This document shows, piece by piece, positions 1-64,000 of a DNA stretch of 64,000 nt (the first letter of the stretch is position 1; each line of letters begins with the position of its first letter). The stretch is from Acidilutibacter cellobiosedens (lineage in GTDB: Bacteria > Bacillota > Clostridia > Tissierellales > Acidilutibacteraceae). The notes below the pieces were generated by a model. It was not told where the DNA came from, searched no databases, and was given only the letters and a program-made list of their open reading frames with translations. The stretch spans positions 186,001 to 250,000 of the forward strand of contig NZ_CP035282.1 in NCBI RefSeq assembly GCF_004103715.1. The letters run 5' to 3'. Both the position numbers and the translations under genes were made by a program.

Positions 1-1
1 T

Positions 2-220
2 AAGCTCGGAGCTTATCAAAATCGTCTTGAGCATACAATAAAAAATACGGATAATGCTGTGGAGAATTTGACATCATCTATGTCCAGAATAGAGGATGTG
101 GATATGGCATCCGAGATGTCCGAATATACGAAACTGAATATACTGCAGCAGGCAGGAACGGCAATGCTTGCTCAGGCAAACGAGCTTCCCCAGACTGTAT
201 TGCAGCTCTTAAGACAGTAG
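2..220 (+). CDS. flagellin, C-terminal end (partial)
   Basis: This is the last 72 codons of a flagellin, the filament subunit exported through the flagellar type III system. The open frame enters from the window edge and ends at a TAG. The visible residues carry the classic flagellin D0/D1 C-terminal helix: a segment with [19 protein letters not shown] followed by [16 protein letters not shown] and a terminal [11 protein letters not shown]. This helix pairs with the N-terminal D0 helix in the filament core. The following gene starts 13 nt downstream and looks like FliS, the flagellin export chaperone that binds this same C-terminal segment, so the two are probably co-transcribed. Confidence 0.93.
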
Positions 221-233
221 GAGATGATATTAA

Positions 234-674
234 TTGCTTAACAGATCAGAGGTGGAGAGGAGAATAGGCAGTACAAATTCTGCAGGACTTATTGCCATTC
301 TTTATGAAGCCCTTATAGATAATTTCAATGACAGTATTAAGGCAATAGAGAATAATGACAGGGAAACTTTGAACTTCATAAATAATAATTCAAGGGATAT
401 ATTAGCAGAACTTATATCCGTTTTAAAAGGGGATTCCGAGATAGCTCGTAATCTAAGGGAAATATATATCTATTTAAACAAACTTATAACAAAGGCTGAA
501 AATTTCAGAAATCCGGACTTATATGAATCCGCTGCAAAGATAGTCAGACCCCTTTATGATGGGTTTATGCAGCTTGAAGAATCCGAGGACCCGAAGGTTG
601 TTGCGGGATTAACCTATGGAAAGAATTTTGTTTCGGAATATAACTATAAAGAAGGTAAAACTTTTAAGGGATAA
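234..674 (+). CDS. FliS-like flagellin export chaperone
   Basis: A 146-aa helical protein directly after flagellin. FliS binds the flagellin C-terminus in the cytosol and stops premature polymerisation. The FliS pattern is visible: an early SAGLIAILYEALIDNFNDSI helix (FliS usually has P-x-x-L-I-x-M-L-Y-D-x-A), a central LISVLKGDSEIARNLREIY segment (FliS: L-x-x-x-L-D-x-x-x-G-G-E-I-A-x-N-L-x-x-L-Y) and a later RPLYDGFMQLEE. The start is TTG with an AGGAG about 10 nt upstream; no in-frame ATG lies close. It is rather divergent at the N-terminus, so a FliS paralogue is possible, but position and pattern agree. A strong terminator follows. Confidence 0.8.
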   Translation: MLNRSEVERRIGSTNSAGLIAILYEALIDNFNDSIKAIENNDRETLNFINNNSRDILAELISVLKGDSEIARNLREIYIYLNKLITKAENFRNPDLYESAAKIVRPLYDGFMQLEESEDPKVVAGLTYGKNFVSEYNYKEGKTFKG

Positions 675-694
675 AAGATTATTTTGCATAATAA

Positions 695-732
695 AAACCT
701 TTAACATTAAGAATAATGCTAAAGGTTTTTTT
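695..732 (+). terminator. intrinsic terminator of the flagellin/fliS unit
   Basis: A near-perfect stem (AACCTTTA-ACATTA paired with TAATGC-TAAAGGTT around an AGAA loop) followed by a run of T, just after the fliS-like stop. It also separates this unit from the convergent SRP RNA and can act in both directions. Confidence 0.85.
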
Positions 733-737
733 ATGTA

Positions 738-1004
738 GCCGTACACCCGGCTTTGACTTATTACCTTAGGTGTTACTTAGGTAGTTAACTCACATTAGGT
801 TTTCCTACGGCACATGAAAGTGTCTATTTACCGCTGCTTCCTTCCGGACCTGACGGGGTTCATAAATTTTCATTGCGCAGGGCCCAATAATCATTGCCAC
901 TTATCTAAGGCGAACCCTACTGCAAAAAAGCCGAGGCCGGGAATTCAATCCTGCTATAGCGGATTGCAGGTACAGGACACCGCTAATTTCCCATCTAGTA
1001 CGGC
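738..1004 (-). ncRNA. ffs: signal recognition particle RNA, large bacterial type
   Basis: SRP RNA, the scaffold for Ffh in co-translational membrane targeting. The minus strand holds the invariant domain IV (S domain) apical hairpin: complement of the bases around 835-865 with GTCAGGTCCGGAAGGAAGCAGC. The 5' end GCCGTAC (minus strand, 1004-998) pairs exactly with the 3' end GTACGGC (744-738), defining a closed molecule of about 267 nt. That length means the Alu domain is present, as in Bacillus and Clostridium scRNA, not the short 4.5S form. It follows tRNA-Ser by 11 nt on the same strand. Confidence 0.95.
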
Positions 1005-1015
1005 AAAGGTTAAAA

Positions 1016-1107
1016 TGGCGGAGAGGGCGGGATTCGAACCCGCGAGACGATATACTCGTCTACCCGCTTTCCAGGCGAGCGCCTTCAACCAACTCAACCA
1101 CCTCTCC
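1016..1107 (-). tRNA. tRNA-Ser (anticodon GGA)
   Basis: A class II tRNA on the minus strand. The acceptor stem GGAGAGG pairs with CCTCTCC, the anticodon loop is CTGGAAA (GGA, reads UCC/UCU), a long variable arm is present, the T-loop is GGTTCGAATCC, and the discriminator G is followed by an encoded CCA. The order tRNA-Ser then SRP RNA matches the Bacillus trnSL-Ser1/scr arrangement that normally lies just before dnaX; here the pair points away from dnaX. Confidence 0.95.
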
Positions 1108-2408
1108 GTGCGTTGCTCTACATATTATTATATATTGATATATGACTTATCAACTACAGAAATATATTATACATGAGAAATTTTTATATGTCAACAGATA
1201 TAAAAATTCATGATAGTGTCAATAGATTTGTTTTAACAAAATATCAAAAACTTAACGTCCTTCATTTTCTTATTATACCATTTCCATCTTAATTATTTAA
1301 GTAAATGCTGTTTAGATTATTTAGCTCTATATCCTTATTATTGACCTTAATTCTTTGTATAATCCTATCTTTTTACCCATCTCAACAGTCATCAACCTCT
1401 TGTTGTATGAATACTTATATTCGTTTATCGTATTTCTTAATTCTTTTATTAATTCATCTTGTTTGTTCTCTTTATCTTATTTTTTGGGCCATTATAATGT
1501 CATATACTTTGCCCCATTTCCCTTATATATTAACAATTTAGACAGATGGTAAACTTTTGCTTCGTTAGCCACGGCTATCCTGCAGGTCATCATTTCCCAT
1601 TTTACAATAATTTTTTATCCGTATGTAAACTTGCTTATAAAAAACCTAATATTTTAAAGTTATCTTACTATAATTTTTACTATTTGAAATACAATTTTTC
1701 TAAATCTGAGTGTACTCATCTAGTGTAGTCTGTCTTTCCTTTTTGTGATGTTTCATTCTTGTTATTTTCCTAAAAGCATCATATTTATTATACACCTTTA
1801 TTCATTTCTGAAGAGTATAATGACTATAAATATAATATTCGCCACAAATATCTTGGTGGCTTCCTTAAATTTGTTTAAAATATTAATGCTATTAGTTTTT
1901 AGCCGATATTTATGATGATATTGTTTCCAAAAGAAGATAGATGTTGAAAATGTTGGAAAATTACGAATTTATTTTGTTGAATATATTTTAAATAGATAAT
2001 ATAATCTAAATAGTATCTAGAAAAGTGACAAGAAAAACTAATTATTGATAAAGATGGATAACTAATTTAGAAAATAGAATAATTTGAATTTTGAAAAATA
2101 TATATTATAGTGATTAGACAATGTAAAAAAGTATATCAAAGTAAGTTTCTAAATTTTAGCTGGGCTATAAAGGATTGATTAGGATAAATAGGTTATCAAT
2201 TAAGAAGATAAAGTTTGAAAATGAATTTATTTAAATTAGTAAGCTGTTTCTTTAAGTTTTTTAATAGAAAAAATTTAAGATTTTGTTTTGTAATATTATA
2301 TCAAGGAAAACGTTTTTAAATTTAATCCCTAAAACGAGGTAAGTAAAATTAATGTTCTAATGTATTTTGAGATATTGATATTAGAATTACCAATAAAAGG
2401 GCAGGCAT
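1108..2408. other. AT-rich noncoding stretch
   Basis: About 1.3 kb with no convincing gene. The plus-strand open frames near 1305-1728 are Leu/Ile/Ser/Tyr-rich and lack ribosome-binding sites. On the minus strand, around 1326-1470, a short open piece contains DELIKELRNTINEYKYSYNK and may be a decayed gene. A GCCAC/GTGGC hairpin sits near 1841-1860. It lies between the tRNA and the peptide cluster and looks like decayed insertion DNA. Confidence 0.5.
1977..2005 (+). promoter_or_regulatory. possible sigma-A promoter upstream of the peptide cluster
   Basis: TTGAAT, exactly 17 bp, then TATAAT. It is the best promoter-like match upstream of the precursor genes, about 470 nt before the first. In DNA this AT-rich such a match can be accidental. 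Confidence 0.3.
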
Positions 2409-2429
2409 AAAGCCTCAAGGCTTTTTTTA
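2409..2429 (+). terminator. short intrinsic hairpin before the first precursor
   Basis: AAAGCC-TCAA-GGCTTT followed by T residues, about 50 nt upstream of the first Cys-rich peptide gene. It could end an upstream transcript or serve as an attenuator in the leader of the peptide operon. Confidence 0.6.
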
Positions 2430-2481
2430 AAATTCTTAAACTTTTTGAGAGTATATACTTATTTAGAAAGGGGTGGAAAGA

Positions 2482-2619
2482 ATGGAATGGATAAAAAAAC
2501 CAACACAAGCGGACCCAATGGATAATTGTGTTCTCTATGTAGGATTTGGTTGTCCGGAACATGATGAAGCATGTGTAATATATCTGTGCGCATGTAAATA
2601 TTGTATGATTAATTACTAA
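2482..2619 (+). CDS. Cys-rich precursor peptide 1 (radical SAM RiPP)
   Basis: A 45-residue peptide starting MEWIKKPTQADPMDN and then carrying six cysteines (positions 16, 24, 31, 36, 38, 41). AAAGGGGTGG lies about 6 nt before the ATG. It is the first of three small genes here that share the start M-[E/N]-W-I-x-x-P followed by a divergent Cys-rich core, which is the layout of a leader plus core peptide. The radical SAM/SPASM enzyme 200 nt downstream is the likely maturase. From memory the setting resembles the Clo7bot/CLI_3235 Cys-rich peptides with CcpM-type enzymes of Clostridium; I cannot verify the family. The chemistry (thioether or other) is inference. Confidence 0.72.
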   Translation: MEWIKKPTQADPMDNCVLYVGFGCPEHDEACVIYLCACKYCMINY

Positions 2620-2657
2620 TAGGTTGAATAATTAAAATCTCAAGGGTAGGTGATAAA

Positions 2658-2774
2658 ATGAATTGGATAGAAGAGCCTATTAATGAAGCTGAAATAGACT
2701 CATTTTGCGTAGTGAGAGTTTGTTCATCAAAAAAGGTTTGTCATACTTATTTATGTGTAATATTATTATCATAA
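2658..2774 (+). CDS. Cys-rich precursor peptide 2 (radical SAM RiPP)
   Basis: A 38-residue peptide beginning MNWIEEPINEAEID and carrying four cysteines (17, 22, 28, 33) spaced 5-6 residues apart. GGGTAGGTG precedes the ATG by about 6 nt. It shares the W-I-x-x-P leader start with its two neighbours, but the core is quite different. It lies 38 nt after precursor 1 and 42 nt before the radical SAM gene, so all three are probably one transcript. Confidence 0.7.
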   Translation: MNWIEEPINEAEIDSFCVVRVCSSKKVCHTYLCVILLS

Positions 2775-2816
2775 TATCTAAGGATTAATAGGAAAGCTAT
2801 TTGTTCAAAACAATTG

Positions 2817-3890
2817 ATGTATCGCTTTAATACAAACCATTTAACATTAACAATAGCTCCAACTTTAAAATGCAATTTTAATTGTGTTTATTGCTATGAA
2901 GATGGATATCGTTATACTACTATGGATAAGGAAACGCAAGATGCAGTGATAAAATTTGTAAAACAGTATATTGCTAATATATCTACCTTAACAGTTATGT
3001 GGTATGGTGGTGAGCCACTTTTAGCAATAGATACCATTGATTATTTAACTCAGGAATTTTTGAAATTATGTGGAGATAAGGTAAAATATACAGCAGCTAT
3101 GGTTACTAACGGATATAATTTAAATAAGGATAATGTTAATAGGCTCAAAAAATTAAAAGTTAAAAGGGTACAAATAACAATAGATGGGCCCAAAATTATA
3201 CATGACGAAAGAAGAAAACTATCAAACGGTAAGGGATCTTTTGACAAGATTATTTCCAATATACAAGAATCATATAATGAATTATCCATAACTATTAGAA
3301 TAAATATAGATAAAGACAATGTATCAAGTTTAAATAAATTATTGGGGGTATTTGAAGATGCTGGAATAAAAAACAAAGTTCCTTTTTATTTAGCACCAGT
3401 AGATAAAATTAATGATATTTGTTATGATATAAATTGCTTTAATTCATATGACTTTTCTATTGAAGAAATTAATTTTTATAAAATTGCACTTCAAAGGGGT
3501 TTCTATTCTGTTCCATTACCTCAACCTGTTTTAGGAATATGTGGAGCAGTTGCATTAAATAGCTATGTAATAGATCCTAAGGGAAATTTATATAAATGTT
3601 GGAATTCTATTGGACGGGTAGAGGAAAAGGTAGGGAATATATTTAATGGCATTAAATTTAATAACAATTTGCTTAAATGGCTTTTGTACAATCCTTTAGA
3701 GAATAACGAATGTAGGGAATGTAATGTTTTGCCTCTATGTATGGGAGGGTGCCCAGATCACATTATACAAAATGGTACCGCTAAATGTAATTCTATACGC
3801 TATAATGCCAAAGAAATTACTAAATTAATTTATGAAATTAAAAAAACAAATAAAGAAAAGTCTTGTGATGAGCATTATATGAAAGTATAA
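2817..3890 (+). CDS. radical SAM/SPASM peptide maturase
   Basis: A 357-aa enzyme predicted to cleave S-adenosylmethionine and modify the Cys-rich peptides beside it. The radical SAM cluster motif CNFNCVYCYE (C-x3-C-x2-C, about residues 19-26) is intact. The C-terminal third has SPASM-type cysteines for auxiliary Fe-S clusters: CGAV, then KCWN, then CRECNVLPLCMGGCPD and a last TAKC. This matches sactipeptide/ranthipeptide-type and CcpM-like maturases. The start is the ATG at 2817; a TTG codon precedes it directly, and the ribosome-binding site is weak, so coupling to precursor 2 is likely. Confidence 0.88.
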   Translation: MYRFNTNHLTLTIAPTLKCNFNCVYCYEDGYRYTTMDKETQDAVIKFVKQYIANISTLTVMWYGGEPLLAIDTIDYLTQEFLKLCGDKVKYTAAMVTNGYNLNKDNVNRLKKLKVKRVQITIDGPKIIHDERRKLSNGKGSFDKIISNIQESYNELSITIRINIDKDNVSSLNKLLGVFEDAGIKNKVPFYLAPVDKINDICYDINCFNSYDFSIEEINFYKIALQRGFYSVPLPQPVLGICGAVALNSYVIDPKGNLYKCWNSIGRVEEKVGNIFNGIKFNNNLLKWLLYNPLENNECRECNVLPLCMGGCPDHIIQNGTAKCNSIRYNAKEITKLIYEIKKTNKEKSCDEHYMKV

Positions 3891-4043
3891 TTTGCTTTCT
3901 TAGTCTTATTTTTTCCTAAAGTCTGTAGAACTTTGATGTATAAATTTACCTATAGAAAATAAAAAAAGGAAAATTTTGCTGATTAAAATGGGATTGTCTA
4001 TTGCTGATTATGAATATCACTTTATAGTTTAAAAATTAAAAAG

Positions 4044-4126
4044 TTGCTAAAAAATAGCAATTCTAATAAAATTAATTATAATTATGTACACCAGGATTAA
4101 ATCATAACTCCAAATAATTATAATTA
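4044..4126. promoter_or_regulatory. hairpin plus 13-bp perfect inverted repeat upstream of precursor 3
   Basis: A small hairpin TTGCTA-AAAAA-TAGCAA (4044-4060) is followed by a perfect 13-bp inverted repeat TAATTATAATTAT (4073-4085 and 4114-4126, 28-nt spacer). It ends 60 nt before the third precursor gene and could be a weak terminator plus an operator, but low complexity makes chance symmetry possible. Confidence 0.35.
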
Positions 4127-4185
4127 TTTAAAAACTTTTAGAGCTTCAAATAATAAATACTAATAAACTAAACGGGGGTATTTAT

Positions 4186-4347
4186 ATGGAATGGATAAGA
4201 GATCCATCAAGGAATATGGAATCTGTACAATGTTTAGGTTTATTATGTGGAGGGCTAGCTCCTCCTTGCGATACCTATGATCCTTGTTTTGTTGAATTTT
4301 GTGACAAGGTTTGTGATGATAAAACTTGTTTTATTCTTATTACTTAA
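4186..4347 (+). CDS. Cys-rich precursor peptide 3 (radical SAM RiPP)
   Basis: A 53-residue peptide beginning MEWIRDPSRNMESVQ and then carrying seven cysteines (16, 21, 28, 34, 39, 43, 48). The ribosome-binding site CGGGGG lies 7 nt before the ATG. The leader start is nearly identical to that of precursor 1, although the gene is downstream of the maturase and separated from it by about 295 nt, suggesting its own promoter. The divergent cores with a common leader suggest one enzyme processing several products. Confidence 0.72.
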   Translation: MEWIRDPSRNMESVQCLGLLCGGLAPPCDTYDPCFVEFCDKVCDDKTCFILIT

Positions 4348-5187
4348 ATTTTTATTATTCTTTATAAGAAGTTAGACTTATCTAAACAAAATATTGGTTA
4401 TTATCTTAATTTCTCATAACAAATAAGAATATGAGATATTGTCAATCTTAAAAAATAAACAAGTGATATTCAGAAATTAGCAAAGGTCATATTAATATGA
4501 GGATATCTACATGGTCGTCTATAAAAAGATAATAAATAATTTTGTTTTAAGGGCCAACCATGTAGATAGATACCCCATATTAATGATAAGTCATTTGTAC
4601 TATCGATGTACTATCAACTAGTCACCTGACTGATATCTTGTTCTAGTAGTGCTTAAATATTTAATAAGGAATAGTATAATTTTTAAGGCAGTGGATATCG
4701 ACACCTAGAAAGATAGTGAAAATATGTGAAAATAGCTGTATACAAGATTGAATGGTTTTATTTAAAACATTAAGCTGTTGTTGAATGGATTTAATACAAA
4801 TTACCTAACGGTAAGTAAGTTGATTAATAGAATAATTTACAACTTTTAACAATATTTAAGAATTTATTGTAGCAGTCTTGAGAGTGATAGCTATTTTTTT
4901 GAGTAGTGAGTTTGTTTTTACTCTATTATAACAGTAAAATTAACAAGTTTTTCTAAAGTAGTGTTATTAATATTGTCAACTGAAAAAAATTTAGATATTA
5001 TTGTTATAGATAGTACCAAAAGTATCAGGAAAACATCTTTTAGGAATCCAGATCTGAAAATTTGTAAAACAAAGTATCTAGAAATCTTATTTTTTCACGA
5101 TTCAAATTTTATGCAGTCTGAAATTTTGTTTTCTATTATAAGATTCGAAGTGTAAGGTGTTTATTATCAAGGTTTACTTCTTGTATT
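4348..5187. other. noncoding region with a 99-nt imperfect inverted repeat
   Basis: No supported gene. A 99-nt element (4488-4586) has arms of about 28 nt, both containing TAATATG, TATC and TACATGGT. A 64-codon open frame at 4961-5155 has no good ribosome-binding site and I do not call it. The stretch ends at the left terminus of the first IS21-family element. Confidence 0.5.
4488..4586. repeat. 99-nt imperfect palindromic element
   Basis: The left arm at 4488-4515 and the right arm at 4557-4586 are inverted copies differing by a 4-nt insertion and a few changes; the 11-bp core ATCTACATGGT is exact. The size and form fit a miniature inverted-repeat element or a large RNA hairpin. Confidence 0.5.
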
Positions 5188-5284
5188 TGTCAACCGAAAA
5201 TTAGGTCAAAAGACCATTTAATTTTAGGTCACTTTCTTGTAAATAAATGTGCCTCTAAAATTTGTGTACAAAGGCACAAATACT

Positions 5285-6049
5285 TTAAGCTGTTAAAGAT
5301 TTAATAGATGCACCATTTTCTCTTAATGTTTCTCTTAGCCGATAAGAATCACCCTCCATGTCGACAAGAATTGCCTTGTAAGTAAGTCTATCTATCATCG
5401 CACTTGTAACTGTCGGATCACCGAAAACCTCAATCCAACGCTCAAATGAAAGGTTAGAAGTAATTATTGTTGATTTCCTTGCTGCCCTTAAAGAAAGATT
5501 ATTAAACAGCAGATCTGTCCCTTCCCGGTCAAACGAGGTGTACCCAAGTTCATCTGCCACTACAAGGTCATATTTTTCAAATCTATTCTCAAAATATCTC
5601 AAGGTCTTAGCGCTATTGCTTTCCTTCAATGTAGTAACCAGTAGTGGAATTGTCGTGAACAGAACCTTATAACCTGCCATGCAAGCCTTTAATGCTAAAG
5701 CAATACTAACCATAGTTTTTCCGGTTCCCGGGTTACCGGTCATTATGATATTTTTGCCTTTTTCGATAAAATCAAGTGTTGCTAACTCAGGAAGTCTTTT
5801 CTGCATATCTACTGGGAGACAGTCAATTTCAATATCTTCAATATATTGCCTGTAAGGCAAATGTGCATTTCGAATACGACATTCAATGGAACGCTTATCC
5901 TTTTCTTCCATCTCATAAGTTAAAAGCTTATGAAGAAAATCCTCATAATCAGCCGCTTCAGATATTACTTCTTCATAGTGAGTTTTAATTCCTTTAAGTT
6001 TCAATATATTACAGTATTCTTTAATCTCTTCATTTAATTTAACCTTCAT
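5285..6049 (-). CDS. istB: IstB-like transposition helper ATPase
   Basis: An AAA+ ATPase of the IS21 family that oligomerises on target DNA and directs the IstA transposase. About 254 aa from the ATG at 6049, which follows the istA stop by 1 nt; a longer frame into istA is open but less likely. Walker A (MTGNPGTGKTMVSIAL) and Walker B (LVVADELGY) are intact, followed by the sensor STIITSNLSFERW. The reading frame is complete, so the element may still be active. Confidence 0.92.
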   Translation of the reverse strand: MKVKLNEEIKEYCNILKLKGIKTHYEEVISEAADYEDFLHKLLTYEMEEKDKRSIECRIRNAHLPYRQYIEDIEIDCLPVDMQKRLPELATLDFIEKGKNIIMTGNPGTGKTMVSIALALKACMAGYKVLFTTIPLLVTTLKESNSAKTLRYFENRFEKYDLVVADELGYTSFDREGTDLLFNNLSLRAARKSTIITSNLSFERWIEVFGDPTVTSAMIDRLTYKAILVDMEGDSYRLRETLRENGASIKSLTA

Positions 6050-6050
6050 A

Positions 6051-7634
6051 CTATACAGCCTCCTTGTTAAGCTTTCTTGATTGGAGTGCTGCAAGTTTAT
6101 CATAAATCGATAATGTGCTCCTTGATTTTTCAGTTAGATGATCATTTAATGGAACAGTAACGCAAATTTCTTTTTCCTTTCTACTTTCACAAATCACCTT
6201 AACCTTATCAGCACTCATATCCATTGGTGACAGTTTTTCAAGTTCCCTTAAAGCTTCTGTCACAGCATGGATTCCTTTTTCATAAATAATTTCTAAAACT
6301 TGTAGAAATGTCTTGGCATCTTTGGTATAATACTGTTCATAGATATATTTGATCTGGGTGTCCGTTTGGAGCAGTGCTGTGCTTCCTTTGAGGGCACCTG
6401 GTTTTTTATGTAGAGTTCTAAGATAATGATGAATCTCAATTTTCCAGTCATGCAGTTTAAAACTGCGGTCATGTTTAGCTACAATGCTGTTATCGTAGTA
6501 GATAATTATCTTATCTGTAAACATCTTCACTTTTACCATTTTACCAACTAATGTATCCGGCACAGAATAATGATTTTGACTTACCGTTACGGTCGAATAT
6601 TTGTCAACACGGTTTTCTGAATAAATACTGCTTTCAAACTTAGGTAAGTTAGGAAACAAGTGTTTTTGCTCTTCTTTAAAGATTTCCATCGGCACCAATC
6701 CGTTAGATGTTTCTTTATTATTAAGCTTCATACATTCTTCAAAAAGAAACTTGTTTGCTTCTGCAAGAGTGTCGAATTTGTCATTACCCGGCTCACTGAA
6801 TACTTTTCTTCTAACATATTCTACACTTCTCTCAACGTGGCCCTTTTCATTGCCTTTTGCAATATTCGTGAACCTAAAGTTGAATCCATAGTATATTGAT
6901 AATTCTGTCAATGCTTTTGTTGGCTCTTTTTCGAACAATCCAACAAATTTCTTAACTGCAACCCTCATATTATCATAGACCATTGTTCTAAAATTACCTT
7001 TGCAAAATGAGAAAAATTCTGCATGTGATTGTTGAAATGCTGGAGTATCTTGAGATTTAAAAAGCATTGAATATCTGATTCCGCTTTTAGCAGGAGTAAA
7101 AACTGCCATTTGATAAGCTTTATATCCTTCTCCCCCTATATCTAATTTTGCCGTACCCCAGTCAAATTCACATACATCTCCAAGAACATATTCTTGTCTT
7201 ATGAAAGCTTCACGATGCCTATCCTCGATTGTTTTAACTAATCTTTTAACTGATGAATAACTAATATTAAAATTTTTCTTTAACAAGTATTCATGAATAT
7301 CAATTTTTCTCATTTGCTGCTTTGACATACCGTTAGCACGCTTCCATTCATTAACCTTTAAGCATTCTTCAATTACTTCAATCATCTCAGATGTTACCTT
7401 GTTTGGCCCTCTGTTTTCAGAATTGTATTTTGGTTTTTCAACAATTGCTTGAATTAATTCTTTTGTATCTGTTTCAGGATTTTTTGCTAAAAGTTCTTGC
7501 TTTTGATTTTCATACTCATTTACATATTTATTTACAGTATCCTTGCTCATGTGAAGCTCACTGGCAATGCTTCGATTGCTCATACCGTCAATATGTTTAA
7601 GTATGATTTTTTGTTTTTGATTCAATTTTATCAC
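6051..7634 (-). CDS. istA: IS21-family transposase IstA
   Basis: A 527-aa DDE transposase. The N-terminus has a helix-turn-helix (HIDGMSNRSIASELHMSKDT) for end binding. The catalytic core shows D in CEFDWGTAKLD, D in MVYDNMRVAVKKF and E in GNEKGHVERSVEYVRRK, the expected triad of the rve/IS21 fold. The frame is intact and ends 1 nt before istB. It cuts and joins the TG...CA ends of the surrounding element. Confidence 0.93.
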   Translation of the reverse strand: MIKLNQKQKIILKHIDGMSNRSIASELHMSKDTVNKYVNEYENQKQELLAKNPETDTKELIQAIVEKPKYNSENRGPNKVTSEMIEVIEECLKVNEWKRANGMSKQQMRKIDIHEYLLKKNFNISYSSVKRLVKTIEDRHREAFIRQEYVLGDVCEFDWGTAKLDIGGEGYKAYQMAVFTPAKSGIRYSMLFKSQDTPAFQQSHAEFFSFCKGNFRTMVYDNMRVAVKKFVGLFEKEPTKALTELSIYYGFNFRFTNIAKGNEKGHVERSVEYVRRKVFSEPGNDKFDTLAEANKFLFEECMKLNNKETSNGLVPMEIFKEEQKHLFPNLPKFESSIYSENRVDKYSTVTVSQNHYSVPDTLVGKMVKVKMFTDKIIIYYDNSIVAKHDRSFKLHDWKIEIHHYLRTLHKKPGALKGSTALLQTDTQIKYIYEQYYTKDAKTFLQVLEIIYEKGIHAVTEALRELEKLSPMDMSADKVKVICESRKEKEICVTVPLNDHLTEKSRSTLSIYDKLAALQSRKLNKEAV

Positions 7635-7737
7635 TTCCTTCTCTTCCTCCTCCCAGTTTATACTGAAAGGATACCATATTTTCTTAAGAAAGTGACCTAA
7701 TTTTCAATGAGCCAGCTGACCTATTTTTAGATTAGCA

Positions 7738-7918
7738 TAAACACTTCTTAAAATACAACCGAAAAATGATATCAATGCCATCGTTTTTAGGCAGTTCAGG
7801 ATAGGCCTGTTTGAAAGATTTAATTTGTTTGATATTTATAAAAAATACAAACTTTATTATTAACAAAGAAATAAAATGAGACAATAGATTGCAAGGCTAT
7901 TTTCTCTAATAAAATATA
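7738..7918 (-). pseudogene. gene fragment trapped between two IS21 elements
   Basis: The 181 bp between the elements has an open minus-strand piece that reads toward IS 1 with SFKQAYPELPKNDGIDIIFR and stops within the first codons of that IS end. It looks like a protein-coding remnant, not random AT-rich DNA, but I do not recognise the protein. No promoter or ribosome-binding site is evident. Confidence 0.35.
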
Positions 7919-8042
7919 TGTTGGTTCCTTGCATGTTTTTTGCAAGAGGAAATTCCTCACTTTTGCAAATTTTTTTCCTCACCCCATAGGTGGGGAATTT
8001 TTGATCATTGCAGCCATCTTTCAACTTTTTATTCTGCGGTTA

Positions 8043-8768
8043 CTAAGCCGAAATACTTGATTCTCTCATCCTGTTGCTCTCCCCGGGGAAAAGCAGCAGG
8101 TGACAGTGGTGTAAAACTCTATCCAGTATTGCGGCTGTCATATCTTTATCATAAAAAACATTTATCCATCTTGAAAATTCAATATTAGTGTTTATAATCA
8201 GTGTTCTTTGTTCATAGCATTCGGATATAAGTTCAAACAACAGCCGGGCTCCTGTTACATCAAGGGGTACATATCCCCATTCATCACATATAATCAGTTC
8301 CGCTTTCATAATCTTTTTCATAAAACTGCTTAAGGTTCCTTCTTTCTTTGCTTCCGACAGTCTGTTAACTAATGCTGCCGTACGGTAAAAACGGGTTTCC
8401 ATCCCTTTTTTACAAGCTTCTACTCCTAATGCTATGGATAAGTGAGTTTTCCCTGTACCTACATTTCCGTACATTATGATATTTGTTTTGCTTTCACAAA
8501 ACTTTAACTCCTTTAAATACTCCGGTGTAACACCTGGAGGCAGGCTTATTTCATCAAACTTGAATCCGTTAAATGTTTTTATACTATAGAATCCTGCCTT
8601 GCTTATTAGTTTATCTATTCTTGCTGTTTTTCTGTGTTCTATTTCTTCCTGCAGTAGTTTAAGTAAAAATTCCTGATGATTTTCCCCTTCCGTTGTCTGT
8701 GCCTGTTCTGCCAGGTTTTGACTTAATCTGAGACGTTTACAGCATTCTCTGATTTCTTTATCTAACAT
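8043..8768 (-). CDS. istB: IstB-like transposition helper ATPase
   Basis: A 241-aa AAA+ ATPase partner of the IstA of the second element. Walker A (MYGNVGTGKTHLSIALG) and Walker B (ELIICDEWGYVPLD) are present, followed by RTLIINTNIEFSRW. Its start overlaps the istA stop by 7 nt, suggesting coupled translation. It is clearly different in sequence from the IstB at 5285-6049. Confidence 0.92.
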   Translation of the reverse strand: MLDKEIRECCKRLRLSQNLAEQAQTTEGENHQEFLLKLLQEEIEHRKTARIDKLISKAGFYSIKTFNGFKFDEISLPPGVTPEYLKELKFCESKTNIIMYGNVGTGKTHLSIALGVEACKKGMETRFYRTAALVNRLSEAKKEGTLSSFMKKIMKAELIICDEWGYVPLDVTGARLLFELISECYEQRTLIINTNIEFSRWINVFYDKDMTAAILDRVLHHCHLLLFPGESNRMRESSISA

Positions 8769-10294
8769 GTCCTTTTACCCCATTTTTTCAATGCCTTATC
8801 ATACTTTGATAAATCTGTTTTCGTAGGTTTCAGTCGGGGTATTCTGCTTTCTGTTTTCATCGGAGGTAATTCCCTTATCTCACTGCATAAATGCCTGTGC
8901 ATGCTTATCAGGCTGTCTACATCCACTGCATCATAACATAGTACTTGGGTTACTGTTTGTGCTGCATTCTCAAAACCATTTTTCTCTGTTAATGAAGCTA
9001 TTACGGATAGTATCTTCCCTCTCTCGCTTCTTTTACATTTATCCAGGTATTTCTTCATATCTTCCGGCATAATGTTATAGATACCACTATATTTTAGTGC
9101 CCCAGGACGTTTGGCAAGCTGCCTCAGATAGGGAAGCCACTTCATGCTTTGCTGTTTATGATCTCCGTATAATCTTTTGTGCCGAACAATTTCGTTTTGA
9201 TTTTCATCCATAGGTATCACATATAAAGATGTAATTTTGATTACAACACGGGTATTTGCGTATTTTGGTGAAACGGAATATTCATGTAATCCATTGTTTA
9301 AATAAAATCGCCCATATCCGTTTGTATGTACTATATGATATCCTGCTGTATCAAACTCTGTTGCAGGCAGCGGTAAAAAATTCTTTTTATCTTCTTCAAA
9401 CAATTTACTGATAAAATCTGCTTTCCTGTAATGCTCCCTGTTTCCGTCTTCATTACATTTGACAAGTAATTCCTCGTTATATTTCCTTAATTCCTGAAAT
9501 CTCGGAATGGGGACTAACATATTTCTCCTGTGGTATCCTACTTTTGATTCAACATTCCCCTTTTCATGCCCTGCCTCAGGATTACAGAATACAGTATCAA
9601 AACCGTAATGTTCCCGAAATCTCATGAATTTTTCAGTCAGGTTACGGCTTCCTTCTTTCAGTATTTTGGTTACAATCGTCTTCGTATTGTCAAACCATAA
9701 CCGGGTTGGAACACCTCCTATATATTCGAATATTGCTTTCAATCCTTCCAACAAACATTCAATATTTTCTCCATAGAATAACTGAAGATATCCCTGATTA
9801 CTGTATGGGAAAGATACATTCAGATATTTTCCGTCATGAAGTACGCCATTTTCATAAAACTGTGCATCCCCGAAATCAACCTGTGCTTCACCCGCAGGGT
9901 GCTCCAACGGCAAATATCCTTCTTTTTCGGTATGAAAAATTTCCTTTTTCTTTAATGTTACAAAAGCCGCTACTGTCCGGTAAGAACAGTCAAAACCTTC
10001 GATTTCTTCTTTCAGTCTGTTATAGACCCTGGTGGCTGTATGACGTTGTTTCTTTTTTGCTTTCTTATCATTCTCCAGCCATTGGGTAATAATTGACTTG
10101 TAAGGATCAAGTTTAGAAAATTCCATATTTGTTTTAACTGCAGGAACAGGCTTGTTCCAATCATTTTTATTAATATACTCCCTTATTGTTTTTCTGTCAT
10201 AACCGGTTTCACGGGATATTTGAGATATATTTTTCCCTTCCTCAAAGTAAAGTTTTCTGATATCATATATTTGTGCCATTGTTAGCATCTCCAT
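8762..10294 (-). CDS. istA: IS21-family transposase IstA
   Basis: A 510-aa DDE transposase with an N-terminal helix-turn-helix (GKNISQISRETGYDRKTIRE) and the triad D in AQVDFGDAQF, D in RLWFDNTKTIV and E in HEKGNVESKVGYHRRN. The gene is intact and overlaps istB. The ribosome-binding site is GGAGG just upstream (complement of CCTCCTTG near 10298). Confidence 0.93.
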   Translation of the reverse strand: MEMLTMAQIYDIRKLYFEEGKNISQISRETGYDRKTIREYINKNDWNKPVPAVKTNMEFSKLDPYKSIITQWLENDKKAKKKQRHTATRVYNRLKEEIEGFDCSYRTVAAFVTLKKKEIFHTEKEGYLPLEHPAGEAQVDFGDAQFYENGVLHDGKYLNVSFPYSNQGYLQLFYGENIECLLEGLKAIFEYIGGVPTRLWFDNTKTIVTKILKEGSRNLTEKFMRFREHYGFDTVFCNPEAGHEKGNVESKVGYHRRNMLVPIPRFQELRKYNEELLVKCNEDGNREHYRKADFISKLFEEDKKNFLPLPATEFDTAGYHIVHTNGYGRFYLNNGLHEYSVSPKYANTRVVIKITSLYVIPMDENQNEIVRHKRLYGDHKQQSMKWLPYLRQLAKRPGALKYSGIYNIMPEDMKKYLDKCKRSERGKILSVIASLTEKNGFENAAQTVTQVLCYDAVDVDSLISMHRHLCSEIRELPPMKTESRIPRLKPTKTDLSKYDKALKKWGKRTC

Positions 10295-10441
10295 TTCCTC
10301 CTTGCAATCTAATCAATTACAAGGATAATATATTGGTCAGATGTCTGCAATGGCATTTGCAATATTGGGGAAATTACCTCTGCAAAAGTGGGGAATTCTA
10401 CTTTGCAATATTGGGTAATTTTATTTTACAGCAAACATTAT

Positions 10442-12076
10442 ATGGTAATGAAACCTTATGTAAAAAAAGAGATAATTGGGTTTATAGTAATATGTTGCAT
10501 GACATTTTTAACACTCTTAAATCCTTATATAATGAAGAAAATATTTGATGAAGCAATTTCTATGCAAAATTTTAAACTACTATTCCGATTTATATTTATT
10601 TATGGTGTAGTATATTTATTGAGACAAGCTTTAGAAATTTATCAAATTTATATATTTACATATATTGGTGAAAAATTAGTGTATGATTTACGGATGAATT
10701 TATATAATGCATTAATGAATAAAAATACCATTGATTTAGAGGAAAAAGGAAAAGGTGAATTAATTTCACAAATTTTAAATGAAGTTCCTATTATTGTAAA
10801 TTTTCTTGCTGGGACAAGTGTAAATATACTAATACAAGTCCTAAATATTACTGCAACTTTTATAATAGTATATTCTTTAAACAAATTAATAGCTATAACT
10901 TTGGTGATTGACGCTTTTTTTATATGGGTTATTACTAAACGTTTTAATCCAAAGTTAAAAAGTATTAATACTTTAATTATAAAAAATAAAGCTACTGTTA
11001 ATAATACAATAAAAGAAAATTTAGATAATCTTAAGATTATTAAATATATGCATTTTTATAAATATGCAGCTAAAAAGTTTTCAAGAGCCTTACATAAAGA
11101 CATATTAGGGAAATTTTCATCTATATCATTGACTAATAAATATAACTTATATTTATCGTTATTATATTTTTTACCTTCACTTATAATTCTATCATATGGA
11201 GGAAATCAAGCTATTAAACAAGAAATAACTGTTGGAACAATGATTGCATTATTTACATATATAAATAATTTCTTAAATCCAATACAAATATTAACGAATA
11301 TAAATATAGATTTTCAAGCATCGATTGTTGCATTCAATAGATATTATGATACTGTTAGTAACACTAATGAAGATAAAAGAGAACTCAAAAAAATCAAATG
11401 TTTAAACGATGGAATAAAATTAAATAATGTTTCTTTTGGCTATGATAAAAACTATTTATTTAAAAATATAAATCTTAATGTACATTTGAATACTGTAGTA
11501 AAAATTACAGGAGAAAATGGAACAGGAAAATCAACTTTAGTTGATTTATTATGTGGTATATTGATCCCAGATAAAGGGGAAATAGAGTATGACGGTATAA
11601 ACATAAATGATATCGATAAGCATTCATTAAAAAAACTTATTGCAATTGTCCCACAAAGAACTTATTTGTTTAACGATACTATAGTAAATAATATAAAAGT
11701 GGGAAGAAATATAGATGAAAAAATTATATTAGATTTATGCAAAAAATTTGAATTAATAAACTCTAATAATAATTTGAATCTAGAATCAATGGTTATTAAC
11801 AATGGTTCTAATATTTCTGGGGGTGAGTGTCAAAAGATATCATTATTAAGAGCTATAGTTAATAATCCGCAAATAATAATATTTGATGAATTTTCTACAT
11901 TTATTGATGAAAAAACTAAAAATATATTTTATAAATATATGAGACAAAACAAAGCAGGAAAGATAATAATTGTAATTTCTCATGAAACGCAGCTTGACTT
12001 AGAAGTAGATATTAATATTGACTTATCAAAACAAAAAATACATATAGACCAAAATTACAAAGAGGCTGTTTTATAA
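10442..12076 (+). CDS. ABC exporter (fused TM and ATPase) for the Cys-rich peptides
   Basis: A 544-aa half-transporter, six-TM domain then nucleotide-binding domain, of the ABC-B type. Walker A is GENGTGKST (about residue 357), Q-loop VPQRTYLF, signature ISGGECQKI, Walker B IIIFDEF, H-loop VISHE. There is no C39 peptidase domain, so leader removal would need another enzyme. I start it at ATG 10442 (MVMKPYVKKE), a normal exporter N-terminus. The frame is open back to 10388, but those codons lie in the end of IS 2. No good ribosome-binding site remains, so the native leader was probably lost to the insertion. Export of the matured peptides is inferred from location. Confidence 0.85.
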   Translation: MVMKPYVKKEIIGFIVICCMTFLTLLNPYIMKKIFDEAISMQNFKLLFRFIFIYGVVYLLRQALEIYQIYIFTYIGEKLVYDLRMNLYNALMNKNTIDLEEKGKGELISQILNEVPIIVNFLAGTSVNILIQVLNITATFIIVYSLNKLIAITLVIDAFFIWVITKRFNPKLKSINTLIIKNKATVNNTIKENLDNLKIIKYMHFYKYAAKKFSRALHKDILGKFSSISLTNKYNLYLSLLYFLPSLIILSYGGNQAIKQEITVGTMIALFTYINNFLNPIQILTNINIDFQASIVAFNRYYDTVSNTNEDKRELKKIKCLNDGIKLNNVSFGYDKNYLFKNINLNVHLNTVVKITGENGTGKSTLVDLLCGILIPDKGEIEYDGININDIDKHSLKKLIAIVPQRTYLFNDTIVNNIKVGRNIDEKIILDLCKKFELINSNNNLNLESMVINNGSNISGGECQKISLLRAIVNNPQIIIFDEFSTFIDEKTKNIFYKYMRQNKAGKIIIVISHETQLDLEVDINIDLSKQKIHIDQNYKEAVL

Positions 12077-12807
12077 TTTAAGCTCTCATTCCTAATTTTG
12101 TCATCAAATGTCATTGAAAAATTCGTAATCTTATTGAATAAATCAATATGTATTTATTGTAAAATAAAATTGGTTCTTCTTATAGTTAGTTGAAAACCGA
12201 ATTTATTATAATAATTTTAATTAGAATTTAGAAGTATTAAATTTTTAAAATGCATATTTAAACCATTATTAGAAAAAACTATAAAATTCATAATATTACC
12301 AAGTAAAGTAATCTTTTTTAAATTGCATTTATTAAATATATTAAGGACAACGCCCGCAGGGCGAGTAATAACAAATCTTTGACATGTTTAATAAATGTAA
12401 TTAGGCTGTTATAAATTGCTGGTATATTTTTCACTATCCTGTTTGCAAAAATGGGGAATCTTATTTTACAATAAACATCCATATCTTTATTTAATTGTAT
12501 ATTTTGCTCTACAGTTATAATAGAGTGACTATTAATATCAAATTTTGGCAATAGAAAAATTGCTTTCCTATCGACTCATATAATAGTATTTTCTCCTATT
12601 TACAGTCTACATCTTAGCTATAAGGAAACTATTTACCTTCTGATCGATACAATAACATTTTATTTTAACCTTGCCATTTATTCAGACTTTTTTTTAATGC
12701 ATCATATTTTTATGTATTTAAATAATGTTGTAAAATAACTCTAAACGAAAAGTTTTACTGTCTTTAATCATGGCTTTCAATTTTGAGGTGTATTTATAAT
12801 GAAGTTC
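12077..12807. other. noncoding region with IS-end remnant and a GC hairpin
   Basis: About 730 bp without a gene. It contains the perfect GC hairpin CGCCC-GCA-GGGCG at 12351-12363, unusual in this AT-rich context, and an IS21-like end at 12442-12470. The rest is AT-rich and featureless. Confidence 0.5.
12442..12470. mobile_element. solitary IS21-like right end (relic)
   Basis: A 29-bp stretch ending in TTATTTTACA matches the right terminus of IS 2 (10402-10430) at 25 of 29 positions and in the same orientation; its middle TGCAAAAATGGGGAATC also matches the internal end repeat TGCAAAAGTGGGGAATTC. It marks a former copy of a related element downstream of the exporter gene. Confidence 0.6.
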
Positions 12808-12816
12808 TGATATAAT
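12808..12816 (+). promoter_or_regulatory. possible extended -10 promoter of dnaX operon
   Basis: TGA-TATAAT forms an extended -10 element about 30 nt before the dnaX start; no good -35 is seen. Confidence 0.35.
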
Positions 12817-12846
12817 ATATATATTATGATAATGTAGGTGAATAAC

Positions 12847-14496
12847 ATGTATAAGGCTTTATATAGGAAATATCGTCCTCAAACTTTTGACCAAGTGTGG
12901 GGACAGGAACATATAACCACAGTTCTTAAAAATCAGATTTTACACGGAAGCATTGGGCATGCTTATCTTTTTTCCGGAACCCGAGGGACAGGGAAAACTT
13001 CTACGGCTAAGATATTTGCAAGAGCTGTTAACTGTTTAAATCTTGTTGACGGGAACCCCTGCAACGAATGTGAGATATGCAAAGGGATAATGGATGAGAC
13101 TATAATGGATGTAATTGAAATGGATGCAGCAAGCAACAACAGCGTAGAAGATGTAAGAGAACTGAGAGAAAAAGTAAAGTATCCTCCTTCAAATTGTAAA
13201 TATAAAGTATATATAATAGATGAAGTTCATATGCTCTCTAAGGGAGCTTTTAATGCGCTTTTGAAAACATTGGAGGAACCTCCGGAACATTTGATATTCA
13301 TTTTAGCAACGACAGAAGTGGAAAAGTTACCTCAGACTATTTTGTCCAGATGCCAAAGATTTGATTTTAAAAGAATTACTGTAAATGATATAGTAAGTAA
13401 TATGAAGAAAATATGTTCTGATATGAATGTGTCAGTAGATGAAAGCGTGCTACATCTTATAGCAAGGAATTGTGACGGCGCAATGAGGGACGCTTTAAGC
13501 CTTTTGGAGCAATGTATTTCTTTTGAAGAAGGGCATATTTCCATGGAAGATGCTTTAGAAATACTGGGGATAACGAATTATGATTTAATATTTCAATTAG
13601 TAGATAATATAAAATATAAAGAATTGGACAAAGCATTGAATTTGATAAATGAAATAATCCAGGACGGAAAGGACATAAATCAGTTTATAAAGGATTTAAT
13701 ATATCATTTTAGAAACCTCATGATTATCAAGACTTCCGTTCACCCTTCGACTATCATTGAAATGGAGCCGGAAATAATCGAAATGTATAAAAAACAAGCC
13801 CAGGATATATCCTTGTCTTTTATACTTGAAGCTTTAAATATTTTCAATGATAGTGAAAATAAAGCCAAATGGTCGACTCAACCGAGAATTATACTTGAGA
13901 TGGCTGTTATAAGACTTATAAAGATGGAAGGAGAAAAAGATATTTATGAAAGAGTAAAGGACCTAGAGGATATAATAGCTAATGGAAGTATACCGGTTAA
14001 CCATAAACCAAAGGAAGAAAAAAAAGAAAAGCCTTACAAAACAGAAAAAATAAAAATTAATGCTCAAGATAAACCAGCAGATAAAGTTGATAAGACAGAA
14101 AAGAGTCAAAGAGATGACGGAAATGAGCTCAATATAGATATTATAAAGGAACGATGGGACAATGTTCTCAAATTCATAAAAGAGAAAAAAATAGTTATTC
14201 ATGCTTTACTAATAGAAGGTTCTCCCATATCATATGAAAATGGTATTTTATCCATAGAATATAAACAAGGCTATGGTATACACAGAGAAGCCATAAGCAA
14301 GGATGACAACAAGAATTTTGTTGAAAAGATTTTATCCGAGTATTTTAATAAAGAGATAAAAGTCCGATTTGTAATGGAAGGGGAAAATTTATTAGAAATA
14401 AATAAAGAAGAAAAGGAAGACATTCTTAAACCCATAATTGATTTTTTTGGAAAGGATTTAATTGAAGTTGAAAAAAAGAATAAGGAGGAAGAATAA
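12847..14496 (+). CDS. dnaX: DNA polymerase III subunits gamma and tau
   Basis: The clamp-loader ATPase, 549 aa from ATG 12847 (AGGTG 5 nt before; an in-frame GTG lies 9 nt upstream). Domain I has Walker A ([14 protein letters not shown]), a zinc module (C in RAVNC, then [10 protein letters not shown]) and Walker B (YIIDEVHML); sensor 1 is [13 protein letters not shown] Lys/Glu-rich linker follows residue 385, then a tau-type C-terminal domain. An A8 run in the linker (14018-14025) puts both other frames onto stops within 10-12 codons (14051 and 14058), so slippage there would give a gamma-like product near 400 aa. ybaB overlaps its stop, and recR follows. Confidence 0.96.
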
Positions 14497-14831
14497 TGGC
14501 TAAAGGCGGATTCCCTGGAGGGGGAAATATGGGAAATATGATGAAGCAAGTTCAAAAGATGCAAAAGCAGATGACAGAACTTCAAAGCCAGCTTGAAGAA
14601 AAAGAAGTGGAGGCAAGTGCAGGAGGAGGAGCGGTAGTAGCTAAAGCTAACGGGAAAAAAGAATTAATTTCTATTACTATAGATAAAGATGTAGTCGATC
14701 CGGATGATTTGGAGATGCTTCAGGATTTAATATTGGCAGCAGTAAACGAAGCTCTGAGGAATGCAGAAAATTATGTACAGGAGGAAATGAAGAAGATAAC
14801 AGGAGGAATGAATATTCCCGGGTTATTTTAG
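14496..14831 (+). CDS. YbaB/EbfC nucleoid-associated protein
   Basis: A 111-aa DNA-binding protein, usually between dnaX and recR. It forms a tweezer-like dimer on DNA. The Gly/Met-rich N-terminus, the [20 protein letters not shown] helix and the central [20 protein letters not shown] strand region are typical. The ATG overlaps the dnaX stop (TAATG), so translation is coupled. Confidence 0.95.
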
Positions 14832-14845
14832 AAAAGGGTGATAAA

Positions 14846-15445
14846 ATGGACTATTATGCTTTGCCTATAGCAAATTTAATAGAAGAGTTTTCCAAACTTC
14901 CCGGAATAGGGAGGAAAACTGCTCAAAGATTAGCCTTTTATGTATTGGAATCAGATACTAAAGATGCGGAAAAATTAGCAAATTCAATTATTAATGCAAA
15001 AGAGAAGGTAAAATATTGCAGCATATGCTGTAATTTGACTGATGATGATCCTTGTTATATTTGCACAGATAAAAAAAGGGATACCTCTACTATATGCGTA
15101 GTAGAAGGTCCAAAAGATGTAGTTGCAATGGAAAGGACAAGAGAATATCATGGACTGTATCATGTTCTTCACGGAGCCATATCACCTATTGAAAATATAG
15201 GCCCTGATGATATAAAGATCAGGGAACTTTTAGAAAGAGTTAAGGATGGGCAAATAAGGGAAGTGATCCTTGCCACAAATCCCACAGTAGAAGGGGAAGC
15301 AACAGCAATGTATATAGCAAAACTGTTAAAACCCTTTGAAATAAAAACAACAAGAATTGCCCACGGAATACCTGTGGGGGGAGACTTGGACTACCTTGAT
15401 GAGATAACTTTATCTAAGGCTATGGAAGGAAGAAGAGAAATATAA
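14846..15445 (+). CDS. recR: recombination protein RecR
   Basis: A 199-aa recombination mediator acting with RecO/RecF at gaps. It has the N-terminal helix-hairpin-helix ([18 protein letters not shown]), a four-cysteine zinc module ([16 protein letters not shown]) and a Toprim domain starting [15 protein letters not shown]. The length equals the family norm. It lies 14 nt after ybaB and closes the dnaX operon. Confidence 0.97.
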
Positions 15446-15459
15446 AATAATCTTTTATA

Positions 15460-15856
15460 TGTATAACCAAAATAAAGTCTTGTGACGGAAAATAAAGTTT
15501 TGTCATGTTTATTAGGGAGCAAGGCTCAAGAATCAAGGAATAAGGATATTTTTAAGAAGGATTTAGAGACAATCACAACAGGCTAAAAATATTGATAGTA
15601 AAGACTTAAGAGGGAAAAGAGATTATGATAAGAATAGTCCTTTTCCCTTTTTTCATATACCTTGATCCTGCCTTTACAACAGAACTTTATTTACTTTTTC
15701 AGAGAGCATTAAGGGGCATTTGAGGGCAAAAAATAATAGGAAGTAAAAAAGAGGTAAAAAGGAAGAAAAATACAAAGGTAGAGATACCAATGGTTAGCGG
15801 GTTGTGCGTGACAGAACTATATTTGCTTTTTGACAGAACTTTATTTTGATTGCACA
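15460..15856. mobile_element. 397-bp internally deleted IS21-like relic
   Basis: The left end TGTATAACCAAAATAAAGTC and the right end (complement) TGTGCAATCAAAATAAAGTT form an imperfect terminal repeat starting with TG. Each end holds extra internal copies of an AAAATAAAGTTTTGTC-like unit: left at 15468 and 15489; right, inverted, at 15677, 15810 and 15832. No transposase remains. The interior holds a hairpin with T run at 15611-15653. Confidence 0.65.
15611..15653 (+). terminator. intrinsic terminator inside the relic
   Basis: AGGGAAAAG and CCTTTTCCCT form a stem, followed by six T. It may end the dnaX-ybaB-recR transcript about 165 nt after the recR stop. Confidence 0.65.
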
Positions 15857-15920
15857 TAGTTAGGATTAAGTTTTTAAGGAAAAAAGGATCAAGAAAAAAA
15901 TTATTTTTGAGCAAAAATGC

Positions 15921-15954
15921 GTAAAGTTTTGTCATAATGAAAATAAAGTCTTGT
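15921..15954. repeat. extra pair of IS21-like end repeats
   Basis: GTAAAGTTTTGTC and AAAATAAAGTCTTGT in tandem, the same units as in the relic at 15460-15856 but outside it and in direct orientation. It suggests a second, further decayed end. Confidence 0.5.
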
Positions 15955-16209
15955 TATAAGGGTTGTAATAACGACTTATCTTATGCAATTTAGTAAAGTC
16001 GTCTTTATTAGCTATATTTATGAAACAAGATTTAAAAATGTCTCTACAAATTAACAGTTCAGGGAGGTAATCGGATTTTCTTATAATAAAAATGCAAAGT
16101 GGAATTATTCGTTTAATTAAAAAGGTTTTTAATTAAAAATGTAGAACATAATATTACTGGGTATAAATACCTTTATAACTTTATAAATTATAGGGAAAGG
16201 ATGATATTT

Positions 16210-16416
16210 TTGTTAAAGCATTTGTTAATTGAAAAAGCATATGAATATCCATTACCTCATAAAGAACCTACTATGCAGGGGTGTAAATATGATAATGTAA
16301 AAGGATACTGGACTTATGAAAATAATAATAAACCTGTAATTTTAGACAAAAATTTTATTAAGCCGAGAACAAAAAAGGCTGATAGAGAGACTGGAGAGGA
16401 TCAAAAAGGTGAATGA
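16210..16416 (+). CDS. candidate precursor peptide of an ATP-grasp system
   Basis: A small protein of 68 aa from TTG 16210, the codon set 9 nt after GGGAAAGG; an ATG at 16201 is open but too close to that site. The sequence has a helical N-terminal part (LLIEKAYEYPLPHKE), a middle with KGYWTYENNNKPVILD, and a charged tail KPRTKKADRETGEDQKGE rich in Asp/Glu plus Lys/Thr. The gene overlaps the following ATP-grasp gene by 8 nt. ATP-grasp ligases of the MvdC/MvdD type link acidic side chains to Lys/Ser/Thr of precursor peptides; the tail has the needed residues. The substrate role is inference; a regulatory partner is the main alternative. Confidence 0.65.
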   Translation: MLKHLLIEKAYEYPLPHKEPTMQGCKYDNVKGYWTYENNNKPVILDKNFIKPRTKKADRETGEDQKGE

Positions 16417-17356
16417 TGTTGAGCATCTAATAATATCTAACTCATTGGATTTTACAACTGATTATGTATGTTATGAATTACAACGTAGGAGTCAAAGTTA
16501 TCTTCGACTAAATAGGGACAAGTTTAGAGACTATCGTATAACCATTAATTTATCTAATGGTATTATGAATATATGGATAGAAAACCAAAAATTTAATATT
16601 AGAGAAGCTACTTTAAAATCAGTATACTTTAGGGCTCCTGTTTTCTTAAGAGATAGTTATAAAGGTTCAATAAGTTTAGAAGAACAGTTATATAGAAGTC
16701 AGTGGAGTTCATTTATCAGGAATTTAATTTATTTTGAAAATGTTTTATGGATGAATAATCCCGTTTCAACTTATAAGGCAGAAAATAAAATTCTACAGCT
16801 GAAATATGCCAGTGAAGTCGGTTTTGATATACCGAAGACAGTAATAACAAATGATGAACAGATAAAAATAGCAGACAGTGATAATCATATTGTAAAATCT
16901 TTAGATACAGCGTTATTTAGAAAAAGTGATAAAGAAATGTTTGTTTATTCAAATGTTATTAAAGGTATTGAGCTTAAAAAAGGAAGTTTAAAGGAAGCCC
17001 CGATTATCCTTCAAGAATATATTTATCCTAAAATAGATTTGAGAGTCACAATTATTGGCAACGAGGTTAAAGCAGTTAAAATTATTAAAGAAAATGAAGG
17101 TATTGATGGTGATTGGAGAAGATGTAAAGATGATGTTGAATTTATTCCTTATGAATTGCCCGAAGATGTTGTAAAAAAATCAATAGAACTTGTTAAAAAA
17201 CTCAATTTATCATTTGGCGCAATTGATTTGGCATATCATAATTCAAAATATTATTTTATTGAGATAAATCCTACTGGCGAGTGGGCATGGTTAGTTGAAA
17301 CTGCTAATCAAAGGATAGACGTAGACATTGTAAATATGCTTATTGAGGGTAAATAA
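16409..17356 (+). CDS. MvdC/MvdD-like ATP-grasp ligase
   Basis: A 315-aa ATP-grasp enzyme related to RimK and the microviridin/graspetide ligases MvdC/MvdD. The N-terminal pre-ATP-grasp part has CYELQRRSQSYLRLNRDKF; the ATP-grasp part shows IILQEYIYPKIDLRVTIIGN and, near the end, the metal-binding FGAIDLAYHNSKYYFIEINP followed by GEWAWLV, highly typical of this group. The start is GTG at 16409, coupled to the overlapping peptide gene. It is followed with no gap by a membrane protein gene. Expected reaction: ATP-dependent amide or ester formation between peptide side chains. Confidence 0.85.
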   Translation: MNDVEHLIISNSLDFTTDYVCYELQRRSQSYLRLNRDKFRDYRITINLSNGIMNIWIENQKFNIREATLKSVYFRAPVFLRDSYKGSISLEEQLYRSQWSSFIRNLIYFENVLWMNNPVSTYKAENKILQLKYASEVGFDIPKTVITNDEQIKIADSDNHIVKSLDTALFRKSDKEMFVYSNVIKGIELKKGSLKEAPIILQEYIYPKIDLRVTIIGNEVKAVKIIKENEGIDGDWRRCKDDVEFIPYELPEDVVKKSIELVKKLNLSFGAIDLAYHNSKYYFIEINPTGEWAWLVETANQRIDVDIVNMLIEGK

Positions 17357-18226
17357 ATGAATGATTTAATAAAAAAAGCATTTCCTTTTGTTGAAAATAT
17401 GCAAATTAATAAGAAAATAAAAGGCAAAATACATTGTATAGAAAATAAAGAAGTAGAACTCGAATACATGAAAAGATATAAAGATTTATCAATTGAACAG
17501 TTGAAAAATTTTTATAATGATACATTTAAAATTAAAAACAAACTTGAAGACAAAGCAAAAATGAATGTAGTTAGTCTTACCATATCAATATCATTAATAT
17601 TAGGACTATCAGATTTAATTGCAAAGGTTAATAAAAATATTGGAATCGATTGGCTAAATATTATTATGGTTATTTTTCCAATTTTATCGATAGGTTATAT
17701 GGTAACTGCAGGTATTTTGTCAATATCAGTACTTATTAAAGAAAATGCTATACATGTAATATTCCCAGAAGATTTAATTTTAGAGGAAGAAGAACTGAAG
17801 AAAGTATATGCAGAAAGTACTGAACTGAATGTAAAAAGAAACACAATAAGAAATAATTATATTTATACAAGTTATGAATGCATAAAAAATGCATTAGTTT
17901 GTTTAACTGTTATCTTTTTTTTATCAGTATTACCAATTAACGGTATAAATAATGGGGAAGATAAAAGTAGCGTATATATAGGATATAAAATAATCTATTC
18001 GGAAAATTTCATGGATTATTGTAATGAAATTGATGAGCATATCTTAAAAGAGAAAGTAGCTGATACTATTAATAGATCAGTTGATTATATAAAGAAATTT
18101 GAAGATGCTTATGAAATAAAAATTGCAGATGAAAAGCATAAATTATATATAAAATTTGTAAAGGTTAAGGATCGAATAATAATATTAAACGTGCAGGATC
18201 AAATATGCATTCAAAACAAAACTTAA
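17357..18226 (+). CDS. membrane protein of the ATP-grasp unit
   Basis: A 289-aa protein I do not recognise. Three hydrophobic segments are visible: about residues 72-92 (VVSLTISISLILGLSDLIAK), 99-126 (NIIMVIFPILSIGYMVTAGI) and 178-196 (ALVCLTVIFFLSVLPI). The N-terminal 70 residues and the roughly 90-residue C-terminal part are soluble and charged. The ATG follows the ATP-grasp stop codon directly, so it belongs to the same operon. It is not an ABC transporter or peptidase by any motif I see; a membrane-bound effector, export partner or immunity protein are options. Confidence 0.7.
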   Translation: MNDLIKKAFPFVENMQINKKIKGKIHCIENKEVELEYMKRYKDLSIEQLKNFYNDTFKIKNKLEDKAKMNVVSLTISISLILGLSDLIAKVNKNIGIDWLNIIMVIFPILSIGYMVTAGILSISVLIKENAIHVIFPEDLILEEEELKKVYAESTELNVKRNTIRNNYIYTSYECIKNALVCLTVIFFLSVLPINGINNGEDKSSVYIGYKIIYSENFMDYCNEIDEHILKEKVADTINRSVDYIKKFEDAYEIKIADEKHKLYIKFVKVKDRIIILNVQDQICIQNKT

Positions 18227-18382
18227 CATCGAAATGCTAGTGAAGAATTATTAAATATATAAAACTAATAATATAAGGAGTAAGGCACAGAATATTTCTA
18301 ATTGCTAAAAACCTATTAGCTTTGGTGCAAAAAGCTATCTTAAGTTATGTAAAAGGAGACAGCTAATAGCTGTACTCTACTT

Positions 18383-18409
18383 TAAGGAAAAGCCATTCCT
18401 TTATTTTTA
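18383..18409 (+). terminator. weak intrinsic terminator after the ATP-grasp unit
   Basis: AAGGAA-AAGCCA-TTCCTT with a T-rich tail, about 160 nt after the membrane protein gene. Confidence 0.45.
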
Positions 18410-18470
18410 TTTTCTCTTTGTATGCCATTTATTTGTATTTTTTACAACTAAAAACTCCTTTCTTTTTACC

Positions 18471-18866
18471 TTATGCAATATTAGTCTTCAACTCATAATC
18501 CAATTTTTTTATAAGACCAATGAGCATTTTTGTGATTTCTATTAAATGGCCATCATATAAATCATATTCTTCTTTTGAAATATATTTATTATCTAATGCG
18601 ACAATCAACCAATGCCTTGTCTCGGATGCACTGCCAAGAGCATTGTTTAAAAATGATATTTGCTTTTTAGGATATAGCTGACCGTTGCCTTCGGCGATAT
18701 TTGCGCCAATGGAGGTAGCTGACCTAATAATTTGAGATTTTGCTGCGTGGGTTTCGAAGTTTGGAAATTTAGCAGCAATTTTATAAATATCTTGGGCTAA
18801 TTCTCTAGCTTTAGCCCAGACGATTAGTTTTTTAAAGTCTTTTATGTGATAATTGTATTTTGCCAT
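18471..18866 (-). CDS. four-helix-bundle protein (23S rRNA IVS / Avd-like)
   Basis: A 131-aa protein from ATG 18866, with AAGGAG about 8 nt upstream; an extra 11 codons are open upstream. The pattern KKLIVWAKARELAQDIYK, then IRSATSIGANIAEGNG, then FLNNALGSASETRHWL is typical of the four-helix-bundle family first found in 23S rRNA intervening sequences and related to Avd of diversity-generating retroelements. No reverse transcriptase or variable repeat is nearby, so no retroelement is claimed. Function is unknown. Confidence 0.88.
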   Translation of the reverse strand: MAKYNYHIKDFKKLIVWAKARELAQDIYKIAAKFPNFETHAAKSQIIRSATSIGANIAEGNGQLYPKKQISFLNNALGSASETRHWLIVALDNKYISKEEYDLYDGHLIEITKMLIGLIKKLDYELKTNIA

Positions 18867-18997
18867 ATCTATCACACTCCTTTTTGGAAAATAATTCATC
18901 TATATTCATAATATAAAAAAGGAAAAAGCAAAGTCAATTTTTACTATCGGCTATAAGAAGATTTTTAAAAAACATTTAAAAACTTTAATAAGTGTAT

Positions 18998-19048
18998 AAA
19001 AAGTCCCACTTTACCCTTTTATAATTAAAAGGGATAGGGGACTTTTTT
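18998..19048. terminator. bidirectional intrinsic terminator
   Basis: A double stem: AAAAGTCCC with GGGACTTTTT outside and CCCTTTT with AAAAGGG inside, T runs on both strands. Confidence 0.75.
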
Positions 19049-19057
19049 AAGAAAGGT

Positions 19058-19102
19058 AAAGCTCCTGAACATATTCTCGTTGTATAATTCAGGAGCTTTT
19101 TA
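19058..19102 (+). terminator. intrinsic terminator
   Basis: A 12-bp perfect stem AAAGCTCCTGAA / TTCAGGAGCTTT followed by TTTT. No plus-strand gene directly precedes it, so it may be what is left of a lost gene. Confidence 0.65.
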
Positions 19103-19265
19103 TGTAAAAATCGTAATAATTAATTACGTTTTTAAAATCGGAAACGTTTTCGTTATTTGTAGAAATCGTTTTTTTCATTGCTGCATTTTTTGAAATTTCT
19201 TCGCTTGTTCCTGGTATAAAACCGATTAATTTCAATTGAGATGTATTAATAACAATTAGCTTAAA
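19089..19265 (-). pseudogene. C-terminal gene fragment, unknown protein
   Basis: The minus strand reads LKLIGFIPGTSEEISKNAAM and then ISTNNENVSDFKNVINYYDF before a stop at 19091. The composition is protein-like, and the frame is closed upstream by a stop near 19268. I do not recognise it. It appears to be the tail of a gene whose front has been lost. Confidence 0.3.
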
Positions 19266-19542
19266 TTAGTTTTTATTAATATTAATTAATTAATATTAAG
19301 CAATCTGGGAAGTTTGGATAATAGGTTACGTAAGATGATTTTCCTTTTTTAAAAACCAAATGTATTTTTAAAAACGTAATGGTCTTTAGAGAATTATTAG
19401 AAGATAATATAAGAAAACGGAGATAATAGAAGAAAAAGCAAGAGACATTGGCAGAAACGTATTAGAAAGCGAATTTATTCATTAAAAACGTGATCAATGA
19501 AAGGCTCTAGATTTATGTCTTCAGGGCCTTGGCCTTTAAAAT
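19266..19542. other. AT-rich noncoding stretch
   Basis: Long TTAATATTAATTAATTAATA palindromic runs near 19277-19300 and short open pieces without ribosome-binding sites. Nothing else seen. Confidence 0.4.
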
Positions 19543-19755
19543 TTATATGTAGGGGATACAAGTTTCTAAACAAAATTGAGTAATCCATCCTAGCAGGAAG
19601 GGGACTCTCTTTTTAATGGTTTTGATTCCGTTTATCATGTTGTATGATAATTCGATAGAATGCAGCAGGCCGTTTCTTTTCCGACAGACTTGATATAAAA
19701 TACCGTCATGTGACATTATGATTTTGTTTGATAATATATTATCTTTATTAAACAT
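19543..19755 (-). CDS. small protein of unknown function
   Basis: A 70-aa protein I do not recognise. The start is well supported: AGGAGG lies 6 nt before the ATG on the minus strand. It contains SHDGILYQVCRKRNGLLHSI, then basic and hydrophobic residues KTIKKRVPFLLGW. It is divergent from the plus-strand gene at 20001, with about 245 bp of AT-rich DNA between them that could hold divergent promoters. Confidence 0.5.
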   Translation of the reverse strand: MFNKDNILSNKIIMSHDGILYQVCRKRNGLLHSIELSYNMINGIKTIKKRVPFLLGWITQFCLETCIPYI

Positions 19756-20000
19756 TTTTGTCCTCCTATCTTACCCATAGTTTTTAATTTATATTAAATA
19801 CAAGTCAAAATTTAATATACAAAACATCTGAAGCCTAGTGTTCGTGCGACTTTCTATAACTATATTATACTACAAAAATCAATATACATCATTAGTATTT
19901 ATATAAAATTGTTATTTATTTTATATAAATATATTTGAATTTGTATATTACATAGGTATATATTTAATATAAAATACAAGAACTTAAAGAGGGTGATAGC

Positions 20001-20231
20001 ATGAATGATAAAAATGTAATTAAACGGGTGTTAGATATATTATGGATGTGCTATAAATTTGATTATTATGACGTTAAAGTGAATCAATTAGATTATCTCG
20101 CAAGAGAAACATTATCTCTAGGAATAGATAAAGAACAGCTGGAAGAATATATACAGAAAAGATTTCTAGAACGCAAAAGTGATTTTAAAATAGGAAAAAG
20201 AAAATTTAAAATTGCTGTTATTGAGATATAG
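20001..20231 (+). CDS. small helical protein upstream of the methyltransferase
   Basis: A 76-aa protein with GAGGGTG about 7 nt before the ATG. It reads VLDILWMCYKFDYYDVKVNQ and ends with basic strands (KIGKRKFKIAVIEI). I do not recognise it. It is followed by another small gene and the Mod-like methyltransferase, all in the same direction, which suggests an accessory part of that module. Confidence 0.6.
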   Translation: MNDKNVIKRVLDILWMCYKFDYYDVKVNQLDYLARETLSLGIDKEQLEEYIQKRFLERKSDFKIGKRKFKIAVIEI

Positions 20232-20364
20232 AGAGGGAGTATTTACTCCTTTTCTGTATCTCTTTTTGTATACATATTGCCTAATTTATAGAAATTACTT
20301 GTCTATTCAATGATAAGAGGATATACTTGAAATATAAGAAAATAATATAAAAATTATATAGAAA

Positions 20365-20622
20365 TTGAAAGGGAAGAGGGTGTTTACTATTATAAAAACC
20401 TTCTATAAAAATCAAACGGAAGTTGCAGAAGCGATAAACTTTGTTCTAGATAGCTATTGGGTTGACGAAATTAAAGAAGAGGAAATGATTCAGACGATCA
20501 AAGATATAATTAGGAATAACGATTCATTATTGTATAAAAATGGGGATTACACTACCATTATAAAGCAACGCTCTGGGAAAAGAAGGTTGGAGATCGTATC
20601 TAGAATCAAGGAGGATTTATAG
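20365..20622 (+). CDS. small protein of restriction-type locus (TIGR04540-like)
   Basis: An 85-aa protein; the longest frame starts at TTG 20365, but initiation could also be at GTG 20380. It reads KNQTEVAEAINFVLDSYWVD, then LLYKNGDYTTIIKQRSGKRR. From memory this resembles the small TIGR04540 family found beside DNA methyltransferases in Firmicutes; unverified. It lies about 70 nt before the large methyltransferase gene. Confidence 0.6.
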   Translation: MKGKRVFTIIKTFYKNQTEVAEAINFVLDSYWVDEIKEEEMIQTIKDIIRNNDSLLYKNGDYTTIIKQRSGKRRLEIVSRIKEDL

Positions 20623-20695
20623 TTTTTTAATATAAGGAGTTTGTATAATATCACAGTAATTATTCAGGGGAAATAATCTAGAGGGGGAAAGATTA

Positions 20696-23600
20696 ATGAG
20701 CAAAAGTTTTGAGAAATTAAGAAAGCTACTAGAAGAAATGTTTCAGCTGAATCAAGCTGATCTTGATTTTGGCATATATCGAATTATGAATTATAAAAGG
20801 AGAGAGATAGAAAAATTCCTTGATGAAGATTTATTACCACAGGTAAGAGGGGAATTAGAAAAATATATTTCAGTAAAGCAAGAAAGTCTTATTGAAGAAA
20901 TGGATGATTTAAAAAAGACCCTTGATACCACAGGGGTTGTATATGAGCAAAGTGCGAAATATGTGGCTTTAAAATCCCAAATAGAAAATGGGTTAAGTGT
21001 TGAGCAGGCTGAATCAGAAGTCTATTCTCATTTAGCTAATTTCTTTGGCAGATATTATGATAACGGTGACTTTATATCTGCTAGAAGATATAAAAAAGGG
21101 GTATATGCCATCCCTTATGAAGGTGAGGAAGTAAAACTTCATTGGGCAAATGCAGATCAATACTACATTAAAACTACAGAGTATTTTAGAGATTATTCCT
21201 TCAAATTGCCCTGTGGAAAAATTGTTCATTTTAAATTAGTGGAAGCAAATACGGAAAAGGATAACAATAAAGCCCCAAAAGGTAAAGAAAGAAGATTTGT
21301 AATATATAAGGAAGAGCCTTTCAAAATAAAAGATGGTGAACTTTATATACATTTTGAATACAAAGTAGATAACAAAAAACAGGACAAGTTAATTGCCGAA
21401 GCTTTGGATTTAATCAAAACTCATATTAAAGTTAGTAGCGATTATGCTCCTTTTATTGAAATCTTTACTCAAAGTCCTACTGAAAAGAACCCCAATAGGA
21501 CTTTGATTGAAAAACATTTAAATGATTATACGGCAAGAAATACTTTTGATTATTTTATTCACAAAGATTTAGGAGGATTTTTAAGAAGGGAGCTAGATTT
21601 TTATTTAAAAAACGAAGTCATGTTTCTCGATGATCTAAATACAGAAAATGAGCGCAGGGTAGAAGAATATATTACTAAAATAAAAGTTATTAAATCTATA
21701 GGGCACAAGATCATTGAGTTCCTTGCTCAAATAGAAGACTTCCAAAAAAAGTTATGGTTAAAGAAAAAGTTTATCGTACAATCGGATTACTGTATTACCC
21801 TAGATAAAGTGGATGAAAGCTTTTACCCAGAAATCATAGATAATGAAAGACAAATCGAAGAGTGGAAAAAGCTTTTTGCTATAGATGAAATAGAAGGTTA
21901 TGTAGAGCCTTTAACGATAAAATTTTTAAAAGAAAATCCTTATTTGGTATTAGATACGGCTTTTTACGATGAAAATTTTAAAGAAAAGCTCATAGAGAGT
22001 ATTGATAATATCGATGAAAATATAGATGGACTTTTAGTACATAGTGAGAACTTTCAAGCGTTGAATTTGATGCATGAGAGGTATAAGGGAAATATAGACT
22101 GTTGTTACATTGATCCACCCTACAATACTGATAATGATGATTTTGTTTATAAAGATAAGTTTAAGCATAGTAGTTGGCTGTCTATGATGTATGATAGAGT
22201 AACAAATGCTAAAAAACTATTAAATAAGGATTCTAAAATAGCAATATCTATTGATGATAATGAAAATGCAAATTTACTATTTTTAGGGAAAAGTATTTTT
22301 GGGGATGAGAATTTTGTTGGGAATATTACTTGGGAAAAAAGAACAAAAGCACAAAATACTCAAACAGCTAGAAAAATGCTTCAATCTAAAACAGAATATA
22401 TATATATATTTAGAAATAGTGATAAGAAACAAGAATTTAATTTAGAACAAAAAGGGGAAAAAGAATATCCTTTAAAGGATGATAAAGGTGTATATAGGAT
22501 TCAAGAAGTTGGTCAAATGTCTTCAAGCGGTATTAGAGGAAGGCAAACTATGATTTTTTCTATAAAAGGTATATTTCCTAATGAAAACATGCAATGGAAA
22601 CTTGGAAAGGACGAAATAGAAAGATTAGAAAAGGAAAATAGAATTATAATTAAAGAAAATAGACCATTTGTAATATATAGACCTAAACATGAGGAAGGGG
22701 TTATATACACTCCGTTTTGGTCTCATTTCTTTGATAAGGATGTCTATGGCACAGCAGAAGTAGGTCTAAAAGAAGTTGGAAAAGAATTTGGTTTTGGCAG
22801 TAAAATTGAAACTGTAAAACCTTCAAAACTTATTAAAAAGCTTATGTTTCATATTAGCAATATTGATAAAGATAATTCACTTATTCTTGATTTTTTTGCA
22901 GGCTCTGGCACTACAGGTCATGCGGTTATAAATCTCAATAGAGAAGATGAAGGAAACCGTAAATATATCCTTGTCGAGATGGGTGAATATTTTGACACGG
23001 TGTTAAAGCCCAGAATCCAAAAAGTGATTTACTCAAAAGAGTGGAAAAATGGTAAACCTGTTGATAGGGAAGGTTCTAGCCATATATTTAAGTACATAAA
23101 ACTTGAATCATATGATGACACCTTAAACAACTTGACAATGAAAATAGATTCACACGGGCAAAAAGTTATTGAACAGTATGATCATATAAGGGAACAATAT
23201 ATGCTTTCTTATATGCTGGATAAAGAAACCGAAGGAAGCATATCTTTATTAAACATAGATAGCTTTAAGAATCCATTTGATTATAAACTCAATATTGCTA
23301 ATGGTTTAGAAACCAAAGAAACAGTAGTAGATCTTGTGGAAACATTTAATTATTTGATTGGTCTTACTGTTCACAGTATCGGTGCTAAAGAATATTTTGA
23401 TGTAGAGCCTGTTCATGATGAAAAAAGGCCAGGAAAAGTAAAGCTAAATTTTGCAAAGTATGGTGAAGGGGAATATGTATTTAAAGAAGTAGAGGGAATT
23501 CTTCGGACTGGAGAAAAAGCACTCATTATCTGGAGAAATATGACCGATGATATTGCCAAGGACAACGCAGCCCTTGACGCTTACTTTGAAAAGAGAAGAT

Positions 23601-23746
23601 ATAACACAAGAGACTTTGAATATGATCGTATTTATGTAAATGGAGATAATAATCTTTTCAATTTTAAACTTGCGGATGAGACATGGAAAGTGGTTTTAAT
23701 TGAGGAAGAGTTTAAGAAGAAGATGTTTGACGTACAGGAACTATAA
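20696..23746 (+). CDS. type III (Mod-like) adenine-specific DNA methyltransferase
   Basis: A 1016-aa N6-adenine methyltransferase. The catalytic DPPYNT (about residue 472, in CCYIDPPYNTDNDDFVYKDK) precedes the SAM-binding DFFAGSGTTGHAVINLN (about residue 731), the beta-class order of type III Mod subunits. A roughly 450-residue N-terminal region and the segment between the motifs would carry target recognition. A GAGGGGGAAAG site precedes the ATG. The next gene is the start of a Res-like helicase that is cut off, so this methylase probably acts alone. It might be a phase-fixed regulator or a leftover protective activity. Confidence 0.9.
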   Translation: MSKSFEKLRKLLEEMFQLNQADLDFGIYRIMNYKRREIEKFLDEDLLPQVRGELEKYISVKQESLIEEMDDLKKTLDTTGVVYEQSAKYVALKSQIENGLSVEQAESEVYSHLANFFGRYYDNGDFISARRYKKGVYAIPYEGEEVKLHWANADQYYIKTTEYFRDYSFKLPCGKIVHFKLVEANTEKDNNKAPKGKERRFVIYKEEPFKIKDGELYIHFEYKVDNKKQDKLIAEALDLIKTHIKVSSDYAPFIEIFTQSPTEKNPNRTLIEKHLNDYTARNTFDYFIHKDLGGFLRRELDFYLKNEVMFLDDLNTENERRVEEYITKIKVIKSIGHKIIEFLAQIEDFQKKLWLKKKFIVQSDYCITLDKVDESFYPEIIDNERQIEEWKKLFAIDEIEGYVEPLTIKFLKENPYLVLDTAFYDENFKEKLIESIDNIDENIDGLLVHSENFQALNLMHERYKGNIDCCYIDPPYNTDNDDFVYKDKFKHSSWLSMMYDRVTNAKKLLNKDSKIAISIDDNENANLLFLGKSIFGDENFVGNITWEKRTKAQNTQTARKMLQSKTEYIYIFRNSDKKQEFNLEQKGEKEYPLKDDKGVYRIQEVGQMSSSGIRGRQTMIFSIKGIFPNENMQWKLGKDEIERLEKENRIIIKENRPFVIYRPKHEEGVIYTPFWSHFFDKDVYGTAEVGLKEVGKEFGFGSKIETVKPSKLIKKLMFHISNIDKDNSLILDFFAGSGTTGHAVINLNREDEGNRKYILVEMGEYFDTVLKPRIQKVIYSKEWKNGKPVDREGSSHIFKYIKLESYDDTLNNLTMKIDSHGQKVIEQYDHIREQYMLSYMLDKETEGSISLLNIDSFKNPFDYKLNIANGLETKETVVDLVETFNYLIGLTVHSIGAKEYFDVEPVHDEKRPGKVKLNFAKYGEGEYVFKEVEGILRTGEKALIIWRNMTDDIAKDNAALDAYFEKRRYNTRDFEYDRIYVNGDNNLFNFKLADETWKVVLIEEEFKKKMFDVQEL

Positions 23747-23758
23747 GGAGGGGTAATT

Positions 23759-24352
23759 TTGGCCAGAAGAAAAACTACAAAAACTCCTCCCATGAAGTTT
23801 TATAAAAAATTAGTGCTAAATCAATTTTTTCTCAAACTTTTTGGTGTAAATAAATTTGAAGAGTTAGCGGAGGAGCTAAAAAAGGTTAAAAACGAAGGAT
23901 ATACTGGGGAAAACAACACCTATTACTATGAATATTTAACATTAAATTTTGCTGATAAATGTAGTATTGCTAGAGATGAATTGTTAAAGTATGATGAAAA
24001 TATTGTAAGACACACCTTTAGGATATCTGAAAGAAGAGAGCAAACTATAAAATGGAAATACTTTCAATACCTTTCTCTGCTTTTTACGGAAATATATTTG
24101 GAAAAATATTTTAGAGATAAAAACAGATTACTTGAAGAATTAAATGAATATGTAGAGGAATTTAATTGTGATAAAGATAAACAGGATAAAATAGAAAAAT
24201 ATTCTCTAGAAGATTTAAACAAAATTGCTTTTTGGAATGCTACAGGGGAACGTGTCATAATAGTGATGGGTGCAATAAATGCTTTGAAATCAAGGATTTC
24301 AGGAACTTTTATAAAAATAATTCATGCATTGCTTAGAGCAATTAGACTCTAA
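23759..24352 (+). pseudogene. Res-like helicase/nuclease, truncated at Walker A
   Basis: The frame begins 12 nt after the methyltransferase (GGAGG before TTG) with the typical start of the partner helicase: KFYKKLVLNQFFLKLFGVNK, VRHTFRISERREQTIKWKYF, LSLLFTEIYLEKYFRDKNRL. At about residue 161 it reaches KIAFWNATG, where the family continues SGKT. Here it changes to ERVIIVMGAINALKSRIS and stops after 197 aa. All ATPase and nuclease motifs are missing (family members are several times longer). A 51-nt hairpin covers the stop. It is almost certainly inactive as a restriction subunit. Confidence 0.8.
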
Positions 24353-24372
24353 TTGTTGTGAGCAGTGCATGA
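24322..24372. repeat. 51-nt imperfect hairpin at the truncation point
   Basis: TCATGCA-TGCT...CAATTAGA pairs with TCTAATTG...AGCA-TGCATGA around a single C, about 20 of 25 pairs. It begins near the last codons of the broken helicase gene. It resembles the end hairpins of IS200/IS605-type elements or a deletion scar. Confidence 0.5.
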
Positions 24373-24431
24373 TGAGGAAAGATTTAAGTTTTTTAATAAA
24401 TCATAATAATAGATGAAAGGTGAATACTATT

Positions 24432-25664
24432 ATGCAAATAACAAAGAATCAACATTATGTTCCTCGTTTTTATATGAAACCATTTTCAATGATTAAAAAT
24501 GAAGGAACAAAAAAAGAAAAAGTACTAATATCTTTTTATCAATTTAAGGGTAACTTGTTTAGAGATAATATACCAACTTCTTCTGTTTGTTCGGAAGATT
24601 TTTTCTATGATGAGGATGGGAAAGTAGAAAATAAACTTGCTGAAGAAGAAAACAAATGGGGAAGTACAATTTTAAAAATTAATCGTGGTGAGGTACTAAC
24701 AGCAAATGATATTAAAAATATCAGAGAATTTACTGCATATCAGATAAGTAGGACTAAAGCGATGCTTGCTCATAATCAAGACATGGTTACAACAATACTA
24801 ACTGATGTTTTGTATAATCGAAATAGTGATTTGAATAAGTCCGTTATAAATGAGATGGTTGAAAAGAAAGTTGAAAGTGAAATAACCTCTGAGTATAATT
24901 TAGATTTTGTGAACGATATTTTATCTACTATTGATGATTTAAAGATGATTATTTTAGAAAATAAAACGGATATTGCTTTTTTTACATCAGATGTTCCTGT
25001 AATTATTGTTAATCCTTTAGGGATCCATCGTGCTGGTCTGGGGGATATTGGTACAGTTGTCTTTTTTCCGATATCTCAAAAAAAGATGGTGATGTTTTAT
25101 GATAGTAAACTTTATGGAAAAATCGCAGAAGAAATACAGGATTCAGAATGCATTTATACTTTTAACAAATACCAATATGTTAGTGCGGACGAGAGAATAT
25201 TGGCGTTGAATTCGATAGAGTTTGAGAAATTCATACAAGACAAGGAATTGAATGCTTTTCGAGAAAAATTCCATGTTTCAGCAAAAACCACCACGAGTTA
25301 TGACGGCATCGGTACATTTATGGCTGCTAAGTCGAGGAGTATTGAATACTATCTTGATATTCCTATACTTAAATTACCAAAATCATTAAAAAAGATACCA
25401 AGAGACTTTAGAGAAACATTTCCACGTAACTACAATTTTAAAACTAGAAGGGCAATATTATGTAGGGTTTATCGTGAACCGGATTTCATTAAAGAAGAAA
25501 AACTCAAAAATCATTGGAGACAAATGCAAGAATATGCAAAAGTATTACTAGAATATTTAGATTACTACTGGAATACGCCAAAGGAAGATTGTGTTATCTC
25601 AGGAGAGTTTATGAGACAGTTAAAGGAAGTCCCAGTGAACTTTTTTCCCACGAGAGAATTGTAA
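24432..25664 (+). CDS. DUF4238 protein
   Basis: A 410-aa protein with the DUF4238 hallmark near its start, KNQHYVPRFYMKPFS, and a later AFFTSDVPVIIVNP segment. The start is the ATG at 24432, 9 nt after AAAGGTGA; a GTG 12 nt earlier is open but less well placed. DUF4238 proteins are often found in defence islands, their activity unknown to me. It sits where the rest of the Res subunit would be expected, so it may be a later insertion. Confidence 0.75.
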   Translation: MQITKNQHYVPRFYMKPFSMIKNEGTKKEKVLISFYQFKGNLFRDNIPTSSVCSEDFFYDEDGKVENKLAEEENKWGSTILKINRGEVLTANDIKNIREFTAYQISRTKAMLAHNQDMVTTILTDVLYNRNSDLNKSVINEMVEKKVESEITSEYNLDFVNDILSTIDDLKMIILENKTDIAFFTSDVPVIIVNPLGIHRAGLGDIGTVVFFPISQKKMVMFYDSKLYGKIAEEIQDSECIYTFNKYQYVSADERILALNSIEFEKFIQDKELNAFREKFHVSAKTTTSYDGIGTFMAAKSRSIEYYLDIPILKLPKSLKKIPRDFRETFPRNYNFKTRRAILCRVYREPDFIKEEKLKNHWRQMQEYAKVLLEYLDYYWNTPKEDCVISGEFMRQLKEVPVNFFPTREL

Positions 25665-25729
25665 ATAGTATAGTAAATATAAGTTTGTATCAGACTGTAA
25701 AACTTTAGTTTAATAAATTAATGAATATT

Positions 25730-25766
25730 AGCGGTTCAGATGTAAAAGTCTGGGCCGCTTTTTTTA
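25730..25766 (+). terminator. intrinsic terminator before the conjugative element genes
   Basis: AGCGG-TT-CAGA pairs with TCTG-GG-CCGCT, followed by seven T. It separates the defence patch from the PcfB-like gene. Confidence 0.8.
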
Positions 25767-25792
25767 TTTCCCCTAGAAAGGAGGTTACCTAG

Positions 25793-26287
25793 ATGGTAAA
25801 TGATGATGTCAATAACAAAGCTATAAACATTGAGATTAAGGTTGCACAGTATTCTGCAAAAGCTATTTTAAAAGCAATGAAAAAAATCATGGAAGATGCT
25901 GCTGAGAAAAGTCAGCCACTTGCGGAATATCTTAGCGAAAAAAGAAAAACTAATTCAAGAAAGCTTAAGGATATGGTAAAGAAGGGTCAGATTGAAAATA
26001 TTGATTTACAGAAAGGTGAGGTCAAGGAATTAAAAAAGCAGCTTAACCGATACGGAGTTAATTTTTCTGTTATGAAGAATAAGGAATCAGGGCTTTACTC
26101 TGTATTCTTCCAAGCCAAGGATACCAAGGTTATGGATTTAGCTTTTAAAAAGGCTATAGAAAGATCTGAAAAGAAAGAAAACAAAAGGGAGTCTACAAAA
26201 GAAATACTAAATAAATTTAAGGAAAGGGTGAAAAATATGGCAGTTAAAGACAAGGTTAAGGAAAAACGTCATGAACATGAGAGATAA
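25793..26287 (+). CDS. PcfB-like (DUF3801) protein of the conjugative element
   Basis: A 164-aa protein of the DUF3801/PcfB type found at the start of conjugative modules. PcfB of pCF10 is an accessory factor for relaxase recruitment. It shows NIEIKVAQYSAKAILKAMKK and then LKKQLNRYGVNFSVMKNKE with a basic C-terminus. AAGGAGG precedes the ATG. A hairpin terminator follows. Confidence 0.8.
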   Translation: MVNDDVNNKAINIEIKVAQYSAKAILKAMKKIMEDAAEKSQPLAEYLSEKRKTNSRKLKDMVKKGQIENIDLQKGEVKELKKQLNRYGVNFSVMKNKESGLYSVFFQAKDTKVMDLAFKKAIERSEKKENKRESTKEILNKFKERVKNMAVKDKVKEKRHEHER

Positions 26288-26295
26288 AAGGACCA

Positions 26296-26328
26296 GGCAT
26301 TTAAGAGAAATCTTAGGTGTCTTTTTTT
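26296..26328 (+). terminator. intrinsic terminator after the PcfB-like gene
   Basis: GGCATTTAAGA-GAAA-TCTTAGGTGTC, with wobble pairs, then seven T. Confidence 0.6.
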
Positions 26329-26348
26329 ATTGAGATGAGGTGAAGTGA

Positions 26349-27140
26349 ATGGATTTTGACTATTTTTACGGAAGAGATGCTGAAAGTTTTAGGTTTATCC
26401 GTTTGCCTATAGTTCTTATTGAAGATGAAAAGTTTAAAGGTCTATCAATAGATGCTAAAGTGCTTTATTCCATGTATCTATCAAGGAGTGCCTTATCTTA
26501 TAAGAATAACTGGATAGATGAAAATGGAAGAGTATATATCTATTTTACTGTTGAAGAAACAGCTGAACAACTAGGCTGTGGCATTAAAAAGGCAGTTAAA
26601 CTTATAAAGGATCTTGAAGAAATTGGGCTTATAAAAAAGAAAAGAGCAGGACAGGGTAATCCTACTAAAATTTATGTTAAAGATTTTATGAGTATTTTTA
26701 GAAATGGAAATCCTAGACTTGTCATAAGGGAAAATCAAGACTTGTCAAAAGGACAAGTCAAGAATGGTGATTTTGATAATTCTGGAATGGTCAAAAGGGA
26801 AAGTCTAGACTTATCAAAAAGACAACCTAACTATATAGAGAATAATAAGATTGATAAGAGTTATATTGATTTTAGTGGAAAACAGAAAAAAGGAACTTTC
26901 CTTAATGTAATTATTTCTGATGAAGAAGAAAGCAAATTAGAGGATAAGATTCCTAATCTAAATGATTATATTGAAAGATTATCAGCCTATATGCAAAGTA
27001 CAGGAAAAACCTATAAAGACCATGCTTCAACAATTATGACCTGGTATTTAAAAGATAAGAGAGAAGGAAAGCTTAAAAGTGAAAAAACCTATACAGGTGA
27101 TCCTTTAGACTATGAAAGCGAATGGAACTTAAATAATTAG
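26349..27140 (+). CDS. replication initiator, RepA_N family
   Basis: A 263-aa initiator. The N-terminal domain (FIRLPIVLIEDEKFKGLSIDAKVLYSMYL) is the winged-helix DNA-binding RepA_N domain known from theta-replicating plasmids and Tn1549-like elements. It allows replication of the excised circle. The middle holds two partial repeats (ENQDLSKGQ and RESLDLSKRQ); the C-terminal helical part ends near 27137. It probably works with the DnaC-like protein encoded 13 nt downstream. Confidence 0.9.
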   Translation: MDFDYFYGRDAESFRFIRLPIVLIEDEKFKGLSIDAKVLYSMYLSRSALSYKNNWIDENGRVYIYFTVEETAEQLGCGIKKAVKLIKDLEEIGLIKKKRAGQGNPTKIYVKDFMSIFRNGNPRLVIRENQDLSKGQVKNGDFDNSGMVKRESLDLSKRQPNYIENNKIDKSYIDFSGKQKKGTFLNVIISDEEESKLEDKIPNLNDYIERLSAYMQSTGKTYKDHASTIMTWYLKDKREGKLKSEKTYTGDPLDYESEWNLNN

Positions 27141-27153
27141 AGAGGTAGAGAAA

Positions 27154-28002
27154 ATGGAAGATAAAATAAAAACAATTGAAATTGATGGAGTTGAATTTTC
27201 TTTTAATGCAAATAAAGCCTTTGAAAAAGATGGACATGTTTACTGTAGACAGTGTGGTGAGCAAATAGATTCAGAACCACTTAGCTATCTTGGAAGTAAA
27301 AAAATAATATTTGGTAGAGGATGTAAATGTGATAGAGAAGAAGAAGCTAAAAGAAAAGATGAAGAAATGGCAAATCATATTAGAAGACTTAAGGAAGAAT
27401 GCTTTACTACCAGCAGAAACCTTATAAGTTGCGATTTTGATAAGGTTATAGAGCCTAAAAGACAGGAAGTTATTATAGGAAAAAACTTTGTTAAGAACTT
27501 CAAAGAATTATCAAAAGACAATAGTGGCCTTATATTTCATGGAAATGTAGGAACAGGAAAGACTTACCTAGCAGCTTGTATTGCAAATAAGGTTATAGAG
27601 GAGTATCAAATAAGAGTTAAGATGAGAAATATTCCTCAGATTATAAATGATATTGAAAAACGTGGCTTTGATATTGATAAGAATGAGTATTATAGGCGGT
27701 TATCTAGTGTATCCCTTCTTATTCTTGATGATTTTGGGATTGAAAGAAATACAGAATATGTAAATGAAATGGTCTATCAGATTATAAACACTAGGTATGA
27801 ATCAAAGAAACCAACTATTATTTCAACGAATATTCCTCTTGGTGTGATTATGAATGGAAGTAATGATATTGATAAGGAGAGGATTTATTCAAGGATTAGA
27901 GAGATGTGTATTCCTGTTAAGATTGCAGGAAAAGACATTAGAACAGAACTGGGAAGAAAAAAATTAAGAGAAACTAGAGACCTACTTTTAGGAGATAGAT
28001 GA
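27154..28002 (+). CDS. DnaC-like helicase loader ATPase
   Basis: A 282-aa AAA+ protein. The N-terminus has a small Cys cluster (CRQCGEQ and later RGCKC) that looks like a zinc module. Walker A is FHGNVGTGKTYLAACIANK (about residue 130) and Walker B SLLILDDFGIERN. It resembles DnaC/DnaI loaders and phage/ICE relatives that load the host helicase at an origin bound by RepA. RBS GAGAGG before the ATG. Confidence 0.88.
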   Translation: MEDKIKTIEIDGVEFSFNANKAFEKDGHVYCRQCGEQIDSEPLSYLGSKKIIFGRGCKCDREEEAKRKDEEMANHIRRLKEECFTTSRNLISCDFDKVIEPKRQEVIIGKNFVKNFKELSKDNSGLIFHGNVGTGKTYLAACIANKVIEEYQIRVKMRNIPQIINDIEKRGFDIDKNEYYRRLSSVSLLILDDFGIERNTEYVNEMVYQIINTRYESKKPTIISTNIPLGVIMNGSNDIDKERIYSRIREMCIPVKIAGKDIRTELGRKKLRETRDLLLGDR

Positions 28003-28012
28003 GGTGAGAGAA

Positions 28013-28735
28013 ATGTATAAAATAAAGGTATTTGAAAATAGAGAGTTTGGACAAATAAGGACAATATTAATTGACGATGAACCTTGGTTTGTTGGAAAAG
28101 ATATAGCAGAAGCTCTAGGGTATAAAAGACCAAGTGATGCTATAGCAAGCCATGTTTATGAAGGAGATAAGCTGAAACGGTGTTTTACAGTATCAGGTCA
28201 AGGAAGAAATATGCTAGTAATAAATGAGTCTGGAATGTATGCCCTTATCTTTGGAAGTAAACTTGAAAGTGCCATAAGGTTTAAGAATTGGGTAACAAGT
28301 GAGGTTCTTCCTTCAATTAGGAAATATGGGGGCTATTTTACTGGTCAAGAAGAAATGAATGATCAAGAACTTTTAGCAAGAGGCTATCTAGTAGCCTTAA
28401 GGCAAATAGAAGCAAGGACAGAAGAATTAGAAGGTCTTATTCCTAAAGGAGAGTTCTTTGACAGATTTATTTCCCTAGGAGATTGCACTTGCCTTAGGGA
28501 TACTGCAAAGGAATTAGGAATAGCTCAGAATAGGTTTATAAATATACTTATAGATAGAGGATACCTTTATAGAAATCAAAAGGGGAAGCTTAGATTTTAC
28601 TCAACTTCAGCTGATTACTTTAAACTTAAAGATTATATCAATAAATACAATGGAGAATCTGGAGTTTATACAGTAGTAAGACCAGAGGGAAGAGCATATT
28701 TTTTCTCTTTACTTAAAGAAATGGGAGAAATTTGA
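28013..28735 (+). CDS. BRO-N/KilAC antirepressor
   Basis: A 240-aa phage-type antirepressor. The BRO-N domain is clear (WFVGKDIAEALGYKRPSDAI and NESGMYALIFGSKLESA, then RFKNWVTSEVLPSIRKYG). The C-terminal part (LRDTAKELGIAQNRFINILI...GRAYFF) is KilAC-like. The best start is ATG 28013, 7 nt after GAGGTG; a GTG 9 nt earlier is open. Such proteins lift repression of mobile elements, so it may control the element's genes. Confidence 0.85.
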   Translation: MYKIKVFENREFGQIRTILIDDEPWFVGKDIAEALGYKRPSDAIASHVYEGDKLKRCFTVSGQGRNMLVINESGMYALIFGSKLESAIRFKNWVTSEVLPSIRKYGGYFTGQEEMNDQELLARGYLVALRQIEARTEELEGLIPKGEFFDRFISLGDCTCLRDTAKELGIAQNRFINILIDRGYLYRNQKGKLRFYSTSADYFKLKDYINKYNGESGVYTVVRPEGRAYFFSLLKEMGEI

Positions 28736-28755
28736 GGGAATAGGAGATGATTTTG

Positions 28756-29292
28756 ATGTTAATGTTAAATGAAAAAAGTTGTATTGACTGTGATGAGTTT
28801 GAATTTGATAAACACAGTGAAGAAATAGAAGAACTAATGGAAAAGCTAATACAACTAGAAGACTATGATTGTGTAGTGCTTCATAAATATATAGATTTAG
28901 CTCATAAGGACAGAGAAATGAAAGTTATAAATTCAAGCTTATGGGACATATACGAGTTAGTTGAATATGCAGATTTTAAAAATGGTGTAGATATTCTTAT
29001 TGATGATGAAGGATTCTTAAACCTATTAGTTTACGGACAGACCTATAGGATGGATGGAAATGATTATTTTATCAATTCTATTTTCAAAATTATCCCACGA
29101 GATAAAGACTGGAACTTTCTTGATATATCCGATTTTTTACTTGATGGAAAGGAAGTAAAATTTTCAGAAAAGCAGTTAGATAGAAAAAAGAAATCAACTA
29201 TAGAACTTCTTAATGAATATAAAGGGAAGGTAGATAAGATTTATCCTGTAAATAAGGAAGAAAAGAAAAAGGAAATAGGTGAGGAAAGATAA
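28756..29292 (+). CDS. hypothetical protein of the conjugative element
   Basis: A 178-aa acidic protein I do not recognise. I choose the ATG at 28756 because AGGAG lies 10 nt before it; an ATG at 28747 is too close. It contains EIEELMEKLIQLEDYDCVVL, ILIDDEGFLNLLVYGQTYR and a Lys/Glu-rich tail. It lies between the antirepressor and the coupling ATPase genes in the same direction. Confidence 0.65.
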   Translation: MLMLNEKSCIDCDEFEFDKHSEEIEELMEKLIQLEDYDCVVLHKYIDLAHKDREMKVINSSLWDIYELVEYADFKNGVDILIDDEGFLNLLVYGQTYRMDGNDYFINSIFKIIPRDKDWNFLDISDFLLDGKEVKFSEKQLDRKKKSTIELLNEYKGKVDKIYPVNKEEKKKEIGEER

Positions 29293-29319
29293 GGATCTCC
29301 AGGTTAAGGAGGTGGGGAT

Positions 29320-31107
29320 TTGAGTGTAATAGAAGAAATTAAAAAAGACATAAAGGATTTATTTCGTGTGCAAGATAGAAAGGCTTTTATTAAAAAGAAT
29401 ATACCTTATCTTGCTTTTTTCTATTTAGGAGATATTTTTTCTCGCCATGTAAATTCATATGTAGGAGGTGATGTAATTGACCGTATATTACAAGCGGTCA
29501 TGGAAATAGAAACAATGAGTTATCTTCCAAGTTTTTATCCAAGGGATTTACTTGTAGGTCTTATTCTAGCTGGAATAGTGAAGCTTATTCTTTATAGCAA
29601 GAGTAAAAATGCAAAGAAATTTAGACAAGGAGAGGAATATGGTTCTGCAAGATGGGGTAATGCAAAAGATATTGCTCCATATATGGATGATGATTTTAGG
29701 AATAATATTCTACTAACTCAAACTGAGAGAATTACTATGAATAGTAGACCAAAGACTCCTAAGTATGCAAGAAATAAAAATGTACTTGTAATTGGGGGTT
29801 CAGGTTCTGGGAAAACAAGGTTCTTTGTAAAACCTAATTTAATGCAATTACATTCAAGCTATGTAGTAACTGATCCTAAAGGAAGTTTACTTCATGAGTG
29901 TGGCAAAATGCTAGAAATGAATGGATATGAGATAAAAACTCTAAATACCATTAATTTTAAAAAGAGTATGAAATACAACCCCTTTGCCTATCTTAGAAGT
30001 GAAAAAGATATTCTTAAACTGGTTCAGACAATTATAGCAAATACAAAGGGGGATGGTGAAAAAGCAGGGGAAGATTTTTGGGTAAAGGCTGAAAGGCTCT
30101 ATTATACAGCCCTTATAGGATACATCTTTTATGAAACTCCTAAAGAGGAACAAAACTTTACAACCTTACTGGCCATGATAGATGCAAGTGAAGTTAGAGA
30201 AGAAGATGAAAACTTTAAAAATGCAGTAGATTATATGTTTGAAGCCTTGGAAGAAAAGGATCCTGACCATTTTGCAGTTAAGCAATATCGTAAATATAAG
30301 TTGGCAGCAGGAAAAACTGCTAAATCTATCTTAATTTCATGTGGTGCAAGATTAGCTCCTTTTGATATTAAGGAACTTAGAGAGCTAATGAGTGAAGATG
30401 AAATGGAACTAGATACCCTAGGGGATAGGAAGACAGCCTTATTCGTTATAATTTCAGACACAGATGATACTTTTAATTTTGTTGTATCACTAATGTATTC
30501 TCAGATGTTTAATTTACTCTGTGATAAGGCTGATGATGTATATGGAGGAAGACTTCCTATTCATGTAAGATGTCTTCTTGATGAGTTTGCAAATATTGGA
30601 TTGATTCCTAAATTTGAAAAACTTATAGCAACAATCCGTTCAAGGGAAATAAGTGCTTGTATCGTTTTACAGGCACAATCACAATTAAAGGCAATTTACA
30701 AGGATAATGCAGATACTATTATAGGTAACTGTGATACAACTTTATTCTTGGGAGGAAAAGAAAATGGAACTTTAAAAGAGATTTCTGAAACACTTGGTAA
30801 AGAAACTATTGACTTATTCAATACATCAGAAACAAGAAGTAATCAGAAGTCCTTTGGTCTTAACTATCAGAAAACTGGAAAAGAGCTTATGAGTAAAGAT
30901 GAACTCTTTGTAATGGATGGAAGCAAGTGTATTATGCAGCTTAGAGGTGTAAGACCTTTTCTTTCAGAGAAGTTTGATATTACAAAACATAAGAATTACA
31001 AGCTTTTAGAAGACTATGATGATAAGAATTACTTTGATGTTGAAGAGTATATGAAAAGGCAAGGTAAGGCAAGACTTAACAAGGAATCTATAATAACAAG
31101 GGTGTAG
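29320..31107 (+). CDS. VirD4-like coupling ATPase (CD1115 type)
   Basis: A 595-aa type IV coupling protein that hands the relaxase-DNA complex to the secretion channel. Two N-terminal hydrophobic segments (IPYLAFFYLGDIF, about residue 27; LLVGLILAGIVKLILY, about 80) anchor it. Walker A is VIGGSGSGKTRFF (about residue 157), Walker B VRCLLDEFANIG (about 418), followed by the SREISACIVLQAQSQLK segment typical of TraG/VirD4. The start is TTG with GGAGG upstream. Confidence 0.92.
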   Translation: MSVIEEIKKDIKDLFRVQDRKAFIKKNIPYLAFFYLGDIFSRHVNSYVGGDVIDRILQAVMEIETMSYLPSFYPRDLLVGLILAGIVKLILYSKSKNAKKFRQGEEYGSARWGNAKDIAPYMDDDFRNNILLTQTERITMNSRPKTPKYARNKNVLVIGGSGSGKTRFFVKPNLMQLHSSYVVTDPKGSLLHECGKMLEMNGYEIKTLNTINFKKSMKYNPFAYLRSEKDILKLVQTIIANTKGDGEKAGEDFWVKAERLYYTALIGYIFYETPKEEQNFTTLLAMIDASEVREEDENFKNAVDYMFEALEEKDPDHFAVKQYRKYKLAAGKTAKSILISCGARLAPFDIKELRELMSEDEMELDTLGDRKTALFVIISDTDDTFNFVVSLMYSQMFNLLCDKADDVYGGRLPIHVRCLLDEFANIGLIPKFEKLIATIRSREISACIVLQAQSQLKAIYKDNADTIIGNCDTTLFLGGKENGTLKEISETLGKETIDLFNTSETRSNQKSFGLNYQKTGKELMSKDELFVMDGSKCIMQLRGVRPFLSEKFDITKHKNYKLLEDYDDKNYFDVEEYMKRQGKARLNKESIITRV

Positions 31108-31180
31108 GTGAGAATATGAAGGTGAAGGTGAGAAGTCCCTCTTGAAAAAGTGGACAGCTAAGTTAATAGATTTGATTTAT

Positions 31181-31219
31181 AGCGATTGGATTAGAAAAAA
31201 AGTCCAGTCGCTTTTTTTA
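31181..31219 (+). terminator. intrinsic terminator used as group II intron target
   Basis: AGCGATTGGA and TCCAGTCGCT (one G-T pair) around a purine-rich loop, then seven T. The group II intron begins three bases after the T run. Confidence 0.85.
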
Positions 31220-31221
31220 TT

Positions 31222-33121
31222 GTGTGCCCAGCTTGGACAACAACTTAGTGGTGAAAGTCCACCACGGGCTTGGTAGTAGGAACCGTTAGCTAAAAGCAAG
31301 GGTGTCCGCAGTGATGTGGAATCCGAAGGAAGCTAGAGGCAAAGTCCCGAACTGACGAACAGAAACCATATAAGGCTGACTTAGAGCGGACGAGTTTGCA
31401 ATACAAAACAAAGTCCAATACTACCCGAACTCTATACAGTAAATATGGCAGTTACATGGGATGAAGGTTGTTGTTCTTACCTGGGGAGGTCTCATGGACA
31501 AGGGGAAACAGAGTAAGAACCTTGGTTGAAACAAGATTTATCATGAGAAGTCAGCAGATACCATAGTACCATGGAAATCTAGAGTTCATGGGAAGGGTTG
31601 AACTATAGGAGATGAAGTCAATGAAAATTACTGAGAACACGATTGAACGCAGAAAACAGAATAATGACACCATCACCAACCGTGGAGATAGTGTGGAACA
31701 TAAAGGCCACGGAAATGGGCAAAGTGTTTCAAGGATAATTGAAAAGGATGACATCAACACCAACAAACCAACAGAAAAGACTTTAGAACAAATTCTCTTA
31801 AGAGACAATATGAATAATGCCTATTTAAAGGTTAAAAGAAACAAAGGGGCAGGTGGAGTTGATAAAATGGAAATAGATGAACTTCTAGAACATTTAAAAA
31901 CTCACCGAGAAGAAATTTTAAAATCTTTACTGGAAGGTAGCTACAAACCATATCCTGTAAAACGGGTAGAAATACCCAAAGAAAACGGCAAAATTAGAAA
32001 ATTAGGAATACCAACATTAACAGATAGGGTAATTCAACAGGCAATACTACAGGTTTTAAGTCCCATATACGAGGAACAATTCGCAGACACAAGTTACGGA
32101 TTTAGACCCAATAGAGGTTGTCATGACGCACTAAAGAAATGTCAAGAATATGCAAATCAAGGATACTGGTATGTTATCGATATGGATTTAAAAAAATTCT
32201 TTGATACTGTAAATCAATCTATGCTTATAGAAATTCTATCAAGAACAATAAAAGATAATAGGGTAATATCCCTAATTCATAAATTTCTAAACGCAGGAAT
32301 TATGGACAGAGGAATGTTCATAAAAAGTGATGAAGGAGTACCCCAAGGGGGCCCCCTTAGTCCACTACTAGCAAATATTATGCTAAATGAACTAGACCAG
32401 AAATTAGATGAATGGGGCTATTTATATGTAAGATATGCAGATGACCTTTTAATATTTACAAAAAGTAAAAGGGCTGCTGAAAGGCAATATGAAAGAGCTA
32501 GTAAATATATAGAAGGAAAATTAAAACTTCAAATAAATAGAGAAAAGACTCAAATATCTAAATTAAGTCAAATAAGATATCTAGGATACGCCTTTTATAA
32601 ATATGGTGGAAAGTGCAGATTTAGAGTACATCCTAAAAGTATTAAAAGATTAAAGGATAAACTAAGAACTGCAACAGGTAGAAGTAATGGAATGAGCATA
32701 GAAGGAAGAAAAATAAAACTCAATCAAATAATAAAAGGTTGGGTACAGTATTTTAAATTAGCAGACATGAAAAGTATTATGCAAGATATTGATGAATGGT
32801 TAAGAAGAAGAATTCGTATGATAACATGGAAAAGGTGGAAGAAGGTTAAGACAAAAGGCGAAAACCTTCAGAAACTTGGAGTAGCTAAAAGGAAAGCATG
32901 GAAATGGGCAAATACAAGAAAAGGCTATTGGCACATAGCCAACAGCCATATACTTGCAACAACCCTAACTAATGCTAGGTTTGAAAAACAAGGATATTTA
33001 AGTTTTTATAAATATTACCTTGAAGTCAGAGTGTAAACTATGGAACCGCCGTATACGAGACCCGTACGTACGGTGGTGTGGGAGGTCAGTAAATAAAATA
33101 ATTATTTACTTCCTACCCGAT
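31222..33121 (+). mobile_element. group II intron with reverse transcriptase
   Basis: About 1.9 kb. The 5' end is GTGTGCCCAGC directly after a terminator, and the folded ribozyme region runs to about 31600. The RT gene lies in domain IV. Domain V is recognisable at 33043-33078 (ACCGCCGTA...TACGGTGGT) and domain VI at about 33090-33115; I place the 3' end at CCTACCCGAT (33121). Insertion after a terminator is the habit of group IIC introns. It splits no gene but separates the coupling ATPase from the SSB-like gene. Confidence 0.9.
31621..33036 (+). CDS. group II intron reverse transcriptase/maturase
   Basis: A 471-aa RT. RT motifs: NKGAGGVDKMEIDELL, VIQQAILQVLSPIYEEQFAD with SYGFRPNRGCHDAL, VIDMDLKKFFDTV, GVPQGGPLSPLLANIMLNEL, and the catalytic YVRYADDLLIF. 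The maturase X domain follows (QIIKGWVQYFKLADMKSIMQ). No HNH endonuclease domain is present. I start at ATG 31621, 9 nt after AGGAG. It promotes intron splicing and retrohoming. Confidence 0.94.
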   Translation: MKITENTIERRKQNNDTITNRGDSVEHKGHGNGQSVSRIIEKDDINTNKPTEKTLEQILLRDNMNNAYLKVKRNKGAGGVDKMEIDELLEHLKTHREEILKSLLEGSYKPYPVKRVEIPKENGKIRKLGIPTLTDRVIQQAILQVLSPIYEEQFADTSYGFRPNRGCHDALKKCQEYANQGYWYVIDMDLKKFFDTVNQSMLIEILSRTIKDNRVISLIHKFLNAGIMDRGMFIKSDEGVPQGGPLSPLLANIMLNELDQKLDEWGYLYVRYADDLLIFTKSKRAAERQYERASKYIEGKLKLQINREKTQISKLSQIRYLGYAFYKYGGKCRFRVHPKSIKRLKDKLRTATGRSNGMSIEGRKIKLNQIIKGWVQYFKLADMKSIMQDIDEWLRRRIRMITWKRWKKVKTKGENLQKLGVAKRKAWKWANTRKGYWHIANSHILATTLTNARFEKQGYLSFYKYYLEVRV

Positions 33122-33154
33122 TCATAAAAGAAAATGGGAGGCAAAGATTTAAAA

Positions 33155-33475
33155 ATGGCAACTTATAAAGAAAGAGAAATGAAAAATGTAACAGCCAACC
33201 TGGTAGGGGAAGTGAAAACATCTTACTTTGAATGGGATGGAGAAACAATTAATGTAACAAATTTTTCCCTTGTGGAAAAAAAGAACGGTAAAAGGCAATA
33301 TACAAACTGTTCAGCCTATGGCCAGTGGTCAGAAGTAGCAAAAGACCTTAAAGTAGGTGATCTTGTTCATGTTTATGGTTTCATTAAAACTAGAAAGAAT
33401 AATGACAAGGTTTATAGGAACTTCATTGTAAAGCATATGAATAAAATTGAAAAAGAAAATAAGGAGGAAAAATAA
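33155..33475 (+). CDS. SSB-like single-strand DNA-binding protein
   Basis: A 106-aa OB-fold protein; NLVGEVKTSYFEWDGETIN, NFSLVEKKNGKRQYTNCSAY and KDLKVGDLVHVYGFIKTRKN match single-strand-binding proteins without the acidic tail tip. The start is ATG 33155; GGGAGG lies 13 nt before it, and an ATG 21 nt earlier is open. It probably protects transferred single-stranded DNA. Confidence 0.8.
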   Translation: MATYKEREMKNVTANLVGEVKTSYFEWDGETINVTNFSLVEKKNGKRQYTNCSAYGQWSEVAKDLKVGDLVHVYGFIKTRKNNDKVYRNFIVKHMNKIEKENKEEK

Positions 33476-33476
33476 T

Positions 33477-33692
33477 ATGGCATTTTTTACAGAAGGAATA
33501 GCAGTTTTAAAAACATTAGTCTCAGCAATTGGTGCAGGTTTAGGGGCTTGGGGAGTAATTAATCTTATGGAGGGATATGGAAATGATAACCCAGGAGCAA
33601 AATCACAAGGAATTAAACAATTAATGGCAGGTGGGGGAATTGTGCTTATTGGAATGAAACTAATACCTTTACTTGCAAATACACTTAACTAA
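33477..33692 (+). CDS. Maff2-family small membrane protein
   Basis: A 71-aa protein with two hydrophobic helices (FFTEGIAVLKTLVSAIGAGL and GGGIVLIGMKLIPLLANTL) and the KSQGIKQLMAGGG motif of Maff2 proteins. AGGAGG lies 8 nt before the ATG at 33477. It is a small conjugation-channel component (VirB2/pilin-like position). It lies 1 nt after the SSB-like stop. Confidence 0.85.
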   Translation: MAFFTEGIAVLKTLVSAIGAGLGAWGVINLMEGYGNDNPGAKSQGIKQLMAGGGIVLIGMKLIPLLANTLN

Positions 33693-33710
33693 GAAAGAGG
33701 TAGATAAAAT

Positions 33711-34580
33711 ATGTTTGGGCTTTTCGATAAAATAACTGAGTTCTTTCAGGAGATTTTCATCGGAATTATCCAGGCAAATCTTGAAGCGATGTTCTTAGAT
33801 ATAAATAACAATGTAAGTCTTGTAGCTACGGAAGTCGGGAAAACACCAAGTGGCTGGAATGCAGAAGTATTCAGCTTTGTGAAGAATATTAATGACACTG
33901 TAGTTATTCCCATAGCAGGAATTATCATAACCGCCGTCTTGTGCATAGAACTCATAAATATGGTGATGGAAAAAAACAATATGCACTCTGATACTGATAC
34001 ATTCGATTTTTTCAAATATATTATCAAGATGTGGATTGCAGTATGGCTTGTAAGCAATGCTTTTACCTTCTCGATGGCAGTATTTGATGTATCACAGACA
34101 CTAGTAACTAAGGCGGCGGGAGTAATAAATACAAATGCAGTCCTGGATTCAATGGATGTGGCAGCAATGGTAGAGCATCTTAAAGATGAAAGCTTATGGA
34201 ATCTGATACTGATAGCCTTAGATACTTCACTTGTGAAGCTTTCAATACAGGTTGTATCAATCATAATCATAGTAATAACCTATGGAAGAATGATTGAAAT
34301 TTGCTTGTATAGCTCAGTATCAGCAATTCCATTTGCAACCATGGGAAATAAAGAATGGGGACAGATTGGAACAAATTATATCAAGGGATTATTTGCACTT
34401 GGGCTTCAGGGATTGTTTCTTATGATATGCCTTGGAATTTATGCGGTACTTGTAAAGACAATTCATGTAACCACAGATATTCATACCAGCATATTCGGAG
34501 TTCTTGGATATACGGTGCTTCTTGGAATTATGATGTTAAAGAGTGGAACAATTGCAAAGAGCATAATGAATGCTCATTAA
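33711..34580 (+). CDS. VirB6/TrbL-like channel protein (CD1112 type)
   Basis: A 289-aa polytopic membrane protein: hydrophobic stretches near residues 60-85 (VVIPIAGIIITAVLCIELI), 105-125 (MWIAVWLVSNAFTFSMAVF), 165-195, 225-250 (LFALGLQGLFLMICLGIYAV) and 265-280. It fits the inner channel protein of the conjugation machine. Codon use is more GC-rich and richer in ATC/GCG than neighbouring genes. Confidence 0.85.
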   Translation: MFGLFDKITEFFQEIFIGIIQANLEAMFLDINNNVSLVATEVGKTPSGWNAEVFSFVKNINDTVVIPIAGIIITAVLCIELINMVMEKNNMHSDTDTFDFFKYIIKMWIAVWLVSNAFTFSMAVFDVSQTLVTKAAGVINTNAVLDSMDVAAMVEHLKDESLWNLILIALDTSLVKLSIQVVSIIIIVITYGRMIEICLYSSVSAIPFATMGNKEWGQIGTNYIKGLFALGLQGLFLMICLGIYAVLVKTIHVTTDIHTSIFGVLGYTVLLGIMMLKSGTIAKSIMNAH

Positions 34581-34603
34581 AATATATTTAGGAGGAATGT
34601 AAT

Positions 34604-35047
34604 TTGGAACTTAAAAATAAGAAAGTAATAGCAGGTCTAGCACTTGCAGGAGTAGGTCTTATAGCTTCTGAAATTAAAAAGAAAAGGAAGGTAGATGAAC
34701 TTACAAAAAGGGTTTACTATACAGAGGATTTTTTAGAAGATCTTAATGAAAAAGCATGGAGCTTAAATAGGTCTATGAAGGAGATTGCCAAAGCTCATAA
34801 TAGCCTTATAAAAATGGCAACTGATGATTATGAAGACTTTGATGATAGAATCTATGAAATTGAAAATGAAATTGCTACTATCTATAGTCATCTTGCAGAA
34901 CTTGATAGGATTAAGAAAAACAGAAAAGGAGTGGATGATACTAGAATAATATTAAAAAGTAAATCTGATGAGTTAGAAGAAAGTATAGATGATAATGAAG
35001 AAAATGAAATAGGGCTTGGAGGAATAATAGAAAAGCTAATGGAATAG
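34604..35047 (+). CDS. coiled-coil protein of the transfer operon
   Basis: A 147-aa protein with an N-terminal hydrophobic stretch (VIAGLALAGVGLIAS) then a charged, probably coiled-coil remainder. TTG start with AGGAGG 8 nt upstream. I do not recognise a family. It lies between the VirB6-like and PrgI genes, so a membrane-anchored machine accessory is likely. Confidence 0.7.
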   Translation: MELKNKKVIAGLALAGVGLIASEIKKKRKVDELTKRVYYTEDFLEDLNEKAWSLNRSMKEIAKAHNSLIKMATDDYEDFDDRIYEIENEIATIYSHLAELDRIKKNRKGVDDTRIILKSKSDELEESIDDNEENEIGLGGIIEKLME

Positions 35048-35061
35048 AGAGGTGATAGAAA

Positions 35062-35514
35062 GTGGCTTATGTTCAGATACCTAAAGATTTGAGTAATGTT
35101 AAGACCAAAGTGGCACTCAATCTTACTAAAAGACAGCTTATTGGATTTGCGGTAGCAGGTCTTATTGGTATTCCAACATATCTAAAAACAAGGGGTGTAG
35201 TTGGAAATGACCTGGCTGTCTTTTTAATGATTATACTTACTATCCCTGTTTTCTTTGTGGTCTTTTATGAAAAAGATGGTCTTCCATGTGAGAAGTACCT
35301 TAGGTATGTATATCTTCATGAAAAATACCAGCCTAAAGTTAGGGTTAGTAAGGAAAAATTTATACAAATGAGGGAGGAGGAGCAAGATATAAATGGTAAA
35401 AAATCAGGTCCAGCAAAGAAATCTAGAAAAAAGAAAAAGACAGGAAGAAAAACTTCAAAAAAAGGAAAAAGAGTTAAAAAAGGCAGCAAGAGAAACAAAA
35501 AAATTAAAATCTAA
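35062..35514 (+). CDS. PrgI-family membrane protein
   Basis: A 150-aa protein. The N-terminus VQIPKDLSNVKTKVALNLTK and RQLIGFAVAGLIGIP with a second hydrophobic helix (LAVFLMIILTIPVFFVVFYE) is the PrgI (VirB3-like) form. It starts at GTG with GAGGTG upstream. The C-terminal 40 residues are extremely Lys-rich and overlap the VirB4 gene by 122 nt in another frame. Confidence 0.88.
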   Translation: MAYVQIPKDLSNVKTKVALNLTKRQLIGFAVAGLIGIPTYLKTRGVVGNDLAVFLMIILTIPVFFVVFYEKDGLPCEKYLRYVYLHEKYQPKVRVSKEKFIQMREEEQDINGKKSGPAKKSRKKKKTGRKTSKKGKRVKKGSKRNKKIKI

Positions 35515-37843
35515 TCATAAGAAAAGCTCTTCATTCCTTGATTTTTTTAAGAAGGAAAAGAAAAGATACACCATAGCAGATACCATTCCTTATAAAAAGA
35601 TGTATAGAAATGGAATCTGCTATGTAGGTGAAGGGAAGTACAATAAACTTATAAAATATGAGGATATAAATTATCAGCTTGCACTTGAAGAAGATAGAGA
35701 CCTTATCTTCAATCAATTTGCAGGCTTTTTAAATTCCTTTGATTCTACAACAGAGCTTCAGTTGAGTTTTGTTAATCAGGTAGGAAGGATCAAGGAAATG
35801 GAAAATGCAATTACTATACCAGATAAGGGGGATGATTTTGATGAGATAAGAAAAGAATTTAGGGAAATGCTTAAGGACCAGCTTTCTAAAGGGAATAATG
35901 GTCTTAAAAAGTCAAAATATGTTGTTGTAAGTACAAGGGCAGACACTTATGATCAAGCAAAACCTGTTCTTGAAAGAATAGAGATAGATGTTCTATCTAA
36001 TCTTAAAAGTATGGGGGTAAGGGCTGAAACACTTCTAGGTATTGAAAGGCTAAAGCTACTTCACGATATGCTAAATCCTGATAAAATGTTTGATTATGAT
36101 GGACAAGGACTTGAAGCTAGGGACACAAGAAAACTTATAATGCCTAGTACATTCAAGTTCATAAGTCCTAAATATATGCAGATGGGAAATTATATCTGTG
36201 CATTGAGCCATTTTCAGATTCTAGCTAGTGAACTTTCAGATAGGTTCTTATCAGAAATTCTTTCTATTGAAGATAATATGTATGTAAGTCTTCATATTCA
36301 TGCTATAGACCAGGTAGATGCAATCAAGATGGTAAAAAGAAAGAATACTGATCTTCAGAAAATGATGATTGAAGAGCAGAAAAAAGCCGTAAGAGCTGGT
36401 TATGATATGGATATTATTCCATCAGACCTTAATGTTTATGGTAATGATATAAAGAATCTTTTGACTGATCTACAGTCTAGAGATGAAAGAATGTTTTATG
36501 TAACCTTTACAATTATGAATTTAAGTAAAAACAAGGAAGAACTTGATAATACAATAGCTCAGATTTCTTCAATATGTAATCGTAATAACTGTGCATTAAA
36601 AAGACTAGACCACCAACAAGAGCAAGGCTTTATATCTATCCTGCCATTAGGAGTAAATAAGATTGAAATTAAAAGGCAACTTACATCTTCATCAACTGCT
36701 GTATTCATGCCTTTTACAACTGAGGAACTATTTATGAGTTCAAATACAAGTTTATACTATGGGCTTAATGCTCTTTCCCACAACCTTATAATGGCAGATA
36801 GAAAGAAATTAAAAAACCCTAATGGACTTATTCTTGGAACACCAGGAGCTGGTAAGTCCTTTGCTGCTAAAAGAGAAATGGCCAATGCTATTTTAGTTAC
36901 TGATGATGATGTAATTATTACAGATCCAGAAGGAGAATATGGAAGTCTTGTAAAGGAATTTAATGGTGAAGTAATTAAGATTTCAGCAAAGTCAAAGGAT
37001 TATCTAAATCCACTTGATATCAATATGAACTATGGAGATGGAGATGCACCTTTAAAGGATAAGGCAAACTTTATAATGAGTATGCTTGAACTTGTAGTAG
37101 GTGGAAGTGGTCTAACTGCAGCTGAAAAATCTGTAATAGATAGGTGTCTTCCTAAAATATACAAGGACTACTTTGAAAATCCTATACCTGAGAATATGCC
37201 TATACTTAGCGATCTGTATAATCTTCTTCAAAAGCAGGAGGAAAGTGTGGGAAGAAAACTAGCTACAGAAATGGAAATCTATGTTACTGGTTCTCTAAAT
37301 GTATTCAATAATAGAAGTAATGTAGACCTTAACAAAAAACTTATATGTTTTGATATAAAGGAACTTGGAAATCAACTTAAGAAAATAGGAATGCTAGTTA
37401 TTCAGGACCAGGTATGGAATAAGGTTTCCTCAAATAGGGGAGCTAATAGGGCTACAAGATATTATATTGATGAGTTCCACTTGCTTCTAAAGGACCAGCA
37501 GACTGCCCAATATTCAGTTGAAATATGGAAGAGATTCAGAAAGTGGGGTGGAGTTCCAACAGGAATAACGCAAAATGTGAAAGATCTTTTAGGAAGTGCT
37601 GAAATTGAAAATATTTTTGATAATACAGACTTTGTGCTAATGCTTAATCAAGCATCTGGAGATAGGGAAATCCTAGCAAAAAAACTTAAGATTTCTCCTT
37701 TTCAATTAAACTATGTTACTAATTCTAATGCAGGAGAGGGATTACTATTCTTTGGGAATACCATAGTTCCCTTTGTAGATAAATTCCCTAAAGATACGAT
37801 TCTTTATCAGAAGATGACAACAAAACCTGAGGAAGCGGAGTAA
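35393..37843 (+). CDS. VirB4-like transfer ATPase (CD1110 type)
   Basis: An 816-aa AAA+ ATPase that powers the conjugation machine. Walker A is ILGTPGAGKSFAAKREM (about residue 480), followed by DVIITDPEGEYG; Walker B is TRYYIDEFHLLLKD (about 690) and the arginine-finger region WKRFRKWGGVPTGITQNVKD follows. The start ATG at 35393 lies 10 nt after GGGAGGAGG, inside prgI, giving an unusually long overlap; the first 55 residues are a Lys/Glu-rich extension that the family usually lacks. Confidence 0.92.
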   Translation: MVKNQVQQRNLEKRKRQEEKLQKKEKELKKAARETKKLKSNHKKSSSFLDFFKKEKKRYTIADTIPYKKMYRNGICYVGEGKYNKLIKYEDINYQLALEEDRDLIFNQFAGFLNSFDSTTELQLSFVNQVGRIKEMENAITIPDKGDDFDEIRKEFREMLKDQLSKGNNGLKKSKYVVVSTRADTYDQAKPVLERIEIDVLSNLKSMGVRAETLLGIERLKLLHDMLNPDKMFDYDGQGLEARDTRKLIMPSTFKFISPKYMQMGNYICALSHFQILASELSDRFLSEILSIEDNMYVSLHIHAIDQVDAIKMVKRKNTDLQKMMIEEQKKAVRAGYDMDIIPSDLNVYGNDIKNLLTDLQSRDERMFYVTFTIMNLSKNKEELDNTIAQISSICNRNNCALKRLDHQQEQGFISILPLGVNKIEIKRQLTSSSTAVFMPFTTEELFMSSNTSLYYGLNALSHNLIMADRKKLKNPNGLILGTPGAGKSFAAKREMANAILVTDDDVIITDPEGEYGSLVKEFNGEVIKISAKSKDYLNPLDINMNYGDGDAPLKDKANFIMSMLELVVGGSGLTAAEKSVIDRCLPKIYKDYFENPIPENMPILSDLYNLLQKQEESVGRKLATEMEIYVTGSLNVFNNRSNVDLNKKLICFDIKELGNQLKKIGMLVIQDQVWNKVSSNRGANRATRYYIDEFHLLLKDQQTAQYSVEIWKRFRKWGGVPTGITQNVKDLLGSAEIENIFDNTDFVLMLNQASGDREILAKKLKISPFQLNYVTNSNAGEGLLFFGNTIVPFVDKFPKDTILYQKMTTKPEEAE

Positions 37844-37847
37844 AGAA

Positions 37848-40373
37848 ATGAATGAGAAAAAGAAGGGGAAAAGGAGAACTAATCTCGACATAGGTAAACG
37901 TAAAAAAGTAAAGGACTATAAAGAAAAAAGAACCCAAGATGGGGAAAGGTTCCAAGACTCCATTGTAGAAACAAAGTCTAAATTAAATAATTTTAAGAAG
38001 AATAATGAGCCTACTGATAAGAATAGTGGGCTTTCCTCATCTCAAAAACAAATAAAGAAACAAATGGATAAAGAGAAAAAAGTGGATAGTAAAATTCCTG
38101 AAACAATTGATTATAGTAGAAAAGAAGAAAGGATAGGTGATTCAAGCAATTTAGAAAAAAGAACTTCAGAAAGTAGCCAGGTAAAATGGACTATAAAAGA
38201 GCATAAAAGTCTTGATATAGGTGGAAGAAAAAAGACTAACAATTACCTTGGCAAAAGAGTCCATGAAAAAGATAGATTTGATGATTCTATTGTAAAGAAG
38301 AAAACAAAATTAAATCATAGCCAAGTAAAAGCTAGTGATGGGAAAAATGAAATAGCTGAAGACAAGGAAGATATTACAGGAGGTGATAGGAATCTTTCAG
38401 ATAGTTTAAATGAGAAAGCTAGTTTAAATGAGAAAGCAATAAATAAAGATAAAAGAAAAAAGCAGAAACAGATAAATAATCTGAAAGATAAAGAAAAAAC
38501 CAATAAGTATGAAACTCTAGACAAAGAAACTAAGATTTATGCTTTACTTGCAAAAGATACTGATGATCCTACTGTTTCTGATAAACATGATAATGAGATA
38601 AAAGCAGATGATTATGAGGAAACAAGCTATGGTGTAGAGAGTTTTAAAAAGAATGGCAAAGTTTCAAAGAAAGATTATTACAAAAGAAAAGCTATTTATG
38701 ATAATCAGAAAAAGACGAATAAAAGGAAAGATGGCAAATTAACCACAGATGGTGTTAAAGACCTTAAAGATGGCATGGCTAATAGGGCAGGTGAAAAATC
38801 TTCATTTGAAAGTAAAGGTTTTAATGAGAGGGCAGAGAAAAAATATCAGAAAAATGAAAGTAAATTAATTCAGAAAAGGAAAAAAGCAAGTAAGCTCTAC
38901 AATAAGCGTAAATATGATAAGACAAGTAAGCTTGTAGGAGGAATATCTGGAGCAAGTTACATGGCTTCTGAATACATGAGAGCTGGAAGTGATGAAAATG
39001 TAGCTATTGACGCAGCAGATAAAGGTTTATATCTTAATGCAAGTATGACAAGACAAGCCCAGAATAGACTTCAGAGAAAAAGAAAAAGTCCCTTAAAGGT
39101 TGAAAGAGAATTGGCTTTAAAACATCAGAATAATATGGCAAAGGCTGAATATCAGACAGAAATTGAAGCTTTGAGAAAAGAAAAAGATTTTCAGAAGAAG
39201 AGTGCCTACAAAAAACTGATTAAGAGAAAGCAAATGAAAAAGAAAATTTATGAAGAGCAAAATATTGCAGTTACCTTCAAAGATAGACTTAAAAAGGGAA
39301 TTGAAAATATTTCAAAAGGAAGTTCTCAGGTTATAAGAAGAAATATTAGGAGACTCCTTATTCTTCTTGCAGTCGTTATTATAGGTTTTATGACCTTAAG
39401 CCAGATTGCAACTTTTTTTCTTGGTGGAATATCATCAGTAACAAGTCAAGTTATGAGTACCACATACTTGTCAGGCGAAGATACTCTTGCAGATATAAAT
39501 AGTGAATTTACCAACCTTGAGTATGAATTGGCAGATGAACTTGCCAATATTGAAAGCTATTATCCTGGATATGATGAGTACCATGTAGGGGGAGATACTG
39601 ATATAGGGCATGACATTCACGAGCTTTTAAGTTTTATAACTGCTAGATATGGAGAAGTAACCAATGCTTCAAGCCTTAGTGGAGAATTAAAAGATCTATT
39701 TAATAAGATGTATAAGGTTGATTATGAAACTGTGGTGGAAACCAGATATAGGCAGGTATGCTATGGAAGTGGTGAAGATAAATACTGTGTAATGGAGCCT
39801 TATGACTGGTATATTTTGAAGGTTACAGTTGAGAAAAAAGAACTTGATACTGTAGCAAGGGAGGAATTTGCTGGATATGAGGACAATCTTGCTCATTATG
39901 AAGCACTTCTTGAAACAGGTGGCAATATGGAATATTACTTTGGAGGAAGTGGTGTAACTCCTGTTATTGCAGATAGCACCATAGTAGGGGATCTTATAAA
40001 CAATCCTAATCTTTCAGATAAAGAAAAGGCTCTTGTATCAGCAGCATATAGGACACCCACTGCAGGTAACGGCTACTGTGCTGCATGGGTAAGTAATGTT
40101 TATGTAAATGCAGGTTTCCCAAGACCAGGTGGGAATGCTTGTGATCAGTATTATTGGTACTGTGATAGCAATGATCTTTCAAAGCTTAGACCTGGAATGA
40201 TGGTAGCAGTACCCTCTCATAATCATACTAAGGCTGGGAAAATTTATGGTCATGTTGGTATTTATGTTGGAAATGGTATTATAAGAGAGAATATCGGTAT
40301 TGTAAAAGATACTAAGCTTTCAGATTGGATTGCCTATTATGGTAATAGTGCAAAATGGGGATTCCCCTATTAA
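37848..40373 (+). CDS. membrane-anchored CHAP/NlpC-type cell wall hydrolase (CD1108 type)
   Basis: An 841-aa protein. The first 490 residues are charged and low in complexity, with a repeat of about 45 residues (LDIGKRKKVKDYKEKR near residue 13 and LDIGGRKKTNNYLGKR near 123). A TM segment follows (LLILLAVVIIGFMTLSQIA, about 500-520). The outside part ends in a papain-like amidase domain: the Cys in NGYCAAWVSNVY and the His in KIYGHVGIYVGNG. It opens peptidoglycan for the conjugation channel. The ATG is 4 nt after the virB4 stop. Confidence 0.88.
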   Translation: MNEKKKGKRRTNLDIGKRKKVKDYKEKRTQDGERFQDSIVETKSKLNNFKKNNEPTDKNSGLSSSQKQIKKQMDKEKKVDSKIPETIDYSRKEERIGDSSNLEKRTSESSQVKWTIKEHKSLDIGGRKKTNNYLGKRVHEKDRFDDSIVKKKTKLNHSQVKASDGKNEIAEDKEDITGGDRNLSDSLNEKASLNEKAINKDKRKKQKQINNLKDKEKTNKYETLDKETKIYALLAKDTDDPTVSDKHDNEIKADDYEETSYGVESFKKNGKVSKKDYYKRKAIYDNQKKTNKRKDGKLTTDGVKDLKDGMANRAGEKSSFESKGFNERAEKKYQKNESKLIQKRKKASKLYNKRKYDKTSKLVGGISGASYMASEYMRAGSDENVAIDAADKGLYLNASMTRQAQNRLQRKRKSPLKVERELALKHQNNMAKAEYQTEIEALRKEKDFQKKSAYKKLIKRKQMKKKIYEEQNIAVTFKDRLKKGIENISKGSSQVIRRNIRRLLILLAVVIIGFMTLSQIATFFLGGISSVTSQVMSTTYLSGEDTLADINSEFTNLEYELADELANIESYYPGYDEYHVGGDTDIGHDIHELLSFITARYGEVTNASSLSGELKDLFNKMYKVDYETVVETRYRQVCYGSGEDKYCVMEPYDWYILKVTVEKKELDTVAREEFAGYEDNLAHYEALLETGGNMEYYFGGSGVTPVIADSTIVGDLINNPNLSDKEKALVSAAYRTPTAGNGYCAAWVSNVYVNAGFPRPGGNACDQYYWYCDSNDLSKLRPGMMVAVPSHNHTKAGKIYGHVGIYVGNGIIRENIGIVKDTKLSDWIAYYGNSAKWGFPY

Positions 40374-40393
40374 AAGAAGGAGGGCTTAAAGGA

Positions 40394-40666
40394 ATGGATA
40401 AAAAAACAGAAAATAGATATAAGAAAATAAAAAGAGACCAGAAAAAGCTAAAAGACCAAATTAAAAAAAGTGAAGAAGAATTAGAACTTTTAAGATTGGA
40501 AGAAGAGGAAATAGCTGGTCAAGAGATTATGGCTATATGTTATGAGCAGAAGATTAATCTTTTAGAAGCAGTAAAGGTTTTTACTGAGGCAGAAAAAACA
40601 AGAGGAAAGGAAAATAAAATATTTAAAGAATTTGAAAAGGAGAATTTAACCTATGGAAAAGAATAA
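40394..40666 (+). CDS. DUF4315-like protein
   Basis: A 90-aa coiled-coil protein (KIKRDQKKLKDQIKKSEEEL, then EIMAICYEQKINLLEAVKVF) of the type usually between the CD1108 and CD1107 genes. GGAGG before ATG 40394; its stop overlaps the next gene by 14 nt. Function unknown. Confidence 0.8.
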   Translation: MDKKTENRYKKIKRDQKKLKDQIKKSEEELELLRLEEEEIAGQEIMAICYEQKINLLEAVKVFTEAEKTRGKENKIFKEFEKENLTYGKE

Positions 40667-41543
40667 TAAGAAGAGAAAAGCTATAAAAATATTACTGGCA
40701 CTTGCAATTACAAGTGTGGTTGGAATAAGTTTCGTGACTACAGTCTTTGCATTAGACACTAGCGGAGAACTTGAAAGAGAGTTTGTAATTGATGTTAATA
40801 GTCCTGAATCTACAAGGGATAAGGAAGATAATATCATAGTTGATGTAAATAAACCTTCATTAAATCCAGCAGAAACAGGGAATGGTTTTGTTGTTGATGT
40901 AAATAAGCCTAAGGAGGAATCAACTATACCAAAGGAAAATCCTTATGAACCGACAGATCCTAGTCAAGCAAGAGGGACTATTACAGAATCTGTTGGAGCA
41001 GATAATAAGGAATATCCAAGAAGGAGTGAGATAGTAGATGATATAGATGAACCTAGTGGTAGTCAAATGAAGGAAAGACCAAAGGCAGATGCAAGAGAAT
41101 TTCTTACCTTCCAAACAAAAAGTGGTAAGGTATTCCATCTTATTATCAACCATGATGAGCCTGATTCCAATGTTCAACTCTTAACTGAGGTATCTGAACA
41201 AGATTTACTCAATATGATTGAGCAAGATGAGGAAAGAAATGGTATAGCTAAAGTCGAGGAAGAACCTAAAAAGGAAGTAGTAAAAAAAGAAGAACCTGAA
41301 AAAGAGGAACCTGGGAAGGAAGATTCTAAGGGTTCTTTTTTAATTGTCCTACTTATCGTAGCGGTAGTAGGTGGAGCAGGATATTACTTTAAGGTTGTAA
41401 AGGCTAATGAAGATGGATTTGATGATTTTGAAGATGATGAAATCCCAAATGATGATGATTTTTTTAGCAGTAGTGATGAAGAAGAAAGTAATGAAGAAGT
41501 AGAAGATGAAGATACTGAATATACAAAGGAGGATTTGATTTAA
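40653..41543 (+). CDS. CD1107-type (DUF4366) surface protein
   Basis: A 296-aa protein with a signal peptide (basic KKRK, then ILLALAITSVVGISFVTT, probable cut after VFA), three copies of a short repeat (VIDVNSPES, IVDVNKPSL, VVDVNKPKE), the DUF4366 core (FLTFQTKSGKVFHLIINHDE and VQLLTEVSEQDLLNMIE), a TM helix near residue 228-245 and a very acidic cytoplasmic tail. A conserved but poorly understood part of these elements. Confidence 0.87.
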   Translation: MEKNNKKRKAIKILLALAITSVVGISFVTTVFALDTSGELEREFVIDVNSPESTRDKEDNIIVDVNKPSLNPAETGNGFVVDVNKPKEESTIPKENPYEPTDPSQARGTITESVGADNKEYPRRSEIVDDIDEPSGSQMKERPKADAREFLTFQTKSGKVFHLIINHDEPDSNVQLLTEVSEQDLLNMIEQDEERNGIAKVEEEPKKEVVKKEEPEKEEPGKEDSKGSFLIVLLIVAVVGGAGYYFKVVKANEDGFDDFEDDEIPNDDDFFSSSDEEESNEEVEDEDTEYTKEDLI

Positions 41544-43861
41544 TGGGTAAAAAAACTGGATTATTTAAAAAAATTTTAGCAGGAGTGCTTAGCTTTACTA
41601 TAATGTGTGGGGTAGTGACTCCTGTATTGGCAAGTGAGAAAAAAGATAAGATAAGTTATGATGTAGATATGGTTATTGTAGTTGATATTTCAGGTTCAAT
41701 GAGTGGAACTAAAATGACAAAGGCTAAAAAGTCAGCCAAAGATATGGCAGAGGCTATATGGAAGGAACAAGAAGCCTATAATATCAATACAAATACTGCA
41801 CTTATTAGCTTTGAGTCTAATGTAATACATCATAAAAATGATGGGGTAGACTTCTTCCAGAAAAAAGATAAGAACAAGCTATTTAGTGTTATTGATGGGC
41901 TAGCTGCAAAAAATATGACCTTTACACAAGGAGGTCTTCATGAAGCAAGAATGATATTTAAAAACTCAACTGGAGATAAAAAAATTATAGTCCTTCTTTC
42001 AGATGGAGAAGCAAATCGTATCTATGAGCCAAAGATTGACATTGATGATTATATGAGTAACAACAAAAAGGTTCCTGAGGGAAGTTTCTATTATGATAAG
42101 GCAGGACAAGATACTAATACCAGTAAGGGTAAGTTTTGTGCCTTAGCAGAAGCTAACCTTGCAAAAAGTGATAATATTGATGTACTTGATATTTACACAG
42201 TAGCCGTTGATTGTAATGAGCAAGCAAAAGAGTTTTTAAAAGAAGTAGCAAGTGGAGATGATAAATTTAAGGATTCAGATACAGATGACCTAGAAGATAC
42301 CTTCAAGGATCTAACTGATGAAATAAAGGATAAGATAGAAAAAGAAAAATTAGAAAAAGAACTTGAAGACCTTAATAATAAGATTGATGAATTGGATAAG
42401 GAGAAAGTAGAACTTGAAAAAGAGTTTGCTGAGGAAAGAGAGCAGGCAGCTAAGGATAAGGAAGAGCTTAATAAAGAAATTAATGACTTGAAAGACAAAA
42501 CTGATGAACTTGAAAAAGCTAAGGAAAAATTAGAACAAGAACTGGCTGATGAGAAAGAAAAAACAGAAGAAGATAAGAAGGCTCTTGAAAAAGAGATAGA
42601 AGATCTTAATCAAAAAACTGACGAGTTAAATGAAGCCAAAGAAAGTCTAGAAAAAGAATTGGAAGATACAATTAATAAGATGGAGGAAGATAAAAAAGAA
42701 CTTGAGAAGGAAATCTCAGAATTAAATAAAAATATTGAGGATTTAAGGAAGGAAAAGGATTCAGTAGAAGAAGAACTTAATAAGAAAATTGAAGAACTTG
42801 AAGACAAACTTAATCAGGAAAAGGCTGAGCATGAGAAGGACAAGGAAGAACTTGATAACAAGATTTCTGACCTTAATGATAAGCTAGACCAACTAGATAG
42901 GGAAAAAACAGAAATTGAAAATCAACTTGAAAAAGAAAAAGAGGAATCTAAGGCAGAAAGAGATCAATTAAAAGAAAATATTGATGACTTGGATAAGAAA
43001 ATTGATGAAATAAATAAAGAAAAGGTAGAACTTGAAAAAGAACTAGCTGATGAAAAGAATAAGACAAAGGAGGAAAGGGAAAAACTTAAGGAAGAAATTG
43101 AGGAACTAAATAAGGAGCTTGATTCAATAAATAAGGAAAGAGAAGAGCTTGAAGACAAGCTAAATCAACTAATAGAAGATTTTGATAAGAAGGTAGAGAA
43201 ACTAGAAGATGAAATTGATAAACTTTCTAAAGATAAGGATACACTTGAAGCAGATTTAAGAAAAGAAATAGAGAAGATGAATGAAGAGATAGAAGCTTTG
43301 AAAAAGGCGAAAGAAGAGATGAAAAAGGGGCTAGAAAATCAAAAAAATCAATCAAGTAAAGATAAAGAAAAATTAAATGATGAAATAAATAAACTTGATG
43401 ATAAGATTTCTGACCTTAACAAAGAAAAGGGTAGACTTGAAAAAGACAACGAGAAATATAAAGAGAAATTTGAAAATCTTGAAGATGATGTAAGGGATTT
43501 AAGAGAAAGTCTTGAAAGAGAGAAGGACAAAAATAATCTTAAAGACATGAATTTGCCGGAAGGTGTTAAGGTCAATCAATGGTATCCTGAAAAATTTGTA
43601 ACTTTGCCTGATAAGAAAACTTATGATGATGGTGAAGATATTGATATGAATGGTATGAATATGAGATTTACTCGTGTAATAAAGAGTAATGGAAAGTATA
43701 TAAGAGAAACAGAAGATGTTTATTATAGAGATTTCAAGAATAATTATAGGGGTTGGGAGTTCAATTTAAAAACAAAGACTGCAAAATATGATGGGTCAAC
43801 AAATGGAAAGATGAAAATAGTATTTACATTTTCACTTAAAAAACCTGACCAGTCCTGGTAA
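41543..43861 (+). CDS. secreted vWA protein with a long coiled coil
   Basis: A 772-aa protein with a signal peptide (cut after VLA, about residue 30), a von Willebrand A domain with an intact MIDAS (VIVVDISGSMSG, later TQGG and VLLSDGEAN), then about 400 residues of Glu/Lys/Leu heptads (about residues 265-670), and a C-terminal domain (VNQWYPEKFVTLPDKKTYDD) without a cell-wall sorting signal. It overlaps the CD1107-type stop by 1 nt. It looks like an adhesin used in mating contact; this is inference. Confidence 0.85.
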   Translation: MGKKTGLFKKILAGVLSFTIMCGVVTPVLASEKKDKISYDVDMVIVVDISGSMSGTKMTKAKKSAKDMAEAIWKEQEAYNINTNTALISFESNVIHHKNDGVDFFQKKDKNKLFSVIDGLAAKNMTFTQGGLHEARMIFKNSTGDKKIIVLLSDGEANRIYEPKIDIDDYMSNNKKVPEGSFYYDKAGQDTNTSKGKFCALAEANLAKSDNIDVLDIYTVAVDCNEQAKEFLKEVASGDDKFKDSDTDDLEDTFKDLTDEIKDKIEKEKLEKELEDLNNKIDELDKEKVELEKEFAEEREQAAKDKEELNKEINDLKDKTDELEKAKEKLEQELADEKEKTEEDKKALEKEIEDLNQKTDELNEAKESLEKELEDTINKMEEDKKELEKEISELNKNIEDLRKEKDSVEEELNKKIEELEDKLNQEKAEHEKDKEELDNKISDLNDKLDQLDREKTEIENQLEKEKEESKAERDQLKENIDDLDKKIDEINKEKVELEKELADEKNKTKEEREKLKEEIEELNKELDSINKEREELEDKLNQLIEDFDKKVEKLEDEIDKLSKDKDTLEADLRKEIEKMNEEIEALKKAKEEMKKGLENQKNQSSKDKEKLNDEINKLDDKISDLNKEKGRLEKDNEKYKEKFENLEDDVRDLRESLEREKDKNNLKDMNLPEGVKVNQWYPEKFVTLPDKKTYDDGEDIDMNGMNMRFTRVIKSNGKYIRETEDVYYRDFKNNYRGWEFNLKTKTAKYDGSTNGKMKIVFTFSLKKPDQSW

Positions 43862-43887
43862 AAAGAAAAAGTAAATAGATGAATAAT

Positions 43888-43928
43888 GGCGGCTTGGATA
43901 AGTATAAAATCTGAGCCGCTATTTTTTT
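43888..43928 (+). terminator. intrinsic terminator after the vWA gene
   Basis: GCGGCT...AGCCGC stem, then TATTTTTTT. Confidence 0.75.
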
Positions 43929-43955
43929 GTCCAAAAAAGAAATGGAGGAAGTAAA

Positions 43956-45653
43956 TTGAAATTAGTAATAGCAGAAAAACCAAGTGTAGCAATGAGTATT
44001 GCCAAGGTCATAGGTGCAAATTCAAGAAAAGATGGATACCTTGAAGGAAATAATTATATTGTAAGTTGGTGCGTAGGACATCTTATTAGGATGAGTAGTC
44101 CAGAGAGTTATGATGGAAGATATAAAAGATGGAGTATAGCAGATCTTCCTATATTTCCTGATAACTACAAATATGAAGTTTCAAAATATACCAAGAAGCA
44201 GTATAGCATCCTAAAAAAATTATTTGCAGATAAGAGAGTTGTAGAAGTTGTTAATGCCTGTGATGCTGGAAGAGAGGGAGAGCTTATCTTTCGTCTTGTT
44301 TATAATCAGGCGAGGTGTAAAAAGCCTATAAAAAGACTTTGGATTTCATCAATGGAAGATAAGGCTATAAAGGAAGGTTTTAATAATCTTAAAGATGGAA
44401 TAGAATATGAAAATTTATATAGGTCTGCACTAGCAAGAGGACAGGCTGATTGGCTTGTAGGAATGAATCTTTCAAGATATTATTCTTGCCTTCATAATAA
44501 TAACTATTCAGTAGGTAGGGTACAAACACCGACACTTTCAATGGTTGTAGATAGGGATAAGTCTATAAGAAATTTTGAAAAAGAAAAGTATTTTACAGTC
44601 CAGATAGATGCTAACAATATGAAACTAGAAACATCAAGGATTGATGAAAAAGAGAAAGCTGATAAGTTACTTTCATCTATTCCTGGGATTATTGAGATAA
44701 AGGAAATAGAGAAGAAGAGAAAAATTACTAGACCTGATAGGCTTTTTGATTTAACAACACTTCAAAGAGAATGTAACAAGTATTTTGGATATAGTGCAAA
44801 ACAGACTTTAGATTATGCACAGAGCCTTTATGAAAAGAAACTTATAACCTATCCAAGGACAGATAGTAGGTTTCTTACTGATGATATGGTTGATAATGTT
44901 AAAAGGTATGTAGATTCCTTTGGTAATGACTTTGATGGGAAGAATTTTAAGAGTATTTTTGACTCTAAGAAGGTTACAGATCACACTGCGATAATTCCAA
45001 CAAGTGCTTCCCTTGATTTTGATACTACAAGTTTACAAGGCTCAGAAGAAAAAGTATTTGAACTTATAAAAGTAAAGCTTTTAGCAGCAAGATCAGAAAA
45101 TCTTATTACTGAAAATACTAAGATTATATGTAATGTTGAAGGCTATGAATTTACAACCACAGGAACAGTAGTAATAGATGAAGGATATACCAAATACCTT
45201 ACTTCTTATACAAAGAAAAAAGAAGATAAGGTTCTTCCTAAGCTAGATAAAGGCGACAAGCTTAAGGTAGAGAGTAAGAAAATAAATGAGAAATATACTA
45301 ATCCACCTAAGCATTATACAGAAGACACCTTGCTTAAGGCTATGGAACTTGCTGGAAGTGAAGCAAGGCAAGATATGGAGCTAGAACGTAAAGGACTTGG
45401 AACTCCAGCAACAAGGGCTGGAATACTTGAAAACCTAATTAATAAGGAACTTATAAAAAGAGATGAAAGGAAACTTATTTCAACAGAGAAGGGGGAGCAG
45501 TTAGTATCCTTAGTAGCAGACTTCCTTAGAAATCCAAATACAACAGTAGATTGGGAAGTGAAACTTTATGAAATCTCAGAGGGAAAAGCTGATTTAAAGG
45601 ATTTTATAGGAGATGTAGAAAAAAGAATAAGGGAAGTTATTTCACAAAAATGA
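43956..45653 (+). CDS. topB: DNA topoisomerase III
   Basis: A 565-aa type IA topoisomerase as found in many Gram-positive conjugative elements. The Toprim domain starts LVIAEKPSVAMSIAKVIGA, with NACDAGREGELIF; the catalytic Tyr is in KLITYPRTDSRFLT (about residue 300). The C-terminal zinc fingers of TopA are absent, as in TopB. TTG start after GGAGG. Its stop overlaps the C5 methyltransferase start (ATGA). Confidence 0.94.
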   Translation: MKLVIAEKPSVAMSIAKVIGANSRKDGYLEGNNYIVSWCVGHLIRMSSPESYDGRYKRWSIADLPIFPDNYKYEVSKYTKKQYSILKKLFADKRVVEVVNACDAGREGELIFRLVYNQARCKKPIKRLWISSMEDKAIKEGFNNLKDGIEYENLYRSALARGQADWLVGMNLSRYYSCLHNNNYSVGRVQTPTLSMVVDRDKSIRNFEKEKYFTVQIDANNMKLETSRIDEKEKADKLLSSIPGIIEIKEIEKKRKITRPDRLFDLTTLQRECNKYFGYSAKQTLDYAQSLYEKKLITYPRTDSRFLTDDMVDNVKRYVDSFGNDFDGKNFKSIFDSKKVTDHTAIIPTSASLDFDTTSLQGSEEKVFELIKVKLLAARSENLITENTKIICNVEGYEFTTTGTVVIDEGYTKYLTSYTKKKEDKVLPKLDKGDKLKVESKKINEKYTNPPKHYTEDTLLKAMELAGSEARQDMELERKGLGTPATRAGILENLINKELIKRDERKLISTEKGEQLVSLVADFLRNPNTTVDWEVKLYEISEGKADLKDFIGDVEKRIREVISQK

Positions 45654-46606
45654 AAGTGGTAGAGCTTTTCGGTGGTATAGGTGCTATAAGGAAGGCTTAT
45701 ATCAATAGTAAAATTCCCTTTGAGATAGTAGATTATGTTGAAATAGATAGAAACTGTGTTAAAAGTTATAATGCACTTTTCAATAAAAATTATGAGCCAC
45801 TAAGTGTATGCAATTATAGTCTTCCAGATAAAAAAATTGATTTACTAATGCATGGTAGTCCCTGCCAGGATTTTTCTAGGGTAGGAGAAAAACTTGGTGG
45901 GAAAAAAGGAAGTGGAACAAGGAGCAGTCTATTATTTGAAACAATAAGGATAATAGAGGAAAGACAAGACAAGCCTAGATGGGTAATATGGGAAAATGTT
46001 AAGGGAGTTCTTGATAGAAAAATGAGAGCTTCCTTTTTTTATTATCTTGAAGAAATGGGAAGGCTAGGTTATGAAACAAAATATGAGATTCTTAATTCAA
46101 TAAATTTTGGGATACCACAAAAAAGAGAAAGGATTTTTGCTATTAGCTATCTAGGCAAAAATCCTTTTAAATTTGAAAACCTAAAACACAAGGAAACCAA
46201 ACATTTATCAGATTTCCTTGAAAAAGATGTAATGAAGACTTATGGAGATATATTTTTAGTCAAGCAGCCTTCAATGTTAAAAATACTCTATGATCCAGAA
46301 TATAAGCCAAAATTTCAAGGAAGACTTCAAGTAATAGAAGACTTTTGCTACACCATATCTACTAAGCAAGTAAGAGTCCCTAACTCTGGAATACTTGCTA
46401 TAGGTGATAACAGGTATAGGTATCTTACTGAAAGAGAATGTTTTAGGTTGATGGGATTTGATGATAGTGATTTTGATAAGCTTATTAAGATTTTTCCAAG
46501 AAGAAAAAACTGTATGTCAAGTATTCTGTATAAACAGGCAGGCAACAGTATAGTGGTTAATGTCCTTGAAGAGATAGTAAAGGAAATCCAAAATTGTAGC
46601 TTATAA
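45650..46606 (+). CDS. cytosine C5 DNA methyltransferase
   Basis: A 318-aa m5C methylase. Motif I is VELFGGIGAIRKAY, motif IV HGSPCQDFSRVG with the catalytic Cys at about residue 72, motif VI WVIWENVKGV, motif VIII QKRERIFAI, and motif X YKQAGNSIVVNVLEEI. No restriction enzyme is adjacent, so it probably shields the element from host restriction on entry. Coupled to topB by overlap. Confidence 0.93.
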   Translation: MKVVELFGGIGAIRKAYINSKIPFEIVDYVEIDRNCVKSYNALFNKNYEPLSVCNYSLPDKKIDLLMHGSPCQDFSRVGEKLGGKKGSGTRSSLLFETIRIIEERQDKPRWVIWENVKGVLDRKMRASFFYYLEEMGRLGYETKYEILNSINFGIPQKRERIFAISYLGKNPFKFENLKHKETKHLSDFLEKDVMKTYGDIFLVKQPSMLKILYDPEYKPKFQGRLQVIEDFCYTISTKQVRVPNSGILAIGDNRYRYLTERECFRLMGFDDSDFDKLIKIFPRRKNCMSSILYKQAGNSIVVNVLEEIVKEIQNCSL

Positions 46607-46671
46607 GCTTATAAAGATGGGTGATGGAGTAAAATCTATTACCCTTTTACTATATGAGGAGGATGAAACAT

Positions 46672-49600
46672 ATGAGAATAAATGATTTTGAACATTTAAT
46701 TCAAGAGATAAAGGCAAAGGCTCTATCTGATAGTGACGAATATATTTCTCTTATGAGAACCGTTGGAAACAACTATAAATATGATTTTACTAGTCAGCTT
46801 AGTATCTACAACAGAAATACTAATGCAAGAGCCTGTGGAGAATTTGACTTTTGGAGAAAGAAATTTAATAGAACTGTAAAGCGTGGCGAAAGAGGAATTC
46901 CCATATATAAGAATTATGGAGGATATGGCAAAGTAACCTATATTTTTGATCTAAGTCAGACTGTATCAATGACAAGAGCCACAAATCAGGTGGAATTATG
47001 GGAGTTAACCAATGGGGAAGATAGCTTAAGGGGAGTTTTAGGGTTTGATGGAGCTTTTAGTGAAGATGAAATGAAGGATATGACAATAGATGAAATCCTT
47101 GAAAATATTGCATATACAGAAGTAATCAACAAGGGTAACTATCTTTTAAATGAACTTAAGATAGCTCCTAATTATAGAAAAATCTTTAATGATTTTCTTA
47201 CAGAATCCTTAAAAATAGGATATGCTGCAAGGCTTGATATAAATTATGAAGCTGATAGAAATAAGATTAATGATATCCTTGGAAGTCTTGATGAAATTTC
47301 ACTAACAATAGTAGGTAATGAGCTAAATTTAATGGTGACAGACATCCTTGAAAGAACAGTAGCTATAGATAAAGAGATTGATAAAAATAAGGTGCTGACA
47401 AAAGGAGCAATTGAGCGGTACAATGAAAATAGAGAAATAACAGATAAGGAAGAAAAAATAGGAGGGATAGATGATGAGTTTCGAGGAAATGTTGGAAGAA
47501 TATCTGATGGAAGAGAAGGTAGAGAACGAGTATCAGATGATATTTGGGGAATGCGAGACATCGGAAGAGATAATCTTGAAGATGAAGGAAGTAACAGAGA
47601 AAGTTCTAATGAAGGATCAGACACACCTGACTCACAGATTCGCCCAGGCGAGACTGAACTTCATGGTAGAGGAGAAAGAGAGATTATTCCAAGAGATGTT
47701 CCTGGAGAAAAGCCTTATGAAGCATCTTCTAGAAGTGGAAGAGACAGCCAAGAGGTTCATAGAGATGGAGAAACCGAGGATGATGGAAAGCTTTGGGCTG
47801 ACAGAGGAACTGAAGGCAGAAGATTGGATGAAGTGGACAGGTCTTATGGAGAACCTGAATCACGAGTTGAGGGAGATGGCAATGAAGGAGTACGTTTACA
47901 ATTAGATGAAGAAATAAGCATAGATGAGGACCAGGGAGTAGATGATGAATCTGCTTCCTTTTTTGTTCCAGAATACTATTCAAAAGCTAATCCTCAAGAA
48001 CTTATGAATGAAGAAATCTTAGAAAATGTTCCTAAACTAGGAGAAACTGAAGAAATATCTGCAGCAGATAAAACAGTTCATGCAGCATATATTATTCCAT
48101 TTAGAAGTAATTGGACCTGGTATTTGACAGAGTATGATCCTGAAACAGAAGATGCTTATGGTCTTGTAGCAGGTCTTGAACCAGAATGGGGCTACTTTAA
48201 TCTTAAGGAACTTAGGAAAATTGGAGCAGAAAGACTTGTTCTTGAAGATTTTCCTAAAACATTTAAGGAATTAAGGGATAGTGAACTTAAAAAACAATTA
48301 AGCGAAGAAGAAATTCATAGAGTATTCTTTGGAGAACTTGATGATTTTACAAGAAATGAAGTTTCACAAGAGGTAGACCCAGAAATTCTTTTTATGCAAG
48401 GGGAAGAACAAATAGATGAAGAACTTATTGCAGCTAAAGTAGGTACAGAATTTATTATAATTCCAAAAAGCAATCTTAATCATATAGAACTTGATAAAGA
48501 TGAAAGACAGGTTTTAGTTGATGGTGTAGAATATCAACTTTATAAGGGTAAAAACTTTGAAGACTCAAGAGAAATAGAGATTTTTATGGATGAAGAAGGT
48601 TATAAAACCTATAAAATAAATGATTATCTTATAGATTTAAAAGACCAAGAGTTAAATAGAGTGCCTATTGCTAGGGATGATGTTATAAAAATGTGGGACA
48701 ATCCTTTTATTATTACAAGTGTAAGAGAAGATATGCTTCTTATAGAAATGCTTCCTTATGAATTGAAAGAAGAATATATTATTGATGCAAGACAGGTAAG
48801 AAGGCTTCAATTTGAAAGCATAGATGAATTTAATGAGTTTATTTATACTACTGAACTTTATGACTTTGATGAAGAAAAAGCTAAAGAAGATGAACAAATG
48901 ACTTTTTCTTTTGGAGGTTTTGAAGATATAGAAGATAGACAAGAAGACGAAAGAGAAACCCCTAAGATTGAAAATTTTGTTATTACTGATGAAATTATTC
49001 CTGAAAGCCTTCCACCACAAGAAAGGCTGGAGAATAATATTAATGCTATAAAAGTCCTTAAAACTTTGGAAAAAGAAAATAGGGAAGCAAATAGAGAAGA
49101 ACAAGAAATTCTTGCTAAGTATGTAGGCTGGGGTGGTCTATCAGAGGTATTTGATGAAAGTAAAACAGGACAATGGGAAAGGGCAAGGAACTTTCTTAAA
49201 GAAAACCTTAGTCTAAGTGAATATGAGGACTGTGAAGAATCTACACTTACGGCTTTTTATACTCCTAAAACAGTTATTGATGGAATCTATCAAGCACTTG
49301 AAAACATGGGATTTGAAAATGGGAATATACTTGAGCCTTCATGTGGAGTTGGTAGCTTTATGGGAAGCCTTCCTGAAAGCATGAAGAAATCAAAGGTTTA
49401 TGGTGTAGAGCTTGATAGTATATCAGGCAATATAGCAAGAAAATTATATCCCGAAAACAATGTACAGGTTAAGGGATTTGAGGAAACCTCATTTTCCAAT
49501 AACTTTTTTGATGTGGCAATTGGCAATGTTCCATTTGGAGAATTTAAAGTAAATGATAGATTATATGACAAGAACAACTTTTTAATTCATGACTATTTCT

Positions 49601-52600
49601 TTGCTAAGTCAATAGACAAGGTAAGAAGTGGTGGAGTAATTGCATTTATTACTTCCAGTGGGACAATGGATAAAAAGGATGATTCAATTCGTAGATATCT
49701 AGGTGCAAAATGTGAGCTTCTTGGAGCTATAAGACTTCCAAATAATACTTTCAAGGGTATGGCTGGAACTGAAGTAACTAGTGATATTATTTTCCTTAAA
49801 AAGAAGGAATCAGTAATAGAAAGAGAAGAGCCATGGTATGAACTTGGAATAGATGATAAGGGTTTAAGTTACAACAAATATTTTGTCGAAAATCCACAAA
49901 TGGTACTTGGTCAAATGACAGAGGTATCTGGTCGATTTGGGAAGACCACTACCTGTCAAGCCAAGGATAATCATGATTTAAAATCTGAACTTTCACAAGC
50001 TATAAACAAGATTCAAGGAAAGATTGAGCCTATAAAAGTTGAAAGAGAGGAAGGAGAAAAAGAAGCTGAGATTATTCCAGCTGATGAAAATGTAAAGAAC
50101 TTCTCATTCACCGAAAAAGATGGAAAGGTCTATATGAGAGAAGACTCTATAATGAGAGAAGTGGATAGGAATGATAAAGACCTAGATAAAATCAGAGATT
50201 ATATAGCTCTTGGAAATGCTCTTAGAGAAGTGATTGATTTACAGTTAGAAGATAGAAGTGAAGTTGAGATTAAACTAGCTCAGAAAAAACTTAATGATAT
50301 ATATGATGAATTTAGCAAGAAAAATGGCTTTATAAATGGAAGAATGAATACAAGGCTTTTATCTGAGGATAGTAATTTTGCTCTTATTTCAAGTATTGAA
50401 AAACTTGAGGAAGGAAAGTTCAAGGAAAAGGGCGATATATTTACAAAACGAACAATAAAAAAGGCTGTGCCAGTAACTCATGTGGACACACCAGACGAAT
50501 CCCTTATTCTTTCTATTGCAGAAAAAGGAAGAGTAGACCTTGGATATATGGAGGAACTTACAGACCTTGATGAAAAAGTCTTAGTAGAGAGTTTAAAAGG
50601 CAAGATCTTTCTTGATATTAAGGAATTTGACAGAGAAAACAATGCACTTCCCTTTACAGAGAAAGAAAAGCACAATCCTATGGCATTTAACTATGTAAGT
50701 GCTGATGAATATTTAAGTGGAAACATCAGAGATAAGATAAATGTTTTAAATGAATATATAAATTATATTGAGGGTTCTATAGGCTTTATGGATAAGGATA
50801 ATTCTAATTTCAAACAAATAGAAGACAATCTTGCAAACCTCAAAATACAAAAACTGAGCCTTAAGGAAGTAATGCCAAAGGAACTCACTGCTTCAGAAAT
50901 CACAGTAAGACTTGGAGCTACATGGATACCAGAAAAAGATGTAGAAAACTTTATCTTTGAAACTCTTAAAACACCAGGATTTGCAAGATGGGATATTCAT
51001 GTTAGATACTCACCTTTTACAGCTGAATGGAGAATTGAGGGTAAGAGCAAGGATGGAGGAAATGACCTTGCAAATATGACCTATGGTACTAGTAGAGTTA
51101 ATGCTTATAAGATTATAGAAGATGCCCTTAATCTTAAAGAAACAAAGGTATGGGATAGGGTTACAAATCCTGATGGTAGTAGGTCTTCCATACTCAATAA
51201 AAAAGAAACAATGCTTGCAAGTCAGAAACAGGAACTTTTAAAAGAAGAGTTTAAAAATTGGATATTTAAAGATCCAGACAGGAGACACCGTTTAGAAAAG
51301 CTTTATAATGAAAAATTTAATTCTGTGCGTAACAGGGAATATGATGGAAGTAATATTCGCTTTGAAGGCATGAATTCAGGTATTATCCTTAAAGACCATC
51401 AAAAAAATGCAGTTGCAAGAACACTTTATGGTGGAAATTCCCTTCTTGCCCATACAGTAGGTGCAGGTAAGACCTTTGAAATGATTGCTTCTGCAATGGA
51501 GTCAAAAAGGCTTGGAATGAGTAACAAGGCATTATTTGTAGTGCCTAACCATCTAACTGAACAAATAGGAAGGGACTTTATGGAACTTTATCCTGGAGCA
51601 AATATTATGGTTGCTACCAAGAAAGATTTCCAACCTAAGAATAGAAAGAGATTCATAGGTAAGATTGCAACAGGAGAATATGATGCAGTTATTATAGGCC
51701 ATTCACAATTTGAAAAGATACCTATGAGTAAAGAATATCAAGAAAATCATATAAATAGGGAAATTGAAGGGATTCTAGAATACATTGAAGAGTATAAGTA
51801 TGACAGAAGTCAAAATTTCACAGTAAAGCAGCTACAAAATACTAAAAAGAAACTTGAAAGTAGATTAAAAAAACTTAACGATGATTTTAAAAAAGATGAC
51901 GTGGTTACTTTCGAGGAACTAGGAATTGATAAGCTTTTTGTGGATGAAGCCCATAATTATAAAAATCTATTTCTTTATACAAAAATGAGAAATGTGGCAG
52001 GAATAGGTCAGAGTGAAGCACTCAAATCTTCTGATATGTTTATGAAATGTCGATATTTAGATGAAATGACAGGAGGAAAGGCAGTAGTATTTGCTACAGG
52101 TACTCCAGTGTCAAACAGTATGACCGAGCTTTATACCATGCAACGCTATCTTCAATATGATGAACTTGAAAAGAATAACCTACAACATTTTGATTCATGG
52201 GCCAGTACATTTGGTGAGACTGTAACGGCAGTAGAGCTTTCACCTGAAGGAGATAAATATAGAGCTAAAACAAGGTTTAGCAAATTCTATAACCTTCCTG
52301 AGCTTATGGGCATGTTTAAAGAAGTGGCAGATATAAAAACAGCTGATATGCTTGATTTAAAAGTTCCTGAAGCGGAATATGAAACTATAGTGACAAAGCC
52401 TACAGACGAACAGAAAGAGGTCTTAAAAGGCATCTCAGAGCGAGCAGACAGGGTAAGAGATAGAAGGGTTGAACCAGAAGAAGATAATATGTTAAAAATC
52501 ACGAATGATGGTAAAAAACTAGCCCTTGACCAAAGGCTTATCAATCCTCTTTTACCTGATGATCCTGATAGCAAGGTCAATGTATGTGTAAAAAATATTT

Positions 52601-54411
52601 TTTCTATCTGGGATAAAACAAGGGATAATCGTTCAACCCAACTAGTATTTTCTGATATGTCTACCCCAAAGAATGATGGAAGTTTTAATGTTTATGATGA
52701 TATAAGGGACAAGCTTTTGAATATGGGTATTCCAGAAAAAGAAATAGCATTTATCCATGATGCTAATACAGAAAAACAGAAGGATGAACTATTTTCTAAA
52801 GTCCGTAAAGGCCATGTAAGGATTCTTTTAGGGTCTACCCAAAAGATGGGAACAGGTACTAATGTACAAAATAGACTTATTGCTACCCATGACCTTGATG
52901 TGCCATGGAGACCTGCAGATTTGGAACAGAGGGCGGGTCGTATTGTAAGACGTGGTAATAAAAATGACAAGGTTAAGATATTTAGATATGTTACTGAGAA
53001 TACTTTTGATAGTTATTTGTGGCAGACAATAGAAAATAAGCAGAAATTCATCTCACAGATTATGACTTCAAAAACACCTGCTAGAGTGGCGGAAGATGTT
53101 GATGAGAATACTCTTTCTTATGCTGAAATTAAAGCCCTTGCAACAGGTAACCCTTTAATAAAAGAAAAGATGGACCTGGATATTGAAGTAACCAAATTAA
53201 AAATGCTTGAAGGAAACTACAAGAGCAATCTTTATAGCTTGGAAGATAAGATTATAAAGACCTATCCAAGAGAAATTGAAAAATATAAGAAGCTTATTGA
53301 AGGTGCTAAAAGTGATATTGATAGAACTAGGCCACAGGGAACAGGTGATAATAAGTTTACTTCCATAAAAATCGGCGATGAAATAATTACAGATAGAAAA
53401 CTTGCAGGAGATAAAATCCTTGAAGCAGTTAAGGGAGTGAAACTAAGAGATAAAAAGCTTATTGGAGAATACAGAGGATTTCCTATAGAAGTAACCTATA
53501 ACTTCCTTACAAATGAGCATAATTTTAATTTAAAAGGCTCAAACAATCATTATGGAGATTTAGGACAAAATAGGGATGGAAATATTACAAGAATGGATAA
53601 TGTCTTGGAGAGGATTCCTGATAGTTTAAAAAGATTTGAAGAAAAGCTTGAAGCTACCAAAGAACAAATTGAAATTGCTAAGGAAGAAGTAAATAAACCT
53701 TTTGATAAGGCTGAGGAATTAAAAAACAAGACAATAAGACTCACAGAAATTAATAGACTTCTTGATATGGGAGAAGTGGAAGACCTAGAAAATCTAAATC
53801 CCCTTATAGAGGATATTAAAAGGCTTATTATTGATTATTGCAATAGAGAATTTGGAGAAGACCATGCTTATGATGACTTCAATAAACTTTTCCCTGATGA
53901 AGGCCATATTGGACTTGCCTATACAACTACAGAAGATGGGAAACACGAAATACAATATGAAATAAGTCTTAAAGATTATTCATGGACACAGTATGTAGAT
54001 AATAAAGAAGTATCTCATGGAAGTTATCTTGAAAGTGAGGATGATGAGTCTGTAAGCAAAGAAGAAGCTCTTAAAAAGCTTAAACTCGAACTTGAACATG
54101 GAGATTTTGATGAATATGTAAGGGTTGATGAGAAAGACTTAAGAGGGAAACTTGGACTTGAAATTGACGATGATGGAAATTTCTATGATCCACTTGCAAA
54201 AGACCTAGATAATGATGGGATTCCAGATAGGTATGATAATGACTTTAGAAGTAGTAATTATTTTGAATCAACTTATGATGTTGATGGCCTTAAGAAGGAT
54301 GATAAGGAATCTACACTTGGGCAACTTGAAAAATTTAAAGCCAAAATTAAAGAAGAAACAAGCTCATTACTGGATGAGAAAGATAAAGAAAAGAATAAGG
54401 GTGCAAGATAA
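46672..54411 (+). CDS. giant ArdC-like/methyltransferase/SNF2 helicase protein
   Basis: A 2579-aa protein of the type carried by Tn1549-like elements. The N-terminus resembles ArdC ssDNA-binding domains ([40 protein letters not shown]). A disordered linker at residues 265-415 overlaps a second gene. Then come several small domains, a class I methyltransferase ([17 protein letters not shown] near 885; NVPFGEF near 951 in place of NPPY) and a SNF2-type helicase ([14 protein letters not shown] near 1591, [11 protein letters not shown] near 1754, [14 protein letters not shown] near 1806, [11 protein letters not shown] near 2084). It starts at ATG 46672, 9 nt after AGGAGG. Likely role: protecting or processing incoming DNA. 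Confidence 0.88.
47474..47905 (+). CDS. TnpV-like protein nested inside the giant gene
   Basis: A 143-aa protein read in the +1 frame relative to the host gene and lying wholly within it. GGAGGG at 47461-47466 is placed 7 nt before ATG 47474 (another ATG at 47471). The C-terminal two thirds match my memory of transposon protein Tnp[17 protein letters not shown], then [20 protein letters not shown] and a final KEYVY (TnpV: GxTExLKAxxxMxWVxxMN...ELIY). The host frame here encodes only a Gly/Glu/Arg/Asp-rich linker. TnpV function is unknown. The alternative is a chance open frame, but sequence likeness and RBS argue against it. Confidence 0.68.
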
Positions 54412-54599
54412 TATACTACTTTGATTTTTGGTGAATTCTATGAATTCATAAAAAACGAAGTCCACAGGGGTTATCAGGGGGTGTAGCCTCCTGATGTCCT
54501 AATAAAAAGCTCTGAGGAAACTCGGAGCTTAACTTTTTGGGAAAATAGTAAACTAAGGGTTTAAAACAAATAAGAATAAAAACTATAAGGAGGAGTTTT
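54412..54599. promoter_or_regulatory. noncoding spacer with three successive hairpins
   Basis: The spacer after the giant gene holds GAATTC-TAT-GAATTC (about 54433-54447), ATCAGG...CCTGAT (54472-54495) and the near-perfect AAGCTCTGAG-GAAA-CTCGGAGCTT (54507-54530). The last is followed by AACTTTTT and can serve as terminator. The group could alternatively be a protein-binding or transfer-origin site; no direct evidence. Confidence 0.45.
54507..54530 (+). terminator. hairpin terminator after the giant gene
   Basis: Ten-base arms, one mismatch, GAAA loop, then a T-rich tail. Confidence 0.6.
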
Positions 54600-54776
54600 A
54601 TGCTTAACAAAAAAAACAAAAATAGATTGCTCCAATACTTTGGTCTTAATAGCCATAGTGAAATGATGGCATATATTAGAGAAAATCAAGATGATGAAAA
54701 AGTTAAGGAAATAAAAGAATTATTCAAACCTCACCTTACAAATCTTGATGAGGAGGTGGATGGGAATGAAAAATAA
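54600..54776 (+). CDS. 58-aa protein paralogous to the start of the RadC-like protein
   Basis: A small gene with AGGAGG about 6 nt before its ATG. The protein reads LLQYFGLNSHSEMMAYIREN then QDDEKVKEIKELF. The next protein begins LYKEFNCNSKEELYEKIKN then QDDEIRPLIEFL, so the two share an N-terminal module of about 33 residues. It overlaps the next gene by 11 nt and carries that gene's RBS. Function unknown; a free-standing copy of an interaction domain is plausible. Confidence 0.7.
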   Translation: MLNKKNKNRLLQYFGLNSHSEMMAYIRENQDDEKVKEIKELFKPHLTNLDEEVDGNEK

Positions 54777-56610
54777 TTTGTATAAAGAATTTAATTGTAA
54801 TAGCAAGGAAGAACTTTATGAAAAAATAAAAAATCAAGATGATGAAATAAGACCTCTTATAGAATTCCTAGATTATGCTAGAGTTAATATTAAAAATAGT
54901 AGACAAGCAATAAATAGTCCTGATACCTTTGTAGATTATGTAAAGTCAACAACTTTACCTACTAAAGATACTGGGACTATTATTTTTGCAAATACAAAAA
55001 ACCATCCTGTTCATCTTAAGAGAACTAGACTAAGTTGGAAAAACAGCATAAAAGAGGCCTTAAGAGAGGGCTTAATGGCAGGAGCTAATAGTGTATTTCT
55101 AGCCTTTTCTAATGATACTCCTAATAAAAGAATAGAGGAAACTAAAGAATATTTTGAAAAAATAGGAATGAAGATTATAGATACTATTGGCTACAATAAA
55201 CAAAATAATAGTTTCATATCAAAGGTAGCAGGAAGAAGCTACTATTCGACTAAGACCTATGAAATAGCCAGTGATTCAGAAAATGCTTATGGAGAAAAGG
55301 ATTATAGCCTTAAGGATAAGTATGAAGATTTTACAAGCTATTTTGCTAGTAATGAACTTATAAATTTAAATGTGGTAGAAAATGTAGAAGAAATAAAGGA
55401 AGTTTTAAAAATAGGATTTCAACACCATCAACAAGAGATTTTTGGTGTTCTAATTTATGATAGTAATGAAAAGATTATTGGAGCAGAAGAGCTTTTTAAA
55501 GGAGCTACTGATGCTGCAATAGTAGATTTAAAAATTATAGCTAGGACTCTATTTAATTATCAGGATGTAAAGGGAATGGCAGTATTTCATAATCATCCTA
55601 GTGGCAATCCTACTCCTAGCAGAGAAGATATAGAAATGACTAAAAAGATAAAAAATGTAACTGAAATTTTTGAAATAGAACTTCTGGATCATTTTATAGT
55701 TGGCAAAGAAAAAACCCTATCTTTTTCACAAGAAGTTAGTGGTTTTCAAAGTGAAAATCTGAGCTATCAAGATAAGCTAGGGCAAATGTCAATTGTTAAA
55801 GAAGATAAGAATATTTATGATATGGAAAAAGTTACTCTTGAGGTTGGAGATAAAATAAAAACTGCTCTATCAGATGAAACTATTGTTTTGGATATAGATA
55901 AAGACAATGCTATTTTATTTGATGGAAGACAATTTGTTGAGGTTTATGGCTTACAGAGTGATAATGGAAAGTTTTTTTGGAATCATGGCAACTATTCTGA
56001 TAGCTATCCTCAAAAGAAAGATAGTCAGATAATAGATACTATAAATAAGATGATAGATGAGGACTACGAGGGTTTCGTTAAAGCTTTGATTACAATAGAA
56101 ACGGGAATAGATAATCCAGACCTATTAGATGAGCTTTACGATAGATTTATGCATAATGATGGGGTAAATCTAATAAATGATTATTTTGACGAGGTTATAT
56201 ATGATTTAGAAGATGAAATTACAATTGGTAAAGAAAAAGTTATGGAGACAGAAGGGAAGCTAAATAAGGATAATGAGCTTTTTGAAAAGATGGATGACTT
56301 TATAAATTCCTATACAGAACTATCTAATGCTATGTATGATGCGGACTATGATTTTGCAGATTCCTATCCATTAGAGAAGTCCTTTCATGATATAGACTTT
56401 ATAGATTGGGTTGAGGCAACTAAGACAAAATTATCTGAAGAGAAAAAAGGAATGAATGTTGAAAGAATAAATGCTATTACAGATAAAGAAGATAGTAAAA
56501 AAGAATCAACTATTGCAAAACTTAATAAATTCAAAGACAAGGTGTCAAAAGATGCTATGGAGAAATCACAGGAGAAAATGGGAGTCACGAAGAATAATAG
56601 GGAGATGTAA
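54766..56610 (+). CDS. RadC/JAB-domain protein of the conjugative element
   Basis: A 614-aa protein. The middle has a RadC-type JAB domain: EIFGVLIYDSNEKIIGAEEL, then the metal-binding FHNHPSGNPTPSREDIEM (about residues 273-290) and LLDHFIVGKEKTLSF. The N-terminal 180 residues and the acidic C-terminal 260 are not recognised beyond the module shared with the upstream 58-aa protein. I start at ATG 54766, 9 nt after AGGAGG; a TTG at 54745 is open. RadC-like proteins are common on mobile elements; no enzymatic role is established. Confidence 0.85.
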   Translation: MKNNLYKEFNCNSKEELYEKIKNQDDEIRPLIEFLDYARVNIKNSRQAINSPDTFVDYVKSTTLPTKDTGTIIFANTKNHPVHLKRTRLSWKNSIKEALREGLMAGANSVFLAFSNDTPNKRIEETKEYFEKIGMKIIDTIGYNKQNNSFISKVAGRSYYSTKTYEIASDSENAYGEKDYSLKDKYEDFTSYFASNELINLNVVENVEEIKEVLKIGFQHHQQEIFGVLIYDSNEKIIGAEELFKGATDAAIVDLKIIARTLFNYQDVKGMAVFHNHPSGNPTPSREDIEMTKKIKNVTEIFEIELLDHFIVGKEKTLSFSQEVSGFQSENLSYQDKLGQMSIVKEDKNIYDMEKVTLEVGDKIKTALSDETIVLDIDKDNAILFDGRQFVEVYGLQSDNGKFFWNHGNYSDSYPQKKDSQIIDTINKMIDEDYEGFVKALITIETGIDNPDLLDELYDRFMHNDGVNLINDYFDEVIYDLEDEITIGKEKVMETEGKLNKDNELFEKMDDFINSYTELSNAMYDADYDFADSYPLEKSFHDIDFIDWVEATKTKLSEEKKGMNVERINAITDKEDSKKESTIAKLNKFKDKVSKDAMEKSQEKMGVTKNNREM

Positions 56611-56639
56611 TGACAGTAGCATAAGCAACTACTGGATAT

Positions 56640-56671
56640 GGGGCAGGCTTTGGTCTGTCCCTTCTTTTTTT
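56640..56671 (+). terminator. intrinsic terminator before the BREX locus
   Basis: GGGGCAG-GCTTTGGT-CTGTCCC, then TTCTTTTTTT. Confidence 0.75.
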
Positions 56672-56694
56672 ATGTAACCATTTAATTTTATGTA

Positions 56695-56723
56695 TACTCA
56701 AACAACTATAATTATGATATAAT
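56695..56723 (+). promoter_or_regulatory. probable promoter of the BREX operon
   Basis: Extended -10 TG-A-TATAAT (56715-56723), 70 nt before the XRE gene, with a weak -35 (TACTCA). The adjacent GTATAC palindrome could be an operator for the XRE regulator. Confidence 0.5.
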
Positions 56724-56792
56724 CAAATATGGATATAATTTACGCAAACATATAGAAGTATTATATATAGAAAATAAATAAGGAGGATATAT

Positions 56793-57023
56793 ATGGGATT
56801 CAGCTACAATAAACTTTGGAAGATTCTAATTGATGAAGATATGAATAAAACAGATTTTCAGAAAGCCGTTGAATTGAGTCCTACCACAGTAGCAAAACTA
56901 GGTAAGAATGAAACAGTAAATATGGAAATTTTAGCCCGCATTTGCGATTATTTTAATTGTGGAATAGAAGATATAGTTACTTATAGTCCTAGAAAAAAAA
57001 CTAATGAAGATGAGAATAAATAA
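56793..57023 (+). CDS. XRE-family regulator of the BREX locus
   Basis: A 76-aa helix-turn-helix protein (KTDFQKAVELSPTTVAKLGK, then VNMEILARICDYFNCGIEDI) of the XRE/Cro type. AGGAGG precedes the ATG by 7 nt. It lies directly before brxA with an 11-nt gap and is probably in the same transcript, a good place for an autoregulator. Confidence 0.9.
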   Translation: MGFSYNKLWKILIDEDMNKTDFQKAVELSPTTVAKLGKNETVNMEILARICDYFNCGIEDIVTYSPRKKTNEDENK

Positions 57024-57034
57024 GGAGGTACTTT

Positions 57035-57640
57035 ATGGATAGTAAGACACCATATATAGCTTCCCTCACAAGAGAACCTTTTATGTATTATGAAATGAAA
57101 ATAACTGCAAAGTTACTTGAGGAAGGATTAAGCGAAAAAGAAGCTATAGAAAAAATATTTAAAGAAAATCTATATCAATATCCTACAGAAAGAAGTCTTA
57201 AAATGAGAGCAAGAGCTTGCTTAAAAAGATTAAATGCTCTAGAAGATGAAGAGCTTGTATCATGGATTATAAATAGACCTTTAGATATTTCAAGACAAGT
57301 ATGCCTATATGCAATGATGAAAGATTCAAGACTTATATGGGAGTTTATGATTACTGTTATTGGAGAGAAATACAGAACCCGTAATTTTTCCTATAGTAGA
57401 ATGGATCTAAATGTATTTTTCACAAGACTTCAGGAACAGAATAATACCGTAGCAAGTTGGAGTGACTCAACAATTAACAAGCTTAAGTCTGTATTAGGAG
57501 GTCTTTTAAAAGAAAACGGATATATAGATAAAACGAATTCTAAGAGTCTTAATGAAGTGCTTTTAGACTATAAATTAAAAGATAAAATAATTGAAAATGG
57601 AGATGCAACTTGTCTTCCAGCTTTCAATTATTTTGAGTAA
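57035..57640 (+). CDS. brxA: BREX protein BrxA
   Basis: A 201-aa protein of the DUF1819/BrxA family, a DNA-binding fold required in type I BREX. Features: PYIASLTREPFMYYEMKITA, QYPTERSLKMRARACLKRLN, and QVCLYAMMKDSRLIWEFM. AGGAGG precedes the ATG. First of the ordered brxA-brxB-brxC-brxX set. Confidence 0.92.
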   Translation: MDSKTPYIASLTREPFMYYEMKITAKLLEEGLSEKEAIEKIFKENLYQYPTERSLKMRARACLKRLNALEDEELVSWIINRPLDISRQVCLYAMMKDSRLIWEFMITVIGEKYRTRNFSYSRMDLNVFFTRLQEQNNTVASWSDSTINKLKSVLGGLLKENGYIDKTNSKSLNEVLLDYKLKDKIIENGDATCLPAFNYFE

Positions 57641-57653
57641 AGGGGGCAGCAGA

Positions 57654-58211
57654 GTGAGCAATATAAATGAAAAACTTGATAGATTAAGAAGCTTGTTTCA
57701 AGATCCAGATTTTCTTACGGGAAAAGGACTTAGTAACGAAGTAAATATAAGAATGTTCTGCTATGAGCCTGAAGATGAAATGGCTGTAAGACATTTTACA
57801 AAGCAACTTGAAAAGGATAATTCGCTGGATTGCAATCTTATTTGCTATAATCTATATCATGTGTTTTTGGAAATATGTGAGGAAAAAAATATTATAGATA
57901 AGATTCCAGCTATGGAAGAAAAAAAAGGAAGTGATTTCCTTAAGGATAGAATATTAAAATTCTCAACAACAAAAGCTTTTGCAGAAAAAATGCAGTATGA
58001 GCCACATGAAAAAGGAGATGTTCTTCTACTTACAGGAGTAGGAGAGGTATATCCCTTTATGAGAGTTCATTCTCTTTTAGAAGAATTACAGACAGGATTT
58101 GATGACATTCCTATAGTTGTTCTTTATCCAGGAAGTTTTAATGGCAGATCGGTAATATTATTTAATGAATTTACACCAAATGAGTACTATAGGGCATTTA
58201 ATATAATTTAG
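57654..58211 (+). CDS. brxB: BREX protein BrxB
   Basis: A 185-aa DUF1788/BrxB protein. Typical pieces: PDFLTGKGLSNEVNIRMFCY and GDVLLLTGVGEVYPFMRVHS, VVLYPGSFNGRSVILFNEF. I start at GTG 57654, 8 nt after AAGGGGG; an open frame reaches back into brxA but has no RBS. Role in BREX unknown. Confidence 0.92.
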   Translation: MSNINEKLDRLRSLFQDPDFLTGKGLSNEVNIRMFCYEPEDEMAVRHFTKQLEKDNSLDCNLICYNLYHVFLEICEEKNIIDKIPAMEEKKGSDFLKDRILKFSTTKAFAEKMQYEPHEKGDVLLLTGVGEVYPFMRVHSLLEELQTGFDDIPIVVLYPGSFNGRSVILFNEFTPNEYYRAFNII

Positions 58212-58230
58212 GAAGTGGGAGGGAATATAA

Positions 58231-61200
58231 TTGAGAATACAAAATATGTTTTATGATGACATCAATAGAGAGATAAATGGTGTTATCAAAGTTGATCAAG
58301 ATACGGAAGGTATAATAGAACAGGAACTTTCAGAATATGTTATTACAAGGGAACTTAAGAAACACTTTATAAGTTTTTTTAATTACTATTCAGATTCTTT
58401 TGATAGACCGACTGCTGATACAGGTGTATGGATTTCTGGATTCTTTGGAAGCGGTAAATCTCACTTCTTGAAAATCATTTCATACATTTTAGAAAATAAA
58501 GAAGTAAATGGAATTAAGACTGTAGAGAGATTCAGAGAAAAATTTACGGATGATTTAGCAACATTTATGCTGATTGATAAATCAACACAGGCCCCTACAG
58601 AAACAATTCTATTTAATATTGATATAGAAGGGCCTATGGAAAAAAACAAGACAGCAGTTTTAAGGGTATTTGCCAAGATGTTTTATAAACACCTTGGATT
58701 TTATGGTGAAAATCTTAAAGTTGCAAAACTTGAGCAGTATGTAGATAGAAAAGGAAAAACAGAAGAATTTAGACGTGTTTTTGAAGAAAAAAACGGTGAT
58801 TCATGGATAGATTCAAGAGATGTATTTGACTTCTGTGAAGATGAAGTAGTTGAAACACTTATGCAAGTTCTTGGTATGAGTGAAACAGCAGCGAGAAACT
58901 GGTTTGACTCCTCTGAAGAAATTGATATTTCAATAGCACAGCTTGTGTCTGAAATAAAAGAGTATGTTGATAGTAAGCCAAATAATTATAGGCTTCTTTT
59001 CATGATTGATGAGGTGGGACAGTATGTAGGTGCTGATACTGATATGCTCCTTAATCTTCAATCTTTAGTTGAAAAGATAGGCTCTGAATGTATGGGAAAA
59101 GTCTGGGTAATGTGTACTGGGCAAGAAGCTCTAGATGAAATAATTAGAACAAGGGCAGACGAATTTTCAAGAATCCAGGCAAGATTCAAGACAAGGCTTT
59201 CACTTTCTTCATCATCAGCAGATGAGGTTATTCAAAAGAGAATTCTAAAGAAAAATAATGAGTCCAAAGCCTATCTTGAAGATGTTTATGACAAACAGAA
59301 AAGTGTTATGGACAATCTCTTTAAATTTAGAGAAGCAGTTGGAGATATAAGAGGTTTTGAAGGACCAGGAGAATTCTCTGTAAACTTTCCCTTTGTGCCA
59401 TATCAGTTTATTCTCATGCAGAAGGTATTTTCTGAAATTAGGAAACATGGTAATGCAGGAAAGCATTTATCAGGTGGAGAAAGATCTATGCTTTCTGGCT
59501 TCCAGGAAGCTGCACAAAGGGTTCAGGATAGGGATGAGTATGCAATAATTCCTTTTTGGATGTTTTATGACACAGTTCATACTTTTCTTGATGGTTCAAT
59601 TAGAAGAGTAATAGAAAGAGCAGAAAGAGCAGCAAGAGATGATAAGGGTCTTGAACCTATAGATGTTAATGTCTTGAAGCTGCTTTATATGATTAGGTAT
59701 GTGGAAGATATACCTGCAAATCTTGATAATATTATAATTATGATGGCTGAAGATATAAGAGTGGATAAGATTGATGAAAGAAACAAGATTCAAAAATCAC
59801 TGGATAGGCTTATTCGCCAGAACTATATTGCAAGAACAGGAGATACATATAATTTTCTTACTGATGCAGAGCAGGATGTAGAAAGAGAAATCAGAGATGA
59901 ATATGTAGATCCAAGCGAGATTACAAGAAAAATTTCTGAAATGATTTTTGGGAATATATATACAACAAAAAAATTCCGTTATGAAAAGAAATATGACTTT
60001 GAATTTGATAAAAAAGTAGATGGTGTAAATTATGGTAATCCAGTTGGAGGAATGGAACTAGAGATCCTTACTATTGCAACAAGCGTAATAGATAAACAGG
60101 AACTTAGACTGATGACTGAATCTCAGAACAAGGTTCTTGTGGTACTTGAAGATACGGAATATTACAACTTCATAGAAAATGCTATGAAAATAGATAAGTT
60201 TGCAAGAAAGAAGAATATCCCACAACTTCCAAAATCAATGCAAGATATTATAAGAAGTAAACAAGACGATGCTGAGCATTTTAAAGAGGATGCCTTAGTG
60301 GAACTTAAAGAGGCTTTTATGAAAGCAAAGTTTTATATAAATGGAGATAGGACTACAGTAAAAGCTGGAACACCACAAGCTAAAATTGATGAAGCGTTAG
60401 AGTATCTAGTTTCTAATGTATATAATAAACTTGACTTGATTACAAAAAATGCAGATTCAGATGAAGATATTTATAAGATTCTTGATGGAAGAGAAGATGA
60501 TGGTATAATGCCAGGACTAGAGTCCAACAGAAAGGCAGCAACTGAGATTGAAACCTACCTAATAGCTCAAAACCAGCAACACCTTCCTACCAATATGGCA
60601 GATGTTCAGAAAAGATTCACATCTATTCCTTATGGATGGCGAGAAAGAGATGTTGCAGCTGTAGTTGCAAGATTAATCTATGAACAAAAAGTAATTATTA
60701 AATACGGTGGAGAAACCATAAGAACAGATGATGAGAGGCTTCCAGAACTTTTATATAAGAGAAGTGAAATAGGGAAAACAAAGATTCAAAAACGTGAAAT
60801 GATAAGTATTCAAAAGATAAAAGAGGCAAGAGACTTTTTAAGAGATTTCTTTGACCTTATGGATGTGCCAGAAGATGATGATGGACTTGTAGATTTTATT
60901 ATTTCTAAATTTGAAAACCTAGAAGACCATTATGATGAATTACTTAATAAATATGAGGGCAATAACTATCCTGATAAAAAGAAAATAATTGAAGCAAAGG
61001 CTACTGTATCAGATCTTCTTTATGCAAAGACAGATAATATTGCCCTTGTAAACAAGCTTATTGATATGGAAGATGAGCTTGAAGATATGCAGGAAGATAT
61101 GGAAGCTATTGAAGACTTCTTTAAGTCACAGGTAGATACATTTGATGAAGCAACAAGACTGGAAAGCTTGCTTCGTTCAGACCTTGATTACCTTCAAAAT

Positions 61201-61824
61201 GAAAGTGAAGTAAACGATGCACTTAATAAAATTAGACTTATAGTCAATATCAATCCTAAAAAAGACGATTTTGATTATAGGGATGTTCCAAAACTTAATG
61301 ATTATATGAAGGTAGTGAGAGAAGGACATAATAGGCTTCTTTATGGCAAACGTGAAGAAATCCTTGAAATTGTAAGACAATGTATGGAAGAAATCCATAG
61401 GGGAGATAAAAATGATAGGCTTATCGGCAATATAATTAAGAAAACTGATGATTTTTATACACAAAAGAAAAAGGAAATTGCTGAAACAGAAAGTCTTAGA
61501 ATTCTTGATGGATTTATTCCTAGTCTTTGGTCTGAAAAGGATCAGGCAGTCAAAGATATAATTTCTATTGAAAAAAGTAATGCCGAAGCTGAAAGAAGAC
61601 GTAATGATGAAGAAGGAAAGCAAAGTGGAGAAAATGATACTGTAAAAGAAACTGAAGTATCACCTGAGCCTGAAAAGAAAAAGCATATTAAGAAATTCTA
61701 TAGGCAATCAATATTCCCTGCAAGAACTCTGGAAAGTGAAAGTGAGATAAGAGAGTATCTAGAGACTATTGAAAAAAATCTTATGACACTCTTAGGAGAT
61801 TGTGATGGTATAGAAATAAACTAA
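58231..61824 (+). CDS. brxC: BREX ATPase BrxC
   Basis: A 1197-aa P-loop protein (BrxC/PglY). The N-terminus (MFYDDINREINGVIKVDQD) is typical. Walker A is SGFFGSGKSHFLK (residues 69-81) and Walker B LLFMIDEVGQYVG (about 255). The C-terminal half is helical and ends in KKHIKKFYRQSIFPARTLES. TTG start after GTGGGAGGG. BrxC binds the BREX complex that recognises unmodified phage DNA. Confidence 0.94.
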   Translation: MRIQNMFYDDINREINGVIKVDQDTEGIIEQELSEYVITRELKKHFISFFNYYSDSFDRPTADTGVWISGFFGSGKSHFLKIISYILENKEVNGIKTVERFREKFTDDLATFMLIDKSTQAPTETILFNIDIEGPMEKNKTAVLRVFAKMFYKHLGFYGENLKVAKLEQYVDRKGKTEEFRRVFEEKNGDSWIDSRDVFDFCEDEVVETLMQVLGMSETAARNWFDSSEEIDISIAQLVSEIKEYVDSKPNNYRLLFMIDEVGQYVGADTDMLLNLQSLVEKIGSECMGKVWVMCTGQEALDEIIRTRADEFSRIQARFKTRLSLSSSSADEVIQKRILKKNNESKAYLEDVYDKQKSVMDNLFKFREAVGDIRGFEGPGEFSVNFPFVPYQFILMQKVFSEIRKHGNAGKHLSGGERSMLSGFQEAAQRVQDRDEYAIIPFWMFYDTVHTFLDGSIRRVIERAERAARDDKGLEPIDVNVLKLLYMIRYVEDIPANLDNIIIMMAEDIRVDKIDERNKIQKSLDRLIRQNYIARTGDTYNFLTDAEQDVEREIRDEYVDPSEITRKISEMIFGNIYTTKKFRYEKKYDFEFDKKVDGVNYGNPVGGMELEILTIATSVIDKQELRLMTESQNKVLVVLEDTEYYNFIENAMKIDKFARKKNIPQLPKSMQDIIRSKQDDAEHFKEDALVELKEAFMKAKFYINGDRTTVKAGTPQAKIDEALEYLVSNVYNKLDLITKNADSDEDIYKILDGREDDGIMPGLESNRKAATEIETYLIAQNQQHLPTNMADVQKRFTSIPYGWRERDVAAVVARLIYEQKVIIKYGGETIRTDDERLPELLYKRSEIGKTKIQKREMISIQKIKEARDFLRDFFDLMDVPEDDDGLVDFIISKFENLEDHYDELLNKYEGNNYPDKKKIIEAKATVSDLLYAKTDNIALVNKLIDMEDELEDMQEDMEAIEDFFKSQVDTFDEATRLESLLRSDLDYLQNESEVNDALNKIRLIVNINPKKDDFDYRDVPKLNDYMKVVREGHNRLLYGKREEILEIVRQCMEEIHRGDKNDRLIGNIIKKTDDFYTQKKKEIAETESLRILDGFIPSLWSEKDQAVKDIISIEKSNAEAERRRNDEEGKQSGENDTVKETEVSPEPEKKKHIKKFYRQSIFPARTLESESEIREYLETIEKNLMTLLGDCDGIEIN

Positions 61825-61841
61825 GAAAGGAAAGGTAGGAT

Positions 61842-64000
61842 ATGAATAAAACAGCGATAAAAAACTTTGCAATCTGGGCAAGAAGAGAACTTATCGAAAA
61901 AGTTACTAAGAAAGCAAAGATATATGGAATAGAAAAAGATAAAGAAATGAAGGAGATGGATACTGCTCATAATGGGCAGGTCCTGACTTCTGATGATAAA
62001 AAAGCAAGAAGAATATTAATTGAAAAAATAGATAAAGATGGCTTTGATGAAACTATAGAAGAGGTTGCTTATACATGGTTTAACCGTTTTATTGCCATAA
62101 GATTTATGGAAGTAAATGGATATATACCTAGCCATATAAGAGTTTTCACTTCAGAAAATAATGAGTTTGAACCTCAGATTCTGTCAGAAGCTATACATAT
62201 TGATTTACCAGGGCTTGATAAGTCAAAGGTTCTAGAGCTTTATAATGCTGGTAACAAGGAAGAGGAACTTTTTAATTATTTATTTATTACTCAATGTAAT
62301 GCTTTAAACGAAGTTCTTCCAGGAATGTTTCAAAAACTAAATGACTACACAGAGCTTCTTCTCCCAGATGGGCTTTTAAGAGATGATTCTGTAATAGATG
62401 TAATGATAAGTGAAATACCTGAGGAAGACTGGAAAGAACAAGTTCAGATAATAGGATGGCTTTATCAGTATTATAATGAAGAAATAAAGGCTGAAGTTAT
62501 TAATGTTACAAAGAGGAAGAATATTGAAAAAAAAGATATCCCAGCTGCTACACAAATATTTACTACTGATTGGGTAGTTAGATATATTGTTGATAATTCA
62601 TTAGGTAAGTATTGGATTGAACGAAATCCCGGTAGTGATTTAAAAGAAAAGCTTGAATTCTTTATAGTGCCAAAGAATGGTGAGATAGAATATATTGATG
62701 AAAAAATAGAGCCAAGAGATTTAAGGATACTTGACAACTGTGTTGGTTCAGGTCACTTTCCTTTATATGAATTTGATGTTCTTATGGAGATATATAAGGA
62801 ATGTGGATATAGGGAAAGGGAAGCTGCTGAATATATTTTAAGAGAGAATCTATATGGTCTAGATATAGATGAGAGAGCAAGGCAACTTGCATATTTTTCA
62901 CTTATGATGAAAGCACGTTCTTACAGTAGGAGAATTTTAAATAAAGGTATTGAGCCACATATATATGCAATACCTGATTCTAATAATATAGATAGAAAAT
63001 ACTTTGAAATATTTGGGAATAGCTTAGCAGTAGAAGAAAAAGAAGAAGCAAGGAAATCAATAGAAAAACTATTAGCTACTTTTAAAGATGGAAAAAACTA
63101 TGGATCCATTTTAAAAGTTGAAAAAGTTGATTTTGAGCTTTGCAGAAAATATATAGAAGATATGGATGGAGGACAGATAGATTTATTTACTTACAATTTT
63201 GACGAGTTCCAAAAGGAGATAAAGAACATTATAGACGTAACTGAAGTCATGACTATGAAATATGATATAGTAGCTACAAACCCACCATATCTGAATAGAA
63301 TGAATGGACAACTTAATGAATATGTAAATAAAAATTATAGAGATTATAAAACGGATTTATTTTCAGTATTCATGTATAGAAACTTCGATTTTTGTAAACC
63401 AAATGGATATTCAGGTTTTATGACACCCAATGTATGGATGTTTTTAAAATCATACGAGGAATTGAGAAAGTTCATTGTTGAAAACAAATCGATAGACTCA
63501 TTAATACAGATAGCAAAGGGGGCTTTTTTTCAAGAAGCAACAGTTGATGTTATCGCATTTGTTTTTAAAAATTTGACTTCAAATACTCCGGGTAAATATA
63601 TAAGGCTAGAGGAATTTAAGGGTGGTATGGAAGTTCAGAAAGAAAAAGTTCTTGAAGCAATAGAAAACCCACATTGTGGATATTTCTATGAGACAAACAC
63701 AGATAATTTTTTAAAAATCCCTGGAATGCCGATAGTTTATTGGGCAAGTGACAGTATAATCAAAGATTTTGAAGTTGGAATTTTAATGGAAGAAGTGTTA
63801 GATGTAAGGCAAGGTTTAGCAACAGCAGATAATAATAGATTTTTAAGATTATGGTATGAAGTAGAACAAGAAAAAAGTAAATTTGATTCAAAAAATGCTG
63901 AAGATTTAATTGAAAGTAAGAAAAAATGGGTTCCATATAATAAAGGTGGTCAAAGAAGACAATGGTATGGAAATTATGATTATATTGTGAACTGGGAAAA
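61842..64000 (+). CDS. pglX: BREX adenine methyltransferase BrxX/PglX (partial)
   Basis: The frame starts at ATG 61842 (GGAAAGGTAGGA upstream) with KTAIKNFAIWARRELIEKVT, the BrxX start, and stays open for 719 codons to the window edge. Class I methyltransferase motifs: motif I in LDNCVGSGHFPLYEFDVL (about residue 298) and the catalytic NPPY in VATNPPYLNRMN (about residue 477). It modifies host DNA at the BREX site. Usual length is about 1200 aa; pglZ and brxL are expected beyond the window. Confidence 0.94.
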   Translation, partial: MNKTAIKNFAIWARRELIEKVTKKAKIYGIEKDKEMKEMDTAHNGQVLTSDDKKARRILIEKIDKDGFDETIEEVAYTWFNRFIAIRFMEVNGYIPSHIRVFTSENNEFEPQILSEAIHIDLPGLDKSKVLELYNAGNKEEELFNYLFITQCNALNEVLPGMFQKLNDYTELLLPDGLLRDDSVIDVMISEIPEEDWKEQVQIIGWLYQYYNEEIKAEVINVTKRKNIEKKDIPAATQIFTTDWVVRYIVDNSLGKYWIERNPGSDLKEKLEFFIVPKNGEIEYIDEKIEPRDLRILDNCVGSGHFPLYEFDVLMEIYKECGYREREAAEYILRENLYGLDIDERARQLAYFSLMMKARSYSRRILNKGIEPHIYAIPDSNNIDRKYFEIFGNSLAVEEKEEARKSIEKLLATFKDGKNYGSILKVEKVDFELCRKYIEDMDGGQIDLFTYNFDEFQKEIKNIIDVTEVMTMKYDIVATNPPYLNRMNGQLNEYVNKNYRDYKTDLFSVFMYRNFDFCKPNGYSGFMTPNVWMFLKSYEELRKFIVENKSIDSLIQIAKGAFFQEATVDVIAFVFKNLTSNTPGKYIRLEEFKGGMEVQKEKVLEAIENPHCGYFYETNTDNFLKIPGMPIVYWASDSIIKDFEVGILMEEVLDVRQGLATADNNRFLRLWYEVEQEKSKFDSKNAEDLIESKKKWVPYNKGGQRRQWYGNYDYIVNWE

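Follow-up and report, generated by a model that had tools for sequence, protein, structure and literature searches.

The window analysed here is a stretch of 64,000 nucleotides from Acidilutibacter cellobiosedens (contig NZ_CP035282.1, positions 186,001 to 250,000), and the locus of interest within it is a giant DarB-like gene on the forward strand (46654–54411, +), an open frame whose 2585-aa product fuses an N6-adenine methylase to an SNF2-type helicase, as found by Pfam, alignment A1 and PADLOC. Indeed, the Pfam families detected in this product are SNF2-rel_dom, Helicase_C, Eco57I and ResIII, and PADLOC returned methyltransferase and DrmD-type helicase matches. From 5′ to 3′, the gene comprises an N-terminal module (46654–47470, +), which has homologues in 61 of the 199 genomes of the order and evolves under purifying selection in the host frame (omega 0.275 as upstream control); a linker rich in Gly, Glu, Arg and Asp (47472–47903, +), near-neutral except for the absence of stops; a methylase segment (LEPxxGxGxF ... 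GNVPFG; 49330–49857, +), which served as the probe for the family surveys; and the helicase region (51388–53076, +), delimited by ResIII, SNF2-rel_dom and Helicase_C. Approximately 3 kb 3′ of the giant, the BREX genes brxB and brxC (57591–61824) look like members of one conjugative element with it.

The DNA of the linker carries a second gene, in the +1 frame of the giant: a TnpV-family gene of 143 codons plus stop (47474–47905, +), recognized by its open frame, a Pfam match, its selection and its relatives. The initial annotation had proposed such a gene, with a ribosome-binding site 7 nt before its ATG, and both the frame and the site were recovered. The Shine-Dalgarno site AGGAGGG (47460–47466, +) precedes a first ATG by 4 nt and a second ATG by 7 nt, the first one, at 47471, extending the open frame to 144 codons (47471–47905, +); the site is kept in the relatives L079–L083, and other lineages have strong sites in the corresponding position. 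Directly before the ATGATG, a TAG stop lies in the nested frame (47468–47470, +), so that this frame has no upstream extension. In the relative L083, the first ATG is replaced by ACG and the Shine-Dalgarno site and second ATG are retained, which makes 47474 the likely start. In L079 and L080, two close relatives of the window gene, the host frame is broken, and the TnpV gene is intact in L080 and truncated in L079. The genome of the window also encodes a second giant, approximately 55% identical to the first and likewise with TnpV in the +1 frame.

The likeness to TnpV suspected at the outset proved to be a significant match to PF14198 (residues 53–142, 47627–47896, +; profile positions 22–111 of 111), with an E-value of 7.2e-15 and 55.4 bits, above the curated cut-off of 27. 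No Pfam family other than TnpV was matched by the nested product, including none of the Xis or HTH families, and PADLOC attributed it to no defence family. In alignment A2, the conserved C-terminal region of TnpV (TEELKxxDxMxWxxxMNN...AEExVxxELxY) is present in the window product; the N-terminal motif GDYLIPxL, found in most nested ICE copies, is absent from the window's branch, so that here assignment to the family depends on the other 90 positions. The AF2 model is all-helical, as the initial annotation had expected (mean pLDDT 87.9; 82–98 in the TnpV-matching part), and a fold search with the models of this protein and of a Burkholderia-phage counterpart gave no match in the PDB or the viral library.

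The nested arrangement is by no means local to the window; mostly missed by annotation, it is found in most relatives of the giant gene, both in mobile elements of gut and oral bacteria and in phages with many other bacterial hosts. When loci of the order were retrieved through the N-terminus of the giant, 29 out of 30 had a TnpV-profile hit in the same frame, with the third frame closed, and giants taken whole or in part, down to approximately 30% identity, all had TnpV in that frame (20 out of 20). A survey of named genomes with the methylase domain as probe was restricted to the best 80 of 558 matches, and thus covers the closer relatives within the family; TnpV was found in the same +1 frame in 76 of these 80 giant homologues, the host frame being intact in 74 and broken in two. 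As for the remaining four, the contig ends (L109) or begins (L132) within the gene, one giant is broken just 5′ of the methylase (L174) and one is without the N-terminal part (L165). Nested copies of ICEs score up to 3.5e-44 against the TnpV profile. Existing annotation represents these loci poorly: at L013, where the giant's frame is open from 8106 (8106–15785), RefSeq keeps TnpV (8968–9300) and starts the giant at 11217, and most or all of the giant is missing from the annotation of L009 and L010. This amounts to a systematic fault, by which pipelines omit the nested gene, or retain it and truncate or omit the giant.

In viruses, we surveyed 80 viral contigs encoding the methylase domain. 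The ICE-like contigs among them carry TnpV, and the phage giants gave weak TnpV-profile hits, each of them again in the +1 frame and no more than approximately 1 kb upstream of the methylase. A profile iterated from these weak hits recovered a same-frame ORF in nearly all phage giants, and in a six-frame scan its other hits were genuine standalone TnpVs only. Since this profile was iterated on loci selected through the host gene, homology was tested independently: a profile comparison of the phage ORFs with standalone TnpVs only gave an E-value of 1.4e-11, and alignment A2 compared with that of the phage nested ORFs (A3) gave 1.7e-9. The curated Pfam TnpV model recognizes 24 of the 45 phage ORFs at E ≤ 1 (best 2.5e-15; the first member does not match), and no other Pfam family matches more than two of the 45. 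The phage ORFs are nevertheless very diverged, some having no TnpV-profile hit, and they are treated as distant TnpV homologues rather than as family members. The AF2 model of the Burkholderia-phage protein (pLDDT 89.9) has the same order of helices as the window protein in their common part.

Diverged homologues in this same frame thus occur in the DarB-like giants of phages that infect Burkholderia, Klebsiella, Erwinia, Vibrio, Agrobacterium, Microcystis and others; the nested ORF is found in phages BcepIL02, LASTA, Pavtok, Stean, Atu_ph08, Mwe-JY07, POI1126, VvAW1, Y7 and Itty13, and none of the records of these 10 phages annotates it. No nested TnpV match was obtained for P1 DarB or for the giants of Thermus phage Lalka8 and Dolichospermum phage Dfl-JY45, which implies that the enzyme core can exist without TnpV. 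Three further observations concern phage loci. In phage PBC5 (L260, 3733–4306), the giant is split, and its upstream half enters the nested frame and ends with TnpV-like sequence, which may reflect either a sequencing error or a real break. A Dolichospermum phage giant (L262, approx. 2871–3650) has a long +1 open frame 5′ of the methylase, with no TnpV match, perhaps a further diverged or an unrelated nested gene. Finally, nine of the 45 phage nested ORFs in A3 match phrog_938 ‘endolysin’ in PHROGs (best 1.6e-24); these matches may stem from broken giants like that of PBC5, whose upstream half enters the nested frame.

Which of the two frames is conserved was judged from the differences between close relatives, sorted by their effect in each frame (omega for the nested frame, NN/NS; for the host frame, NN/SN), with codon-bootstrap intervals and the region just upstream as a control. 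This is simple class counting, in which multiple hits are uncorrected and pairs are not independent, so that the values below are approximate, though the contrast between frames is not. In the window type, omega over the overlap is 0.21 for the nested and 0.83 for the host frame, versus 0.73 and 0.28, respectively, just upstream. The same reversal is seen in lineage A (0.23 and 0.93 over the overlap; 0.76 and 0.13 upstream), in the Anaerococcus type (0.16 and 0.90; 0.80 and 0.18), in canonical TnpV (0.40 and 1.39; 1.19 and 0.28) and in phages (0.39 and 1.09; 1.07 and 0.47), for which only close pairs were used because omega over all phage pairs saturates (0.72). In all five lineages, therefore, the nested frame is constrained (0.16–0.40) where the host frame drifts (0.8–1.4), and the upstream control gives the opposite picture (nested pseudo-frame 0.73–1.19; host frame 0.13–0.47). 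The initial annotation had explained the tolerance of the linker by conservation of the other frame, and these values fit that explanation, the +1 frame being both open and conserved among homologues. Neither of the two outcomes that the annotation had named as refuting it, lack of a significant TnpV match or a +1 frame interrupted by stops beside a conserved host frame, was observed.

Even so, the host frame is kept coding. No host-frame stop was found over the nested ORF at 64 ICE loci, where 646 were expected, nor at 51 phage loci, where 222 were expected, the expectation being obtained by drawing synonymous codons from host usage; the zeros hold partly by construction, because loci were called nested on an open host frame. 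The host genes were themselves found through the methylase or the N-terminus, and the same frame continues on both sides of the overlap. Start signals are likewise enriched: in 56% of ICE loci, the first nested ATG lies behind a Shine-Dalgarno match of 6 nt or more, versus 1.3% of the other out-of-frame ATGs of the same genes, and in phage loci the corresponding figures are 39% and 1.1%. The overlap accordingly bears two marks of dual coding, selection on the nested frame and avoidance of stops in the outer one; amino-acid selection on the outer frame is relaxed, and its avoidance of stops is complete.

The reading that best accommodates these data, and which we hold with high confidence, is that one stretch of DNA specifies two proteins, a selectively maintained TnpV-family gene being nested in the +1 frame of the giant. 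The giant methylase/helicase would be read straight through the overlap, and ribosomes would also initiate internally, at the Shine-Dalgarno site and ATG inside its mRNA, yielding beside the giant a helical TnpV-family protein of approximately 100–150 aa in the +1 frame. We infer that both proteins are made.

As to what the small protein does, we tentatively favour an accessory role, as an assembly, packaging or regulatory partner of a DarB-like antirestriction enzyme, since such an enzyme is the only thing that phages and ICEs visibly share at the locus. This role is judged the most likely one even though its probability falls somewhat short of even. Ranked next, and rather unlikely, is that the nested protein is made but, rather than partnering the giant, serves DNA mobility as a factor of the excisionase or recombination type. 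One report cites a postulated role of TnpV of Tn4451 in excision, based on homology with lambda Xis (PMC3158075); in L015, a standalone TnpV shares bases with the end of a serine recombinase gene; and IMEs carrying standalone tnpV insert in snf2 genes, for example that of S. suis (PMC9815147). Yet the phage homologue lies in a late, virion-associated antirestriction gene, with no recombinase nearby in the stretches read, and the lack of Xis, HTH and PDB matches for an all-helical model likewise speaks against a mobility factor.

It is very unlikely that TnpV is reached by ribosomal frameshifting and made as a fusion to the N-terminal domain instead of as a free small protein. The split gene of PBC5 indicates that such a fusion can exist, but it is possibly a sequencing error or a broken gene; in the window, the in-frame TAG directly 5′ of the nested ATG stands in the way, and frameshifting would not need the strong Shine-Dalgarno/ATG pairs that are present across lineages. 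Marginally less probable still is that the giant is not one protein and that its upstream and downstream parts are translated separately, with TnpV as a gene between two genes, as the RefSeq annotation of L013 might suggest (TnpV annotated, helicase start 1.9 kb further on): the lack of host-frame stops in ICE and phage loci alike, and selection in the same host frame on the part 5′ of the overlap, both run counter to it. A relic or artefact, in which a purine-rich composition holds the frame open or a TnpV insertion is carried along passively, has a negligible probability despite the minus-strand frames that are also open in the window: the third frame is closed everywhere, and the nested frame is constrained in five lineages (0.16–0.40) where the same pseudo-frame upstream is not (0.73–1.19). 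The closed third frame and the upstream control reject a composition artefact, and the contrast in selection refutes this reading as far as sequence can. The initial annotation had pointed out two such minus-strand frames and warned that open length alone proves little; they are present, their lengths vary widely among relatives, and we agree with the warning, the strong evidence being the family match, the conservation of the frame and selection.

The nested genes have close kin in transposons. Among 70 TnpV hits of the class, drawn from the higher-scoring ones, 20 are nested; at the 40 later loci, the host frame spans at least 767 codons around nested copies and at most 187 around the others. 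In the tree, phage copies group together, whereas standalone and nested ICE copies intermingle: a topology that unites every standalone copy in one clade is rejected (p-AU 0.010), and the well-supported branches require three or more changes between the standalone and the nested state. The alignment is short, and the tree therefore leaves the direction of movement open. Flanking DNA does not settle it either, since homology stops at the edges of the TnpV ORF (pair L278/L287–L290); no remnants of the giant gene were found flanking closely related standalone copies. In L188 (13626–14003) and L190 (13560–13937), a standalone TnpV starts 22 nt before the frame of a giant stops, which could reflect insertion of an IME into the 3′ part of the giant gene, as reported for S. 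suis snf2 (PMC9815147). We lean slightly towards the nested frame being the older one, the host linker having been overlaid on it when the N-terminal module and the methylase/helicase were joined, and standalone tnpV having moved out or in several times. With about even probability, the nested gene would be an ancestral companion of N-terminally extended DarB-like giants, predating the split between phages and ICEs; the giant would have overprinted the small gene, and transposon tnpV would represent copies that escaped from nesting on more than one occasion.

Several known systems resemble parts of this arrangement. TnpV (PF14198) is a protein of Tn4451 and IME transposons, from whose known representatives the window gene differs in being entirely enclosed by another gene that is read in a different frame, and in belonging to a branch without the N-terminal GDYLIP motif. 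The host gene shares its methylase and helicase architecture with the DarB-like antirestriction proteins of P1 and Bcep22-like phages, and in one Bcep22-like phage the methylase segment of the host gene matches P1 DarB with 31% identity (E 5e-15), although P1 DarB has almost nothing N-terminal to its methylase and gave no nested TnpV match. P1 DarB is known for antirestriction and virion association (PMC9024508), and a DarB-like giant was detected in the JC1 virion (PMC9144972); the ICE giant is a putative DarB-like antirestriction enzyme. DarB of P1 has a small, separate neighbour, Ulx, that assists its localization (PMC9024508). We found no homology between TnpV and Ulx, which therefore offers at most an analogy, one showing that DarB systems can need small helpers. 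Rz1 inside Rz is likewise a whole small same-strand gene in a second frame of another, and an embedded Rz1 has been reported for these very phages (PMC9144972); nested TnpV differs in spanning Bacillota ICEs and phages of Proteobacteria and cyanobacteria, and in the near-neutrality of its outer frame over the overlap.

Both the TnpV family and nested genes as such were already known; what appears to be new is the recurrent nesting in DarB-like giants, its depth and the reversal of selection. No description of this nesting was found in the openly accessible papers retrieved on TnpV, DarB and overlapping genes. Few documented same-strand genes of such length lie entirely within another gene and have homologues in several bacterial phyla, in ICEs and phages alike; the present one illustrates clearly how a small frame can be conserved while the linker of the giant gives way. 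Nesting is how the giant gene usually occurs in ICEs, and the DarB-like genes of phages share it. TnpV, a named but functionless family, thereby gains a recurrent home, one suggesting that DarB-like antirestriction systems have a component so far overlooked.
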